Origin: Ascidia mentula
Lineage: Eukaryota > Chordata > Ascidiacea > Phlebobranchia > Ascidiidae
Direction: 5' to 3'
DNA: 64,000 bases
NCBI GenBank assembly: GCA_947561715.1
Contig: OX387197.1
Coordinates: 1,555,001 to 1,619,000, forward strand
Shown here: positions 1 through 64,000 of the stretch, one piece after another
How positions within the stretch are numbered: the first letter of the stretch is position 1
Layout: each line of letters starts with the position of its first letter
Notes under the pieces: model-generated
What the model was told of the DNA's origin: nothing
The model's input: the letters and a program-made list of their open reading frames with translations, nothing else
The model's database searches: none
Made by a program: the position numbers and the translations under genes

Positions 1-458
1 TATTCTGGAAGACATCGCCAGGTTCATCAACATTTGTAGAAACGGACCGGTTGGGTTCAGTGCCTTCAGTAAGTTGTTTATTGACAAACGAATATAAAAT
101 ACACAAGCATGGAGTCAATAATATGAATTTGTGATCATGTCAACCTCAAGTTTGTGAGAATATCATCCTCATCTTCCCATCATCTTCGTTTCAGGGAAGA
201 AGGTGAGTGAGGAACAGGAGACGGAACTTTACACGTTCATGCCTTGAGATATTTTATTTCAAGTGGCCGTGGTTCCTATATCATAGAAGATGTTGTTTAT
301 GCTTCGATCCCGCTAAAAGTTTGATTCGCCCTGTACCTAAATGTATTTTTTTCAGGCAACAGGAATTGCAACTACAAGTGAAGCAATTATTAAACCTTGA
401 GAAAAGCAGAAAAAGTTCGAAACTTCAAAAGGTCACAAGTTGCCCTGTTACTACGTGA
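1..458 (+). pseudogene. TRPM-like channel 3' end, copy A (broken)
   Basis: Three pieces of the last coding exons of a TRPM-family cation channel. The window opens inside an exon reading LEDIARFINICRNGPVGFSAF, ending at 68 before a GTAAGT donor. A second exon starts at 195 after TTTCAG (KKVSEEQETELYTF) but is cut at about 238, where sequence that is intronic in the copy at 28 kb follows directly, so a deletion has removed the rest of the exon and its donor. The last exon starts at 356 and ends with TGA at 456-458 (QQELQLQVKQLL...CPVTT). In TRPM channels this region follows S6 and ends in a coiled-coil-like tail, and the Glu/Lys/Gln-rich exons fit. With the exon deletion this copy cannot give the intact tail seen at 27972-28505. 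Assignment rests on the more complete copy at 17906-19127. Confidence 0.65.
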
Positions 459-964
459 GCGATGACCTTGAAGCACAAACGAGGTCATGCAATCGTGTCT
501 AGTGCAAGCATCACATAAATGAAGCAGCTTGTGTATTTGTAATTGCCTCAATGTCCATTTGCCTGCGCTTGTGTTTCTTTGCCACTTTTCCATTTTCCGT
601 GTTATGTAAAAATGTTTTTTTCATTTGATTGATTTCCATCATTGCTTTCACAGACTTTTCTTTATTGTTTCTGCACTGATTTCATTAAGTTTCGTATAGG
701 CTACATCAGTGCCTTATTAAAAGTTGCTGTTTTCAACTTTGCGATTTTGAAATTGAATGATTTTATAGTTCCTTTGAAATTCTTTTAAAGCGTGAACTAT
801 TTATTTAACCAGATAATAAAATTCCGCGTGTATTTATTATCCTGACTGGAATCTAATAATTGATTTATTAACTCTTACAATGGATTAATTACAACACACA
901 TACTTCTAGTAGTTGGAAGTTTTGTTTCATCGTCTCCAACCATTGCACGTTTACAACGTTTCAA
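459..964. other. Intergenic spacer shared by the duplicated blocks
   Basis: No gene seen. The same spacer separates the TRPM tail from the small secreted gene at 17.4-17.9 kb (inverted), 28.5-29.0 kb and 60.4-60.9 kb, so it marks the extent of the segmental duplication. Confidence 0.6.
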
Positions 965-1572
965 TTATTGCACGTGGGTGATGGTAACAACCAATGACCA
1001 CTGGGGTCGACACAAATTCCACGCTAGACCATTCGGAGTACTTCCTGTACATGGACAATAGTACGACACAAAATCATAAGGTGGATAGTAGGATTTTTTC
1101 GGATAGTAATCAACTCCAGTGATCGTTGGAGGAAATTGACATCCTGTAAAAAACTTGAGATGGTTAAATGTAACAAGAAGAGTGATTACAATGCTTTTGC
1201 TCAACCTGAAACCTAAAAAGAATACTTCTTAAAACCGATAATATGTTTGCAGCACAATTGTACTACTTCCTGCGTGTGCAGTACAACTTACAGCGCATCT
1301 ATTTGTTTCTCACCTAATATAATATGTTGGAACATTACAAGACAAGCTTTCTCAACGCGTTTGTTTCAGCTGTCCACGTGGTCAGGTAATGAACACGGTG
1401 ATCCCCCAGCTAAGAAACCGTTTTACAGAAACAATAAACTTATAGCCACCATTAATGTGACAATAGAAATGGTCGATTTATTTTTCCATTGGTTTAGTTA
1501 AGGTAGGGTTTGCTTACCTTCCACACCGATAAGTAGAACAGCAACCAGCAGACACGATAATGAACGTTTCAT
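965..1572 (-). CDS. Small secreted Cys-rich protein, two exons (copy A)
   Basis: Two exons joined in phase: 1572-1518 (ATG, then a hydrophobic signal peptide, MKRSLSCLLVAVLLIGVE, donor GTAAGC) and 1143-965 (acceptor TTTTTTACAG, stop TAA at 967-965). Together they make 234 nt, or 77 residues. The mature part would be about 58 residues with four cysteines and the order C-PPTITG, YPKKSYYPPYDFVSYYCPCTGS, C, W. This recalls one sushi/CCP module but lacks a normal fourth-cysteine pattern, so the family call is tentative. It is probably extracellular. The gene is convergent with the upstream TRPM tail and is repeated with it in every block; the copies at 16.8, 29.0 and 60.9 kb are frameshifted or truncated. 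This is the only copy with both exons open. A small non-conserved ORF artefact is the main alternative, but the signal peptide and phase match argue against it. Confidence 0.6.
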
Positions 1573-1856
1573 TTTCTTCTCTTTACAAGTGGTGATTGAA
1601 TATTGAAGTTTTACTAAAATACCAATCGTTAGATTATGACTTGAAATAGACTATCATGAGGTTTTCAGGCTTGGCAGCCCAGGCAATCCAGCCCAGCTGG
1701 ATCAGCCACTTTTTCCTGACAAGTCGGAACAAGATTTGAAAAATCAAGCTCTATACGGTGGTAGAGATCCCCTACGTATATGTGAAGGTTGCCTGGCAAG
1801 TTGTGCGCTTGCGCACCAGTGTACCTTGGCCACAATGTACCCCGTGAAACCACTGA

Positions 1857-1929
1857 GCTCCTGTAGCTCAGTTGGTAGAGCGTTGGGCCTGGTTAGCCCA
1901 GGGTCGTGAGTTCAAACCTCACCGGGAGC
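1857..1929 (+). tRNA. tRNA-like module of the SINE, unit 1
   Basis: 73 nt that fold as a cloverleaf: acceptor GCTCCTG/CGGGAGC (one G-T), D arm GCTC/GAGC with loop AGTTGGTA, anticodon arm TGGGC/GCCCA with loop CTGGTTA (anticodon GGT by position), T arm GTGAG/CTCAC with loop TTCAAAC. One extra base lies between the D and anticodon arms. The A and B box positions of a Pol III promoter are preserved. It is part of a repeated element, so it is more likely a SINE promoter than a working tRNA gene. Confidence 0.5.
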
Positions 1930-2222
1930 TTGATTTTTCAAATCTTGTTCCGACTTGTCAGGAAAAAGTGGCTGATCCAGCTGGGCTGCATTACCTGGGC
2001 TGCCAAGCCTGAAAACCTCATGATTGCGATACGTTAGCTGTGATCGCCAAGCAAGGACCTGCGCAGTGGGGCGATCCTGCCTATCATGCCATTGCATGAA
2101 ATATTACTGCGTCATCTGATACGGTGGTAGAGATCCCCTACGTATATGTGAAGGTTGCCTGGCAAGTTGTGCGCTTGCGCACCAGTGTACCTTGGCCACA
2201 ATATACCCCGTGAAACCACTGA

Positions 2223-2295
2223 GCTCCGGTAGCTCAGTTGGTAGAGCGTTGGGCCTGGTTAGCCCAGGGTCGTGAGTTCAAACCTCACCGGGAGC
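2223..2295 (+). tRNA. tRNA-like module of the SINE, unit 2
   Basis: The same 73-nt cloverleaf as at 1857-1929, 366 bp downstream. The acceptor 5' strand is GCTCCGG instead of GCTCCTG. The anticodon loop and T arm are identical. Same caution: SINE head, not a confident tRNA gene. Confidence 0.5.
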
Positions 2296-2479
2296 TTGAT
2301 TTTTTAAATCTTGTTCCGACTTGTCAGGAAAAAGTGGCTGATCCAGCTGGGCTGCATTGCCTGGGCTGCCAAGCCTGAAAACCTCATGATCGCGATACGT
2401 TAGCTGTGATCGCCAAGCAAGGACCTGCGCAGTGGGGCGATCATGCCATTGCATGAAATATTACTGTTGAAATAGACTA

Positions 2480-2743
2480 ATTAGATTTTAGTCAAAATCA
2501 AAAGCGATCGTAACACTAGCTGTAAAACCAACGGTACGTCAACTTATTGATAATGTGGTTTTTGCTGAGCTTGATATTTTAAATCCTACGTAGTTTAAAG
2601 CAAGCCATTCGCAAACAGACGAAACCTTCCTGTTTTTCTTGGAAGTTAACATAACGACAGCGTTGGCATTTCCTGCAACTTATTATAATTTAATTGACAA
2701 GCAGGAAACCAAAACAATAGCAATGTCGTATGTCATGTAAGTA
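2480..2743. other. Non-coding spacer, inverted match at 16.6-16.7 kb
   Basis: No gene seen. The first part (AAAACCAACGG... to the GCTTGATATT region) recurs inverted at about 16600-16690, marking one edge of the inverted duplication. Confidence 0.5.
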
Positions 2744-3010
2744 TAAGGACCCATGGACATGGCATATGTCATGAGCAGACTCGAGCTTGGCCCATCACGA
2801 CCCATGCGAGTATAAGGACCCATGGACATGGCATATGTCATGGGCAGACTCGTGCTTGGCCCATCACGACCCATGCGAGTATAAGGACCCATGGACATGG
2901 CATATGTCATGGGCAGACTCTTGCTTGGCCCATCACGACCCATGCGAGTATAAGGACCCATGGACATGGCATATGTCATGGACAGACTCGTGCGTGGCGC
3001 ACCAGGAGCC
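2744..3010. repeat. 69-bp minisatellite, about four units
   Basis: The motif GGACCCATGGACATGGCATA recurs at 2747, 2816, 2885 and 2954, a constant 69-bp period. 69 is a multiple of three, so open frames with 23-residue repeats appear on both strands; these are by-products. The paralogous site near 19.36-19.47 kb has a single unit. Confidence 0.85.
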
Positions 3011-3491
3011 ATGCGAATATAGGTACACGCCTATGGAACGGAGGAATTTCTATATAAAGGCTTGGTCCTATCCTCATTCTTACAAAATAGGTCCTTGCAT
3101 CGACACATTTTCATTTTCCTGGTGTTTATATTATAAAAGACGTTGTTTGTAATTATGTTCTTAATGGAGATTTCACAATGTAAATTGTGGTAATGACATG
3201 GACGTTTTGGAAATAATTCCACCTGAAACTAAATATATAGATGTGGTTGTGGCAGAGCAACTCGTCCATAAATCCAACTTGAATTCTTCAGGCAATGTCG
3301 CCGGATTATTTGGATTTTTTTGCAAACTTACAGTCTTTCTTAAACCTTGATATAAACGTTCCCAACTTAACTCTATTTTGTCTTTTAATATTTGTGGTTG
3401 CGAAATTTGTGCTATTGTTGCTTTGACGTTATTACAGCAAAGTTCGGAACTTGACGGCAAAATTTGGGAGATGATAGATCACATTCTATTG
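3011..3491. other. Non-coding spacer between minisatellite and MITE
   Basis: No gene supported. Segments of it recur at 19.6-19.9 kb and 49.87-50.08 kb, so it belongs to the duplicated block upstream of the kelch-like genes. Confidence 0.5.
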
Positions 3492-3652
3492 CAATGCTTC
3501 CCAACCTTTTTCAGTTCGCGACCCACTTTTAATGCAAGTTTTATTGTGCGACCCACAATGAGATATGACCAAACGAATGACATGCAACAATTTCGTGATC
3601 TAATAGAAAACTGTAACATTTAGAAATGCGACCCACTGGTTGGGATGTACTG
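3492..3652. mobile_element. hAT-type MITE, 161 bp
   Basis: Imperfect terminal inverted repeats, left CAATGCTTCCCAACC and right GGTTGGGATGTACTG, with near-matching 8-bp flanks TTCTATTG/TTCTAGTT. The same element sits at the equivalent place at 50090-50250, so it predates the duplication. No coding capacity. Confidence 0.65.
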
Positions 3653-4042
3653 TTCTAGTTGAACAAACTCCACATACGTATACTTATTTATCTGTAAAAG
3701 CTATAAATAGACCAAGGCCAAATATTTTTTAAAAACCGATCACACAACGAAATAGTTCTCGTGCAATGCTTAAATAATTAAAAGCATCAGTTTGTTTGAA
3801 AATTTATGTGTCACTCAATGTTTGATGGTCAAAATAAATTTTGAAATAATTTAACTGAAAAAAAATAATTATTACTTTCTGATCACTCAAGCGTGGTGTA
3901 AAGGTGGTTCCCCTCCGGTGTGACATTAGTTCCGTTCTCGGAAATGCTGCAAAAAATAAAAAGAATTTATTTGCAAACATTAAGGGTTTTACACTAGACC
4001 CGGTATTTCATTTCACTGTCAGTTTAACTTTTTGTCTTCATC
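3653..4042. other. 5' flank of kelch-like gene 1
   Basis: Non-coding and closely matched by 50251-50653 upstream of kelch-like gene 3. It should contain the promoter and 5'UTR of the gene starting at 4043, but no TATA box or other element can be called with confidence. Confidence 0.4.
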
Positions 4043-7000
4043 ATGAAGCGATCACAAGAAGAAATAAACTTGCATCACCAGAAAGTGATGAATTTTTTGA
4101 ACAAGTAAGTTTAATTTATAACGATTTACTGAAGTTAAACTATTGATGTTTTAGTGACAGAAAAGAAACAAAACGATTTTGCAACAGAACACTTTGTTCC
4201 GATGGAGAAAACTATTCAATACATGATGCTGTTGTTTGTTCTATGTCAGATTATTTTAATGCTTTACTTGGTGTTGAGGTAAGTGTGTTTATTTTGTACA
4301 AATAATATGAAATTTGAATGTTTGTTGTTTAGTTGTCCCCTGTCCGTAAATACATTGTTGCAATCAAGCAAAATATGTCATTTAGACAACAACAACAACT
4401 CTTTACTTATAAAAAATTAAGTTAGTTTGTTTACAAAACTCATAGGCCATGTGGTATAATATCTCAACAATTGAGCAACATACCATAATATTTTATACCT
4501 GTCTTTTATGAACATACGTACCCAGAGTTGTTCATCCCTTTAGTTTACACCAGTCCTCCATACCACATGGCTCGATCCCGACAACCAGCTCATGTTTTGA
4601 CACAATTGGCTCAGTTGCAACAGCTTAGTCTAGTGTTTGCATATCTGATAGACATTGGTTTAAGTTGTTACAATATTAAGGTTAAAATTGTAAAGATGTT
4701 AAGGTGTTTTTTGTTATTCCTCGACAATTACATTGGCTTAACTTTTGCAACTATGCTAGAATGCAACTTACTAGATTGATTTATTTTTTGCTATGGCCCT
4801 TGTAATGTTTCTATTTGAACAGGACTCATGTATGTTATTATATATAAATTACATACCATATTCCAAATGGTAAATTTGTCAGTTCTTTAGACCAGATTGT
4901 GTGTGTTTGTTGTGATTGGTTAACTTTGTTTTCTTATAGATGCGCGAGAAATACTCAGATTTTATCAAGGTTGACAATATTCCACCAAAAAGACTGGAAA
5001 GTGTATTGGATTATATTTACACTGGTGATATTGAAGTAACAGAGAAAAATGTGTTGGAAGTGTTGGAAGATGCTGATTATACACAGATGGAAGGTATGCA
5101 AGTTTTAATCTTTACTGATGTTAATGTGTTAAGAGTGAATATTTCAATATATATGTTCTACATGTGTATTTATTTATTTGCAAACCATGACAATTTTGCA
5201 TATTTTAGGTTAAAATTATTGTGTTTGACTATTGTCACGTTGTTGACACCAGGGACAAAACAAATTATTTGTAATCAATGGAGAAGTGAGCATAGATATC
5301 ACTTCTGAATTGGGTGTGGCTGAATTTCGTTTTGTCACACTTTCAGAGTTGAAGTCATTTTGTTGTCGAGTCATCCTTAAAATGACTTCAACCGACAACT
5401 GTTTGAAGCTAAGAGCTTATGCTACTCGATACAATCTTGCTGATGTGGAAAAGAAAACAAACCAAATGATTGTTGATAACATTGCAACAGTTGTACAACA
5501 TGATGATTTCATGCAACTTGATGTTGGTGACATGTCTGCAATCATGAAACAGAGAAACAAAGGGGTAATTGTGATTGATTTGTTTTTCTGATATATTTTG
5601 TGATTAAAATTATTAAGACCAATTTTGTTTTAAAAAATTTTTATTTCTATATTTAAAGAAGCTTAAATAGTGATTTAAACTCTGTGATGTTTCACCTTTC
5701 GTTTCATGCTCTTGGTGTAAATTTAGTATTTGATGTAGTCACCGGTGACATTAATCACTTCGTCGTTTGTTTAAACTGTTACTTGTTATTACATATTAGT
5801 TGTTGAATGTAGATGGAAGAAGCTGTTTTTACTGGAATGGTTCGATGGGTCAATTTCAATCCTTCCCATCGAGAGGATTTGTTTGTGAATCTTTTCTCAC
5901 AACTTGATCTTTCATCTATTTCCACTCAGTTTCTTACAACTACAGTTAGAAATGAAGTAAATTATAAAGTTTGTTATTTTTATACCTGTGACTTTTAGCA
6001 TTTGTGTGTTTTTCAGCCTCTTATGAGAAATAATGTTGAATGCAGCAATGCAGTTTTGGATGCTTTGTCAATGAAATTTGAAAAACCAGGAACAAGTGGA
6101 AAAGCAAGTTCAGTTAAAAAAGGTGTAAAATTTTTTATTTTATGTCACATTCAAAGCAATTTGTTACATCTGCCATATTTACACCACCCACATATCTTTT
6201 GACTTTAACCTCCACTTAAATTTCCCACTTCACATTTACTCATGGCAAATAACATTGGAAATATGTGATCAGAATTCAGGGTCAGTCAACTACCAACAAG
6301 TTAGTGATACTATTCTGTGGGATGTGATTAAACAAAGATCTAAAAATAAAACTACATTGATTAGTACAGAAAGATGTGCTTCATCATAACTTGCAAAATG
6401 TGTTAGTTTCATAGCTGAATTTAAAAATGTAACTGAAGGTTGTTAAATACAAACTCTAATGAATTTGGTTGATTCACGAAGCAACAACTTCCCCTGAATG
6501 GAAAATATGTTTCCATTGTTATCACAAAATTTTTTTTGATTTATACAAAACAAAACCATAACAAGCAATATTTATGTTGCAGATTTGTCAGGATTTCTTC
6601 TCATTGGTGGAGATAATTCAAAACGAAAATGTGTGAAATGGAATGTTACCACAAAACAACATAAACATTACCCAGTATGTACATTGCTTGCTGTCATATG
6701 GTTTTGCTGATTTAGCGTACTTTCCCATAAATGTACATGCGTTTTGTGTGCAAGTAAATGTAAATTCCAACTAAAGTTAGCAAGACAGCAAATGTCCAGT
6801 AACCTTCAGGATTGAATGCAATATTTGGCCACTGATAATTTTGTTTTATAAATTCAATTGCACAAAAAAATGTAACAAACATGTCCTGGTTTAGTGTAAC
6901 CTGTCAATGACTTTACAAAATATGCTCCAGAGTAAATCATGTTTTCTGTCATATGTTTTGAGATAGAGACTTTCTTTTATTTCGAGAAACATGTAAATCA

Positions 7001-9596
7001 CTGTGTCTTAATGTATAGTTTCATTGTCATCAAATTTTGTTAAGAAAATGATCACAGATAGAGTGAACTCAACTTCAGCCAAATTTGGTGAAAGTGTTTA
7101 TGTAATGGGTGGAGAAGGTCCAACACGAAGTTGTGAGATGTTGAATTTGGAGGAAAGTAAAAACTGGGTAAAAATTGCTGGTTTGTTGGAAGGTCGACGT
7201 TTTGCTGCATCTGCTGTTGTTGGAGGTTGGTGTGGTTATTTCAAAAATTGTTGATTACTAAACCAGGGGTTGTTCCAGGAATAAAGGATTGGGGAAGCCC
7301 CTTACACAAGTTGTCATGGCAATAAAAATTAACGCGGTGACAGACAAAGTGTTTTGTTAATATTTATTTCCGTTTATCACTAGTGTGTTTTGTGTGGTTT
7401 ATGACTATCTTCTCATCTCTCAACCAACTCATTCACCTTTTAGGTCGAAACAGTGGCCATCTGTCTGCAGCTTATACCCAACTCATTCTTGTTGCTCACC
7501 ATAACTTTTGTTAGTAATACCCCAGAGAAAATTTGTGGATTCTGCCACGACTACATAAGCAAAATTTGTTTGTACTTTTGACAGTATTACTGACACTTTA
7601 CTGACAAGTTACCAATTAAACAGAAAATTGTTCAACTAAGTTTTTAGAAACATATGGTAAATCTGCAGACAGGGTGTGTACACGCACTGTTTCGACCTGT
7701 AAGATCTCATCAGTGCAGCTGTTGAGTGGCACTGTGCTAGCTTTCACACTAGCAGGCACACTAGTCTCCACTTTGTGGTACCTTTCGGTCAACGTTGATC
7801 TGCAGGGTACCCTATACTAGGTACCGAACAACAGAGACGACGAACCACTGTGGTCGACGTTGGCCGAAAGGTACCACAAAGTGGAGACTAGTGTGCCTGC
7901 TAGTGTGAAAGCTAGCACAGTGCCACTCAACAGCTGCACTGATGAGACCTTACAGGTCGAAACAGTGCGTGTACACACCCTGTCTGCAGCTTTGCAATAT
8001 TATGGCTTTTTTTGCACATATGTGGTAAATATTTGGTGAATATGGATGGACAACCTTGTTTTCAGTAATTACAAACAAATTTAGGTGACTTGTATCTCAC
8101 GGGGGGTGATGGAAACCAAGGAGCATTCTCATCAACTTTGTGTTATTCTGTACAAGAAGACAGATGGAGAAGTGGTTTCGACATGTTACAACCAAGATAT
8201 GGGCATGGAATGTGTTCAATTGACAGTAAGAATACATCTGAGTTCATTTTTGTATAGGATTAATCTCATTACTGGACCTAGGCCTAAATAGTTGGCATGC
8301 ATCTGAAACAACAACATAATTAACCGGAAACCATAAATTAAAGTAATCAGTAAATCCACTCTATTTACCCCAACAATATTCACTTTTGGACATGAAAGTG
8401 TTGTGAACGCCGACCTCAAACTTGCCAGAAATGCAGGAAATATTCCATCTTTATTTTGTAGTTCTTTATGACATGAATTTGAACTTTAATATTGATTAAT
8501 TTCAATTAAAACCCCGATTGAAAGCTGATCGCTTATTTGTACGTTAAACGCAGTGCTTACCTCATTGCTTGTTACGTAACATTACAACATAATCGTAATA
8601 TGACGTCACAATAAATATTAACACCAGCGATTTGAAAATTCAGATGTTTTGTTTTCTGTGGGTGGAAGTAATGGCAGACAATTCTTACAATCATGTGAAT
8701 TCCACGATGTTCGTGTTGGAACCTCCACAAGAATCGCTTCTCTCAATGAAGCAAGAGGTCGTTTAGCATGTGAAGAAATTAAAGGGAAGATCTATGCAAT
8801 TGGTTAGTGATGAAAAGTTAAGCAATAAAATTAACAGTAAGTGGTTTTTGTGTAAATTTATAAAATACAAATTCATATTCGTCACCGGTAAATGTATCAC
8901 GTGATAAATATAATGGAGTTTCCTGAAAAGAATCCTAAACATAAAAACTAGTAGATATAACTATAAAGTATTAACCTAAAAACAATAAAAAGTTTTACTT
9001 TAAATCTGACAGGAGGTTGGGGTGGTCGTGACATGCAAACAGTTGAAGAATACGAACCTAGAGTCAACAAATGGAAATATGTTTCTCCTCTCCTAAAACC
9101 TCGTTACCTTCACTCTGCTTGTGTTATTGATGGGAGGATTTATGTTGTGGGTGGAGGGTAAGAATTACTATTATGACGTCACTATAGTCCACTGTTTCCC
9201 GTTTTATGTGAAAATGTAAATGTTGAGAAACTGGGACAAGTGGGATATACGATGTTATACTTGATTAACAACACGCATAAAATGTTTGTTAAATTTAAAC
9301 ACTTTGTATTATACAAGGTTGTATAGGTGGTTTGGTTTAGTGGTGTAGGGGTCTGCGGGTGTACGTTGGTTTGTTTTTGTTAACTTATAAAATTTAAGTT
9401 TTAGTGAAAAATGTTGTAGAAAAACTTACCTGTGTTTGTTGTGTGCCTGGTTCATGAAACTGTATCATGTTTGTTTTATAGGAACTTGGTTGGAGGACTC
9501 ACATCAGTTGAAGTTTACGATCCAACCTCAGATGTTTGGACACATGCTTTTGATCTTGACAAACCAGTTTATAATGCAACTGTTGTTGCTGTTTAA
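4043..9596 (+). CDS. BTB-BACK-Kelch (KLHL-type) protein, copy 1, complete
   Basis: Twelve exons with consistent phases: 4043-4104, 4155-4278, 4940-5093, 5347-5564, 5813-5956, 6017-6122, 6583-6674, 7045-7225, 8085-8225, 8644-8802, 9013-9157, 9482-9596 (TAA). The CDS is 1641 nt, 546 residues, the usual KLHL size. Exons 1-3 give a BTB fold (SIHDAVVCSMSDYFNALL, then LDYIYTGDIEVTEKNV), exons 4-5 a BACK domain (NCLKLRAYATRYNL; VRWVNFNPSHREDL), and exons 7-12 a kelch propeller at about one blade per exon (GG pairs followed by spaced Y/W, such as VYVMGG and IYVVGG). KLHL proteins are normally substrate adaptors for Cullin-3 ubiquitin ligases; the substrate here is unknown. The start is the first ATG of exon 1, conserved in copy 3. 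Intron 8 carries two hammerhead-related insertions. The short N-terminus before BTB is typical of compact KLHLs. No stop or frameshift was seen. Confidence 0.9.
7435..7479 (+). mobile_element. 45-bp truncated hammerhead-element insertion in kelch intron 8
   Basis: Flanked by 9-bp direct repeats AACTCATTC (7426-7434, 7480-7488). Its sequence is the 3' part of the hammerhead element: half of stem II (AGGTC), GAAA, the stem III hairpin, GTC and TGCAGCT, then TTATACCC. The paralogous intron at about 20637 lacks it. It is 5' truncated, so not itself a ribozyme. Confidence 0.75.
7661..7720 (-). ncRNA. Hammerhead ribozyme, left arm of foldback
   Basis: Minus strand: stem I 5' strand AGCTGCA (7720-7714), core CTGATGA (7713-7707), stem II GATC...GGTC (7706-7694, one G-U), GAAA (7693-7690), stem III CAG/CTG closing a loop with a GTGTACAC palindrome, then the cleavage triplet GTC ending at 7668, and stem I 3' strand TGCAGAT (one mismatch to the 5' strand). 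All conserved hammerhead core bases are present. Confidence 0.85.
7663..8016. mobile_element. Foldback element with a hammerhead ribozyme in each arm
   Basis: A 354-bp insertion in kelch intron 8, flanked by near-identical direct repeats (CATATGGTAAAT at 7651-7662; CATATGTGGTAAAT at 8017-8030). The paralogous intron at about 20809-20830 has the uninterrupted site. The arms (about 7664-7798 and 7851-7990) are near-perfect inverted repeats around a loop of roughly 50 bp. Each arm ends outward in a type I hammerhead. No ORF. The head-to-head pairing resembles the inverted copies described for Penelope-like elements, but this element encodes no protein. Confidence 0.85.
7932..7991 (+). ncRNA. Hammerhead ribozyme, right arm of foldback
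   Basis: Plus strand: stem I AGCTGCA (7932-7938), core CTGATGA (7939-7945), stem II GACC-TTACA-GGTC (7946-7958), GAAA (7959-7962), stem III CAG (7963-7965) paired with CTG (7980-7982), T at 7983, C17 at 7984, then TGCAGCT (7985-7991) pairing fully with stem I. Predicted self-cleavage is after GTC, between 7984 and 7985. This is a canonical type I hammerhead without a core mismatch. Confidence 0.92.
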
Positions 9597-9658
9597 TATG
9601 TTTCTATATTTGGGAGTAGATGATATTTAACTGAGATTGATCACTGGCAAAGATGCTC

Positions 9659-9664
9659 AAATAA
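9659..9664 (+). promoter_or_regulatory. Polyadenylation signal of kelch-like gene 1
   Basis: AATAAA 63 bp after the stop codon, in a conserved 3' flank. It is kept in copy 2 (near 22662) but reads AAAAAA in copy 3 near 57741. Confidence 0.6.
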
Positions 9665-11948
9665 AAGTTTTTATGTAAAATATCGTTTTATGCAACTTTA
9701 ACCAGTTTTTTTTAAATCATGTATTTGTGTTTGCAAACCGCTGTATTTTGTGATAATAGCAGATATCCGCAAAATAGCAATTATTCCTTTTGTCGATTTC
9801 CAACGTGATTCTGCTACGAATTTATAATTCCAATACTACAATAGGTCAGGTTTTGCATTGTGCTCAAGGCATGTGTGCCTTAAGCATCTTGTTTTCCCTT
9901 GTGAATATCAAGTGCTAATCCGCGCTATATGAAGTCCAAAGCAGTCCGTTGCAATCTTCACATGGGCGCCTGACTCGCCAACCCTTTTGGTTTTATCGGT
10001 GCCCAAACTATTTTATGTTTCATGTTCATATACGTTGTAACTTGTAAAAATAAAATAGGTTTGATTTTGTTGATAATTTGGTCTTCGTGGAAGGGAGTGA
10101 TTTTTTTTAAGTGCGTGACCCCTATCATGCAGGTCTGGTTTTGTCAAAATTCGTTTAAATTTGTTATTAAAAACCCCCTCCCCCAGAATATAAGATAAAA
10201 ACAGCCACTACTTCAGGATAAATAAACAAGCATGTATAAAGCAAAATTTACGTTTAGCGAATGCATAAATTATCGATGAACATTAGTACGAAACACCAAA
10301 AGCGACAATTTACTTTAAGGCGAAGAAAAACGTGAGGAGTTAACGGCAAACCTGGATGTGGTGAGAGCTTTTTCTGTGGTCATCAGCCCTTGATCGTGTG
10401 GATAATAAAATTTTTCGTACAACTATAAAAAATCGTAAATGTTAATTTCTTTTGCGCGACTTTGTAAACTAACCTAGAGAATTAGGAGAACAAATTTGGT
10501 TACATTACCTTCTGATTCACATGCTGCGATTTCATATATTTACAAGGCAATAAAATTACATTCTTTGACAATTTCTACTTTGCCTAAACGCAATTAGTTA
10601 CCGCTTTACTAAACGCGTTTTAACAAGTAGATTGATACGGCGACCGGCTTTTGAGATACAGCTGATCAAAGTCGCGTTCTTGCCGCTGCGAACGAAATCG
10701 TATGAAAGCGAGAATATTGTTGGGTGACGTCATACAAGGCGCTTCAGTCGTGCGAGTCCTGGCAGCAAGCCTTATGCATAGGAATGGAAAACATAGTAAA
10801 CCAGATTTAGTATAGTTTTGCATTAAACAGGGGACAACAAGTCAACAAGTGCAGTAAACGGATTTTGATGTTAATTTGAGCTGCAGATAGATGGCCGCTA
10901 TTTCGACCTATATGAAGTCTTATGTGGTTGCATAATAATAAAACAGTTACTGGGACAGGGTGTTCTTGTGGTTAAAGCTTTTGTGATTGCTAACGTGATG
11001 CATGAACTTTCAAAAACACTACAGAAACAATAAACCGTCAATTAAGCAAAAGATAGAAGTAATTCTTTGCTTGGCAGTTGCGTTACCTACGAATTCGTGT
11101 CATAAATGATTAGATTAATTCGCCACAATCAACCACTATAACGCCCGTTAGATACTCCCCGGTTCGTGGAGCGGAAAGTCACACGAGGGAAAGGTCAAAA
11201 CGCGCCTCCTGAACTTCCTCCGAAAATATTCGCAGTTTTTTATTCGGACAAAGAAGACGGTTTCTGTACAAAATGCATCACATCAACAAATGTACTTTAA
11301 ATTTACAATCAATACAGGCTCACCAACTGTTTTCGGAACCGGCATGCAAACGAATAAATTGCTAGTTCAGTGTTACGCCTAAACAAAGATGCAATGTATA
11401 GTCACAAATACCCGCTACGACGTTACACACAATGCTTATCAATTGTTGTGACAACAAACCACAAACACCGCTTTATTAAATGGCACGAACACTCTAAGAA
11501 TAAACAAAGCAGTGCAAGTAACTTGTCTGACTCATTTACTTTCCAATTCAATTTCAATTCAATTCAATTCAATTCATTTTATTTCTCGCAAACGTCAGAG
11601 AATACGCACAACAACTTGCAGCAATCATTTCGATTGGTGACGTGACGAAGTCCAAGGTACAACGAATGGCATCTTAAGCCATTGCGTTCAAATAGCAATC
11701 AAGGTTAACGATAATACAGTTTATCCAATACGCATAAGCAACTCACCGATAATTAAGCTCTTTGCGACATAGAACCGTGCTCCACGGAAGTCAGACACAA
11801 AAAAGGACTTAACCACGTTTTCAGTTCAACAAAACTACCCGTTAACTGTTACGTCACAAACTACAATAGACTGCAACAATTACAGCAGTGAAAGGAAAAA
11901 AGGTACATAAATAGAAATCAGGCAATTGCTGGCAAATAAGATGTAACA
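9665..11948. other. Gene-free 3' flank grading into the LTR of a BEL/Pao element
   Basis: No gene supported; short ORFs here are not conserved as frames among the three copies (this stretch, 22.6-25.3 kb and 57.7-60.1 kb). The right-hand part is the long terminal repeat of the minus-strand BEL/Pao element: on the minus strand it opens TGTTACAT at 11948, just after a G-rich polypurine tract (11957-11949). The other LTR boundary cannot be set from one copy. A hammerhead-element remnant lies at 10879-10910. Confidence 0.55.
10879..10910 (-). other. Old hammerhead-element remnant
   Basis: The minus strand reads AGGTCGAAA, then a TAG...CTA stem III, then TC and TGCAGCT. It is the same 3' module as the intact hammerheads, but the CTGATGA side is lost. 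The same remnant lies at 24259-24290 and 59106-59137. Stem III has TAG/CTA in place of CAG/CTG, a paired change. Confidence 0.55.
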
Positions 11949-12037
11949 TACCCCCCCACAATGTACGAATCCAAGGAGTACATGTCAACACAACAAACAA
12001 ACATCGGACAGTAATTGCGAAAACAGTTCACCCGCAA

Positions 12038-12634
12038 CTAATCACGCATCGCGTCGTCGCGGCACAATAAGCACAATTTTGCGATTGGGCGTCTTAACGC
12101 ACCAGCGTGAGTCTTCACGATCACCTGACGCACAACTCCTTTCCGATCAGGATGTTCCTCAATCACTCGACCCAGGAGCCACTTGCTCCGGGGCTGGTTG
12201 TCATCCGCCACAAGAACCACGTCATTGACCATAAAATTCGAATGTCCACTTGCCCACTTCGATCTGGGCATGAGCGTAGGCAGGTACTCGCGAGACCATC
12301 GCCTCCAAAACTGATCGGCCAGGTATTGTACCTGACGCCACCGGTTTCGATGGTAACAGTCCTTCCCCGTTAACAGTCCTGGGGGCATATTCGGCGCTGC
12401 ACGTTGCAGCAGCAAATGATTGGGAGTAAAGGGCTCCTCATCCTTCGGATCGAACGTCACTGGGACCAAGGGACGGGAGTTTAGGATTGCCTCGACCTCT
12501 ACCATCAGAGTGCACAACCGCTCATCAGACAACGTCTGTTCCGAGAGCAGGGCGTTGAGAATTTTGCGCACAGAGCGTATCATGCACTCCCATACCCCAC
12601 CCATGTGGCTGGCAGTGGGGGGAATAAAACTCCA
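12038..12634 (-). pseudogene. BEL/Pao pol 3' end (integrase C-terminus), truncated
   Basis: Minus-strand frame with [20 protein letters not shown], an [14 protein letters not shown] segment, and the C-terminal region typical of BEL/Pao integrases ([21 protein letters not shown]-like [17 protein letters not shown], then a KLCLL ending). This corresponds to the end of the integrase core plus the DUF5641-type tail. It stops at 12635, where the inverted-repeat transposon begins; the open frame running on to 12706 is transposon sequence. The catalytic Asp residues lie in the missing part. The sister copy at 25417-26310 is longer. Downstream on the minus strand come the polypurine tract and the LTR. 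Confidence 0.8.
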
Positions 12635-13570
12635 CACTGTAAATGCAAACGTGTATGACTTTCCACCTACATGCGTGGTCCAAAAATTATCACCCCATGT
12701 TGTCACATTCCACCCTCAAGGAATGGGGTGTTTTATACCACCCCACATTGTCACACCCTAAAGTTGGTCATATCACACGATTTTAGTTTGTTTTCACCAT
12801 CCTACACAAGTAGTTTCATTGCTTAGTCTCCAGCTGTTTATTTCACATCTAAAGATATGCAAACATAAATGACACTGTAAAATTGCAAACAATTTCAGTA
12901 CTCCAATGCATTTGTGAACGTAAAAGGGGACAGTAATGGATTTTTTTGGAAAGAGGTCGCGTTGAAGAACGAAAATACACACCAATACAAAGCTGCTCAC
13001 ATAGTTCAATTAAATTGTGAATTACAGTTTGTTTAGTACTCTTTGGACAGAGATACAACTGCTATTTTGAAGTTTAAGGATACGACAAATTAATTCAAGT
13101 GATTTTTTGCATGAATTTGGAAAAGAAACATCAAAGACCCAATAACATGAAATCATACACACAAATGCTTGAACCAAATCCAAGCACACACAAATACATT
13201 GATGATCCAAGAACACTTGTATTTTCTCAACATCAAAGGCAGAAATTACAGGATAAGGTGATTTTGGAGTTCCTTCCTACAAAAAATTGTAAAATTTTTA
13301 GGTGTATGTTGAAAATAACCGCCCAACATACGTTTTTTACATGCCTACACACACAAATACTAAATTCTGTTCAGCTTACTTACATTGGTTGTAAAAAAAT
13401 CCTGATAACTATCCCTAAAGATTGTTGGAACATACAGCAATACCTCCAGCATCATTCCTAAAATGAAATTCTTTCAATTTGAATCTGTTTTTAATTTTTC
13501 CCACAAACCTATGCAATCAATTTCTAATTGTTCTCTTGCAATCTAAGAAATGTGTGAAATTGTACCTTAA

Positions 13571-15025
13571 TTAAATTATAGTCGTACCATTTAAAATAAA
13601 TCCGGCTTTTGCAATACACTGCTGAATGTTGCCTGGTGCCAATGTTGGTCTTATAATTGCCTGTAGTTTCTTCTCCTTTTCCTTGAATTCTTTTAAAAAA
13701 GTTTCAAATATCTTTCCTTTATTCAAAACTCTATTGGCTTCACCTATCATCTGTAACATTTTTTAGACTGACTACCTATAGTTATGCTCATCTGATAAAT
13801 GCATTGCTACATGTATACATATACAGTACACACATACATTTCTAAACTGAGAGTGAAGAAGCACAGAAAGTACTTACAATGGTTGGAATTTTCAAAGCTG
13901 GATATACATCAATTAAATCACATACTGTCATACAGTTGGTCAATTTGTCTCTCCTGTCAATAAATGTTCTGTTCATTCTGTCGTCAACTAATAATAGATT
14001 CGGACTGTTTTTTTTTACATTCGATTTGCATCAATTTAATATGCTGCGAAACACTTGCAGCATCTTCCACACAAACATCTCGGGGAATCTTAAAAACAAT
14101 TTGTGAAATTAGCAACTAGGGCAATAGCAATATAATATATCAATTATTAACCTTGACTCGATTCCCACTGGAAGCGACAGTTGCAATGCTACTATTGCTA
14201 CTTTCATGCTCAGATAGTTTGGATGTTTTAGTGAACCCATACTTTTTCTTTTTCATTGCAAAAGTAGCCACGTCGTGAAGTGGTCTTCTCATATCCCTAA
14301 ACCTGGTGCGCAGGCTTTGTACCCACGTACTCTGGAAAAAAAAAGTTTTAAAATATGTATTTGCTTTAAAAACCACATACAATTGGCGAGTAGCTATTCT
14401 TATCTCCTAGAAATGGGTATTTTTTTTTGTTAATTCAAGGCATGCGTTTCTGTACTCCAAGGGTGATGGATACCTAAAAGTAAAAAATATACATGTGAAT
14501 ATAAATATACATGTTTTGCACAAAATAGTCTGTCAAAAAAATTTTTGGCTGCCATAGAGTCAAAAATTATTTGAATTAGTTTTCGACGTGTGTATTCTTT
14601 ACGAGAGGTTGTTCCAGTTTCAACCTCCTTTAACTCCATTATAACATTTACAGGAATATCTGGGAGTTTGTATTCAGAAAACCAATTGCTTGTTTCACAT
14701 GTACTCGAGCTTGAACTTTCTCTGCTAGTGTTCAGACACTCGGGTGTATCTAAATAAAATATAACATAGGAAATTAAAGAGTAATAACGTAAATGAAAAA
14801 TGTTCTACCATCACAATCCAATTTAGCAAGTAACCTCCCTTTTTGTGGGATATTTTCCAAATCTTCAATGTCTACCCAATCTTTAAATTCATTATTATAT
14901 GACTGAAATTTCAATGCTCCCGCAATTCCAAATGCATTTGACACTTCATCATACAGTTCACTCTTCATTCCACATGAAACAATCTTTTTCGAATTGTTAT
15001 ATGTAACATGATAAATAAATGCCAT
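13571..15025 (-). pseudogene. SAMD3-like spliced gene with two homopolymer frameshifts
   Basis: Exons on the minus strand: 15025-14809 (ATG; a PB1-like N-terminus, IYHVTYNNSKKIVSCG...DWVDIEDLENIPQKGRLLAKL), about 14749-14520 (WFSEYKLPDIPVNV; RKEYTRRKLIQIIFD), 14473-14381 (YPSPLEYRNACLELTKK), 14331-14152 (STWVQSLRTRFRDMRRP), 14088-13878 (DDRMNRTFIDRRDKL, VYPALK) and 13750-13571 (stop TAA). This order matches the uncharacterised SAMD3-like proteins abundant in fish genomes; their function is not known to me. The third exon has a run of nine A where one more base is needed to stay in frame, and the fifth exon has a run of nine A with one too many. The donor of the second exon is unclear. Either these are sequence errors in homopolymers or the gene is decaying. 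A region from 12.8 to 13.5 kb shows no supported gene. Confidence 0.6.
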
Positions 15026-15144
15026 TTTAGCTGTTTAAATATAAAAACAAACAACAGTTTACAGTAGTTGTGCATAAAATATGTTACAAGCAATATACAA
15101 CTGCAAGAAAACATCAATGTTGTAAACCATACTATTAAAAAAAT

Positions 15145-15594
15145 TAGTGATGCACCGAAACAGCTATTTTTATATTCGGCCGAAACCGAATATTCGGCAA
15201 AAGTTGCCGAATTAATTCGGCCGAATAAACCGAAACTAATTTTGGTATCCATCTCTTTCAACGCAATAAATTTAAACAAAACATGATGTACTGGATTGGA
15301 TCTAATCCTATCATACAGCCTTTTTGGCGCTTAAAGAATAACCTCGACTTGTTCCAACTGCTATAACTTGGTTTTTATCATTTCTGTGAAAATAAACAAA
15401 TGAAACGAACACAATCCTACAGTTTAAACAAGGATTCTAACCTTTTCTAAACTTTGCGTATCAGCGTTTTATGCAGTAAAAAAGTTTCGGTTTCGGCCGA
15501 ATTTTGCAGAAATATTCGGCCGAAACCGAATAATTGCGAAAACCTTAGTTTCGGCCGAATAAATTCGGCAAACCGAACTTTCGGTGCATCCCTA
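15145..15594. mobile_element. hAT-type MITE, 450 bp
   Basis: Begins TAGTGATGCACCGAAA, ends TTTCGGTGCATCCCTA, and is flanked by perfect 8-bp direct repeats AAAAAAAT (15137-15144, 15595-15602). The interior is rich in TTCGGCCGAA palindromes. It is nested in the 3.95-kb transposon, between its two coding regions. Confidence 0.9.
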
Positions 15595-15606
15595 AAAAAA
15601 ATGACA

Positions 15607-15900
15607 TTATGAGGCTTTAATGCTTAATAACTCTGTGATGTGGTCGAATATAGTACTTTTCTTTGTAGATATACTAATACAAAGCTTTGTGAAGCTTACT
15701 TCATAACAATGTAAATGAGAATTAAAACCCATGGTATCTAGATTTTTTCCATGAATGACTACATTTTCTTTAATCAAAAAAATGTCCTTGACACAAACAA
15801 AAACAGGAATTTTATCAAGCACATCTAAGATGAATACATCATTCTCTTTGTACTCACGACCTTCAAACTTCAGTTTATGTAATGTGCATATTGAGCTCAT
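15607..15900 (-). CDS. Companion ORF of the SAMD3-like gene (C-terminal part)
   Basis: A 97-residue open frame (SSICTLHKLKFEGREYKEND, KIPVFVCVKDIFLIKENVV, MGFNSHLHCYEV). The pattern 'V-KDI-L-I ... V-F/IHG ... FNSHLHCYEV' resembles the C-terminal end of an uncharacterised protein that I recall as often lying next to SAMD3-like genes in fish; this is from memory and not searched. It is on the same strand, upstream of the SAMD3-like gene. Its N-terminal exons were not found between 15.9 and 16.6 kb, so it is probably a fragment. The stop lies 5 bp before the target duplication of the nested MITE. Confidence 0.4.
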   Translation of the reverse strand: MSSICTLHKLKFEGREYKENDVFILDVLDKIPVFVCVKDIFLIKENVVIHGKNLDTMGFNSHLHCYEVSFTKLCISISTKKSTIFDHITELLSIKAS

Positions 15901-16791
15901 TTCAAGTTCTCCAAAAAATTGTACTGGTTATACATTTTCAATATTTTATAGCTATGCAGTACATTATAAAAATAGATATAATTAACAAACCATGCTTGCC
16001 ACTTTTCTCTTTTCTGTAATCGTGGATGTTACTAAATTATGCAGGCTACAAAACTAACAACCCTACCAACAGCCAGCGCGATGCGTAAAAGGAAAGAGGC
16101 AACTGTCCGTCACGTGACGTGATGCCTCATTTTTCACATAGAAATAAAGTCGGTCTTCGTTTTCACAACATAATTCTATTTAAGTGATTTCGGGTTGATT
16201 TTAATGTTGGTTATTCTGATATTTCAGAAATTTAAAACAAGCTGAAAACTGAAATTAGAAAACACAAAGTTCAATCGTTCATAATTAAACACAATGGGAA
16301 CGCGTATACCGAACTTACTACTGCAACAAACTGCCGCGTTTTCATGACACAAAGGCCAATCGCTTTAGGTTTTTAAACTTCTCCTGTATTTAATTGTAAG
16401 GTATCACTTTACTAGATGGAGAATTTACATCAAAGGGTGGTATCACACATCCTCTAAACAAACTTGTGAATACTATTACATTTTAGGTGTAAACTAATGA
16501 CCCTTTTCAAAATTCCACCCCAAAATTACCAGTGGGGTGTTAGTGCACACGCTCTGCTATGTAAAATCCACCTTTTGCGTTTACAGTGTAGGATTTTAGA
16601 ATATCAAGCTCAGTAAAAACCTCAATATCAATAAGTTGACGTCCCGTTGGTTTTACAGCTAGTGTGGAAGATGGATGTTCAAAAGTTTTTGATTTTTAGT
16701 AAAATCTAATTATTCTATTTCGAGTCATAATCAAACAATTCGGATTTTAGTAAAACTTCAATATTCAATCACCACTTGTAAAGAGAAGAAA

Positions 16792-17369
16792 ATGAATCGT
16801 TATTATCGTGTCTACTGGTTGCTGTTCTACTTATCGGTGTGGAAGGTAAGCAAACCCTACCTTAACTAAACCAATAAAAAAATAACTCGACCATTTCTAT
16901 TGTCACATTATTGGTGGCTATAAGTTTACTGTTTCTGAAAAACGGGTTTCTTAGCTGGGAGTTCACCGTGTTCATTACCTGACCACGTGGACAGCTGAAA
17001 CAAACGTGTTGAGAAAGCTTGTCTTATAATGTTCCAACATATTATATTAGGTGGGAAACAAATAGTTGCGCTGTAAGTTGTACTGCACACGCATGAAGTA
17101 GTACAATTGTCCTGCAAACATATTATCGGTTTTAAGAAGTATTCTTAGGTTTCAGGTTTAGCAAAAGCACTGTAATCACACTTCTTGCAACATTTAACCA
17201 TCTCAAGTTTTTTACAGGATGTCGATTACCTCCAACGATCGCTGGAGTTGATTTCTATCCGAAAAAATCCTACTATCTACCTTATGATTTTGTGTCGTAC
17301 TATTGTCCATGTACAGGAAGTATTCCAAATGGTCTAGCGTGGAATTTGTGTCGACCCAGCGGTCATTAG
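16792..17369 (+). pseudogene. Small secreted Cys-rich protein, inverted copy B (frameshifted)
   Basis: Copy of the gene at 965-1572 in opposite orientation. Exon 1 (16792-16845) is one base shorter than in copy A, which destroys the signal peptide frame; the second exon (17218-17369) keeps GCRLPPTIAGVDFYPKK and SYYCPCTGS but has one C fewer in the run after TGTCGA and stops early at TAG 17367-17369. Two frameshifts make this a pseudogene. The intron between them aligns with that of copy A. Position and orientation show it is part of the inverted duplication covering 16.6-18.5 kb. Confidence 0.7.
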
Positions 17370-17905
17370 TTGTTACCATCACCCACGTGCAATAATTAAA
17401 ACGTTGTAAACGTGAAATGGTTGGAGAAGATGAAATAAACAAATTCCAACTACTAGAAGTATGTGTGTTGTAATTAATCCACTGTAAGAGTTAATAAATC
17501 AATTATTTGTTCCAGTCAGGATAATAAATACACGCGGAATTTTTATTATCTGGTTAAATAAATAGTTCACGCTTTAAAAGAATTTCAAAAGGAACTATGA
17601 AATCATTCAATTTCAAAATCGTTAAAGTTTAAAACAGTAACTTTTGATAAGGCACTGATGTAGCCGGTACAAAACTTAATGAAATCAGTGCAAAAACAAT
17701 AAAGAAAAGTCTGTGAAAGCAATGATGGAAATCAATCGAATGAAAAAAACATTTTTACATAACACGGAAAATGGAAAAATGGCAAAGAAACACAAGCGCA
17801 GGCAAATGGACATTTAGGCAATAACAAATACACAAGCTGCCTCATTTATGTGATGCTTGCTCTGGACATGATTGTTTGACCTTGTTTGTGCTTCAAGGTC
17901 ATGGT
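17370..17905. other. Spacer, inverted copy of 459-964
   Basis: No gene seen. It aligns base for base, inverted, with the spacer between the TRPM tail and the small secreted gene in block 1. Confidence 0.55.
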
Positions 17906-19127
17906 TCACGTGGTAATAGGGCAACTTGTGACCTTTTGAAGTTTCGAACTTTTTCTGCTTTTCTCAAGGTTTAACAATTGCTTCACTTGTAGTTGCAATT
18001 CCTGTTGCCTGAAATAAATACATTTAGTTACAGGGCGAATAAAACTTTTAGCGGGATCGAAGCATAAACAACATCTCCTACGTCATAGGCACTTTAAGAG
18101 TCGGTTTAAAGTCATTGTTGTGTGGATTCGAATCCTAACCAACTTACTGCTCAACGATCATTGTCATGAGATGTTCGTCTTTGTCTTCTTCTTCCTTCTT
18201 CTTCATTATCTTCTGGAGGACATGTTGTTCGAACGTGTAAAGTTCCGTCTCCTGTTCCTCACTCACCTTCTTCCCTGAAACGAAGATGATGGGAAGATGA
18301 GGATGATATTCTCACAAACTTGAGGTTGGAATGATCACAAAATTCATATTATTGGATCCATGCTTGTGTATTTTATATTCGTTTGTCAATAAACAACTTA
18401 CTGAAGGCACTGAACCCAACCGGTCCGTTTCTACAAATGTTGATAAACCTGGCGATGTCTTCTAGAATAACAAAAAAAGCGGGAAGCCAAGGTCTGTCAC
18501 AAAACTCTTCAACAACATCGAATCTGTGGTAACTCCAGAATATTCCGGCGCGGTCTTCAATTGTTTGGAATGTGTAACTATAGAAATCATAAACTTACAT
18601 CTACACAACTTGCAAATCATTCATTTCACTTGACCTTGTTCACGGAGTTTAAACAAATTCGACAAAATAACCCAAGATAAATGTTTTTCAGTAATGTTGC
18701 AGGCAGTAGACACAAATACTTTTAACCACACAAGAGTACGAACCTGAACATCGCCATGAGTACATTGAGCATGAGAATGTTCGAGAATAACATGTAGAAG
18801 CAAGTCAACAAAGCCGATACTATCCCGTAACCTGTGGAATTAACAGCAAACTTAAAACAAACTCCATTTTGAAAATTAGCCCACATTGACCGTTCGCAAT
18901 TTGATATCCCACAAATCGAGGCATAATGGGCACTAGCGCCCCCTGGGGACCGTTTGCAATTTGAATTAGACTCCAATAAAAAATTAGCAGGTCACCTTGG
19001 GCCCGAAGTATTTGAACACGAGGTAGACTTGGAAACACCTGATGTACATTGCGAACAAAGCAATACACAGGAATATTTTACCCGCGTACCTTAAGTTGTC
19101 GTTGAACGCTGAGGACCACATTATTCC
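17906..19127 (-). pseudogene. TRPM-like channel 3' half lacking the pore exon(s)
   Basis: Five minus-strand exons: 19127-18996 (S3-S4: FNDNLRYAGKIFLCIALF, then YLVFKYFGPK), 18832-18744 (S6: VSALLTCFYMLFSNILMLN, then VLMAMF), 18577-18402 (YTFQTIEDRAGIFWSYHRF ... RPWLPAFFVILEDIARF), 18274-18148 (KKVSEEQETELYTFEQHVLQ coiled-coil-like tail) and 18008-17906 (QQQELQLQVKQLL, stop TGA). The S6 motif and the FQ..R..LV-type segment after it are typical of TRPM cation channels. Between the first two exons there are only 163 bp, with a duplicated fragment and no S5 or pore sequence, and splicing them directly changes frame (phase 0 to phase 1, immediate TAG). The pore has therefore been deleted. Upstream transmembrane exons are not present in this window. 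Confidence 0.75.
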
Positions 19128-20252
19128 CTGGCCTGGAGACAATACTAAGGTTATATGGCAAGACAACAATGTATTAATTTTTATACAAACACGCCTACAT
19201 TCGTTTATTGTGGATTAAGAATTAATGAGGAACGAAACTTCTACCATGCGGGCATTAGCGCCATTGTGCATTTTCCTTGGAAGTTATCATAACGACAACG
19301 TGGGCATTTCCTGCAACTTATAGTAATTTAAGTGACACGCAAGAATCCAAAACAATGGCAATGACATATATCATGTGAGTACAGGGTGCCATGAACATGG
19401 CATATGTCATGGACAGACGCGTGCGTGGCGCACCAAGACCCATGCAAGCATAGGGTCCTATGAACGCCATTTGATTGCTTTGGAACTGAGGAATTTCTAT
19501 TGAAAGGCATGGTCCTATCCACGTTCTTGCAAATAATTGGCCTTGTTTTTACAGATAAATATGTATATGTTTGTGAAGTTTGTTTCATTACAATGTGATC
19601 TACCCTCTTCCAAATTTTGCCGTCAATTTCCGAACTTTGTCGTAATTACGTCACAACACCAACAGCACAAATGGCAACGTTTACATTAGGGTTTAAGAAA
19701 GACTGTAAGTTTGCAACACAAGCCAAACAATTCGGCGACATCGCCTGAAGAATTCAAGTTGGATTTATGGACAAGTTGCTCTGCCACAACCACATCTATA
19801 TATTTAGTTTCAGATACAATTATTTCCGAAAACGTTTATGTCATTACCTTAATTTTTTATGTCAAAACGTTTATGTCATTACCTGGTTGGGATGTACTGT
19901 TCTAGTTGAACAAACTCCACATACGTATACATATTTATCTGTAAAAGCTATAAATAGACCAAAGCCAATAATTTTAACACTTTTAACATATTTCATATTT
20001 CCCATAAATATACATTTTGTGTGTGTGCAAGTAAATGCAAATTTAAACTAAATTTACCAAGACAACAAATGTCCAGTAACATTCAGGATTTAATGCAAGA
20101 AAAATAATGCAACGTGCCCTGGTTTAGTGTCAGTGCGATTGACTTAACAAAATATATTACTAGTTTATAGATTGTGACTTTCTATTATATAGTGAAACAT
20201 GTAAATCACTTTCCCTTGATGTTTTGGTTTATTGTCATCAAATCTTGTTAAG
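19128..20252. other. Non-coding block upstream of partial kelch copy 2
   Basis: No gene supported. It contains one unit of the 69-bp minisatellite family (about 19360-19470), fragments of the spacer seen at 3.2-3.4 kb and the right end of the MITE of 3492-3652. Around 19.97 kb the sequence jumps from material equivalent to 3.72 kb to material equivalent to 6.7 kb, which marks the deletion that removed kelch exons 1-7. Confidence 0.6.
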
Positions 20253-22320
20253 AAAATGATCACAGACAGAATGAACTCAACTTCAGTTAAATTTGGTGAA
20301 AATGTTTATGTAATGGGTGGAGATGTTCCAACACAAAGTTGTGAGATGTTGAATTTGGAGGAAAGTAAAAACTGGGTAAAAATTGCTGATTTGTTGGAAG
20401 GTCGAAGTTGTGCTGCATCTGCTGTTGTTGCAGGTTGGTGTGGTTATTTCTGAAATTGTTGATTACTAAACCAGAGGCTGTTCCAGGAATAAATGATTGG
20501 GGAAGCCCCCCTCACAAATTGTCATAGCAATAAAAAGTAACGCGGTGGCAGACAAAGTGTTTTGTTAATATTTATTTTTGTTTATCACTAGTGTGTCTTT
20601 GTGTGGTTTATGACTATTTTCTCATCTCTCAACCAACTCATTCTTACTCCTCACCATAACTTTTGTTAGTAATACCACAGAGAAAAATTGTGGATTCTGC
20701 CACGACTACGTCAGCAAAATCTTTTTGTACTTTTAATATTGTTACTGACACTTTACTGACAAGTTACCAATTTTTGAACACAAAATTGTTCAACTAAGTG
20801 TTCAGAAACATATGGTAAATATTTGGTGAATATTTAGATGTTTATCAACAATTATAACTTTTCTGGACAACCTTGTTTTCACTAATTACAAACAAATTTA
20901 GATGACTTGTATGTCACGGGTGGTCAAGGAAAGCATGGAGTATTTTCATCAACTTTGTGTTATTCTGTACAAGAAGACAGATGGAGATGTGGTTTCGACA
21001 TGTTACAACCAAGATATGGACATGGAACGTGTTCAATTGACAGTAATAATATGTCTGGGTTCATTTGTGTGAAGATTATTCTCATTACTGGATTCAGGTC
21101 TAAATAGTTGGCATGCATCTGAAACAACAACATAATTAACCAGAAACCATAAATTAAAGTAATCAGTAAATCCACGCTATTTACCCCAACAATATTCACT
21201 CTTGGACATAAAAATGTTGTGAAACGCCGGCCTCAAACTTACCAGAAATGCAGGAAATATTCCATCTTTATTTTGTAGTTCTTTATGACATGAATTTTAA
21301 CCATAATATTGATTAATTTCAATTAAAACCTCGATTGAAAGCTGATCGCTTATTTGTACGTTAAGAAACGCAGAGCTTACCTCATTGCTTGTTACGTAGC
21401 ACTACGGCATGATCGTAATATGACGTCACAATAAATATTAACACAAGCGATTTGAAAATTTCTTCAGATGTTTTGTTTTCTGTGGGCGGATGGGATGATG
21501 ACAGACAACTCTTACAATCATGTGAATTCCCCGATGTTCGTGTTGGAACCTCCACAAGAATCGCTTCTCTCAATGAAGCAAGAAGTGATTTAGCATGTGA
21601 AGAAATTAAAGGGAAGATCTATGCAATTGGTTAGTGATGAAAAGTTAAGCAATAAAATTAACAGTAAGTGATTTTAAAGGAAATTTTACAAAATACAAAT
21701 TCATATTCGTCATCGGTAAATGTATCACGTGATAAATATAATGAAGTTTCCTGAAAAGAATCTTAAACATAAAAACTGGTAGATATAACTATAAAGTATT
21801 AACCTAAAAACAATAAAAAGTTTTACTTTAAATCTGACAGGAGGTTGGAATGGTGGTGGTGGTCGTAGCTTCCTGCAAACAGTTGAAGAATACGAACCTA
21901 GAGTCAACAAATGGAAATATGTTTCTCCTCTCCTAAAACCTCGTTGCTTTCACTCTGCTTGTGTTATTGATGGGAGGATTTATGTTGTGGGTGGAACGAG
22001 GTAAGAATTGATATTATGACGTCACTATAGTCCACTGTTTCCCGTTTTATGTGAAAATGTAAATTTTGAGAAACTGGGACAAGTGGGATATACGATGTTA
22101 TACTTGATTAACAACTCGCATAAAATGTTTGTTAAATTTAAACTTAAAACACTTTGCTTTATACAAGGTTGTATGTGTGGTTTGGTTTAGTGGTGAAGGG
22201 GTCTGTGGGTGTACGTTGGTTTGTTTTTGTTAACTTATAAAATTTACTTTTAGTGAAAAATGTCGTAGAAAACTTGCCTGTGTTTGTTGTGTGTCTGATT
22301 CATGAAACTGTATCATGTTT

Positions 22321-22477
22321 TAAGCAACGTGGAGCCAATAATATGAATTTGTGTATAAGCTGCAGACAGATGGCCACTGTTTCGACCTAAAAGGTCTCAT
22401 CAGTGCAGCTGGTGTGACTATAAGACGACTTTGCTGACCAAACGGCCAAGCAAAGACTTCCACTTTGTGGTGACTAT
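22321..22477 (-). mobile_element. 157-bp hammerhead retroelement-like insertion
   Basis: Minus-oriented insertion with an 11-bp target duplication GTATCATGTTT (22310-22320, 22478-22488), in the last intron of kelch copy 2. The copies at 9.4 kb and 57.5 kb lack it. It carries a complete hammerhead (22358-22410) followed on the minus strand by a short tail starting TTATACACAAATTC. No ORF. Confidence 0.85.
22358..22410 (-). ncRNA. Hammerhead ribozyme in 157-bp insertion
   Basis: Minus strand: stem I AGCTGCA (22410-22404), CTGATGA (22403-22397), stem II GACCT-TTT-AGGTC (22396-22384), GAAA (22383-22380), stem III CAG-TGGCCAT-CTG, T, C17 at 22365, and TGCAGCT (22364-22358) fully complementary to stem I. 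All core bases are canonical and the cleavage triplet is GTC. Confidence 0.93.
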
Positions 22478-22597
22478 GTATCATGTTTGTTTTAAAGAAT
22501 GACATCAGTTGAAGTTTACGATCCAACCTCAGATGTTTGGACACATGCTTTTGATCTTGACAAACCAGTTCATGGTGCGACTGTTGTTGCTGTTTAA

Positions 22598-23949
22598 TAT
22601 GTTTCCATATTTGGGTGTAGTTGATATTCAACTGGGATTGATAACGGACAAAAATGCTCGAATAAAAGTTTTTATGTAAAATATCGTTTTATGCAACTTC
22701 AACCAGTTTTGTTAAAATCATGTATTTGTGTTTGCAAACCGCTGTATTTTGTGATAATAGCGGATATCCGCAAAATAGCAATTATTCCTTTTGTGGATTT
22801 CCAACGTGATTCTGCTACGAATTTATAATTCCAATACTACAATAGGTGAAGGTGTACATTATGTTCAATGCATGTGTGCCTTAAAGCATCTTGTTTTCCC
22901 TTGTGAAATATCAAGTGCTAATCCGCGCTATATAACGTCCAAAGCAGTCTGTTGCAACCTTCACATGGGCGCCTGACTCGATAAACCTTCTGGTTTTATC
23001 GGTGCTCAAACTATTTTATGTTTCATGTTCATATACGTTGTAACTTGTGAAAATAAAATAGATTTGATTTTGATAATAATCGTGAAAGGAAGTGTTTTTT
23101 TAAGTGCGGGACCTCTACCATGCAGGTCTGATTTTGTCAAAATTCGTTTAAATTTGTTATTAAAAACCCCCTCCCCCGGAATATAAGATAAAAACAGCCA
23201 CTACTTCAGGATAAATAAACAAGCATGTATAAAGCAAAATTTACGTTTAGCGAATGCATAAATTATCGATGAACATTAGTACGAAACACCAAAAGCAAGA
23301 ATTTACTTGTAGGCGAAGAAAAATGTAAGGAGTTAACGGCAAACCTGGATGTGGTGAGAGCTTTTTCTGTGGTCATCAGCCCTTGGTCGTGTGGAAAATG
23401 ACTATTTTTCCTACAACTTTACAGAAAATCGTAAATATTAATATCTTTTGCGCGACTTTGTAAACTTACTTAGAGAATTAGGAGAACAAATTTGGTTACA
23501 TTGCCTTCTGAATCACATGCTGCGATTTCATATATTTACAAGGCAATAAAATTATATTCTTTGACAATTTCTGCTTTGCCTAAACGCAATTAGTTACCGC
23601 TTCCCTAAACGCGTTTTATTGCAGAACTCCCATCTATAAACACCAGCAACGCATTTTTAGCCAATCTTTACATTAAATTGCATGTGACGCGGATAAATAA
23701 AACATTTTAATAATTAAACTAAGAGATGGTTATAACTTTAAAGACATTTTTTGGTAAAACAAGCAGATTGATGCGGCGACCGGCTTTTGAGATACAGCTG
23801 ATCAAAGTCGCGTTCTTGCCGCTGCGAACGAAATCGTGCGAAAGCGAGAATATTGTTCTGTGACGTCATAGAAGGCGCTTCAGTCGTGCGAGTGCTGGCA
23901 GCAAGCCTTGTGCATAGGAATGGAAAACTTTGTAAACCTGGTTTAGTAT
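22598..23949. other. 3' flank of kelch copy 2
   Basis: Gene-free. It matches 9.6-10.8 kb and 57.7-59.0 kb, with an AATAAA near 22662 equivalent to that of copy 1. An extra stretch with TTGCAGAACTCCC at about 23623-23758 is shared with copy 3 but absent from copy 1. Confidence 0.5.
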
Positions 23950-24182
23950 CGTTAATGATGACGTCGCTGCTGTGCTCCCATGTTGTTGTCACGCGACATG
24001 CCTCTGGCTTGTTGCGCGTTGTTGCTGCTGCTGTTTCCCTTCTGCCTGCTCAGTCCTTTATTACCCTGACGCTTTTCTTGCATGCACTCATTGTAGTACT
24101 GATGATGAACGCAGTTAGTGTTCGAAACGTTTACTATTACTAATGTAAAACAGCATTTTAGCTTTGGCTTTCATCTTCAAAA
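23950..24182 (+). mobile_element. 233-bp insertion with a second hammerhead family
   Basis: Flanked by direct repeats TGGTTTAGTAT (23939-23949, 24183-24193). The equivalent sites near 10806 and 59032 are single-copy (AGATTTAGTATAG). It carries a hammerhead at 24093-24137 near its 3' end. An open frame across it is low-complexity and not supported as a gene. Confidence 0.75.
24093..24137 (+). ncRNA. Hammerhead ribozyme, family 2
   Basis: Stem I GTAGTA (24093-24098), CTGATGA (24099-24105), one unpaired T, stem II GAAC (24107-24110) with GTTC (24120-24123), GAAA (24124-24127), a minimal stem III formed by A-C and G-T with no loop, H17 = T at 24131, then TACTAT (24132-24137) pairing with stem I (one G-T). 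The very short stem III is the form described for Penelope-like element hammerheads, often thought to work as dimers. Confidence 0.7.
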
Positions 24183-24780
24183 TGGTTTAGTATAGTTTTG
24201 CATTAAACAGAGCGCAACAAGTGAACAAGTGCAGTAAACGGATTTTGATATTAATTTGAGCTGCAGATAGATGGCCGCTATTTCGACCTATGAAGTGTTA
24301 TGTAGTTGCATAATAATAAAACAGTTACTGAGACAGGGTGTTCTTGTGGTTAAAGCTTTTGTGATTGCTAACGTGATGCATGAACTTTTAAAAACACGAC
24401 AGAAACAATAAACCGTCAATTAAGCAAAAGATAGAAGTAATTCTTTGCTTGGCAGTTGCGTTACCTACGAATTCGTGTCATAAATGATTAGATTAATTCG
24501 CCACAATCAACCACTATAACGCCCGTTAGATACTCCCCGGTTCGTGGAGCGGAACGTCACACGAGGGAAAGGTTAAAACGCGCCTCCTAAACTTCCTCCG
24601 AAAATATTTGCATTTTCAGTTTTTTATTCGGACAAAGAAGACGGTTTCTGTACAAAATGCATCACATCAACAAATGTACTTTAAATTTACAATCAATACA
24701 GGCTCACCAACTGTTTTCGGAACCGGCATGCAAACGAATAAATTGCTAGTTCAGTGTTACGCCTAAACAAATATGCAATG

Positions 24781-24890
24781 CAATATTGCTAACATAACCC
24801 TGAGGAAGTCTCGCCGGATGGCAGACGAAACGTCGGTTTCAAATAAACACTAGAAACTTGAGTGCCAGAAGAACAATTCTGATTAAAAAG
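24781..24890 (+). mobile_element. 110-bp insertion with a third hammerhead family
   Basis: Inserted in the LTR-side sequence, flanked by ATGCAATG (24773-24780, 24891-24898); the sites at 11385 and 59692 are uninterrupted. Contains the hammerhead-like motif at 24796-24838 and an AT-rich 3' tail. Confidence 0.7.
24796..24838 (+). ncRNA. Hammerhead-like motif, family 3
   Basis: Stem I AACC (24796-24799), core CTGAGGA (24800-24806, allowed at the variable position), one unpaired A, stem II GTCT...AGAC with an 11-nt loop, GAAA (24827-24830), minimal stem III (A-C with G-T), C17 at 24834, and GGTT (24835-24838) pairing with stem I. Short stems, so activity as a monomer is doubtful. Confidence 0.6.
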
Positions 24891-25327
24891 ATGCAATGTA
24901 TAGTCACAAATACCCGCAACGACGTTACACACAATGCTTACCAATTGTTGTGACAACAAACCACAAACACCGCTTGATTAAATGGCACGAACACTCTAAG
25001 AATAAACAAAGCAGTGTAAGTAACTTGTCTTGGCTCATTTACTTTCCAAGGTACAACGAATGGCATCTTAAGCCATTGCGTTCAAATAGCAATCAAGGTT
25101 AACGATAATACAGTTTATCCAATACGCATAATTAAGCTCTTTGCGACATATAACCGTGCTCCACGGAAGTCAGACACAAAAAAGGACTTAACCACGTTTT
25201 CAGTTCAACAAAACTACCCGTTAACTGTTACGTCACAAACTACAATAGACTGCAACAATTATAGCAGTGAAAGGAAAAAAGGCACATAAATAGAAATCAG
25301 GCAATTGCTGGCAAATAAGATGTAACA
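24891..25327 (-). repeat. BEL/Pao LTR segment, copy 2
   Basis: On the minus strand the LTR starts TGTTACAT at 25327, immediately after a polypurine tract (GGGGGGGTA). Sequence is near-identical to the copies ending at 11948 and 60147. The far boundary is not resolved. Confidence 0.6.
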
Positions 25328-25416
25328 TACCCCCCCACAATGCACGAATCCAAGGAGTACATGTCAACACAACAAACAAACATCGGACAGTAATTGCGAA
25401 AACAGTTCACCCACAA

Positions 25417-26310
25417 CTAATCACGCATCGCGACGTCGCGGCACAGTAAGCACAATTTTGCGATTGGGCGTTTTAACGCACCAGTGTGAGTCTTCACGAT
25501 CACCTGACGCACAACTCCTTTCCGATCAGGAAGTTCCTCAATCACTCGACCCAGGAGCCACTTGCTCCGGGGCTGGTTGTTATCCGCCACAAGAACCACG
25601 TCATTGACCATAAAATTCGAATGTCCGCTTGCCCACTTCGATCTGGGCATGAGCGTAGGCAGGTACTCGCCAGACCATCGCCTCCAAATCTGATCGGCCA
25701 GGTATTGTACCTGACGCCACCGGTTTTGATGGTAACCATCCTTCCCCGTTAACAGTCCTGGGGGCATATTCGGCGCTGCACATTGCAGCAGCAAATGATT
25801 GGGAGTAAAGGGCTCCTCATCCTTCGGATCGAACGTCACTGGGACCAAGGGACGGGAGTTTAGGATTGCCTCGACCTCTACCATCAGAGTGCACAACCGC
25901 TCATCAGACAACGTCTGTTCCGAGAGCAGGGCGTTGAGAATTTTGCGCACAGAGCGCATCATGCGCTCCCATACCCCACCCATGTGGTTAGCAGTGGGGG
26001 GATGAAAACTCCATGCAATTTCGCGTTGTTGCAGATATTGGTGAATATGCTGTTGGTTCCACTTCTTCAGTTCTTCACGCAGGATACGCTCGGCTCCGAC
26101 GAAATTCGTGCCGTTGTCACTGAAGATCTGGTTTGGACGTCCACGACGACCAATGAACCGTCGAAGGGCTCCAATAAAGGAGTCGGTCGACAATGAATGG
26201 GCTATCTCGATATGTGCGGCCCTGGTGGAGAAACAAGTAAAGATACAACCGTACCTCTTTACCTCACTTCGCCCTTGCTTCACAAGAAAGGGTCCGAATA
26301 CTGAATGCAT
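25417..26310 (-). pseudogene. BEL/Pao integrase and C-terminal tail, truncated at its 5' end
   Basis: A 297-residue minus-strand frame. It opens inside the integrase ([17 protein letters not shown]) and carries the catalytic Asp region ([16 protein letters not shown]) and the catalytic Glu region ([19 protein letters not shown]), followed by the DUF5641-like tail ([35 protein letters not shown]) and a KLCLL ending. The frame is uninterrupted here, but everything upstream of integrase (gag, protease, reverse transcriptase, RNase H) is missing beyond about 26310, where the sequence stops resembling the element. Closely similar to 12038-12634. Confidence 0.85.
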
Positions 26311-26743
26311 TCTGGCTCTGCTGCCAATTCATCTTTCTGAAACATCGTTTGAGTCGTGTTTTGCTCAGTTTATATCATGAAGACTGGAGCGATTTCATGC
26401 GTAATGTGTACTTTTGCCTTAATAAAAAATTAAACGCACCGCTCGTATTTTCGCTGTAGCGACACAATTCTATTCTAATGCCGTTATTCGTGAACTAAAT
26501 TTCCCTATGTTTGTTTCGTACAATTCCAGTTTTGTGCATATATTCTCATGGCAATGTTCAATTCCAAGTGCCCTTGTTAAAAGTTTGGTGAAACAAATTG
26601 AATGTGGGATTCGGTGTCGATATTCGGATTCGGTTTGATTCCAAATAAATAATAACCTCGTGTTTTGGCTGATTACCTGCGGTTTGAACTAAGTTGGCTA
26701 CATTTACTATTAACATCTTTTCCTATACTGCTATAATTTAGAG
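26311..26743. other. Unassigned spacer
   Basis: No gene, repeat unit or recognisable element found between the integrase breakpoint and the hAT element. Confidence 0.4.
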
Positions 26744-27722
26744 CAGTGGTTCTTAAACTTTCTTGGTCGCGGCCCCAAGACATTTTCTGTTAAACCTTGC
26801 GTTCCCAACTCCTCGAAAAAATCCTATTCAAAAACATCTTCTTATTCGTTTTTAATATCGCTCATCAATGAGAGGGATAGGGGATGTTTATTACGTGGTT
26901 AAGTGGAAGACAATTCACACCGCGGGTCTGCTGTACAGTCGGGTTTGTTCCGTGCTTTTGGCTTCCCACTCACAAGTGCAAACATTCAGACATTAACCTA
27001 AAACTACTATTGTCAACATAATGAACATTATCGCGTCACAGTTATTTAAATTTAAGACAAATCCCTTGCTAGTGGCGCTTTTTCGACAAACCACTGCAGC
27101 GAAACTTTGTGATTAAATGTCATTTTTGTGTTAAATTGTGCAATTCGATTACTTTGCGTACGTACGCGTCTGTTATTTTTTGGGTTAATCACTTCGTTCT
27201 CTACGCCAGATAGGTTTATCACATATGTGCTGATCGGATTTAGTTTTAATTTCTCATCGACGTTTTATAATAATCCGTCCATATTCGCATTTTTCTCATT
27301 TCGATGATATTATAAACACCGCCACACGGCCTTAAGCTAGGGAGAGGAAGCGAGAAAACGGACTGAGCGAGACAAAAGCAATTAAAGTATAACTCTCGTC
27401 GTTGCATTTAACGTTGTTTGTTTTGAAACAAGGTATGTTTGTTTAGCGTTTTATGTTTTGATTAAACAGTCGCAAAGATAGTTTTTTGGCAGATGTTTTT
27501 ATAGTCTTAGGAGTCAGATACACGGCGTATTCATTTCTCTGCAAACGGTCCCTGCAAGACCAAATCTTCGCTGAAATTAATCGTAAGATTTCTGAAAACT
27601 GAAATACTAAATTTGAATAGATTGCTGCTTGGTCGCTAGACGGGTATTCGAAAAATTTGAGGTCCCCCTTGTCAAACTTCCACGGCCCTCTAGCGGCCGC
27701 GCTCCCAGTTTAAGAACTCTTG
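26744..27722. mobile_element. Non-autonomous hAT element, 979 bp
   Basis: Starts CAGTGGTTCTTAAACTTTC and ends GTTTAAGAACTCTTG, with 8-bp direct repeats ATTTAGAG/ATTTAGAC (26736-26743, 27723-27730). No transposase frame; the interior is AT-rich with CGCGGCC-type subterminal motifs at both ends. Confidence 0.85.
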
Positions 27723-27786
27723 ATTTAGACATTATTAAGGCGTGCTATGCAAATTGCTGGGCCGACGTTTGAAAGACGCCGTTTTG

Positions 27787-28505
27787 GACATCGCCAGGTT
27801 CATGAACATTTGCAGAAACGGACCGGTTGGGTTCAGTGCCTTCAGTTAGTTGTTTATTGACAAACGAATATAAAATACACAAGCATGGATCCAATAATAT
27901 TAATTTTGTGATCATGTCAACCTCAAGTTTGTGAGAATATCATCCTCATCTTCCCATCATCTTCGTTTCAGGGAAGAAGGTGAGTGAGGAACAGGAGACG
28001 GAACTTTACACGTTCGAACAACATGTCCTCCAGAAGATGATGAAGAAGAAGGAAGAAGAAGACAAAGACGAACATCTCATGACAATGATCGTTGAGCAGT
28101 AAGTTGGTTAGGATTCGAATCCACACAACAATGACTTTAAACCGATTCTTCTGGATCAAACGTTTGCGTTGAAAGAACTTGATTTAATTTACAACAAATC
28201 GTAAAGATTGATAGGATTTGCTTTAAATCTAACGAATTTCTGCCGCAAAGCCTTAGTCCCATCTTTAATCTCACAAAACAAGTCCTTGCCTTGGGATATT
28301 TTATTTCAAGTGGCCGTGGTTCCTATATCACAGAAGATGTTGTTTATGCTTCGATCCCACTAAAAGATTGATTCGCCCTGTAACTAAATGTATTTATTTC
28401 AGGCAACAGGAAATGCAACTACAAGTGAAGCAATTATTAAACCTTGAGAAATGCAGAAAAAGTTCGAAACTTCAAAAGGTCACAAGTTGCCCTATTACCA
28501 CGTGA
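27787..28505 (+). pseudogene. TRPM-like channel 3' end, copy C
   Basis: Begins inside the exon after S6 (DIARFMNICRNGPVGFSAF, to about 27843, donor now GTTAGT), then the full coiled-coil-like exon 27972-28098 (KKVSEEQETELYTFEQHVLQ ... EDKDEHLMTMIVEQ) and the last exon 28403-28505 (QQQEMQLQVKQLL ... CPITT, TGA). The three pieces keep frame, so this is the best-preserved tail, but all transmembrane exons are missing upstream, where a hAT element lies 65 bp away. It cannot encode a channel by itself. Confidence 0.7.
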
Positions 28506-29014
28506 GCGATGACCTTGAAGCGCAAACGAGGTCAAGCAATCATGTCCAGTGTAAGCATCACACAAACTAGGCAGCTTGTATATTTGTAACTGCCTAAATG
28601 TCTTTTTTTGCCTACGCTTGTATTTCTTTGCCATTTTCCCATTTTCCGTGTTATGTAAAAATGTTTTTTTTCATTTGATTGATTTCCATCATTGCTGTCA
28701 CAGACTTTTCTTTATTGTTTCTGAACTGATTTCATTTCGTACCGGCTACATCAGTGCCTTATTACAATTTCTGTTTTCAACTTTGCGATTTTGAATGATT
28801 TCATAACTTCAACATTCTGCTTTCCTTTGTAATACTTTAAAGTGTGAACTATTTATTTAACCAGATAATAAAAATCCCGTGTGTATTTATTATCCTGACT
28901 GGAATCTAATGATTGATTTATTAACTCTTACAATGGATTAATTACAACACACATACTTCTAGTAGTTGGAAGTTTTATTCCATCATCTCCAACCATTTCA
29001 CGTTCACAACGTTT

Positions 29015-29119
29015 TAATTATTGCACGTGGGTGATGGTAACAACCAATGACCACTGGGTCGACACAAATTCCACGCCAGACCATTCGGAGTACTTCCTGT
29101 ACATGGATAATAGCACGAC
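29015..29119 (-). pseudogene. Small secreted Cys-rich gene, copy C, cut by a LINE
   Basis: The 3' part of the second exon (CPCTGSTPNGLAWNLCRP), with the same one-base loss after TGTCGA as copy B. It is interrupted after the shared CACGAC at 29119, where LINE sequence begins. The identical junction at 61022/61023 shows that the LINE insertion was duplicated with the block. 28506-29014 is the shared spacer without genes. Confidence 0.65.
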
Positions 29120-29361
29120 GGCTTAACTCTGTGGAAGGGTAGGATTGTGGTGACCCCCAACGAAGCCTGCCACAATGCTGTCTACCACTTCCCGCTGTCC
29201 TTCAGGGAGAGGGTACGTTCTGGCTAAGTAAGAGATCTGGGGGGAGGAGTTATGTTTTAGTGAGGATGCTTTTTGAATCGTAGGTCAGAAAGGGGTCGCT
29301 TATAGAGGAGACACGGGTGCGTAAAGAGAAAATGGCTTTGCGCCATGCCGCGGTGATTGAG
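29120..29361 (-). mobile_element. LINE ORF2 C-terminal fragment
   Basis: Minus-strand pieces ITAAWRKAIFSLRTRVSSIS and ISYLARTYPLPEGQREVVDS (frame changed between them), the region after the reverse transcriptase in L1-like elements. It matches 61023-61262, where it follows the YADD-containing reverse transcriptase segment. Confidence 0.65.
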
Positions 29362-30990
29362 CTGGGCTGTTTCATGTTTATATCCACTATAAGTACTGCA
29401 AAGATGACTGCTGTAGCTATCGTACTTTTAGAGTTGATAAGGGTCAAGATGTTGAAAACGCGTCAAACCACCGTCATAGAATTTGCGCCCGTTTTAAGGC
29501 AAATAATCGAATATCCTACACATTTTTCGATGTACAGTGCTGAAATTCGCTGTAATGTTTAATGTTGGCATCCTCTAAGACTACTGCAAAGATTAATGGT
29601 GTGGCTTGAGTAGTTTTGGAGTTAATAAGCGTCAAGCCACTTGAAATTTTGATTAGCGCCTGTTTCAACGATAATCATTCAATATCTAACACATTTTTGT
29701 ATGCATAGTGCTGAAATTCGCTGGGCTGTTTCATGTTGATATCCACTATAAGTACTGCAAAGATGAATGCTGTAGCTATCGTACTTTTAGAGTTGATAAG
29801 GGTCAAGATGTTTAAAACGCGTCAAACCACCGTCATAGAGTTTGCGCCCGTTTTAAGGCAATTAATCGAATATCCTACACATTTTTCGATGTACAGTGCT
29901 GAAATTCGCTGTAAAGTTTAATGTTGGCATCCTCTAAGACTACTGCAAAGATTAATGTTGTGGCTTGAGTAGTTTTGGAGTTAATAAGCGTCAAGCTACT
30001 TGAAATTTTGATTAGCGCCTGTTTCAACGATAATCATTCAATATCTAACACATTTTTGTATGCATAGTGCTGAAATTCGCTGGGCTGTTTCATGTTGATA
30101 TCCACTATAAGTACTGCAAAGATGAATTCTGTAGCTATCGTACTTTTAGAGTTGATAAGGGTCAAGATGTTTAAAACGCGTCAAACCACCGTCATATAAT
30201 TTGCGCCCGTTTTAAGGCAAATCATCGAATATCCTACACATTTTTCGATGTACAGTGCTGAAATTCGCTGTAATGTTTAATGTTGGCATCCTCTAAGACT
30301 ACTGCAAAGATTAATGTTGTGGCTTAAGTAGTTTTGGAGTTAATAAGGGTCAAGCTACTTGAAATTCTGATTCGCGCCTGTTTCAACGATAATCATTGAA
30401 AATTTATTCATTTTTGTATGCATAGTGCTGAAATTCGCTGTGGCCGTTCATGTTGGTATCCACTAAGAGTACTGCAAAGATGAATACTGTAGCTATCGTA
30501 GTTTTTGAGTTGATAAGGATCAAGCTGTTTAAAACGTCTGTTCGTTTTCCAAGTCAATGTAGTTAAAAGCAAACGGTTTTCACAGTCCGATATCAAATGG
30601 ACAGTAGTATCACGTTGCAAAATTTTATTAAAATTGAAGTTGAAACAAGCAAATAAACGGCTTGACGCGTTTCAAAAAAGTTTGACCCATTTTAATGTAC
30701 AGAAGTTATAATAGTGATTTTTAAACTACACATGCAAGATACCAATAGCAAACAGCCCTGTGATTCTCAGCCTCATAAACAAAATAGTTTGTGAGTTATT
30801 GAATGATTTGCTCCAAAACGTGCGCCGTTCTAGGCGAATGACGCGTCTTAAAAAAGGTTGACCCTTATTTAATTTAAAAGTGCAAAAGCTACACTAGTCA
30901 TTTTTGACCTACAGGTACAAGATACCAATAAGAAAAAGCCCAGCGATTCTCAGCCTCATAAACACTTTTCGAACCTAAGTATTCTCCATG
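29362..30990. repeat. 359-bp dimeric satellite with an inverted end
   Basis: Units start with CTGGGCTGTTTCATGTT at 29362, 29721 and 30080, and with a variant at 30438: period 359 bp. Each unit has two diverged halves of about 180 bp (both include ACTGCAAAGATGAAT- or ACTGCAAAGATTAATG-like text and end GTGCTGAAATTCGCTG), a simple higher-order repeat. From about 30640 to 30990 related monomers continue in reverse orientation (GACGCGT...TTGACCC), so the array contains an inversion. Confidence 0.85.
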
Positions 30991-31208
30991 GCGGTAACCT
31001 CGTTGGCCAGTGAACCAATCGGAAACGACATAAGTTTGCTGAGCAACACACATCACAACTGTCAAAAATCCCCAAAATTATGTAAATACATCAGAACTAT
31101 TAAGTGTAAAGACTTTATTTGATGGAAAGTGAATAAAGAAAATTAATGTACAGCATAACACTCAGTACTAGCAAAATTATGAAAGCATTTAAAGGACTTT
31201 CTATAAAA
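30991..31208. other. Junction between two tandem arrays
   Basis: No gene seen; the last 70 bp are a diverged first unit of the 70-bp array. Confidence 0.4.
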
Positions 31209-32780
31209 GTGAACAAAGTCATTTACAGCAAACACTTGGTACCAGCAGAAATATTAAAGCATTTGAAGGCAATTTTAAGTGAACAAAGTCATTTGCAGCA
31301 AACACTTGGTACCAGCAGAAATATTAAAGCATTTGAAGGCAATTTTAAGTGAACAAAGTCATTTGCAGCAAACACTTGGTACCAGCAGAAATATTAAAGC
31401 ATTTGAAGGCAATTTTAAGTGAACAAAGTCATTTACAGCAAACACTTGGTACCAGCAGAAACATTAAAGCATTTGAAGGCAATTTTAAGTGAACAAAGTC
31501 ATTTACAGCAAACACTTGGTACCAGCAGAAACATTAAAGCATTTGAAGGCAATTTTAAGTGAACAAAGTCATTTACAGCGTACACTTGGTACCAGCAGAA
31601 ATATTAAAGCATTTGAAGGCAATTTTAAGTGAACAAAGTCATTTACAGCAAACACTTGGTACCAGCAGAAACATTAAAGCATTTGAAGGCAATTTTAAGT
31701 GAACAAAGTCATTTACAGCAAACACTTGGTACCAGCAGAAACATTAAAGCATTTGAAGGCAATTTTAAGTGAACAAAGTCATTTACAGCAAACACTTGGT
31801 ACCAGCAGAAATATTAAAGCATTTGAAGGCAATTTTTCTATAAGTGAACAAAGTCATTTACAGCGTACACTTGGTACCAGCAGAAATATTAAAGCATTTG
31901 AAGGCAATTTTAAGTGAACAAAGTCATTTACAGCAAACACTTGGTACCAGCAGAAATATTAAAGCATTTGAAGGCAATTTTAAGTGAACAAAGTCATTTA
32001 CAGCAAACACTTGGTACCAGCAGAAATATTAAAGCATTTGAAGGCAATTTTAAGTGAACAAAGTCATTTACAGCAAACACTTGGTACCAGCAGAAACATT
32101 AAAGCATTTGAAGGCAATTTTAAGTGAACAAAGTCATTTACAGCAAACACTTGGTACCAGCAGAAATATTAAAGCATTTGAAGGCAATTTTAAGTGAACA
32201 AAGTCATTTACAGCAAACACTTGGTACCAGCAGAAACATTAAAGCATTTGAAGGCAATTTTAAGTGAACAAAGTCATTCACAGCGTACACTTGGTACCAG
32301 CAGAAATATTAAAGCATTTGAAGGCAATTTTAAGTGATTAAAGTCATTTACAGCAAACACTTGGTACCAGCAGAAATATTAAAGCATTTGAAGGCAATTT
32401 TAAGTGATTAAAGTCATTTACAGCAAACACTTGGTACCAGCAGAAATATTAAAGCATTTGAAGGCAATTTTAAGTGATTAAAGTCATTTACAGCAAACAC
32501 TTGGTACCAGCAGAAATATTAAAGCATTTGAAGGCAATTTTAAGTAAACTAAGTCATTTACAGCAAACACTTGGTACCAGCAGAAATATTAAAGCATTTG
32601 AAGGCAATTTTAAGTAAACTAAGTCATTTACAGCAAACACTTGGTACCAGTAGAAATATTAAAGCATTTGAAGGCAATTTTTCTATAAGTGAACAAAGTC
32701 ATTCACAGCGTACACTTGGTACCAGCAGAAATATTAAAGCATTTGAAGGCAATTTTAAGTAAACTAAGTCATTTACAGCA
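31209..32780. repeat. 70-bp tandem repeat, about 22 units
   Basis: The unit begins GTGAACAAAGTCATTTACAG and contains CACTTGGTACCAGCAG; the period is 70 bp from 31209 onward. Variants: TTTTTCTATAAGTGAAC links in two units (near 31835 and 32683), CAGCGTACAC instead of CAGCAAACAC in four units, and GTGATTAAAG or GTAAACTAAG starts in the last third. It lies just downstream of the 3' end of the recombinase-like gene. Confidence 0.95.
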
Positions 32781-32872
32781 TAACACTTGACAGAAATAAT
32801 CAGACCATTCACACTCAAAAACGTTAATGTAAACTAACAACATTAATCAAAGGCTGAAATTGCATTGCATTG

Positions 32873-35800
32873 TTAGCTTTTTGGTTTTGATGGGGACATA
32901 TTTGAGGCCTCTGAATCAGAATGTGTGCAGCTTGACCGACCTGTTCACAGAAAAAAAGCTTAAATTATGTACTGTTTCCCAGCATTCAAAAACAACTCAT
33001 GATTCTATTATGCTTAACAAAATTAGAACTGATAATTCATTTTACCTTCATCTTTGGCAATTCTCCCTGCCTTGTAAAACAGTTTGTTTCCAGGCCAGCG
33101 AGCGAAGCACAAATCTTTCACCTTTATTTCTTCAAAGTGTTTTATTTTCTTTCGGCCTTCCGTTTTCAAATCTGTAATCCGGTAGATGTCAACGCATTCA
33201 CCATCATCCAAGAACACTACTCGAATAAACTTGACCTCTACAAAACAAACAGCCAGACAAAGTTAAACACTTTAACAATATTTTAGTAATTTTTTCGTAT
33301 TCATTACCTTGCAAATCATCTTGTTGTTGTGATGGTGCTGGTTGAACATCTGTCAAAAACAATTGAAAGGTTAACCACATTTTATTTTGTCTTTAAACAT
33401 TTAACTATGCAGAGGCAATCAATAGTGCAAACCTTGCAAATCATCTTGTTGTTGTGATGGCGCTGGTTGAACATCTGTCAAAAACAATCAAAAGGTTAAC
33501 CACATTTTATTTTGTCTTTAAACATTTAACTATACAGAGGCAATCAATAGTGCAAACCTTGCAAATCATCTTGTTGTTGTGATGGTGCTGGTTGAACATC
33601 TGTCAAAAACAATTGAAAGGTTAACCACATTTTATTTTGTCTTTAAACATTTAACTATACAGAGGCAATCAATAGTGCAAACCTTGCAAATCATCTTGTT
33701 GTTGTGATGGTGCTGGTTGAACATCTGTCAAAAACAATTGAAAGGTTAACCACATTTTTTTTTGTCTTTAAACACTTAACTATACAGAGGCAATCAATAG
33801 TGCAAACCTTGCAAATCATCTTGTTGTTGTGATGGCGCTGGTTGAACATCTGTCAAAAACAATTGAAAGGTTAACCACATTTTTTTTTGTCTTTAAACAC
33901 TTAACTATACAGAGGCAATCAATAGTGCAAACCTTGCAAATCATCTTGTTGTGATGGTGCTGGTTGAACATCTGTCAAAAACAATTGAAAGGTTAACCAT
34001 ATTTTATTTTGTCTTTAAACACTTAACTATACAGAGGCAATCAATAGTGCAAACCTTGCAAATCATCTTGTTGTGATGGTGCTGGTTGAACATCTGTCAA
34101 AAACAAATAAAAAGTTAACCATTCACTGAAGAAATATATTTAATATAAGTACAAATCACACACAACACTTACCAGATGTAAAGGCACGAGCCTCCAACAA
34201 CAGTCGAGCCTTTTCAACCCTTCTGTGTGGGTGTTGTACATTATATACTTGGTCAGCAACAGCAAGTGAATGACCAGAGGCTTTTGCCACAGCAATTTGA
34301 ACCTCTTTTGGCTCATCTGCCATCCACGTGTGTATGAGTTTTCGTACTTCAGTCGCCGTTAAAGATGTGTTTTCAAACACAAAAGGAATAACCTTTTTAA
34401 AAATTTTTGAAAATTCTGCATTTGTCATTTTAAATGAACCTGTTGCTGCTAAATTTCTTGCTGACGTAGTTGGAAAAACTGGTCACTGCCCTGTAGGTTT
34501 TATCTTGTGATACATCCAAGCCAATTTACTGGTGGTTTCAATGTCTTGTAATTCAAGTGCATTTAAAACAATGCACGCCGGTTGCTTGTCCTTCTGGTCC
34601 ACCACCAGAATTGAGTAATTGCCCTCGTCAGTTTTTTCATAGTCCTGGAGCTCTCTAATGAGGAGACCAATCATTACAGATGGTCTACAGCCTAGTCTGC
34701 ATATCACCCTGCAGAAAATATCCCCATACAATAGTTGCAGGTTTTCGTTTCCAACTTGGGATTCAGACATGGCTCTAATTCTTGCAACTCTCTTGAATTC
34801 TTCGCTTTTTTCGTACTGTAGTATGGCATTATAGGCATTCGATTTTATGTTGGACAACTTCTTTCTGGATTTTTCTTTAGTGTAAAATTCTCTTCTCTTT
34901 TTCTCTTTGTTTATGCGTGCATGCAGGTCCATTGTTTCCGAATGCACTAAATTTAAACATTTCTCTGAAATCAAATCAAACTGATTGTTTTTGTAAAATC
35001 TAAGGAAATTCAGTAATGTAGACAAATATGCAACTTTTGATGAAACTTGACCTTCACCTTTCAAATGTTGCTCTAAATTTTCAAAAATCTTTTGGGGGTT
35101 TTTAAATACTTCAATAGTTGGTATTAAAGTTCTTATTTGGTTGGCATTTGAGTGGGCCACTGCCTTGTCAACTCTTTTGCGTTTCCCTACTCCAAACTTT
35201 TGCAAGTGCTCCTCATATTTAGTTATTACAGATTGCAAAGAACCAATCTGGGTCTTTGCAACAAGAGTTTGAGATTGCTTGGATTTGGTGTCGATTGTTT
35301 TATGTAAATTTTCATAATGCTTAGATAAATTCTTTACTGCCCTTCCGCAAATGGGACAGAAGTGTCCCTCAAAATTTTGATACTTTCCAATTCTGTTTTT
35401 CTTCGCCCTACTGGCATACAGGAATTCTGACTTGTCCATGTCTGGATGGTATGTTTTGTAGTGGTATGTGACATTTTTATACAGCTTATCACATGCATGG
35501 CATTCCCTCAAACCACTTGATGATTCTACAAAGTATATTAAACGTTACTGAAGGCATATCCAAAAATTTTACACGTATTTTACTTTACTTTTTAATTGAC
35601 TAACCTAGAATAAAATTTATGTAACTTATAAAGCATACTTTTTATGTTGCTTTCTGGGTTGAACATTTTTTTTGAGTGTTTGCGGTCTTTTCTCCTTTTA
35701 TGGTGATATCGCTCAATTTTTTTTCTGCAAATTAGTGAAGTGGTAAAATCTTTGTTACATAACACAAGACATTAGCAAATTCTAACCTTTGGTCTTTTTT

Positions 35801-38800
35801 TGCTTTCCTGAAAAAAAAAACAACAGTATAAAATCTTGTAAACCTATTGATTCATTCAGACACTAATTATTCGCTGTTTCTCTATAGGAAGCAGGTTGCC
35901 AATTGTCTATTATTTAAAAATTTTAACAAACATTAATAGATAAAATATATTGCAAAACAAAAATGGCATGGTCGGGTATGTAACACAATTTTATCATAAG
36001 TCTGCTTAAAGTGTAAAAAAATGAAAGGTCAGGTAAAGTAATTTTGAGGTTTCCTCATGTTTGAAACTAATCAAATGATAAACACTCTAGCTTTTTTTTT
36101 TATTTAGGATGTGAAGCTTTTCAACCTATTTAGGAGATTTAAAGACGTGTTAAATAGTTTTTAATGGAAACATGCAAACACAGTTGTTTGTGCAATTGTC
36201 ACATAACTGGCATTTTAAAGTTTACACCATTGCATAAAGTTAGCAAAAATTTTTTTTCAGTTCTCATAAATGAATGAATGCAACTGTATTTTTTTTGTCT
36301 AAATCCTTAAACCAAAACCTCTTTTTAAATGTTGACCTAATCAACCTGACACAAAACAGATCAACTTAATAAAAAATTTTTACTGACGCAACTCTATTTT
36401 GTTATGTAACAGTAATGTCACAATGACTAGTTTTTGAAAAACGTTGAAGATTTTTTTTGGACACTTTTTGAAAATATTACATATTGTGCAGCATAGGACA
36501 ATAAATTTACCACAAAAAATGGAAGTTTTGTTATAGAGCTTGTGTCCCCAATTAAAAATGGTTAAGTCCCCCTTCCCCCCGACTGATGTAAACGGCATGT
36601 AAAAAGTAACAAAACACTTACCATTTCAGAAATTGTTGGTATTGTTTATAGTCACTGCTACTGCTGCTGGAGGAACTGCTGCTACTGCTTTCTTCAGTAG
36701 AGTCATCAGATGACGATGATAAACTTGAATAAAAAGAAAATACATGTTTACATCACCCAACGGTTTTCAGAAGTTAAAAGCACTAGTAATCATATATTTA
36801 CCGATATAAGCTATCCTCATCACTGCTGCTATCAGAAAACTGTAGGGTTCTGTTAAAAAAATTAAAATTATAAAGTAAACAACCCAATTTTCTTTTATTT
36901 CTGCAACACCAAGATTGTTAAAGAAGCCAAAAACCATTCTTAGATGAGGGAGTTAAAAACATTTTTTTTAAAGTTTTACCACTGATCAGAAGCCAAGACA
37001 ACTGATAAGAAGCCAATAAACGTTGTATATACCTTTTATGTTTCTTTGAAGCTTTTTCATCCTTCTTATAGTCTCTAAAAATGATAATAAAATAAATTAC
37101 ACCACAAGAGTGAAAAATGCAATAAATTACACAGCAAGTAAAATAAAATAAAATAAATTACACAGCAAGAGTGAAAAATGCTATGAAAAAAAGTGCCCAA
37201 AACATAAAATTTTGTGAAAATATGAATGAACAGGGCTTTAAGCAACTTGTGTAAAATGCACATTAAATTCATTATCTAAACCAGGGGTTCTTAAAGTGGG
37301 GAGGGGGGTGTAGAGGCTTGGCAAGGGGGAGCGCAAACATTTTCAAAAATGACCAATCAGCGTTCCATTTGTATTTAGTATTTCCATGCAAAGAAACCTT
37401 TGTTTAAATGTTTGAAAAGATTATGATGTTTGTCCCTCTTTACATCAGTTTTGTTACAATGGTAACTGTGTACCAAAATTGATCATTATATTGGCGAAAA
37501 TAGTTTTGCTACCTTTATCTGCGCCAAATATTTAAAGATATAAAAGTTAAGAAAAAAAGAGCAGTGCAGAGTATTTGCAGATTGTTTCGTTTCAAAAATG
37601 CAGTCACATCCCTCCCATTGACAAACGTTAAAAAAAGCTTGTTTTTGAATTGCGCATTTTTTAAGTTGTCGGACTAAGAGGGGGGGCAAGATTTGACTAG
37701 TAAGGGGGCGCGACCAAAATAGTTTAAGAACCACTAATCTAATTACTACTTATAGGTACAGCCGCGGTTACGCTGTGTGAATCTCAGGATGTGCGTTCTG
37801 CGTTGTTACAGCGAACATTTGGGGCAGTGCATAAAAGTGACAAAATAATAATGTTCCGGGCCAAAGAATTTTTTAAAATTGGTGTAGAACAAGCTTACAA
37901 CATATAAATCACGTTATCATTGCATTTTTTTAAACACCTATGAAGTATATCGCAACGCAATGGGTTTGACCGTGATCAAAATGAATGGTTACATAATGCG
38001 TAGATAGCGAGCATTTGGGCGCTGCATACAATTAAGTGTCAATTTAATGATGTTCCGGGTCATAGAATGTTTTAAAAAATGGTGAAGAATAAGCACAGAA
38101 CATGTACATTACATTATTGTTGCGTTTTTTAAACACTTATAAGTATATCGCAACGAAATGTGTTTGACCGCGGTCACCAATCAACTGCATCGTAAATGCT
38201 ACGACTTACATAAATAACTCGCATTCGTAATAGCTAATTGTTACGTCATGTGTGAAACACAATTATAGAAAAAAGATTTTTCGCACAAAAGACTGTGATC
38301 AGGGTTGCCAGGGTGGCGGTATTCCCGCCCAATTGGGCTGGTTTTCAACATCGAGTTGCGGGTTATTTTTACGAGTTGCGGGTTGCGGTTTATTGGGCGG
38401 GTTTGCCAATGACATTTTCAATCCCTATAATCACGCATTCTGGCACTAATGTCTCATACCAAGAGTAAACCAATGCGTTCATTTCCCGACAAACGAAACA
38501 ATCGTACGGCGCAGAGAGTAATAATGCGTTCAGAGAAACACGCAGTGGGTGGGAGGGTGCGACAGAAACTTGAACCATGCAACTGGAGTCGTTTTTGCAA
38601 AGCAGCAATGGTGCGGAGAAAATGTTATTTTAGCAAACAAATCAAAAAAATATAGTAACCAATGAACTAAGGATTGCTTGAGGAAACAATGCAGTCAAGA
38701 GGTCTTTCGTAGTGTGTAAATTTTTTTGCAATAATGCTTGCAGCTTCCACGTTTGATCGCTTTACGCACGCGTATGACGAAACTACGGAATACAGATGTA

Positions 38801-39381
38801 CGAGATTTGTAGTTGAAAAAAGACATGCTTGCGTTTTTTAAAGTTGTTAGTTTCAGTTATATTAAGAATCAAATTCATCAAATATTGCAATGTTTTTGCT
38901 ATGTATTAATGCTCCTTGCAATTAAGGAAAACGTGATAGGTGGCGCCATGGTCAGAACCAAATGTGAAAAAACGTAACCGCTGTAGGTTAAAGCTACCGA
39001 GTGCGACAATTCACTGAGAGTTGTCGATTTCAAGCTAAGGCAGAGTAAAATTGGGCTGGTTTTGGGCTTGTTTCAGAAATTTCTTGTTTGGGCGGTTTTT
39101 GGGCTTGTTTTGACAAGGCGTTGGGCGGTTTTAGAAAATTTTACCTGGCAACACTGACTGTGATCTTCATAGTATTAAAAATTTTTCATGCGGTCCACAC
39201 GCTATTGTTGATATAATTTTTTAAATAAATTCGGTTAACCGAAGCTTCGGTACATCACTACCAAAACTTAACATCAACTTAAAACACACAAAAGTTAAAA
39301 TTAAAGAACAAGCATTTTTTCAAAAAAAAAAGTTAATTAAGCTTACTTGGCAAACAACTTTCTCCTTCTGAAATTGTCCAT
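32873..39381 (-). CDS. Crypton-like tyrosine recombinase with micro-exon array and Tudor-like tail
   Basis: Sixteen minus-strand exons with phases that fit throughout: 39381-39347, 37074-37033, 36849-36802, 36723-36622, 35807-35787, 35724-35639, 35525-34173, seven micro-exons (34093-34055, 33971-33933, 33849-33808, 33724-33683, 33599-33558, 33474-33433, 33349-33308), 33237-33046 and 32940-32873 (TAA). 745 codons. Order: basic start (MDNFRRRKLFAK), Asp/Ser-rich linker, Lys/Arg-rich stretch, two C2H2-like fingers (CHACDKLY; CPICGRAV...H....H), recombinase domain, repeats, Tudor-like VVFLDDGECVDIYRI...ARWPGNKLFYKAGRI. Recombinase residues seen: Arg392 (GCRPS), Lys423/425, Arg506 (ATEVRK), His530 (ASGHS), Tyr539 (VYN), as in Crypton/DUF3504 families. 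Codon 459 is TGA. It could be a domesticated or still mobile element gene; introns suggest a host-type gene. Function unknown. Confidence 0.75.
33308..34093 (-). repeat. Seven tandem micro-exons, 125-bp period
   Basis: A 125-bp unit (122 bp for the two most 5' in gene order) repeats seven times. Each holds a 42- or 39-nt exon between GACAG and a GTTTGC or GTAATG donor, phase 1 to phase 1, encoding DVQPAPSQQQDDLQ or the form with one Gln fewer. The spacer (intron) is about 83 bp. Length change is exactly one codon, so frame is kept. Confidence 0.85.
37282..37736. mobile_element. hAT-type MITE in intron 1 of the recombinase-like gene
   Basis: Starts CAGGGGTTCTTAAAG, ends GTTTAAGAACCACTA, flanks ATCTAAAC/ATCTAATT (six of eight match). 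Same terminal family as 26744-27722. Non-coding. Confidence 0.7.
38300..39156. mobile_element. hAT-type element, 857 bp, in intron 1 of the recombinase-like gene
   Basis: Starts CAGGGTTGCCAGG, ends CCTGGCAACACTG, with perfect 8-bp duplications ACTGTGAT (38292-38299, 39157-39164). GGGCGGTTT/GGGCTGGTTTT repeats lie near both ends. No transposase frame. Confidence 0.88.
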
Positions 39382-40929
39382 TTCGCCCTCCGCTGAACCA
39401 CGTAACTTTGACAAAGAAAAACTGTGCCGAACAAAGACTTTGAAATCAATGTAGCCGAAAATAATTTGACATAAAACTTTCTTTCATTTGAGTGAATAAC
39501 TATTGGTTACAGAATAAAGCGTTAATTTAAAAAAAATTAAATAAAAATAAACTGTTAAAAGATTTTTCATTTAAATATCATCAGGGCTCAATCTACCCAG
39601 AAATAATAACAATTGCACTACTGCCGCGGCGCTTAATTATTCTTTTTCTGGTACGGCTTATTTGCTTGACTAACACTGATCTTTGGTGCGGTTTCGAAAT
39701 GCGCTTCAGCTTTCGTTCTTATGCGTTTTATACAAAAAAATTTTCATTTTTTTTAAACAGCTAACAGCTTGAAATAACTAACACCAACACTGTTACGACG
39801 CACTAGTTAAATTCCAACACAGTGGGGCAACGCAAAAACAACTTGCAATGTAGGTCGAGTCGCAGCTGGGCATCTAAAACTTAAGAGAAAAAAGCCCAGG
39901 GACAACCAGACGCCTAATAAACTGCATAAACGATCGAAACCTGCACGGTTGAAGGGACGCCTGTAATCACAACTTTGCTTTACTTCAAAGTAAACATTAA
40001 ATTTACGCAGATTTATCGTCGGCTGAGAAAATTGCAAACGTTATTCGAAAAGAAATTATAATTCGAAACCAAAATTTGCGTTTCCAACGCCCATGATTAC
40101 TTGTAAATAACTGATGTTCGTGCGATCCATTTTGGAATTGTTTCGAAACACGCCTTAGTGTTCGTTGTTCTGTTAAATATTATAAAAACAATTACAATTT
40201 TACTTTACTTCAAAGTAAATATTCAATTTACGCATAATTAGCGTAAACTTGACATTAAAATAAACTGCTTTTCACACAAATAACACCTTTACACTTTCGA
40301 ATAGCAACATGCAGCTCGTGGATTGTTATTATTGTAAATCTATGACGTAATTATGTAACAATTTTATTGATAAACATAAGTGGTGTGATATTTTAATAAT
40401 TTATTGGCGGAACCCAAACCAACTTGCATTTCGTTGTTAAATCAAAACTAAATTTGGTTTGCATGCATTTTTCAAACGGGAATTCAAATGAGATCTACGT
40501 GCGGTACATTTTGGAACTGTTCGAAACAGGCTTTTATTGTTTGTTTTCTTTTGTTCACAAAACATGTTCAATATTGCATGACGTTTTTGTAAATTGAAAT
40601 AGTGGCTAACAGCCTTGTAAAACCATCACCAACACTGTTACGACGCACTAGTTAATTTCCAACACAGTGAGGCAACGCAAAAATAACTTGCAATGTAGGT
40701 CGAGTCGCAGCTGGGCATCTAAAACTTAAGAGAAAAAAGCCCAGGGACAACCAGACGCCTAATAAACTGCATAAACGATCGATCGAAACCTGCACGGTTG
40801 AAGGGACGCCTGATTACTTGTAATGAAAACAATCACAACTTTGCTTATCAAAGTAAACATTAAATTTACGCAGATTTAACGTTGGCTGAGAAAATTGCAA
40901 ACGTTTCTCGAAAAGAAATTATAATTCGA
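39382..40929. other. 5' flank of recombinase-like gene and a duplicated 190-bp segment
   Basis: No gene seen. A segment of about 190 bp at 39778-39965 recurs almost unchanged at 40625-40815 (CTGTTACGACGCACTAGTTAA to GGTTGAAGGGACGCCTG), about 847 bp apart, leading into the satellite. The promoter of the minus-strand gene should lie just after 39381 but cannot be pinned down. Confidence 0.5.
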
Positions 40930-43900
40930 AGTTATAAACCATTTCGTTTTCAAACCTAACACGAAAACGAAATTTCGTTTCGCAAACGTTATTCGAAACG
41001 AAATTTTGTTTTCGAAACCAAAATTTTCGTTTCCAATTCCCCTTTGCGGCACACGGTCAGATTCGTATGTGAAACAAGATCTTTCATCATCATTTGGCGT
41101 AAATAGTGCAGGATTCACTTTATCACGATGAACAATCACTATTTTGCTTTACTTAGATGTAAAACCCGCGAAGTTTCGCATATTTAGTGTGTGGTGAGAA
41201 TGTTATCACTGAAATAAACTGTTTTCTACGTAAATAACATCATTACACATTACAGTCGCATAAATCAACTCGAGTATTTCGAAAATGTCACACAATTGTG
41301 TTGCAATTTCATTGAGGGCTTGTAATATTTAACTAATTTCTTGGGGGAACCCAAACCAACTTCTATTTCGTTTTCAAACCTAACACGAAAACGAAATTTC
41401 CTTTTGCAAACGTTATTCGAAACGAAATTTTGTTTTCGAAACCAAAAATTTCGTTTCCAATTCCCCTTTGCGGCACACGGTCAGATTCGTATGTGAAACA
41501 AGATCTTTCATCATCTTTTGGCGTAAATAGTGCAGGATTCACTTTATCACGATGAACAATCACTATTTTGCTTTACTTAGATGTAAAACCCGCGAAGTTT
41601 CGCATATTTAGTGTGTGGTGAGAATGTTATCACTGAAATAAACTGTTTTCTACGTAAATAACATCATTACACATTACAGTCGCATAAATCAACTCGAGTA
41701 TTTCGAAAATGTCACACAATTGTGTTGCAATTTCATTGAGGGCTTGTAATATTTAACTAATTTCTTGGGGGAACCCAAACCAACTTCTATTTCGTTTTCA
41801 AACCTAACACGAAAACGAAATTTCGTTTTGCAAAGGTTATTCGAAACGAAATTTTGTTTTGAAAACAAAAAATTCGTTTCCAATTCCCCTTTGCGGCACA
41901 CGGTCAGATTCGTATGTGAAACAAGTTCTTTCATCATCATTTGGCATAAATAGTGCAGGATTCACTTTATCACGATGAACAATCACTATTTTGCTTTACT
42001 TAGATGCAAAACCCTCGAAGTTTCGCTTATTTAGTGTGTGGTGAGAATGTTATCACTGAAATAAACTGTTTTCTACGTAAATAACATCATTACACATTAC
42101 AGTCGCATAAATCAACTCGAGTATTTCGAAAATGTCACACAATTGTGACGCAATTTCATTGAGGGCTTGTAATATTTAACTAATTTCTTGGGGGAACCCA
42201 AACCAACTTCTATTTCGTTTTCAAACCTAACACGAAAACGAAATTTCCTTTTGCAAACGTTATTCGAAACGAAATTTTGTTTTCGAAACCAAAAATTTCG
42301 TTTCCAATTCCCCTTTGCGGCACACGGTCAGATTCGTATGTGAAACAAGATCTTTCATCATCTTTTGGCGTAAATAGTGCAGGATTCACTTTATCACGAT
42401 GAACAATCACTATTTTGCTTTACTTAGATGTAAAACCCGCGAAGTTTCGCATATTTAGTGTGTGGTGAGAATGTTATCACTGAAATAAACTGTTTTCTAC
42501 GTAAATAACATCATTACACATTACAGTCGCATAAATCAACTCGAGTATTTCGAAAATGTCACACAATTGTGTTGCAATTTCATTGAGGGCTTGTAATATT
42601 TAACTAATTTCTTGGGGGAACCCAAACCAACTTCTATTTCGTTTTCAAACCTAACACGAAAACGAAATTTCGTTTTGCAAAGGTTATTCGAAACGAAATT
42701 TTGTTTTGAAAACAAAAAATTCGTTTCCAATTCCCCTTTGCGGCACACGGTCAGATTCGTATGTGAAACAAGTTCTTTCATCATCATTTGGCATAAATAG
42801 TGCAGGATTCACTTTATCACGATGAACAATCACTATTTTGCTTTACTTAGATGCAAAACCCTCGAAGTTTCGCTTATTTAGTGTGTGGTGAGAATGTTAT
42901 CACTGAAATAAACTGTTTTCTACGTAAATAACATCATTACACATTACAGTCGCATAAATCAACTCGAGTATTTCGAAAATGTCACACAATTGTGTTGCAA
43001 TTTCATTGAGGGCTTGTAATATTTAACTAATTTCTTGGGGGAACCCAAACCAACTTCTATTTCGTTTTCAAACCTAACACGAAAACGAAATTTCGTTTTG
43101 CAAAGGTTATTCGAAACGAAATTTTGTTTTGAAAACAAAAAATTCGTTTCCAATTCCCCTTTGCGGCACACGGTCAGATTCGTATGTGAAACAAGTTCTT
43201 TCATCATCATTTGGCATAAATAGTGCAGGATTCACTTTATCACGATGAACAATCACTATTTTGCTTTACTTAGATGCAAAACCCTCGAAGTTTCGCTTAT
43301 TTAGTGTGTGGTGAGAATGTTATCACTGAAATAAACTGTTTTCTACGTAAATAACATCATTACACATTACAGTCGCATAAATCAACTCGAGTATTTCGAA
43401 AATGTCACACAATTGTGACGCAATTTCATTGAGGGCTTGTAATATTTAACTAATTTCTTGGGGGAACCCAAACCAACTTCTATTTCGTTTTCAAACCTAA
43501 CACGAAAACGAAATTTCCTTTTGCAAACGTTATTCGAAACGAAATTTTGTTTTCGAAACCAAAAATTTCGTTTCCAATTCCCCTTTGCGGCACACGGTCA
43601 GATTCGTATGTGAAACAAGATCTTTCATCATCTTTTGGCGTAAATAGTGCAGGATTCACTTTATCACGATGAACAATCACTATTTTGCTTTACTTAGATG
43701 TAAAACCCGCGAAGTTTCGCATATTTAGTGTGTGGTGAGAATGTTATCACTGAAATAAACTGTTTTCTACGTAAATAACATCATTACACATTACAGTCGC
43801 ATAAATCAACTCGAGTATTTCGAAAATGTCACACAATTGTGTTGCAATTTCATTGAGGGCTTGTAATATTTAACTAATTTCTTGGGGGAACCCAAACCAA

Positions 43901-45650
43901 CTTCTATTTCGTTTTCAAACCTAACACGAAAACGAAATTTCGTTTTGCAAAGGTTATTCGAAACGAAATTTTGTTTTGAAAACAAAAAATTCGTTTCCAA
44001 TTCCCCTTTGCGGCACACGGTCAGATTCGTATGTGAAACAAGTTCTTTCATCATCATTTGGCATAAATAGTGCAGGATTCACTTTATCACGATGAACAAT
44101 CACTATTTTGCTTTACTTAGATGCAAAACCCTCGAAGTAGTGTGTGGTGAGAATGTTATCACTGAAATAAACTGTTTTCTACGTAAATAACATCATTACA
44201 CATTACAGTCGCATAAATCAACTCGAGTATTTCGAAAATGTCACACAATTGTGTTGCAATTTCATTGAGGGCTTGTAATATTTAACTAATTTCTTGGGGG
44301 AACCCAAACCAACTTCTATTTCGTTTTCAAACCTAACACGAAAACGAAATTTCGTTTCGCAAACGTTATTCGAAACGAAATTTTGTTTTCGAAACCAAAA
44401 ATTTCGTTTCCAATTCCCCTTTGCGGCACACGGTCAGATTCGTATGGGAAACAAGATCTTTCATCATCTTTTGGCGTAAATAGTGCAGGATTCACTTTAT
44501 CACGATGAACAATCACGATTTTGCTTTACTTAGATGTAAAACCCGCGAAGTTTCGCTTATTTAGTGTGTGGTGAGAATGTTATCACTGAAATAAACTGTT
44601 TTCTACGTAAATAACATCATTACACATTACAGTCGCATAAATCAACTCGAATATTTCGAAAATGTCACACAATTGTGTTGCAATTTCATTGAGGGCTTGT
44701 AATATTTAACTAATTTCTTGGGGGAACCCAAACCAACTTCTATTTCGTTTTCAAACCTAACACGAAAACGAAATTTCGTTTCGCAAACGTTATTCGAAAC
44801 GAAATTTTGTTTTCGAAACCAAAAATTTCGTTTCCAATTCCCCTTTGCGGCACACGGTCAGATTCGTATGGGAAACAAGATCTTTCATCATCTTTTGGCG
44901 TAAATAGTGCAGGATTCACTTTATCACGATGAACAATCACGATTTTGCTTTACTTAGATGTAAAACCCGCGAAGTTTCGCTTATTTAGTGTGTGGTGAGA
45001 ATGTTATCACTGAAATAAACTGTTTTATACGTAAATAACATCATTACACATTACAGTCGCATAAAACAACTCGAGTATTTCGAAAATGTCACACAATTGT
45101 GACGCAATTTCATTGAGGGCTTGTAATATTTAACTAATTTCTTGGGGGAACCCAAACCAACTTCTATTTCGTTTTCAAACCTAACACGAAAACGAAATTT
45201 CCTTTTGCAAACGTTATTCGAAACGAAATTTTGTTTTCGAAACCAAAAATTTCGTTTCCAATTCCCCTTTGCGGCACACGGTCAGATTCGTATGTGAAAC
45301 AAGATCTTTCATCATCTTTTGGCGTAAATAGTGCAGGATTCACTTTATCACGATGAACAATCACTATTTTGCTTTACTTAGATGTAAAACCCGCGAAGTT
45401 TCGCATATTTAGTGTGTGGTGAGAATGTTATCACTGAAATAAACTGTTTTATACGTAAATAACATCATTACACATTACAGTCGCATAAAACAACTCGAGT
45501 ATTTCGAAAATGTCACACAATTGTGACGCAATTTCATTGAGGGCTTGTAATATTTAACTAATTTCTTGGGGGAACCCAAACCAACTTCTATTTCGTTTTC
45601 AAACCTAACACGAAAACGAAATTTCGTTTCGCAAACGTTATTCGAAACGA
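40930..45650. repeat. 424-bp satellite, about eleven units
   Basis: CTTCTATTTCG recurs at 41360, 41784, 42207, 42631, 43054, 43477, 43901, 44313, 44737, 45161 and 45585, a period of 423-424 bp (412 once, from a 12-bp deletion near 44138). A diverged unit precedes at 40930. Three sequence classes can be told apart by CCTTTTGCAAACG, GTTTTGCAAAGG and GTATGGGAAAC; the order is A B A B B A B C C A. Each unit has runs of TTTCGTTTTCGAAA palindromes. Open frames of 60-90 codons recur on both strands only because units are alike. Confidence 0.95.
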
Positions 45651-45896
45651 AAAAAAAACAAAATTTTGATTTCAAAATGCAAGTGTGTTTTGTTACAAAA
45701 TTTGCTCCAAACCGACATGTTTCGCTCAAGGGCATCATCAAGTGCCCATTAATTCACAATTTTTTTTTGTTTTTTAGCATTATGTTTTTCCCCAAAATTT
45801 CGTTTTTGTATATCGTTTCGAAACGAAAAAGTGTCATACGAAACGAAATTTCGTTTTTCAAAACGAAAGTCAAAACGAAATGAAGAAACTCCATGC
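45651..45896. other. Satellite edge with a degenerate hammerhead-like segment
   Basis: The last satellite unit breaks up after 45645. The minus strand at 45750-45706 reads CTTGATGATGCCCTTGAGCG then AAACATGTCGG, similar to a Penelope-type hammerhead but with a core mismatch and a weak stem II. No gene. Confidence 0.35.
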
Positions 45897-45898
45897 AT

Positions 45899-48198
45899 TT
45901 AGATAGGCTGACCATGCCCGTTTGGTATATTTAATGGGCTTATGGCCTTACTATTCCAAGTTATCTGATATTGGGTAAAGTTATGAGGGGGATTAATGGT
46001 GGCGATCGCCTGGGTTTTGGTGGGATTTACTGTTAAACCTGATATACTGGAAAAATTTGTGACGAGGTCGAGGGCAAGTAAAAGGGAGTCGCGGCCGGTC
46101 ACCGCTAGGGTGACATCGTCCGCGTAGGCGACCGCTTTGGGTACGTTACGGCATGGTGCGGGGATAGACCTAATTGAGGGGTGGTTTTGAAGGGCAGCAA
46201 GAAGTGGGTCGACAGCAATCAGGAAGAGGGTCACCTTGCCTGACACCTCTCCTGATCGGGAAACCCGTTGTGGCAAACCCGTTGAGGAGGGCTTGTGATG
46301 AGGATGAAGAATTGAGTGAAGATAAAAAATCAGTAAAAAGTTGGGGAAAGCGCTTTAGTTTTAATTGTAAGAGGAGCCAGTCAAAAGAAATGGAATCGAA
46401 AGCTTTTCGAAAGTCAAGAGAGATAAAAAAGGAGTCTGAATTATGATTTTTGGCTGAATTATGGAGGTCGCGAAGAAGGGTAGTTACGTGAGATGAGGTA
46501 AAACCAGGTTGGGAAACTGATTAGGGGAAATTAACTGTGAAATAAAAGGGGTAATACGTAAATTAAGTGTTTTCGTCAAAATTTTATAATCTAAATTAAG
46601 AAGGGATATGGGTCTATAATTTGATAACAAAGAAGGGTCAGATTTTTTGAAAATAAGAGTAATATGGCCTGATGTAAACTTAGGAGGGGTATAAGCGTTA
46701 AGAAAAGAAAAATTAAGAGCTGATGTGAGGTCGGCCCCGATCAGGTTCCAGAACAGTTTGTAAAACTCTGAACTGAGACTGTCGGGGCCGGGAGTTTTAC
46801 CATAGGGAAAAAGAAAAACTGATTTTTTAATTTCTGAAACTGAAAAGGGGGCAGATAAATTTTCTAAATAAGAATCAGGAATAAACTTAGGAGGTTGTTT
46901 AAGAAAAATGTTCGTGGGGGTTGGTAACTCAAGATTTTGATTAGATTATAACAACTTCAAAAGATCATAAGTATGTGAAAGCATTTCTTTGGGGGTAGTT
47001 AGAGGAAGGCCGAAAGAATCTTGCAACTCAAAAATGGGTGGATTAAATTTTAAAGGAAGAAGTTTTGAATAAAGTGGTTTGTCGATAATGGGTTTAAAAT
47101 TAGGATCAGAAGATAAGGATTCAAGTAAATTAGAACGTGAGGTTTCCAAATGAAAATCAATTAAGGACTTTTTGACAGAATAAAAGGAACTAAAATTTTC
47201 TTTCGAAGGGGAGAAAGTAAGAGTGGTTCGAATATTATTGAGGGATTGTTGAAGGGATGAAACATAATTCCGGGATTCTTTAACTAAACGTTTCGAACGG
47301 TAAATAATGAGGGACTTAATTTTAACTTTAAGACATAACCAAAAAAGGGTTGTTGAACATAGGAGCTAGTGATGACCAAATAACATAATGATGATTTAAA
47401 TCATAAACAAAAAAGGGGTCGTAAAAGGTTTTGACATTATTTTTCCATGGGCCTCTGCCCCTTGGTGGAGCAGAGACCAAATTAAGAGTAAGAATAACAA
47501 AATCATGATCGGAATAGGGGCAGGTAATAAAAGAATGATTTTTAGGCGTTAAATTAGGAGTAACATAAATTCGATCCAAACGGGATTGAAAATTAAAAGA
47601 ACGACGGGAAAATTGAACTAAATCGGGGTGCAGTATACGAAAAGAGTCTTGTAACTTAAAAAGGTTATTTAATTGTGCTAGATTTGTGCTGAGGGGAGAG
47701 GGGGAAATTTATTTCGATAGGGGGAAATTTATCTAATGAAGGGTTCTCAACACAATTAAAATCTCCAGCCAAAATTATAGGGTGCGGTGATGTAACATAG
47801 GAATACAGTGAGTTAAAAAATAAATTATTACTAACCGGGTTTCCAGAGGGGGCGTAGATGTTGACAATATGGAGGGTGTGGGTGCGGGTTGAGATGTCGA
47901 CCGCGATAATACGGCCGGCAGAGTCAGAAATAGATTTTAGAATTTGAAGGTTTGGAGAATTGAGTAGAACTGCGACACCCCCTTTGGAGTAGCCTTCGTA
48001 GGGTGCCAAGTTTAAGAGGGCAGGGCCGGAAGTCCATTCGGACTTCCAGAGGGATTCGGTTTGGGGTGAAGAGTGAGTCTCCTGGAGGAGATAGATGTCA
48101 AAAGCTAAAGAGGAAAGATGGCGGAACAAGGCCTGCCTTTTGGTGGCCAGGCCCATGCCATTTACGTTTAAGGTACAAATTTTTAAAAATGACGTCAT
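45899..48198 (-). pseudogene. LINE ORF2: AP endonuclease and reverse transcriptase, frameshifted
   Basis: Starts at ATG 48198. Endonuclease motifs: LNVNG, LQETH, NIYAPSG, GDFNC, and after a frameshift near 47680, SRLDRIYVT and YSDHDFV. Reverse transcriptase motifs follow in changing frames: TPGPDSLSSEFYKLFW (near 46780), NYRPISLLN (near 46610), SLDFRKAFDSI (near 46420) and the catalytic YADD (near 46125). An 11-bp deletion near 46240, relative to the copy at 62290, disrupts the RQGDPLS motif. The frame ends at 45899 after NPTKTQAIATINPP, so the thumb and C-terminal parts are missing. The PGPD and NYRPISLLN motifs place it near the L1 clade. Not active as it stands. Confidence 0.8.
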
Positions 48199-48301
48199 TA
48201 TGTATGGTTAATTTAGTAAAGGGTGTAAACACAACAAAACATACTAACAATTCCATTATTATTAAAGTTTCCATTATACGTGTGCGATTATTGAAGGGTT
48301 A

Positions 48302-49260
48302 TTAAATTGTAGTCTGGTTAAAGTCATTCGGAGGGCGGACCCCACAGTTACAAGTAAATTGTTCATTATGTTGAATACGATACAGTTTATTGCATAAACA
48401 TTTTATTCTTAGTACTTGGCAGCCCGAGCACCTTGTGTTGGCCCCGTAACTGCTTTCGAGCGCCCAGCGGTTACACTCGCACCTAATGTGTGTCTTTTTG
48501 CATATACATTCGTACAGACTAACCTCACTGGGGTATCGCTCTCGGCAGCATCTGGTGTAGTTGTTAATCCTTCGTTCCTTTCGTTTTGGAGCCTTGGGCG
48601 TGCTGGTTGAAGTAATTTGAGGTGGTTGCTCATCTGGAACGGTGTTGTTTGTGGGTAGCGAGTCCGAAGGGACTCCTCCCGTTGTTGATGTTGTTGACGT
48701 TGTGTTATTGGTGGTATCGGTTGTGTCGGTAGTGTCGGGCGTGTCGGGATCGACCTGCTGATCTTCTTCTTCTTCTTCTTCCTCCTCCTCTGCCACTTCC
48801 ATCTTATCTTTATCCTCTTCGACGATTTTTTCGATCTCCGGTTGCTCCTGCTGCTCCTGTTGCTCTTCAGGTTGGCGTTGGGTTGGCTGCTATTGTTGTT
48901 GCAGTTGTTGCTGCACCTGCTGGCGTTGTTGTTGTTGTTGTTGTTTGCGCAGCAGCAGCTGTGGGCAGTCTTCTTTTTCATGCCCACGCTCCTTGCAGTA
49001 GTTGCAGTGGGCTGGTTGGCTTGGGTAGAAAACAGAAAGTTTTACATTATCGACCCATACCTCTCTAGGGATTGGATTTTCCTGGAGTGTTGATGTCTTC
49101 ATCATGAAAGCTCGTTTGCCTGCGTCTTTTCTACGTTTGTCAAGCATATTCCAGTTCTTGGTGACTGGTGTGTAAATAACTCTAAGGGTCTCAGAGATAT
49201 TTAACAAGGTCTCGATGGCCTGAGCGGTTATTGAGTCTCTTTGATGGTTAAACCTGCTTT
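48302..49260 (-). pseudogene. LINE ORF1, CCHC knuckle and Cys-rich C-terminus, one nonsense codon
   Basis: From about 49260 the frame runs through ITAQAIETLLNISETLRVIY, a zinc knuckle CNYCKERGHEKEDC, and a Gln-rich stretch, to a TAG at 48892-48890 in a CAA/CAG run (a likely CAG-to-TAG change). The same frame continues through a Glu/Asp/Thr-rich region (48802 onward) to a Cys-rich end (CRERYPSEVSLYECICKKTH; CSGCQVLRIKC) and TAA at 48304-48302. A single knuckle plus a Cys-rich tail is compatible with the nucleic-acid-binding ORF1 of L1/Tx1-type elements. A simple poly-Asn frame overlapping it is a shadow. Confidence 0.7.
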
Positions 49261-50089
49261 CTGCCCCGTTCTATAAAGCACCCAGAACCAAGATCTCTTC
49301 CCGAATAATTGTATTCATTTCTGTTATCTTCTTCATTACGACGTACATTACAACTTTCAATACAACGTTGTTAGGATGCCAGCAAATAGAATCAAATAGA
49401 ATCAAATAGAATGAATTAGAATGGATTAGAATTAGAATGAATTTACCGGTCTAACCTGGGCTTTTTAACGCTCTCCATTATGAGAGCTGATTGGTCAATA
49501 ATGTCACGTGATATCATGAGGCGCTTGAAGTAATATAACAAAGAACATAGGTGTGATGTGACATAAGCATAGGAGGACATTTTATGTGGTAAACAGGATG
49601 TTGAATGAATCACTTTACTCGAGAATATTCGATGGCTAAATCATTTGGGTCACATTATGGGATTATGCAGTACATGTGCAAAGCTGCGCGCAAAACATTA
49701 CGCAATACAAGCACTGGTTTCTGTGACGTATGTTACACACGCAAAACATTACGCAATACAAACACTGGTTTCTGTGACGTATGTTACAGGTGCATGTTTT
49801 TTCAGGTGAGTGTCTGCTGGCTCATCCACGGAGGCACGTAGGAGATGACGGTCCGTTCGATGTCCTCTTGAATTCATCAGGCGATGTCGCCGGATTGTTT
49901 GGGTTGTGTTGCATATTTACAGTCTTTCTTAAACCCTAATGCAAACGTTCCCAACTTAACTCTATTTTGTCTTTTAATATTTGTGCTGTTCTGTGTTGCG
50001 TAAGTTGTGCTGTCGTTGCTGTGACGTCATTACAGCAAAGTTCAAAACTTGGCGGCAAAATTTGGGAGAGGATAGATCACATTCTATTG
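49261..50089. repeat. AT-rich spacer with (TAGAA)-type microsatellite and a 51-bp duplication
   Basis: Imperfect TAGAATCAAA/TAGAATGAAT repeats at 49386-49440. A roughly 51-bp direct duplication (CGCAAAACATTACGCAATAC...TGTGACGTATGTTACA) at about 49689-49790. From 49870 the sequence joins the duplicated block equivalent to 3.28 kb. No gene. Confidence 0.6.
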
Positions 50090-50250
50090 CAGTGCTTCCC
50101 AACCTTTTTCAGTTCGCGACCCACTTTTAATGCAAGTTTTATTGTGCGACCCACAATCAGATATGACCAAACGAATGACATGCAACAATTTCGTGATCTA
50201 ATAAAAAACTGTAACATTTAGAAATGCGACCCACTGGTTGGGATGTACTG
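50090..50250. mobile_element. hAT-type MITE, 161 bp, paralogous copy
   Basis: Same element and position as 3492-3652; left end CAGTGCTTCCCAACC, right end GGTTGGGATGTACTG, flanks TTCTATTG/TTCTAGTT. Confidence 0.7.
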
Positions 50251-50653
50251 TTCTAGTTGAACAAACTCCACATACGTGTACATATTTATCTGAAAAAGCT
50301 ATAAATAGTCCAAGGCCAAATATTATTTGAAAACCGATCACACAATGAAATAGTTCTCGTACAATGCTTGAATAATTAAAAGCATCAGTTTGTTTGAAAA
50401 TTTATGTGTTACTCAATGTTTAATGGTCAAAATAAATTTTGAATTAATTTAACTGAAAAAAATCAATTATTACTTTCTGATCACTCAAGCGTGGTATAAT
50501 GGTGGTTCTCCTCCGGTGTGACATTAGTTTCGTTCTCGGAAATACTGCAAAAAATAAAAAGAAGTTGCAACCAAAATTAGTTTGCAAAGATTTAGGGTTG
50601 TACACTAGACCCGGTATTTCATTTCACTGTCAGTTTAACTTTTTGTCTTCATC

Positions 50654-53600
50654 ATGAAGCGAACACAAGAAGAAATAAACTTGCATCATCAGAAAGTGAT
50701 GAATTTTTTAAACAAGTAAGTTTAATTTATGGAGATTTACTGAAGTTAAACTATTGATATTTTAGTGACAGAAAAGAAACAAAACGATTTTGCAACAGAA
50801 CACTTTGTTCCCAAGGAGAAAACTATTCAATTCATGATGCTGTTGTTTGTTCTATGTCAGATTATTTTAATGCTTTACTTGGTGTTGAGGTAAGTGTGTT
50901 TGTTTTGTAGAAATAATATGAAACCTGAATGTTTGTCTTTTAGTTGTCCCCTGGCCGTAAATACATTGCTGCAATCAAACAAAAAATTAATTTACACAAC
51001 AACAACAGTTCTTCACTTAATTAATTTAGCTTGTTGACAAAACTCATAGGTCATGTGGTATAGTATCTTAACAATTGAGCAACAAACCATAATATTTTAT
51101 ACCTGTCTTTTGTAAACATGCGTACCTAGAGTTGTTCACCCCTTTAGTTTACACCAGGCCTCCATAACACATGGATCGATACCGACATCCAGCTCATGTT
51201 TTGACACAATTGGCTCAGTTGCAACAGCTTAGTCTAGTGTTTGCAAATCTGATAAGCATTTGTTTGAGTTGTTACAATATTAAGGTTTAAATTGTTAAGA
51301 TGGTAAGACTGTTTTTGTTATTACTCGACAATTACATTGGCTTAACTTTTGTAACTATGCTAGAATGCAACTTACTAGATTTATTTATTTTTTGCTATGG
51401 CCCTTGTGATGTTTTATTTGAACAGGACTGATGTATGTTATTATATATAAATTACATACCATGTTCCAAATATTAAAGTTGTAAATTTTGGTCAGTTCTT
51501 TAGACCAGATTGTGTGTGTTTGTTGTGATTGGTTAACTTTGTTTTCTTATAGATGCGCGAGAAATACTCAGATTTTATCAAGGTTGACAATATTCCACCA
51601 AAAAGACTGGAAAGTGTATTGGATTATATTTACACTGGTGATATTGAAGTAACAGAGAAAAATGTGTTGGAAGTGTTGGAAGATGCTGATTATACACAGA
51701 TGCAAGGTATGCATGTTTTAATCTTTACTGATGTTAATGTGTTAAGAGTGATTATGTCAATATATATGTTCTACATGTGTATTTATTTGAGACCTTTTAG
51801 GTCGAAACAGTGGCCATCTGTCTGCAGCTTATACACAAGTGTATTTATTTATTTGCAAACCATGAAAATTTTGCATATTTTAGGTAAAAATTTTTGTGTT
51901 TGACTATTGTCACGTTGTTGACACCAGGGACAAAACAAATTATTTGTAATCAATGGAGAAGTGAGCACAGATATCACTTCTAAATTGGGTGTGGCTGAAT
52001 TTTGTTTTGTCTACACTTTCAGAGTTGAAGTCATTTTGTTGTCGAGTCATCCTTAAAATGACTTCAACCGACAACTGTTTGAAGCTAAGAGCTTATGCTA
52101 CTCGATACAATCTTGCTGATGTGGAAAAGAAAACAAACCAAATGATTGTTGATAACATTGCAACAGTTGTACAACATGATGATTTCATGCAACTTGATGT
52201 TGGTGATATGTCTGCAATCATTAAACAGAGAAACAAAGGGGTAATTATGATTAATTTGTATTTTTTGTTTGTGTTGCAGAGCAGGGTTGTCAAACTTTCT
52301 ATTGCATATGGTGATTAAGCAATAAATTATTAGGCCTCTTATGTAAACCGATATAAGTTGGGTAAGCACTTGATCAGCTCCTGAGATGTCATTTCTTTTT
52401 TAGTCTCACAAAGAAAAAGTTGATTCCAGTTATAATTGCAGTCCTAATGTAAAATGGATTTCACATAGGTTGTAACTTTTACAAGGATTAGTGGACTTTG
52501 CTGCATACCTACATCCAATATTGTTTTCTAAGTATATTTACTTTTTTTCAGTAAAATTATTAATACCAATTTTTTTCAAAAAAATTATTATTTTTATGTT
52601 TAAAGAAGCAGTATTGGTGATTTAAACTCTGTGATGTTTCACTTTTCGTTTCATGCTCTTGGTGTAAATTTAGTATTTGGTGCAGTTGCCAGTGACATTA
52701 ATCACTTCGTCGTTTGTTTAAACTGTTGCTTGTTATTACATATTAGTTGTTGAATGTAGATGGAAGAAGCTGTCTTTACTGGAATGGTTCGATGGGTCAA
52801 TTTCAATCCTTCCCATCGAGAGGATTTGTTTGTGAATCTTTTCTCACAACTTGATCTTTCATCTATTTCCACTCAGTTTCTTACAACTACAGTTAGAAAT
52901 GAAGTAAATTATAAAGTTTATTATTTTTAGACCTTCTGTCGGTGACTTTTTAACATTAGTGTGTTTTTTTTCAGCCCCTCACGAGAAATAGTGTTGAATG
53001 CTGTCATGCAGTCATGGATGCTTTGTCAATGAAATTTGAAAAACCAGGAACAAGTGGAAAAGCAAGTTCAGTTAAAAAAGGTGCAAGATTTTTTTTTTTT
53101 TATTTAATGTCACATTCAAAGCAATTTGTTACACCCACCATCTTTATACCACCCACATATCCTATAACTTCAAGCTCCACTTAAATTTCCCACTTCACAT
53201 TTACTCATGGCAAATAACATTGGAAATATGTGATCAGAATTCAGGGACAGTCAACTACCAACAAGTTAGGGATACAATTCTGTGGGATGAGATTAAAAAA
53301 AATTCCTAAAATAAAACTACACCAAATACAGAAAGATGTGATTCACCATAACTTACAAAATGTGTTAGTTTCATAGCTGAATTTATGAATTTAACTGGAG
53401 GTTGTTGAACACAAATACAAACTCTAATGAATTTGGTTGATTTACGAAGCAACAACTTCACCTGAACAGGGGAAATATATTTCCATTGTTATCACCACAA
53501 GAATTTATTTTACGCACAACAAAACCATAACAAGCAATGTTTATTTTGCAGATTTGTCAGGATTTCTTCTCATTGGTGGAGAAGATTCAAAACGAAAATG

Positions 53601-56600
53601 TGTGAAATGGAATGTTACCACAAAACAACATGAACATTACCCAGTACGTACATTACTTACTGTCATATGATTGTGTTTATTTAAGGTATTTTCCCATAAA
53701 TAAACATGCTTTTTGTGTGTGCAAGTAAATGTAAATTTGAACTAAAGTTAACAAGACAGCAAATGTCCAGTAACCTTCAGGATTTAACGCATCATGTGGC
53801 CACTGATAATTTTTTTTTAAAATTAATTGCACAAGAAAATGTAACAAACATGTGGTTTAGTGTAACCTGTCAATGACTTAACAAAATATGCTCCAGAGTA
53901 AATCATGTTTTCTGTTATATGTTATGAGATAGGGACTTTCTTTTATTTCGAGAAACACCATGTCTTAATGTATAGTTTCATTGTCATCAAAATTTTGTTT
54001 AGAACATGATCACAGACAGAGAGAACTCAACTTCAGCCAAATTTGGTGAAAATGTTTATGTAATGGGTGGAAATGGTTCAAGACAAAGTTGTGAGATGTT
54101 GAATTTGGAGGAACGTAAAAACTGGGTAAAAATTGCTGATTTGTTGGAAGTTCGACGTTTTGCTGCATCTGCTGTTGTTGGAGGTTGGTGTGGTTATTTC
54201 TGAAATTGTTGATTACTAAACCGGCGGTCCTTCTAAAATGTGCTCGTGCAACTATGTGGAGCTATGTGCAACTATGTGGAGCTATGTGTAACAATGTGTC
54301 GCTATGTGCAACTATGTGAAGCTATGTGGAGCTATGTGCAACTAGGTGAAGCTATGTGTCGCTATGTGCAGCTATGTGTCGCTATGTGCATCTATGTGGA
54401 GCTATGTGCAACTATGTGGAGCTATGTGAAGCTATGTGGAGCTATGTGAAGCTATGTGGAGCTATGTGAAGCTATGTGTCGCTACGTGTATCTATGTGAA
54501 GCTGTGTGCAACTATGTGCAGCTATGTGTCGCTATGTGCATCTATGTGGAGCTATGTGCAACTATGTGGAGCTATGTGAAGCTATGTGGAGCTATGTGGA
54601 GCTATGTGAAGCTATGTGTCGCTACGTGGAGCTATGTGCAACTTTGTGAAGCTATGTGCCATTATGTGGAGCTATGTGCCATAGGCCATCAAGGCCCGCA
54701 AAGCTTAGACGCCCAAAGCAAGAAATATAATTGAATACTGCACGTTAAATCTTGGTTTTACTCTATACGTCACTACATTTTACATTTTGGATATCTTGTT
54801 CATAGACTGATTTTCTGACACTGTATGAAATTGGAATTATTGCTTTTGAATTCCCTGTATACAAGAAAACAGTTTTAAACACTTGTCCGCCCTCCGAACG
54901 TCCTTATACTCGCATGTGTGCGGCGCTTGGTAAAAAGTGTTTGGCGACCCCTGTTTTATGCAATATAGACCAGGTGTATATGTTGTTACTTCAACGTATA
55001 TTTGCCTAGTTTTGTTAATGAACAGTAGTCTTTATTTTGGCATTGTCTTGTATTGTTCTCCTTATCTTGTATTCTCTCCTATTGTTATTGTGTCATCGCT
55101 GCAACAGCGTGTATTCTTTGGTTACATCACGAACAAAAATTTGAAAGCTATTTTGCATGGAAAGGTCTATATGGGGCTAATTGGCAATTGAGTAACCTTG
55201 GTAAAAGGCGGTTTATAAACGCATTGGAAGACATACCATAACCAAGGCGTATATAACGTTACTTTGACATATTTTTAATACTTTTTGCCTCATGGATCTC
55301 ATAGCGACACATAGTTGAACATAGCTCCACATAGTTGCACATAGCTCCACGTAGCTCCACATAGCTTCACATAGTTGCACATAGCTCCACGTAGCTCCAC
55401 ATAGAGACATATAGTTGCACATAGAGACACATAGTTGCACACAGCTCCACATAGCGACACATAGTTGCACATAGCTCCACATAGCTTCACATAGTTGCAC
55501 ATAGCTCCACATAGTTGCACATAGCTCCACATAGCTTCACATAGTTGCACATAGCTCCACATAGTTGCACATAGCGACACATAGTTGCACATAGCTCCAC
55601 ATAGCGACACATAGTTGCACATAGCTCCACATAGCTTCACATAGTTGCACATAGCTCCACATAGTTGCACATAGCTCCACATAGCTACACATAGCTTCAC
55701 ATAGTTGCACATAGCTCCACGTAGCTCCACATAGCGACACATAGTTGCACATAGCTCCACATAGCTTCACATAGTTGCACGTAGCGACACATAGCGACAC
55801 ATAGTTGCACATAGCTCCACAAAGGGGTTTTGTTGATGTTTATTTTCGTTCGATACTAGTATGCCTTTGTGTGGTTTATGACTATCTTCTAATCTCTCAA
55901 CCAACTCATTCTTATTGCTCACCATAAATTTTGTTAGTAATGACCCAAAGAAAATTTGTGTTTTTTTGGACTTGTAACAGTATTACTGACACTTTTCCGA
56001 CAAGTTACCAATTGTTCAACAGAAAGTTGTCCAACTATGCTTTTAGAAACTGATAGTAAATATTTGGTGAATATTTAGATGTTTATCAACAATTATCACT
56101 TTCATGGACAACCTTGTTTTCACTAATTACAAACAAATTTAGATGACTTGTATCTCACGGGTGGTCATGGAAACCAAGGAAAATTCTCATCAACTTTGTG
56201 TTATTCTGTACAAGAAGACAGATGGAGAAGTGGTTTCGACATGTTACAATCAAGATATGAACATGGAACGGCTTCAATTGACAGTAATAATATGTCTGGG
56301 TTCATTTGTGTGAAGATTATTCTCATTACTGGATTCAGGTCTAAATAATTGGCATGCATCTGAAACAACAACATAATTAACCGGAAACCATAAATTAAAG
56401 TAATCAGTAAATTCACTCTATTTACCCCAACAATATTCACTTTTGGACGTGAAAATGTTGTGAACGCCGACCTCAAACTTACCAGAAATGCAGGAAATAT
56501 TCCATCTTATTTTATAGTTCTTTATTGCATGAATATCAACCATAATATTGATTATTTTTTATTAAAACCTTAATTTAAAACTGATCGCTTATTTGTACGT

Positions 56601-57678
56601 TAAGAAACGCAGAGCTTACCTCATTGCTTGTTACGTAACATTACAACATAATCGTAATATGACGTCACAATAAATATTAACGCAACCGATTTAAAAATTT
56701 CTTCAGATGTTTTGTTTTCTGTGGGCGGATGTGATGATGGCGAACAACTCTTACAATCATGTGAATTCCACGATATTCGTGTTGGAACCTCCACAAGAAT
56801 CGCTTCTCTCAATGAAGCAAGATGTGGTTTTGCATGTGAAGAAATTAAAGGGAAGATCTATGCAATTGGTTAGTGATGAAAAGTTAAGCAATAAAATTAA
56901 CAATAAGTGGTTTTTTAAGCAAGTTTTATAAAACACAAATTCTTATTCGTCACCGGTAAATGTATCACGTGATAAATATAATGGAGTTTCCTGAAAAGAA
57001 TGCTAAACATAAAAACTGGTAGATATAACTATAAAGTATTAACCTAAAAACAATAAAAAGTTTTACTTTAAATCTGACAGGAGGTTATGGTGGCGATCGT
57101 GACGTCCTGCAAACAGTTGAAGAATACGAACCTAGAGTCAACAAATGGAAACATGTTTCTCCTCTCCTAAAACCTCGTTGCTATCACTCTGCTTGTGTTA
57201 TTGATGGGAGGATATATGTTGTGGGTGGAAGGAGGTAAGAATTACTATTATGACGTCACTATAGTCCACTGTTTTCCGTTTTATGTGAAAATGTAAATGT
57301 TGAGAAACCGGGACAAGTGGGATATACGATGATATACTTGATTAACAACATTCATAAAATGTTCGTTAAAATTAAACTTAAAACTCTCTGTATTATACAA
57401 GGTTGTATGTGTGATTTGGTTTAGTGGTGTAGGGGTCTGCGGGTGTACGTTGGTTTGTTTTTGTTAACTTATAAAATTTACTTTTAGTGAAAAATGTTGT
57501 GGAAAACTTGCCTGAGTTTGTTGTGTGTCTGATTCATGAAACTGTATCATGTTTGTTTTACAGGAACTTGGTTGAAGGACTCACATCAGTTGAAGTTTAC
57601 GATCCAACCTCAGATGTCTGGACACATGCTTTTGATCTTGACAAACCAGTTCCTGGTGCGACTGTTGTTGCTGTTTAA
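50654..57678 (+). CDS. BTB-BACK-Kelch (KLHL-type) protein, copy 3, complete
   Basis: Twelve exons in phase: 50654-50715, 50766-50889, 51553-51706, 52023-52240, 52760-52903, 52975-53080, 53552-53643, 54003-54183, 56143-56283, 56707-56868, 57081-57234, 57564-57678 (TAA). CDS 1653 nt, 550 residues. BTB, BACK and a propeller of about six blades are as in the gene at 4043-9596, with scattered changes (for example CCHAVMDALS for CSNAVLDALS, GGNGSRQS for GGEGPTRS, LVEGLTSVEV for LVGGLTSVEV), mostly in kelch loops where KLHL substrate contacts lie. Splice sites are intact. Intron 3 holds a 50-bp hammerhead-element fragment and intron 8 holds two large minisatellites in opposite orientation. The copy 1 polyadenylation signal is AAAAAA here (near 57741), so another signal must be used if expressed. 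Confidence 0.88.
51789..51838 (+). mobile_element. 50-bp truncated hammerhead-element insertion in kelch intron 3
   Basis: Flanked by 12-bp direct repeats GTGTATTTATTT (51777-51788, 51839-51850); the intron of copy 1 (near 5165) has a single site. It contains full stem II (GACCTTTTAGGTC), GAAA, the stem III hairpin, GTC and TGCAGCT, then TTATACACAA, but lacks stem I and CTGATGA. Confidence 0.82.
54238..54683. repeat. 10-bp minisatellite, forward block in kelch intron 8
   Basis: About 44 units of the pattern (G/A)CTATGTG followed by CA, GA, TC or AA. It starts 55 bp after the exon 8 donor. Long open frames here (MWSYVQLCEAM-type) are artefacts of the repeat. Confidence 0.95.
54684..55292. other. 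Spacer between the two opposed minisatellites
   Basis: 609 bp without a supported gene, absent from intron 8 of copies 1 and 2. Two short open frames here are not supported. Confidence 0.5.
55293..55822. repeat. 10-bp minisatellite, inverted block in kelch intron 8
   Basis: About 53 units of the reverse complement (CACATAG followed by CTC, TTG, CGA or AGA). With 54238-54683 it could form a long imperfect hairpin in the intron transcript or in the DNA. Confidence 0.95.
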
Positions 57679-60147
57679 TATGTTTCCATATTTGGTTGTA
57701 GTTGATATTTAACTGAGATTGATCACTGGCAAAGATGTTCAAAAAAAAGTTTTTGTGTAAAATATCGTTTTATGCAACTTCAACCAGTTTTATTAAAATC
57801 ATGTATTTGTGTTTGCAAACCGCTGTATTTTGTGATAATAGCAGATATCCGCAAAATAGAAATTATTCCTTTTGTGGATTTCCAACGTGATTCTGCTACG
57901 AATTTATAATTCCAATACTACAATAGGTGAAGGTGCACAATATGTTCAATGCATGTGTGCCTTAAGCATCTTGTTTTCCCTTGTGAATTATCAAGTGCTA
58001 ATCCGCGCTGTATGAAGTCCAATGCAGTCTGTTGCAACCTTCACATGGGCGCCTGACTCGCCAACCCTTTTGGTTTTATGGGTGCCCAAACTATTTTATG
58101 TTTCATGTTCATGTACGTTGTAACTTGTGAAAATAAAAATGATTTGATTTTGTCAATAGTTTTGTCTTCGTGGAAGGGAATGTTTTTTTAAGTGCGAGAC
58201 CTCTACCAGACAGGTCTGATTTTGTCAAAATTCGTTTAAATTTGTTATTAAAATCCCCCTCCCCCGGTATATAAGATAAAAACAGCCACTACTTGAGGAT
58301 AAATAAACAAGCATGTATAAAGCAAAATTTACGTTTAGCGAATGCATAAATTATCGATGAACATTAGTACGAAACACCAAAAGCAAGAATTTACTTTAAG
58401 GCGAAGAAAAACGTGAGGAGTTAACGGCAAACCTGGATGTGGTGAGAGCTTTTTCTGTGGTCATCAGCCCTTGATCGTGTGGATAATAAATATTTTTCGT
58501 ACAACTATAAAAAATCGTAAATATTAATTTCTTTTGCGCGACTTTGTAAACTAACTTAGAGAATTAGGAGAACAAATTTGGTTACATTGCCTTCTGATTC
58601 ACATGCTGCGATTTCATATATTTACAAGGCAATAAAATTATATTCTTTGACAATTTCTGCTTTGCCTAAACGCAATTAGTTACCGCTTCACTAAACGCGT
58701 TTTATTGCAGAACTCCCATCTATAAACACCAGCAACGCATTTTCAGCCAATCTTTACATTAAATTGCATGTGACGCGGATAAATAAAACATTTTAATAAT
58801 TAAACTAAGAGATGGTTATAACTTGAAAGAAAATGTTTTTGGTAAAACAAGTAGATTGATACGGCGACCGGCTTTTGAGATACAGCTGATCAAAGTCGCG
58901 TTCTTGCCGCTGCGAACGAAATCGTGTGAAAGCGAGAATATTGTTGGGTGACGTCATAGAAGGCGCTTCAGTCGTGCGAGTGCTGCTGGCAGCAAGCCTT
59001 ATGTATAGGAATGGAAAACATTATAAACCAGATTTAGTATAGTTTTGCATTAAACAGGGGACAACAAGTGAACAAGTGCAGTAAACGGATTTTGATGTTA
59101 ATTTGAGCTGCAGATAGATGGCCGCTATTTCGACCTATGAAGTGTTATGTAGTTGCATAATAATAAAACAGTTACTGGGACAGGGTGTTCTTGTGGTTTA
59201 AGCTTTTGTGATTGCTAACGTGATGCATGAACTTTTGAAAACACTACAGAAACAATAAACCGTCAATTAAGCAAAAGATAGAAGTAATTGTATTTTGAGG
59301 CTGGCAATTCCGCTGAGAAAAACCGACCAAATTAGCTGATCATGCCGCACATTTATTCTGTATAGAACCACTTTTTGCTTGGCAGTTGCGTTACCTACGA
59401 ATTCGTGTCATAAATGATTAGATTAATTCGCCATAATCAACCACTATAACGCCCGTTAGATGCTCCCCGGTTCGTGGAGCGGAACGTCACACGAGGGAAA
59501 GGTCAAAACGCGCCTCCTGAACTTCCTCCGAAAATATTCGCAGTTTTTTATTCGGACAAAGAAGACGGTTTCTGTACAAAATGCGTCACATCAACAAATG
59601 CACTTTAAATTTATAATCAATATAGGCTCACCAACTGTTTTCGGAACCGGCATGCAATCGAATAAATTGCTAGTTCAGTGTTACGCCTAAACAAAGATGC
59701 AACGTATAGTCACAAATACCCGCTACGACGTTACACACAATGCTTACCAATTGTTTTGACAACAAACCACAAACACCGCTTTATTAAATGGCACGAACAC
59801 TCTAAGAATAAACAAAGCAGTGTAAGTAACTTGTCTGACTCATTTACTTTCCAAGTTACAACGAATGGCATCTTAAGCCATTGCGTTCAAATAGCAATCA
59901 AGGTTAACGATATTACAGTTTATCCAATACGCATAAGCAACTCACCGATAATTAAGCTCTTTGCGACATAGAACCGTGCTCCACGGAAGTCAGACACAAA
60001 AAAAGACTTAACCACGTTTTCAGTCCAACAAAACTACCCGTTAACTGTTACGTCACAAACTACAATAGACTGCAACAATTATAGCAGTGAAAGGAAAAAC
60101 GGTACATAAACAGAAATCAGGCAATTGCTGGCAAATAAGATGTAACA
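57679..60147. other. 3' flank of kelch copy 3 and BEL/Pao LTR
   Basis: No gene supported. Equivalent to 9.6-11.95 kb, with an extra 85 bp at about 59289-59373. On the minus strand the LTR starts TGTTACAT at 60147, next to the polypurine tract. 60148-60297 is the last part of the BEL/Pao pol gene, cut off before the GCACCAGCG region and joined to a TRPM exon. The hammerhead-element remnant is at 59106-59137. Confidence 0.55.
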
Positions 60148-60305
60148 TACCCCCCCACAATGTACGAATCCAAGGAGTACATGTCAACACAACAAACAAA
60201 CATCGGACAGTAATTGCGAAAACAGTTCACTCGCAACTAATCACGCATCGCGACGTCGCGGCACAATAAGCACAATTTTGCGATTGGGCGTCTTAGTTAT
60301 TTCAG

Positions 60306-60408
60306 GCAACAGGAATTGCAACTACAAGTGAAGCAATTATTAAACCTTGAGAAAAGCAGAAAAAGTTCGAAACTTCAAAAGGTCACAAGTTGCCCTTCTA
60401 CCACGTGA
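60306..60408 (+). pseudogene. TRPM-like last exon, copy D
   Basis: Only the final exon is present (acceptor TTATTTCAG, QQELQLQVKQLLNLEKSR ... CPSTT, TGA at 60406-60408). Upstream lies BEL/Pao sequence, so the rest of the channel gene is absent. Confidence 0.65.
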
Positions 60409-61022
60409 GCCATGACCTTGAAGCACAAACGAGGTCAAACAATCGTGTCTAGTGCAAGCATCACATAAATGAGGCAGCTTGTGTATTTGTAATTGCCTAA
60501 ATGACTTTTTTGCCTGCGCTTGTGTTTCTTTGCCATTTTTCCAGTTTCTGTGTTATGTAAAAATGTTTCTTTTTCATTTGATTGATTTCCATCATTGCTG
60601 TTACAGACTTTTCTTTATTGTTGCTGAACTGATTTCTTTTCGTACCGGTTACATCAGTGCCTTATTACAATTTCTGTTTTCAACTTTGCGATTTTGAATG
60701 ATTTCCTAACTTAAACATTCTGCTTTCCTTTGTAACACTTTAAAGTGTGAACTATTTATTTAACCAGATAATAAAAATTCCGCGTGTATTTATTATCCTG
60801 ACTGGAACAAATAATTGATTTATTAACTCTTACAATGGATTAATTTCAACACACATACTTCTAGTAGTTGGAAGTTTTGTTTCATCGTCTCCAACCATTG
60901 CACGTTTACAACGTTTCAATTATTGCACGTGGGTGATGGTAACAATCAATGACCACTGGGGTCGACACAAATTCCACGCTAGACCATTCGGAATACTTCC
61001 TGTACATGGACAATAGCACGAC
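60409..61022 (-). pseudogene. Spacer plus small secreted Cys-rich gene fragment, copy D
   Basis: 60409-60919 is the shared spacer. The minus strand 61022-60920 is the end of the second exon (CPCTGSIPNGLAWNLCRPQWS... stop TAA 60922-60920). The CCCC run matches copy A, so the ending stays in the copy A frame. The exon is broken after CACGAC at 61022 by LINE sequence, exactly as at 29119. Confidence 0.6.
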
Positions 61023-62421
61023 GGCTTAACTCTGTGGAAGGGTAGGATTGTGGTGACCCCCAACGAAGCCTGCCACAATGCTGTCTACCACTTCCCGCTG
61101 TCTTTCAGGGAGAGGGTACGTTCTGGCTAAGTAAGAGATCTGGGGGAGGAGTAATGTTTTAATGAGGCTTTTCGAATCGTAGGTCAGAAAGGGGTCGCTT
61201 ATAGAGGAGACACGGGTGCATAAAGAGAAAATGGCTTTGCGCCATGCCGCGATGATTGAGCTGGGGTGTCCGTTTGGTATATTTAATGGGCTTATGGCCT
61301 TACTATTCCAAGTTATCTGATATTGGGTAAAGTTATGAGGGGGATTAATGGTGGCGATCGCCTGGGTTTTGGCGGGATTTACTGTTAAACCTGATATACT
61401 TGTAACGTAATTTTACGTTACATAGCAACGTTTGCATTCATGGAAATATGAACTATTTGGTCACATAACAGCCAGTTTCGTCATCAACGTCCGGAATCTT
61501 TTTCCATGGGTTTTTGTGTAAAGGCATTCTATGGGTGGCGTCTTGTCCAGCATCTCATTTCAAAATGTATAGCAACGGTTGCTTTCTCACGTGATTTGAT
61601 CACGTTACTAGTTTCTACGCAACAGCTGTGTTTTTATGTGATTTCATTGGCCAGCTTAAATGTGTCGCCTTAGAGAAGTCCTTCATTGTTTTGTGTGAGA
61701 GTGCGTCTTTTGTTAACTGTTCGCTGACCGTTAGTCCTTCTTTTCAAAATCCTTCGTTCGCTTTGTTTCTCTCCGGTTTAAATAATGAAACTTTCCGTGT
61801 GCGTTTAGCTGAGGTGGAGCGGGGCAGTGCAGCGGTACTGTGCTCTCCTCAGTTCGTAAATTCACTCAGTTTGGCGTTGGTATAATTGCGCATGTTAATT
61901 TCGTATCAAAAATTGTTCGTGGTAAATAAATATTGGTGTAGTGTTTGCATCGAGAGTTAAGTAAAGTCAGGTTAGGAAAACACAACAATTAGAACTCACG
62001 TGCGATCTAATGTCAAATGCGCTAATCAAATAGGATTTCCATCGATCATAAATAATATTGTTAAGACCAAATTCGAGACTCATATTTGACATTACAGAGG
62101 CGCAACAATACTAGAAAATTGTGTGACGATGTCGAGGGCAAGTAAAAGGGTGTCGCGGCCGGTCACCGGTGACATCGTCCGCGTAGGCGACCGCTTTGGG
62201 AACGTTACGGCATGGTGCGGGGATAGACCTAGTTGAGGGGTGGTTTTGAAGGGCAGCAAGAAGTGGGTCGGCAGCAATCAGGAAGAGGGTCAGGCTAAGG
62301 GGGTCACCTTGCCTGACACCTCTCCTGATCGGGAAACCCGTTGTGGCAAACCCGTTGAGGAGGGCTTGTGATGAGGATGAAGAATTGAGTGAAGATAAAA
62401 AATCAGTAAAAAGTTGGGGAA
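61023..62421 (-). mobile_element. LINE 3' fragment split by a solo LTR
   Basis: Minus strand from 62421: PQLFTDFLSSLNSSSSSQAL, RRGVRQGDPLSL (intact here), YADD near 62185, then after the LTR LNIPNGHPSSIIAAWRKAIF and ISYLARTYPLPERQREVVDS, ending at 61023. It shows how the truncated LINE at 45.9 kb continued. At 62421 it joins the BEL/Pao frame. Confidence 0.8.
61401..62107. mobile_element. Solo LTR, 707 bp
   Basis: Begins TGTAACG, ends GGCGCAACA (TG...CA), with 5-bp duplications ATACT (61396-61400, 62108-62112). The LINE copy at 46.04 kb is uninterrupted at this point. An AATAAA lies near 61926. Retrovirus-like (LTR) element of undetermined family; internal region lost by LTR recombination. 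The 85-codon frame inside is not supported as a gene. Confidence 0.88.
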
Positions 62422-63960
62422 CGGTTCCAAACAAATAAACGTTCATTTGATACGTCACTATTTCCTTTTTTATATCACCATCTTGCCACCACAAAAAACG
62501 CAATAAATCTCGGTCTTCTTCGGGGACGCGAACTTGGTGAACCATACTTCTTATATCTCCCATTACAGCAATTTTGTCTTGTCTAAATTTACACAGTACA
62601 CCAAAGAGCGAGCTAGTTAAATCCGGCCCCTGTAACAGGCATTTGTTTAGTGAAAACCCGTTAAACTCCGCTGAACAATCAAATACAACCCTTAACTTGT
62701 TTGGCTTTTTAGGGTGATATACACCGTGGTGAGGCAGGTACCACACATTTCCGTCATTGCGCTGTAGCAATACACGTGGAACCTTGCGAGCATGATCTTC
62801 AAGAAGCATTTGATTAATAAAAGAACGACAATGCTCGTAAAACTTAGGGTTTCTCTTGAACTTCGATTTTAATTGTTTGATACGGTTTTCAGCTTGCTTT
62901 AAATTTATTGGCATAATCAACTGTGTTTCCCGTTTAGGCAGTGCGATCTCATAATGTCCAGTGTCAAGTTGCTTAATAGAATTATCGAAACATTTCATAA
63001 ACAGTTGCTGATCTGGCGACAAAGCCTTTCTATTGCTTCCAGCGGTTTCTAAATCATCCTTGCAGATTTCACAAATGTTAAAATAGTTTTGTTTTATAAA
63101 ATAAGACATTGCTTTTGGGACTGTTTCACTTTTGTTGTTAGTCTTAGGGCCACAAACCGTCCATCCAAGTCTGGTTTTAAACGCGTAAGGACCACTATCA
63201 CAACTTTCAGTAACGCGTAATGGCTGTAACAGTTACGGATTATCAAGACCTATCAGCAATTCAACGGGAGCATAGACATCTTCTAACTGCACATTATGAA
63301 GATAAGGCCACTTATCGAGGTCCTCTGAACGCGCAATATCCGACTGAGAAACCGGTAATTTTCCACCAGCATAAACTTCTCCTAACACGAAGACTAAAAG
63401 ATTATTCAGCGAGAAAGCTTCTTTCACAACATTACTGTTTATCGAGGTGGATGTTATTTGGACTTTTACACCGTTTGCCTTGAGTTCACACATAAGGTTC
63501 GGATCAAGAAACGCGTTAACAATCACCCAATTATCGGAATCTGACCGCTTCACCTTTACTGGCAAAATTGGCAACATGATATTAGCTTCATGGGACTGAA
63601 CCACGCCACATTTTACAGCGTCCGAATTAAGAGGGCGAATTAGGGTTTTCTTCCGGATGCAACAGGGTGCTATGCATTTTTACACAACCCTCTTTTCGGC
63701 ATGGATTTGTGCGACTACAGTTGCTTGCAACATGACCAGGTTCGAAACAAGAAAAACACAAACTTTTGTCCTTCACAAACTTATATCTTTCTTCAACATT
63801 CATTCGTCGAAAGACTTTTACATTGATTCAGATAATGTTCAGCGCGACAACATACACAAATTGTCTTTTCTGATAGGCGCTTTGCTCGATAAAAATGAAT
63901 CGACAGCAGAAGTCGCGTAACAATTCGAACCACGTTTGGAATGTTCAGATACTACACCGA
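62422..63960 (-). pseudogene. BEL/Pao gag-pol fragment (zinc knuckles, protease region, start of RT)
   Basis: Minus strand from the window end: knuckle-like CVCCRAEHYLNQC and CFSCFEPGHVASNC (near 63850-63730, separated by a frameshift), another frameshift near 63625, an aspartic-protease-like region (LPILPVKV ... VNAFLDPN ... VELLIGLDNP, 63604-63236), an in-frame TAA at 63235-63233, a linker (YAFKTRLGWTVCGPK) and then the N-terminal reverse transcriptase (HHGVYHPKKPNKLRVVFDCS, MGDIRSMVHQV). The expected Asp-Gly/Asp-Asn context of the protease reads LDPN, which suggests a lost active site. The frame ends in YLFGT at about 62422 and runs into LINE sequence, giving a 332-codon chimeric open frame (63109-62111). 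Defective. Confidence 0.78.
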
Positions 63961-64000
63961 AGATTGGATTATTGGCCTCTCTGTCCTTCTTTCGAACAAA

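What the first reader, a model, noticed from the sequence alone, without database searches (positions are those of the whole stretch)
7661..8016. Foldback element with a complete hammerhead ribozyme at each outer end
Seen directly: near-perfect inverted arms, each ending in a type I hammerhead (CTGATGA core, paired stem II, GAAA, 3-bp stem III, GTC, stem I AGCTGCA/TGCAGCT on the right arm). Known: hammerheads occur in Penelope-like elements and in some satellite and retrozyme RNAs. Inferred: either strand's transcript would self-cleave near the element boundary, so this may be a protein-less retroelement that uses ribozymes to define its ends, here as a head-to-head dimer. It sits in an intron of an intact kelch-like gene and could cleave unspliced transcripts.
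Basis: partly seen in the sequence, partly recalled or inferred. Interest (0 to 1): 0.88.

Follow-up and report, generated by a model that had tools for sequence, protein, structure and literature searches.

The report
Two-armed hammerhead retrozyme insertion
This is a tiny protein-less jumping element, present in many copies in its genome, whose mirror-image insertions carry the same footprint as Penelope-like retrotransposons, which suggests which enzyme moves it and how.

Summary
The foldback is real: one insertion (7663-8019) of a non-coding, type I hammerhead (HHR) element with a 291-bp unit, a metazoan-type retrozyme. The 29-nt HHR core has 3193 matches in the 196-Mb genome. Paralogous kelch introns in the same window keep the empty site, so the insertion and its 11-bp target-site duplication (TSD) are direct. 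Its two arms are joined 5' to 5' and the ribozymes point outward. The ends lie 5 and 35 nt past the HHR cleavage sites, so cleavage does not set them.

Elsewhere in the genome, TSD-flanked two-armed copies usually have one short end and one longer 'tail' end. Exactly one tail: 26 of 29 automatically, 27 of 29 after re-reading one locus; 9 of 9 in a second family; 4 of 4 Penelope-like (PLE) insertions fetched, with 12-bp TSDs. Opposed neighbours are minus-then-plus in 35 of 35 listed cases.

Best reading: PLE machinery primes reverse transcription of retrozyme RNA from both cut strands, at two start sites, one per strand. PLE mobilisation of retrozymes was already proposed in print; this footprint for retrozymes I did not find in eight searches of an open-access library.

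The parts
7652..7662 (.). Left target-site duplication ATATGGTAAAT
   Evidence: 10 of 11 bases as in 8020-8030; single copy in the empty paralogue near 20,800
7663..7853 (-). Left arm, HHR sense on the minus strand; runs from unit position 106 at the centre to 5 nt past cleavage (no tail)
   Evidence: BLAST to the 291-bp unit (coordinates converted from L001); end from the TSD
7663..7720 (-). Left type I hammerhead; intact core, stem I reduced to 5 contiguous pairs; cleavage 7668|7667
   Evidence: sequence; fold; sub-threshold Rfam hits
7854..8019 (+). Right arm; runs from unit position 161 at the centre to 35 nt past cleavage (with tail)
7932..7991 (+). Right type I hammerhead, complete; cleavage 7984|7985
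   Evidence: sequence; fold; sub-threshold Rfam hits
7985..8019 (+). Tail: element sequence past the cleavage site, ending at the TSD
   Evidence: same zone in other copies
8020..8030 (.). Right target-site duplication ATGTGGTAAAT
7226..8084 (+). Host intron of a kelch-type gene; joining 7080-7225 to 8085 onward keeps the kelch frame (..AVVGGDLYLTGGDG..)
7435..7477 (+). Second, 43-bp 5'-truncated insertion of a related hammerhead family, between 11-bp TSDs 7424-7434 and 7478-7488
   Evidence: empty in two paralogues

Best explanation
The element is a copy of a non-autonomous metazoan-type retrozyme whose RNA was reverse-transcribed into the chromosome by the machinery of a Penelope-like element (PLE). 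Proposed steps: (1) PLE endonuclease cuts both target strands about 12 bp apart. (2) The two target 3' ends each prime reverse transcription on retrozyme RNA at internal sites just past the hammerhead, one near +35 (tail) and one near +10. (3) Each cDNA runs a variable length, sometimes several units. (4) The two cDNAs are joined at their far ends. The result has both RNA 3' sides and both hammerheads outward, a TSD near 12 bp, and one tail. Shown here: architecture, TSDs, empty sites, the one-tail count, polarity, and the same footprint in PLEs of this genome. Inferred: that PLE protein does it, that both strands prime, and that both primings use one RNA, perhaps a circle.
For: Empty paralogous site and single TSD pair around both arms. 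TSD-like repeats scoring 11 or more in 26 of 46 two-armed loci against 2.2% of 2070 mismatched pairings, and in 13 of 35 single-armed loci against 1.4% of 1190 (one of the 13, L029, is element sequence). One tail in 26 of 29 independent two-armed loci by the automatic cut, 27 of 29 after re-reading L087; 9 of 9 in family 2 with TSDs of 12-15 bp; 4 of 4 PLE insertions fetched, each with a 12-bp TSD. If ends were independent with even odds, 27 of 29 has P = 8e-7, 36 of 38 has P = 2.7e-9. Opposed neighbours minus-then-plus 9 of 9, 9 of 9 and 17 of 17 in the listed cores of both families and in GIY-YIG hits. Multi-unit arms. A purified PLE cuts and extends both strands and starts at two internal sites that bound the tail (PMC11167929).
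Against: No PLE examined carries convincing retrozyme sequence: the one notable match is 44 nt at 75%, E = 7e-4, in L098, so the helper family is unknown. L027 and L074 have no tail on either arm; L087 counts as two tails under the automatic rule. Thirteen two-armed loci had no repeat scoring 8 or more and could not be judged, and the control rate at the score-8 cut is high (23%). One locus, L081, has a plus fragment before a minus arm. Rare variants sit on one arm only 36 times against 5 on both, and the window's own arms differ at 5 of 131 positions, more than 16 of 20 cross comparisons, so the single-RNA step is weak. L014 and L029 start at or next to the cleavage site, which fits linear processed RNA rather than a circle. 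LINEs of this genome were not examined.
Confidence: 0.75

Rival explanations
1. Snap-back: one cDNA folds back on itself, primes its own copying and gives an inverted repeat. Self-priming, on an antisense template, was proposed for Penelope inverted repeats in PMC3846280 (passages).
For: Arms within a locus are more alike than arms of different loci (1.4% against 3.0%), and in nine young loci the arm majority sequences are identical over 1168 positions.
Against: Copying one arm from the other should give equal outer ends. Instead the ends differ in 26 or 27 of 29, 9 of 9 and 4 of 4 cases, and a TSD lies outside both.
Confidence: 0.1
2. A DNA-level foldback element or MITE with terminal inverted repeats, or an inversion after insertion.
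For: Inverted structure with a TSD.
Against: Single-armed and multi-unit direct copies with TSDs exist; centres vary from locus to locus; the two ends are unequal; truncation is on the 5' side of the HHR sense.
Confidence: 0.03
3. LINE machinery with twin priming moves the retrozyme.
For: Twin priming also gives inverted copies inside one TSD (recalled); LINEs were named as possible helpers in PMC7229834 (passage).
Against: Both arms start in fixed zones just past the hammerhead rather than at a 3' poly(A); PLEs here show the same footprint.
Confidence: 0.08
4. Two independent insertions in opposite orientation at nearly the same place.
For: Copies are numerous, and the intron holds a second insertion.
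Against: One TSD pair brackets both arms; opposed neighbours are plus-then-minus in 0 of 35 listed cases.
Confidence: 0.02

Closest known systems
Metazoan non-LTR retrozymes (PMC7229834; parts 1-2 of 6 and passages seen)
   Same: Non-coding unit of about 300 bp, type I hammerhead, tandem copies, dispersed, no LTR, TSDs longer than 4 bp
   Different: Many copies here are two-armed, 5' to 5', with one tail. That paper's main text has no occurrence of 'inverted' or 'head-to-head'. Circular RNA not shown here.
Penelope-like elements (PMC11167929, parts 1-2 of 4 and passages; PMC3846280, passages)
   Same: Inverted arrangement, TSD, tail on one of the inverted repeats, hammerhead near the start sites, tandem units
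   Different: The element has no RT or GIY-YIG endonuclease; its hammerhead has a 3-bp stem III, whereas the PLE type is described as minimal (PMC7761336, passage).
Plant LTR retrozymes (as described in PMC7229834 and PMC7761336)
   Same: Non-autonomous, hammerhead-bearing
   Different: Those have type III hammerheads in LTRs, PBS and PPT and 4-bp TSDs; here type I, no LTR, TSD near 12 bp.
L1 twin-priming inversions (recalled)
   Same: Inverted copy from two primings inside one TSD
   Different: Here both arms begin at fixed internal zones and overlap in sequence; no poly(A) tail seen.

Membership tests
Type I hammerhead ribozyme | Conserved core CUGANGA..GAAA..UH with three helices, stem I open | tested here: met
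   Right arm complete and folded as such; left arm core intact, stem I short, not its minimum-energy fold
Type I hammerhead ribozyme | Rfam covariance model at gathering threshold (a library's criterion, not a defining feature) | tested here: not met
   No hammerhead listed; sub-threshold hits
Type I hammerhead ribozyme | Self-cleavage | not testable with these tools
   Needs in vitro transcription
Metazoan non-LTR retrozyme | Unit of about 170-400 nt in tandem copies, with type I hammerhead | tested here: met
   291-bp unit; L009 has 8 minus and 5 plus hammerheads
Metazoan non-LTR retrozyme | TSD larger than 4 bp when present | tested here: met
Metazoan non-LTR retrozyme | Low GC (text: below 50%; figure legend: below 45%) | tested here: inconclusive
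   47.8%: meets one figure, not the other
Metazoan non-LTR retrozyme | Expressed as circular RNA | not testable with these tools
   No RNA data; L014 and L029 fit linear RNA as well
Metazoan non-LTR retrozyme | Lacks PBS and PPT | not tested
   -
Penelope-like element | Encodes RT with GIY-YIG endonuclease | tested here: not met
   Non-coding, 357 bp; longest frames over it are 72 aa or less. It is not a PLE, only PLE-like in footprint.
Penelope-like element | Inverted arms, TSD, tail on one arm | tested here: met

The most novel reading that the evidence does not exclude
Animal retrozymes are parasites of Penelope-like elements, and each two-armed insertion records two-sided target-primed reverse transcription in which the two cut strands use the two start sites of one RNA, one each. 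The one-tail rule would then be general for PLE integration and would show that the two primings are coupled, for example by a dimeric enzyme on one circular RNA.
Probability: 0.5. Interest if true: 0.82.

Novelty: new variant of a known kind. Interest (0 to 1): 0.72.

Why it matters
The literature states that metazoan retrozyme repeats show no motif from which their helper could be deduced (PMC7761336, passage), and names PLEs a strong candidate because they co-exist and share traits (PMC7229834, passage). A shared integration footprint is independent evidence. Each part of it (two start sites, both strands, one tail) can be tested with a purified PLE protein and retrozyme RNA. It also bears on the origin of PLE inverted repeats, for which self-priming has been proposed (PMC3846280, passage).

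Tried and rejected
Rfam at gathering threshold gave only two tRNAs; the sub-threshold microRNA hits were put down to the long hairpin. The Pfam model PF26215 is not in this library. A first TSD scan mixed element repeats with flanks and was replaced by scans anchored on the cleavage site. A search for the retrozyme unit in nine further PLE end loci gave one weak match (L098). Species identity was not established: among the 120 listed PLE relatives no identity exceeds 51%.

Rows dropped. Of 46 two-armed loci, 13 had a repeat score below 8 and were not judged (L016, L020, L026, L033-L036, L051, L052, L058, L062, L081, L086); of the remaining 33, L018, L019, L040 and L041 were collapsed as duplicates, leaving 29. 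By BLAST ends alone L058 would have two short ends and L020, L062 and L081 one tail. At score 11 or more (22 independent loci) the automatic count is 19 one tail, 2 none (L027, L074), 1 both (L087). L087 was re-read by eye as one tail; L010, scored 22 and 36, was re-read as about 11 and 36 and counts as one tail either way. Some listed opposed pairs are duplicates of one event (C1:4523653 and 4552386; C2:12154789 and 12230680). L009-L028 were chosen as matches to the inverted query, so they favour two arms; L029-L088 were taken in listing order around exact cores, skipping places already fetched. In one search family-1 and family-2 positions are the first 100 listed of 3193 and 1808; the GIY-YIG list is 121 matches from 150 scored of 382 candidates, not each verified as PLE. 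Of 17 opposed GIY-YIG pairs, four were fetched at both ends.

Full report
The observation. The inverted arms are there (7652-7798 and 7854-8000, 147 nt, 96% complementary). The right-arm hammerhead is complete and its minimum-energy fold is the three-stem hammerhead; the left one has an intact core but a stem I of 5 contiguous pairs, and folds otherwise. Rfam lists no hammerhead at gathering threshold and gives sub-threshold hits on both arms. In the genome the 29-nt core, with up to 3 mismatches, has 1604 plus 1589 matches; the pattern read backwards has 0. The element is therefore no chance fold.

The insertion. The window holds several paralogues of the kelch-type gene: the exon-side flank has 41 matches in the genome, most at C1:1.19-1.79 Mb (40 of 117 candidates scored). 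In two paralogues in this window, near 20,800 and 56,050, the element is absent; the first shows one copy of the duplicated ATATGGTAAAT, the second is diverged there. So the element is 7663-8019 (357 bp) with TSDs at 7652-7662 and 8020-8030, 10 of 11 bases alike. The intron is 7226-8084 and the frame continues across it.

Anatomy. An array in L009 (8 minus and 5 plus hammerheads) gives a 291-bp unit of 47.8% GC. Counted from the cleavage site, the window's left arm covers unit positions 106 to 5 past cleavage, the right arm 161 to 35 past cleavage. Two 5'-truncated copies thus meet at 7853/7854, with hammerheads outward.

Sample. Besides the window (L001) I mapped 20 loci similar to the inverted query (L009-L028, biased to two arms) and 60 loci around exact cores in listing order on C1 and C2 (L029-L088). 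By BLAST, 46 of 81 have arms on both strands and 35 on one; 28 of the 60 listing-order loci have both.

Polarity. Among listed exact cores, neighbours of opposite strand within 2 kb are minus-then-plus 9 times and plus-then-minus 0 times in this family, 9 and 0 in a second family (GACCTTTTAGGTC..., 957 plus 851 matches), and GIY-YIG hits within 6 kb give 17 and 0. At least two of the first nine are duplicates of one event. L081 has a plus fragment before a minus arm, so the rule is not without exception in the BLAST maps.

Target-site duplications. Repeats scoring 11 or more flank 26 of 46 two-armed loci, against 2.2% of 2070 mismatched pairings; at score 8 the control is 23%. Single-armed: 13 of 35, control 1.4% of 1190. 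Family 2: 9 of 9, 12-15 bp; 1 of 72 control pairings reaches 11, none more. PLE insertions: 4 of 4 fetched pairs share exactly 12 bp; no control was run for these. Three family-2 copies in the window itself have TSDs: 7435-7477 (11 bp; empty in two paralogues), 51789-51838 (12 bp) and 22321-22476 (12 bp, with two empty paralogous sites).

One tail. I measured how far each arm runs past its cleavage site to the TSD. With a cut at 25 nt, 26 of 29 independent two-armed loci have one long and one short end, 2 have two short ends (L027, L074) and 1 has two long (L087). Re-reading L087 by eye with the TSD next to its ends makes it one tail, so 27 of 29. Long ends are mostly 29-41 nt, short ones -1 to 14 (L010 re-read). 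In the listing-order subset the automatic count is 14 of 16. Family 2 gives 9 of 9, long 37-48 and short 10-19. The four PLE insertions have one tail each, 31-44 nt longer than the other arm (from the offsets and alignments). With independent ends at even odds, 27 of 29 has P = 8e-7 and 36 of 38 has 2.7e-9; for score 11 or more alone, 20 of 22 has 6e-5. Single-armed loci use either end (4 long, 8 short of 12 usable), so a tail on one arm is not forced by sequence.

One template? In nine young loci the arm majority sequences agree at all 1168 shared positions. Two private variants of L011 and one of L012 are on both arms. But over 21 young loci 36 rare variants are on one arm and 5 on both, and the window's own arms differ at 5 of 131 positions. 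Within-locus difference is 1.4%, between loci 3.0%. I treat one RNA per insertion as likely, not shown. L014 (three direct units) and L029 begin at or beside the cleavage site, which fits processed linear RNA.

The helper. The 892-aa frame of L089 has RVT_1 and GIY-YIG domains and relatives in animals. Its 2870-bp units form an array that turns from minus to plus. A loose hammerhead-like motif occurs in 9 of 9 PLE end loci and 8 of 9 further GIY-YIG end loci. No convincing shared sequence with the retrozyme was found (one match of 44 nt at 75% in L098). So the evidence for PLE is in the footprint, not in sequence.

Mechanism. In PMC11167929 (parts 1-2 of 4 and passages) a purified PLE cuts and extends both strands and starts at two adjacent internal RNA sites, the sequence between them being the genomic tail. 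In PMC3846280 (passages) rotifer PLEs have inverted repeats, TSDs and a tail optionally on one inverted repeat, and self-priming on an antisense template is favoured. The paired unequal ends fit one priming per strand better than copying of one arm. Of 20 young centres, 12 overlap by 1-6 bases, 2 are blunt and 6 have extra bases (no chance control).

Position in the literature. Metazoan retrozymes are known (PMC7229834, parts 1-2 of 6 and passages) and PLEs are named there as strong candidates to move them. PMC7761336 (passages) says that no motif identifies the helper. I found no account of two-armed, one-tailed retrozyme insertions in the listings of searches (open-access papers only; the 2014 PLE-hammerhead paper was not held).

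Verdict. The finding is real, a member of a known kind with a new architecture, and it makes an open question testable.

Noticed in passing
window 7424-7488: 43-bp, 5'-truncated insertion of a second hammerhead family (7435-7477) between 11-bp TSDs, in the same intron; empty in two paralogues.
   Followed up: yes
window 22309-22488: 156-bp single-armed family-2 insertion with a tail, 12-bp TSD, and two paralogous empty sites near 9,460 and 57,540 in the window; the intron end and exon start beside it differ from the paralogues and seem partly lost.
   Followed up: partly
window 51777-51850: 50-bp truncated family-2 insertion between exact 12-bp TSDs.
   Followed up: yes
window 10896, 24276, 59123 (-): Three copies of a related hammerhead 3' half (AGGTCGAAATAGCGGCCATCTATCTGCAGCTC) inside what looks like a longer shared repeat.
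   Followed up: no
C1:1.19-1.79 Mb: Large tandem array of kelch-type genes around the window; the flank has at least 41 matches in the genome.
   Followed up: partly
window 1-3700 and 16600-20000: Dispersed inverted and direct repeats between these stretches, and two tRNA-Thr copies 366 bp apart with a 99-bp inverted repeat.
   Followed up: no
window 12038-12715, 25417-26328, 62111-63232 (-): Frames that look like integrase and polymerase pieces of a BEL/Pao-type retroelement (recalled resemblance, not searched).
   Followed up: no
L014, L029: Direct retrozyme copies that begin at or beside the hammerhead cleavage site, as if run off a processed linear RNA.
   Followed up: partly
C67:6134028-6146916: PLE array of five GIY-YIG hits, two minus then three plus, with a 2870-bp unit and several long frames.
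   Followed up: partly
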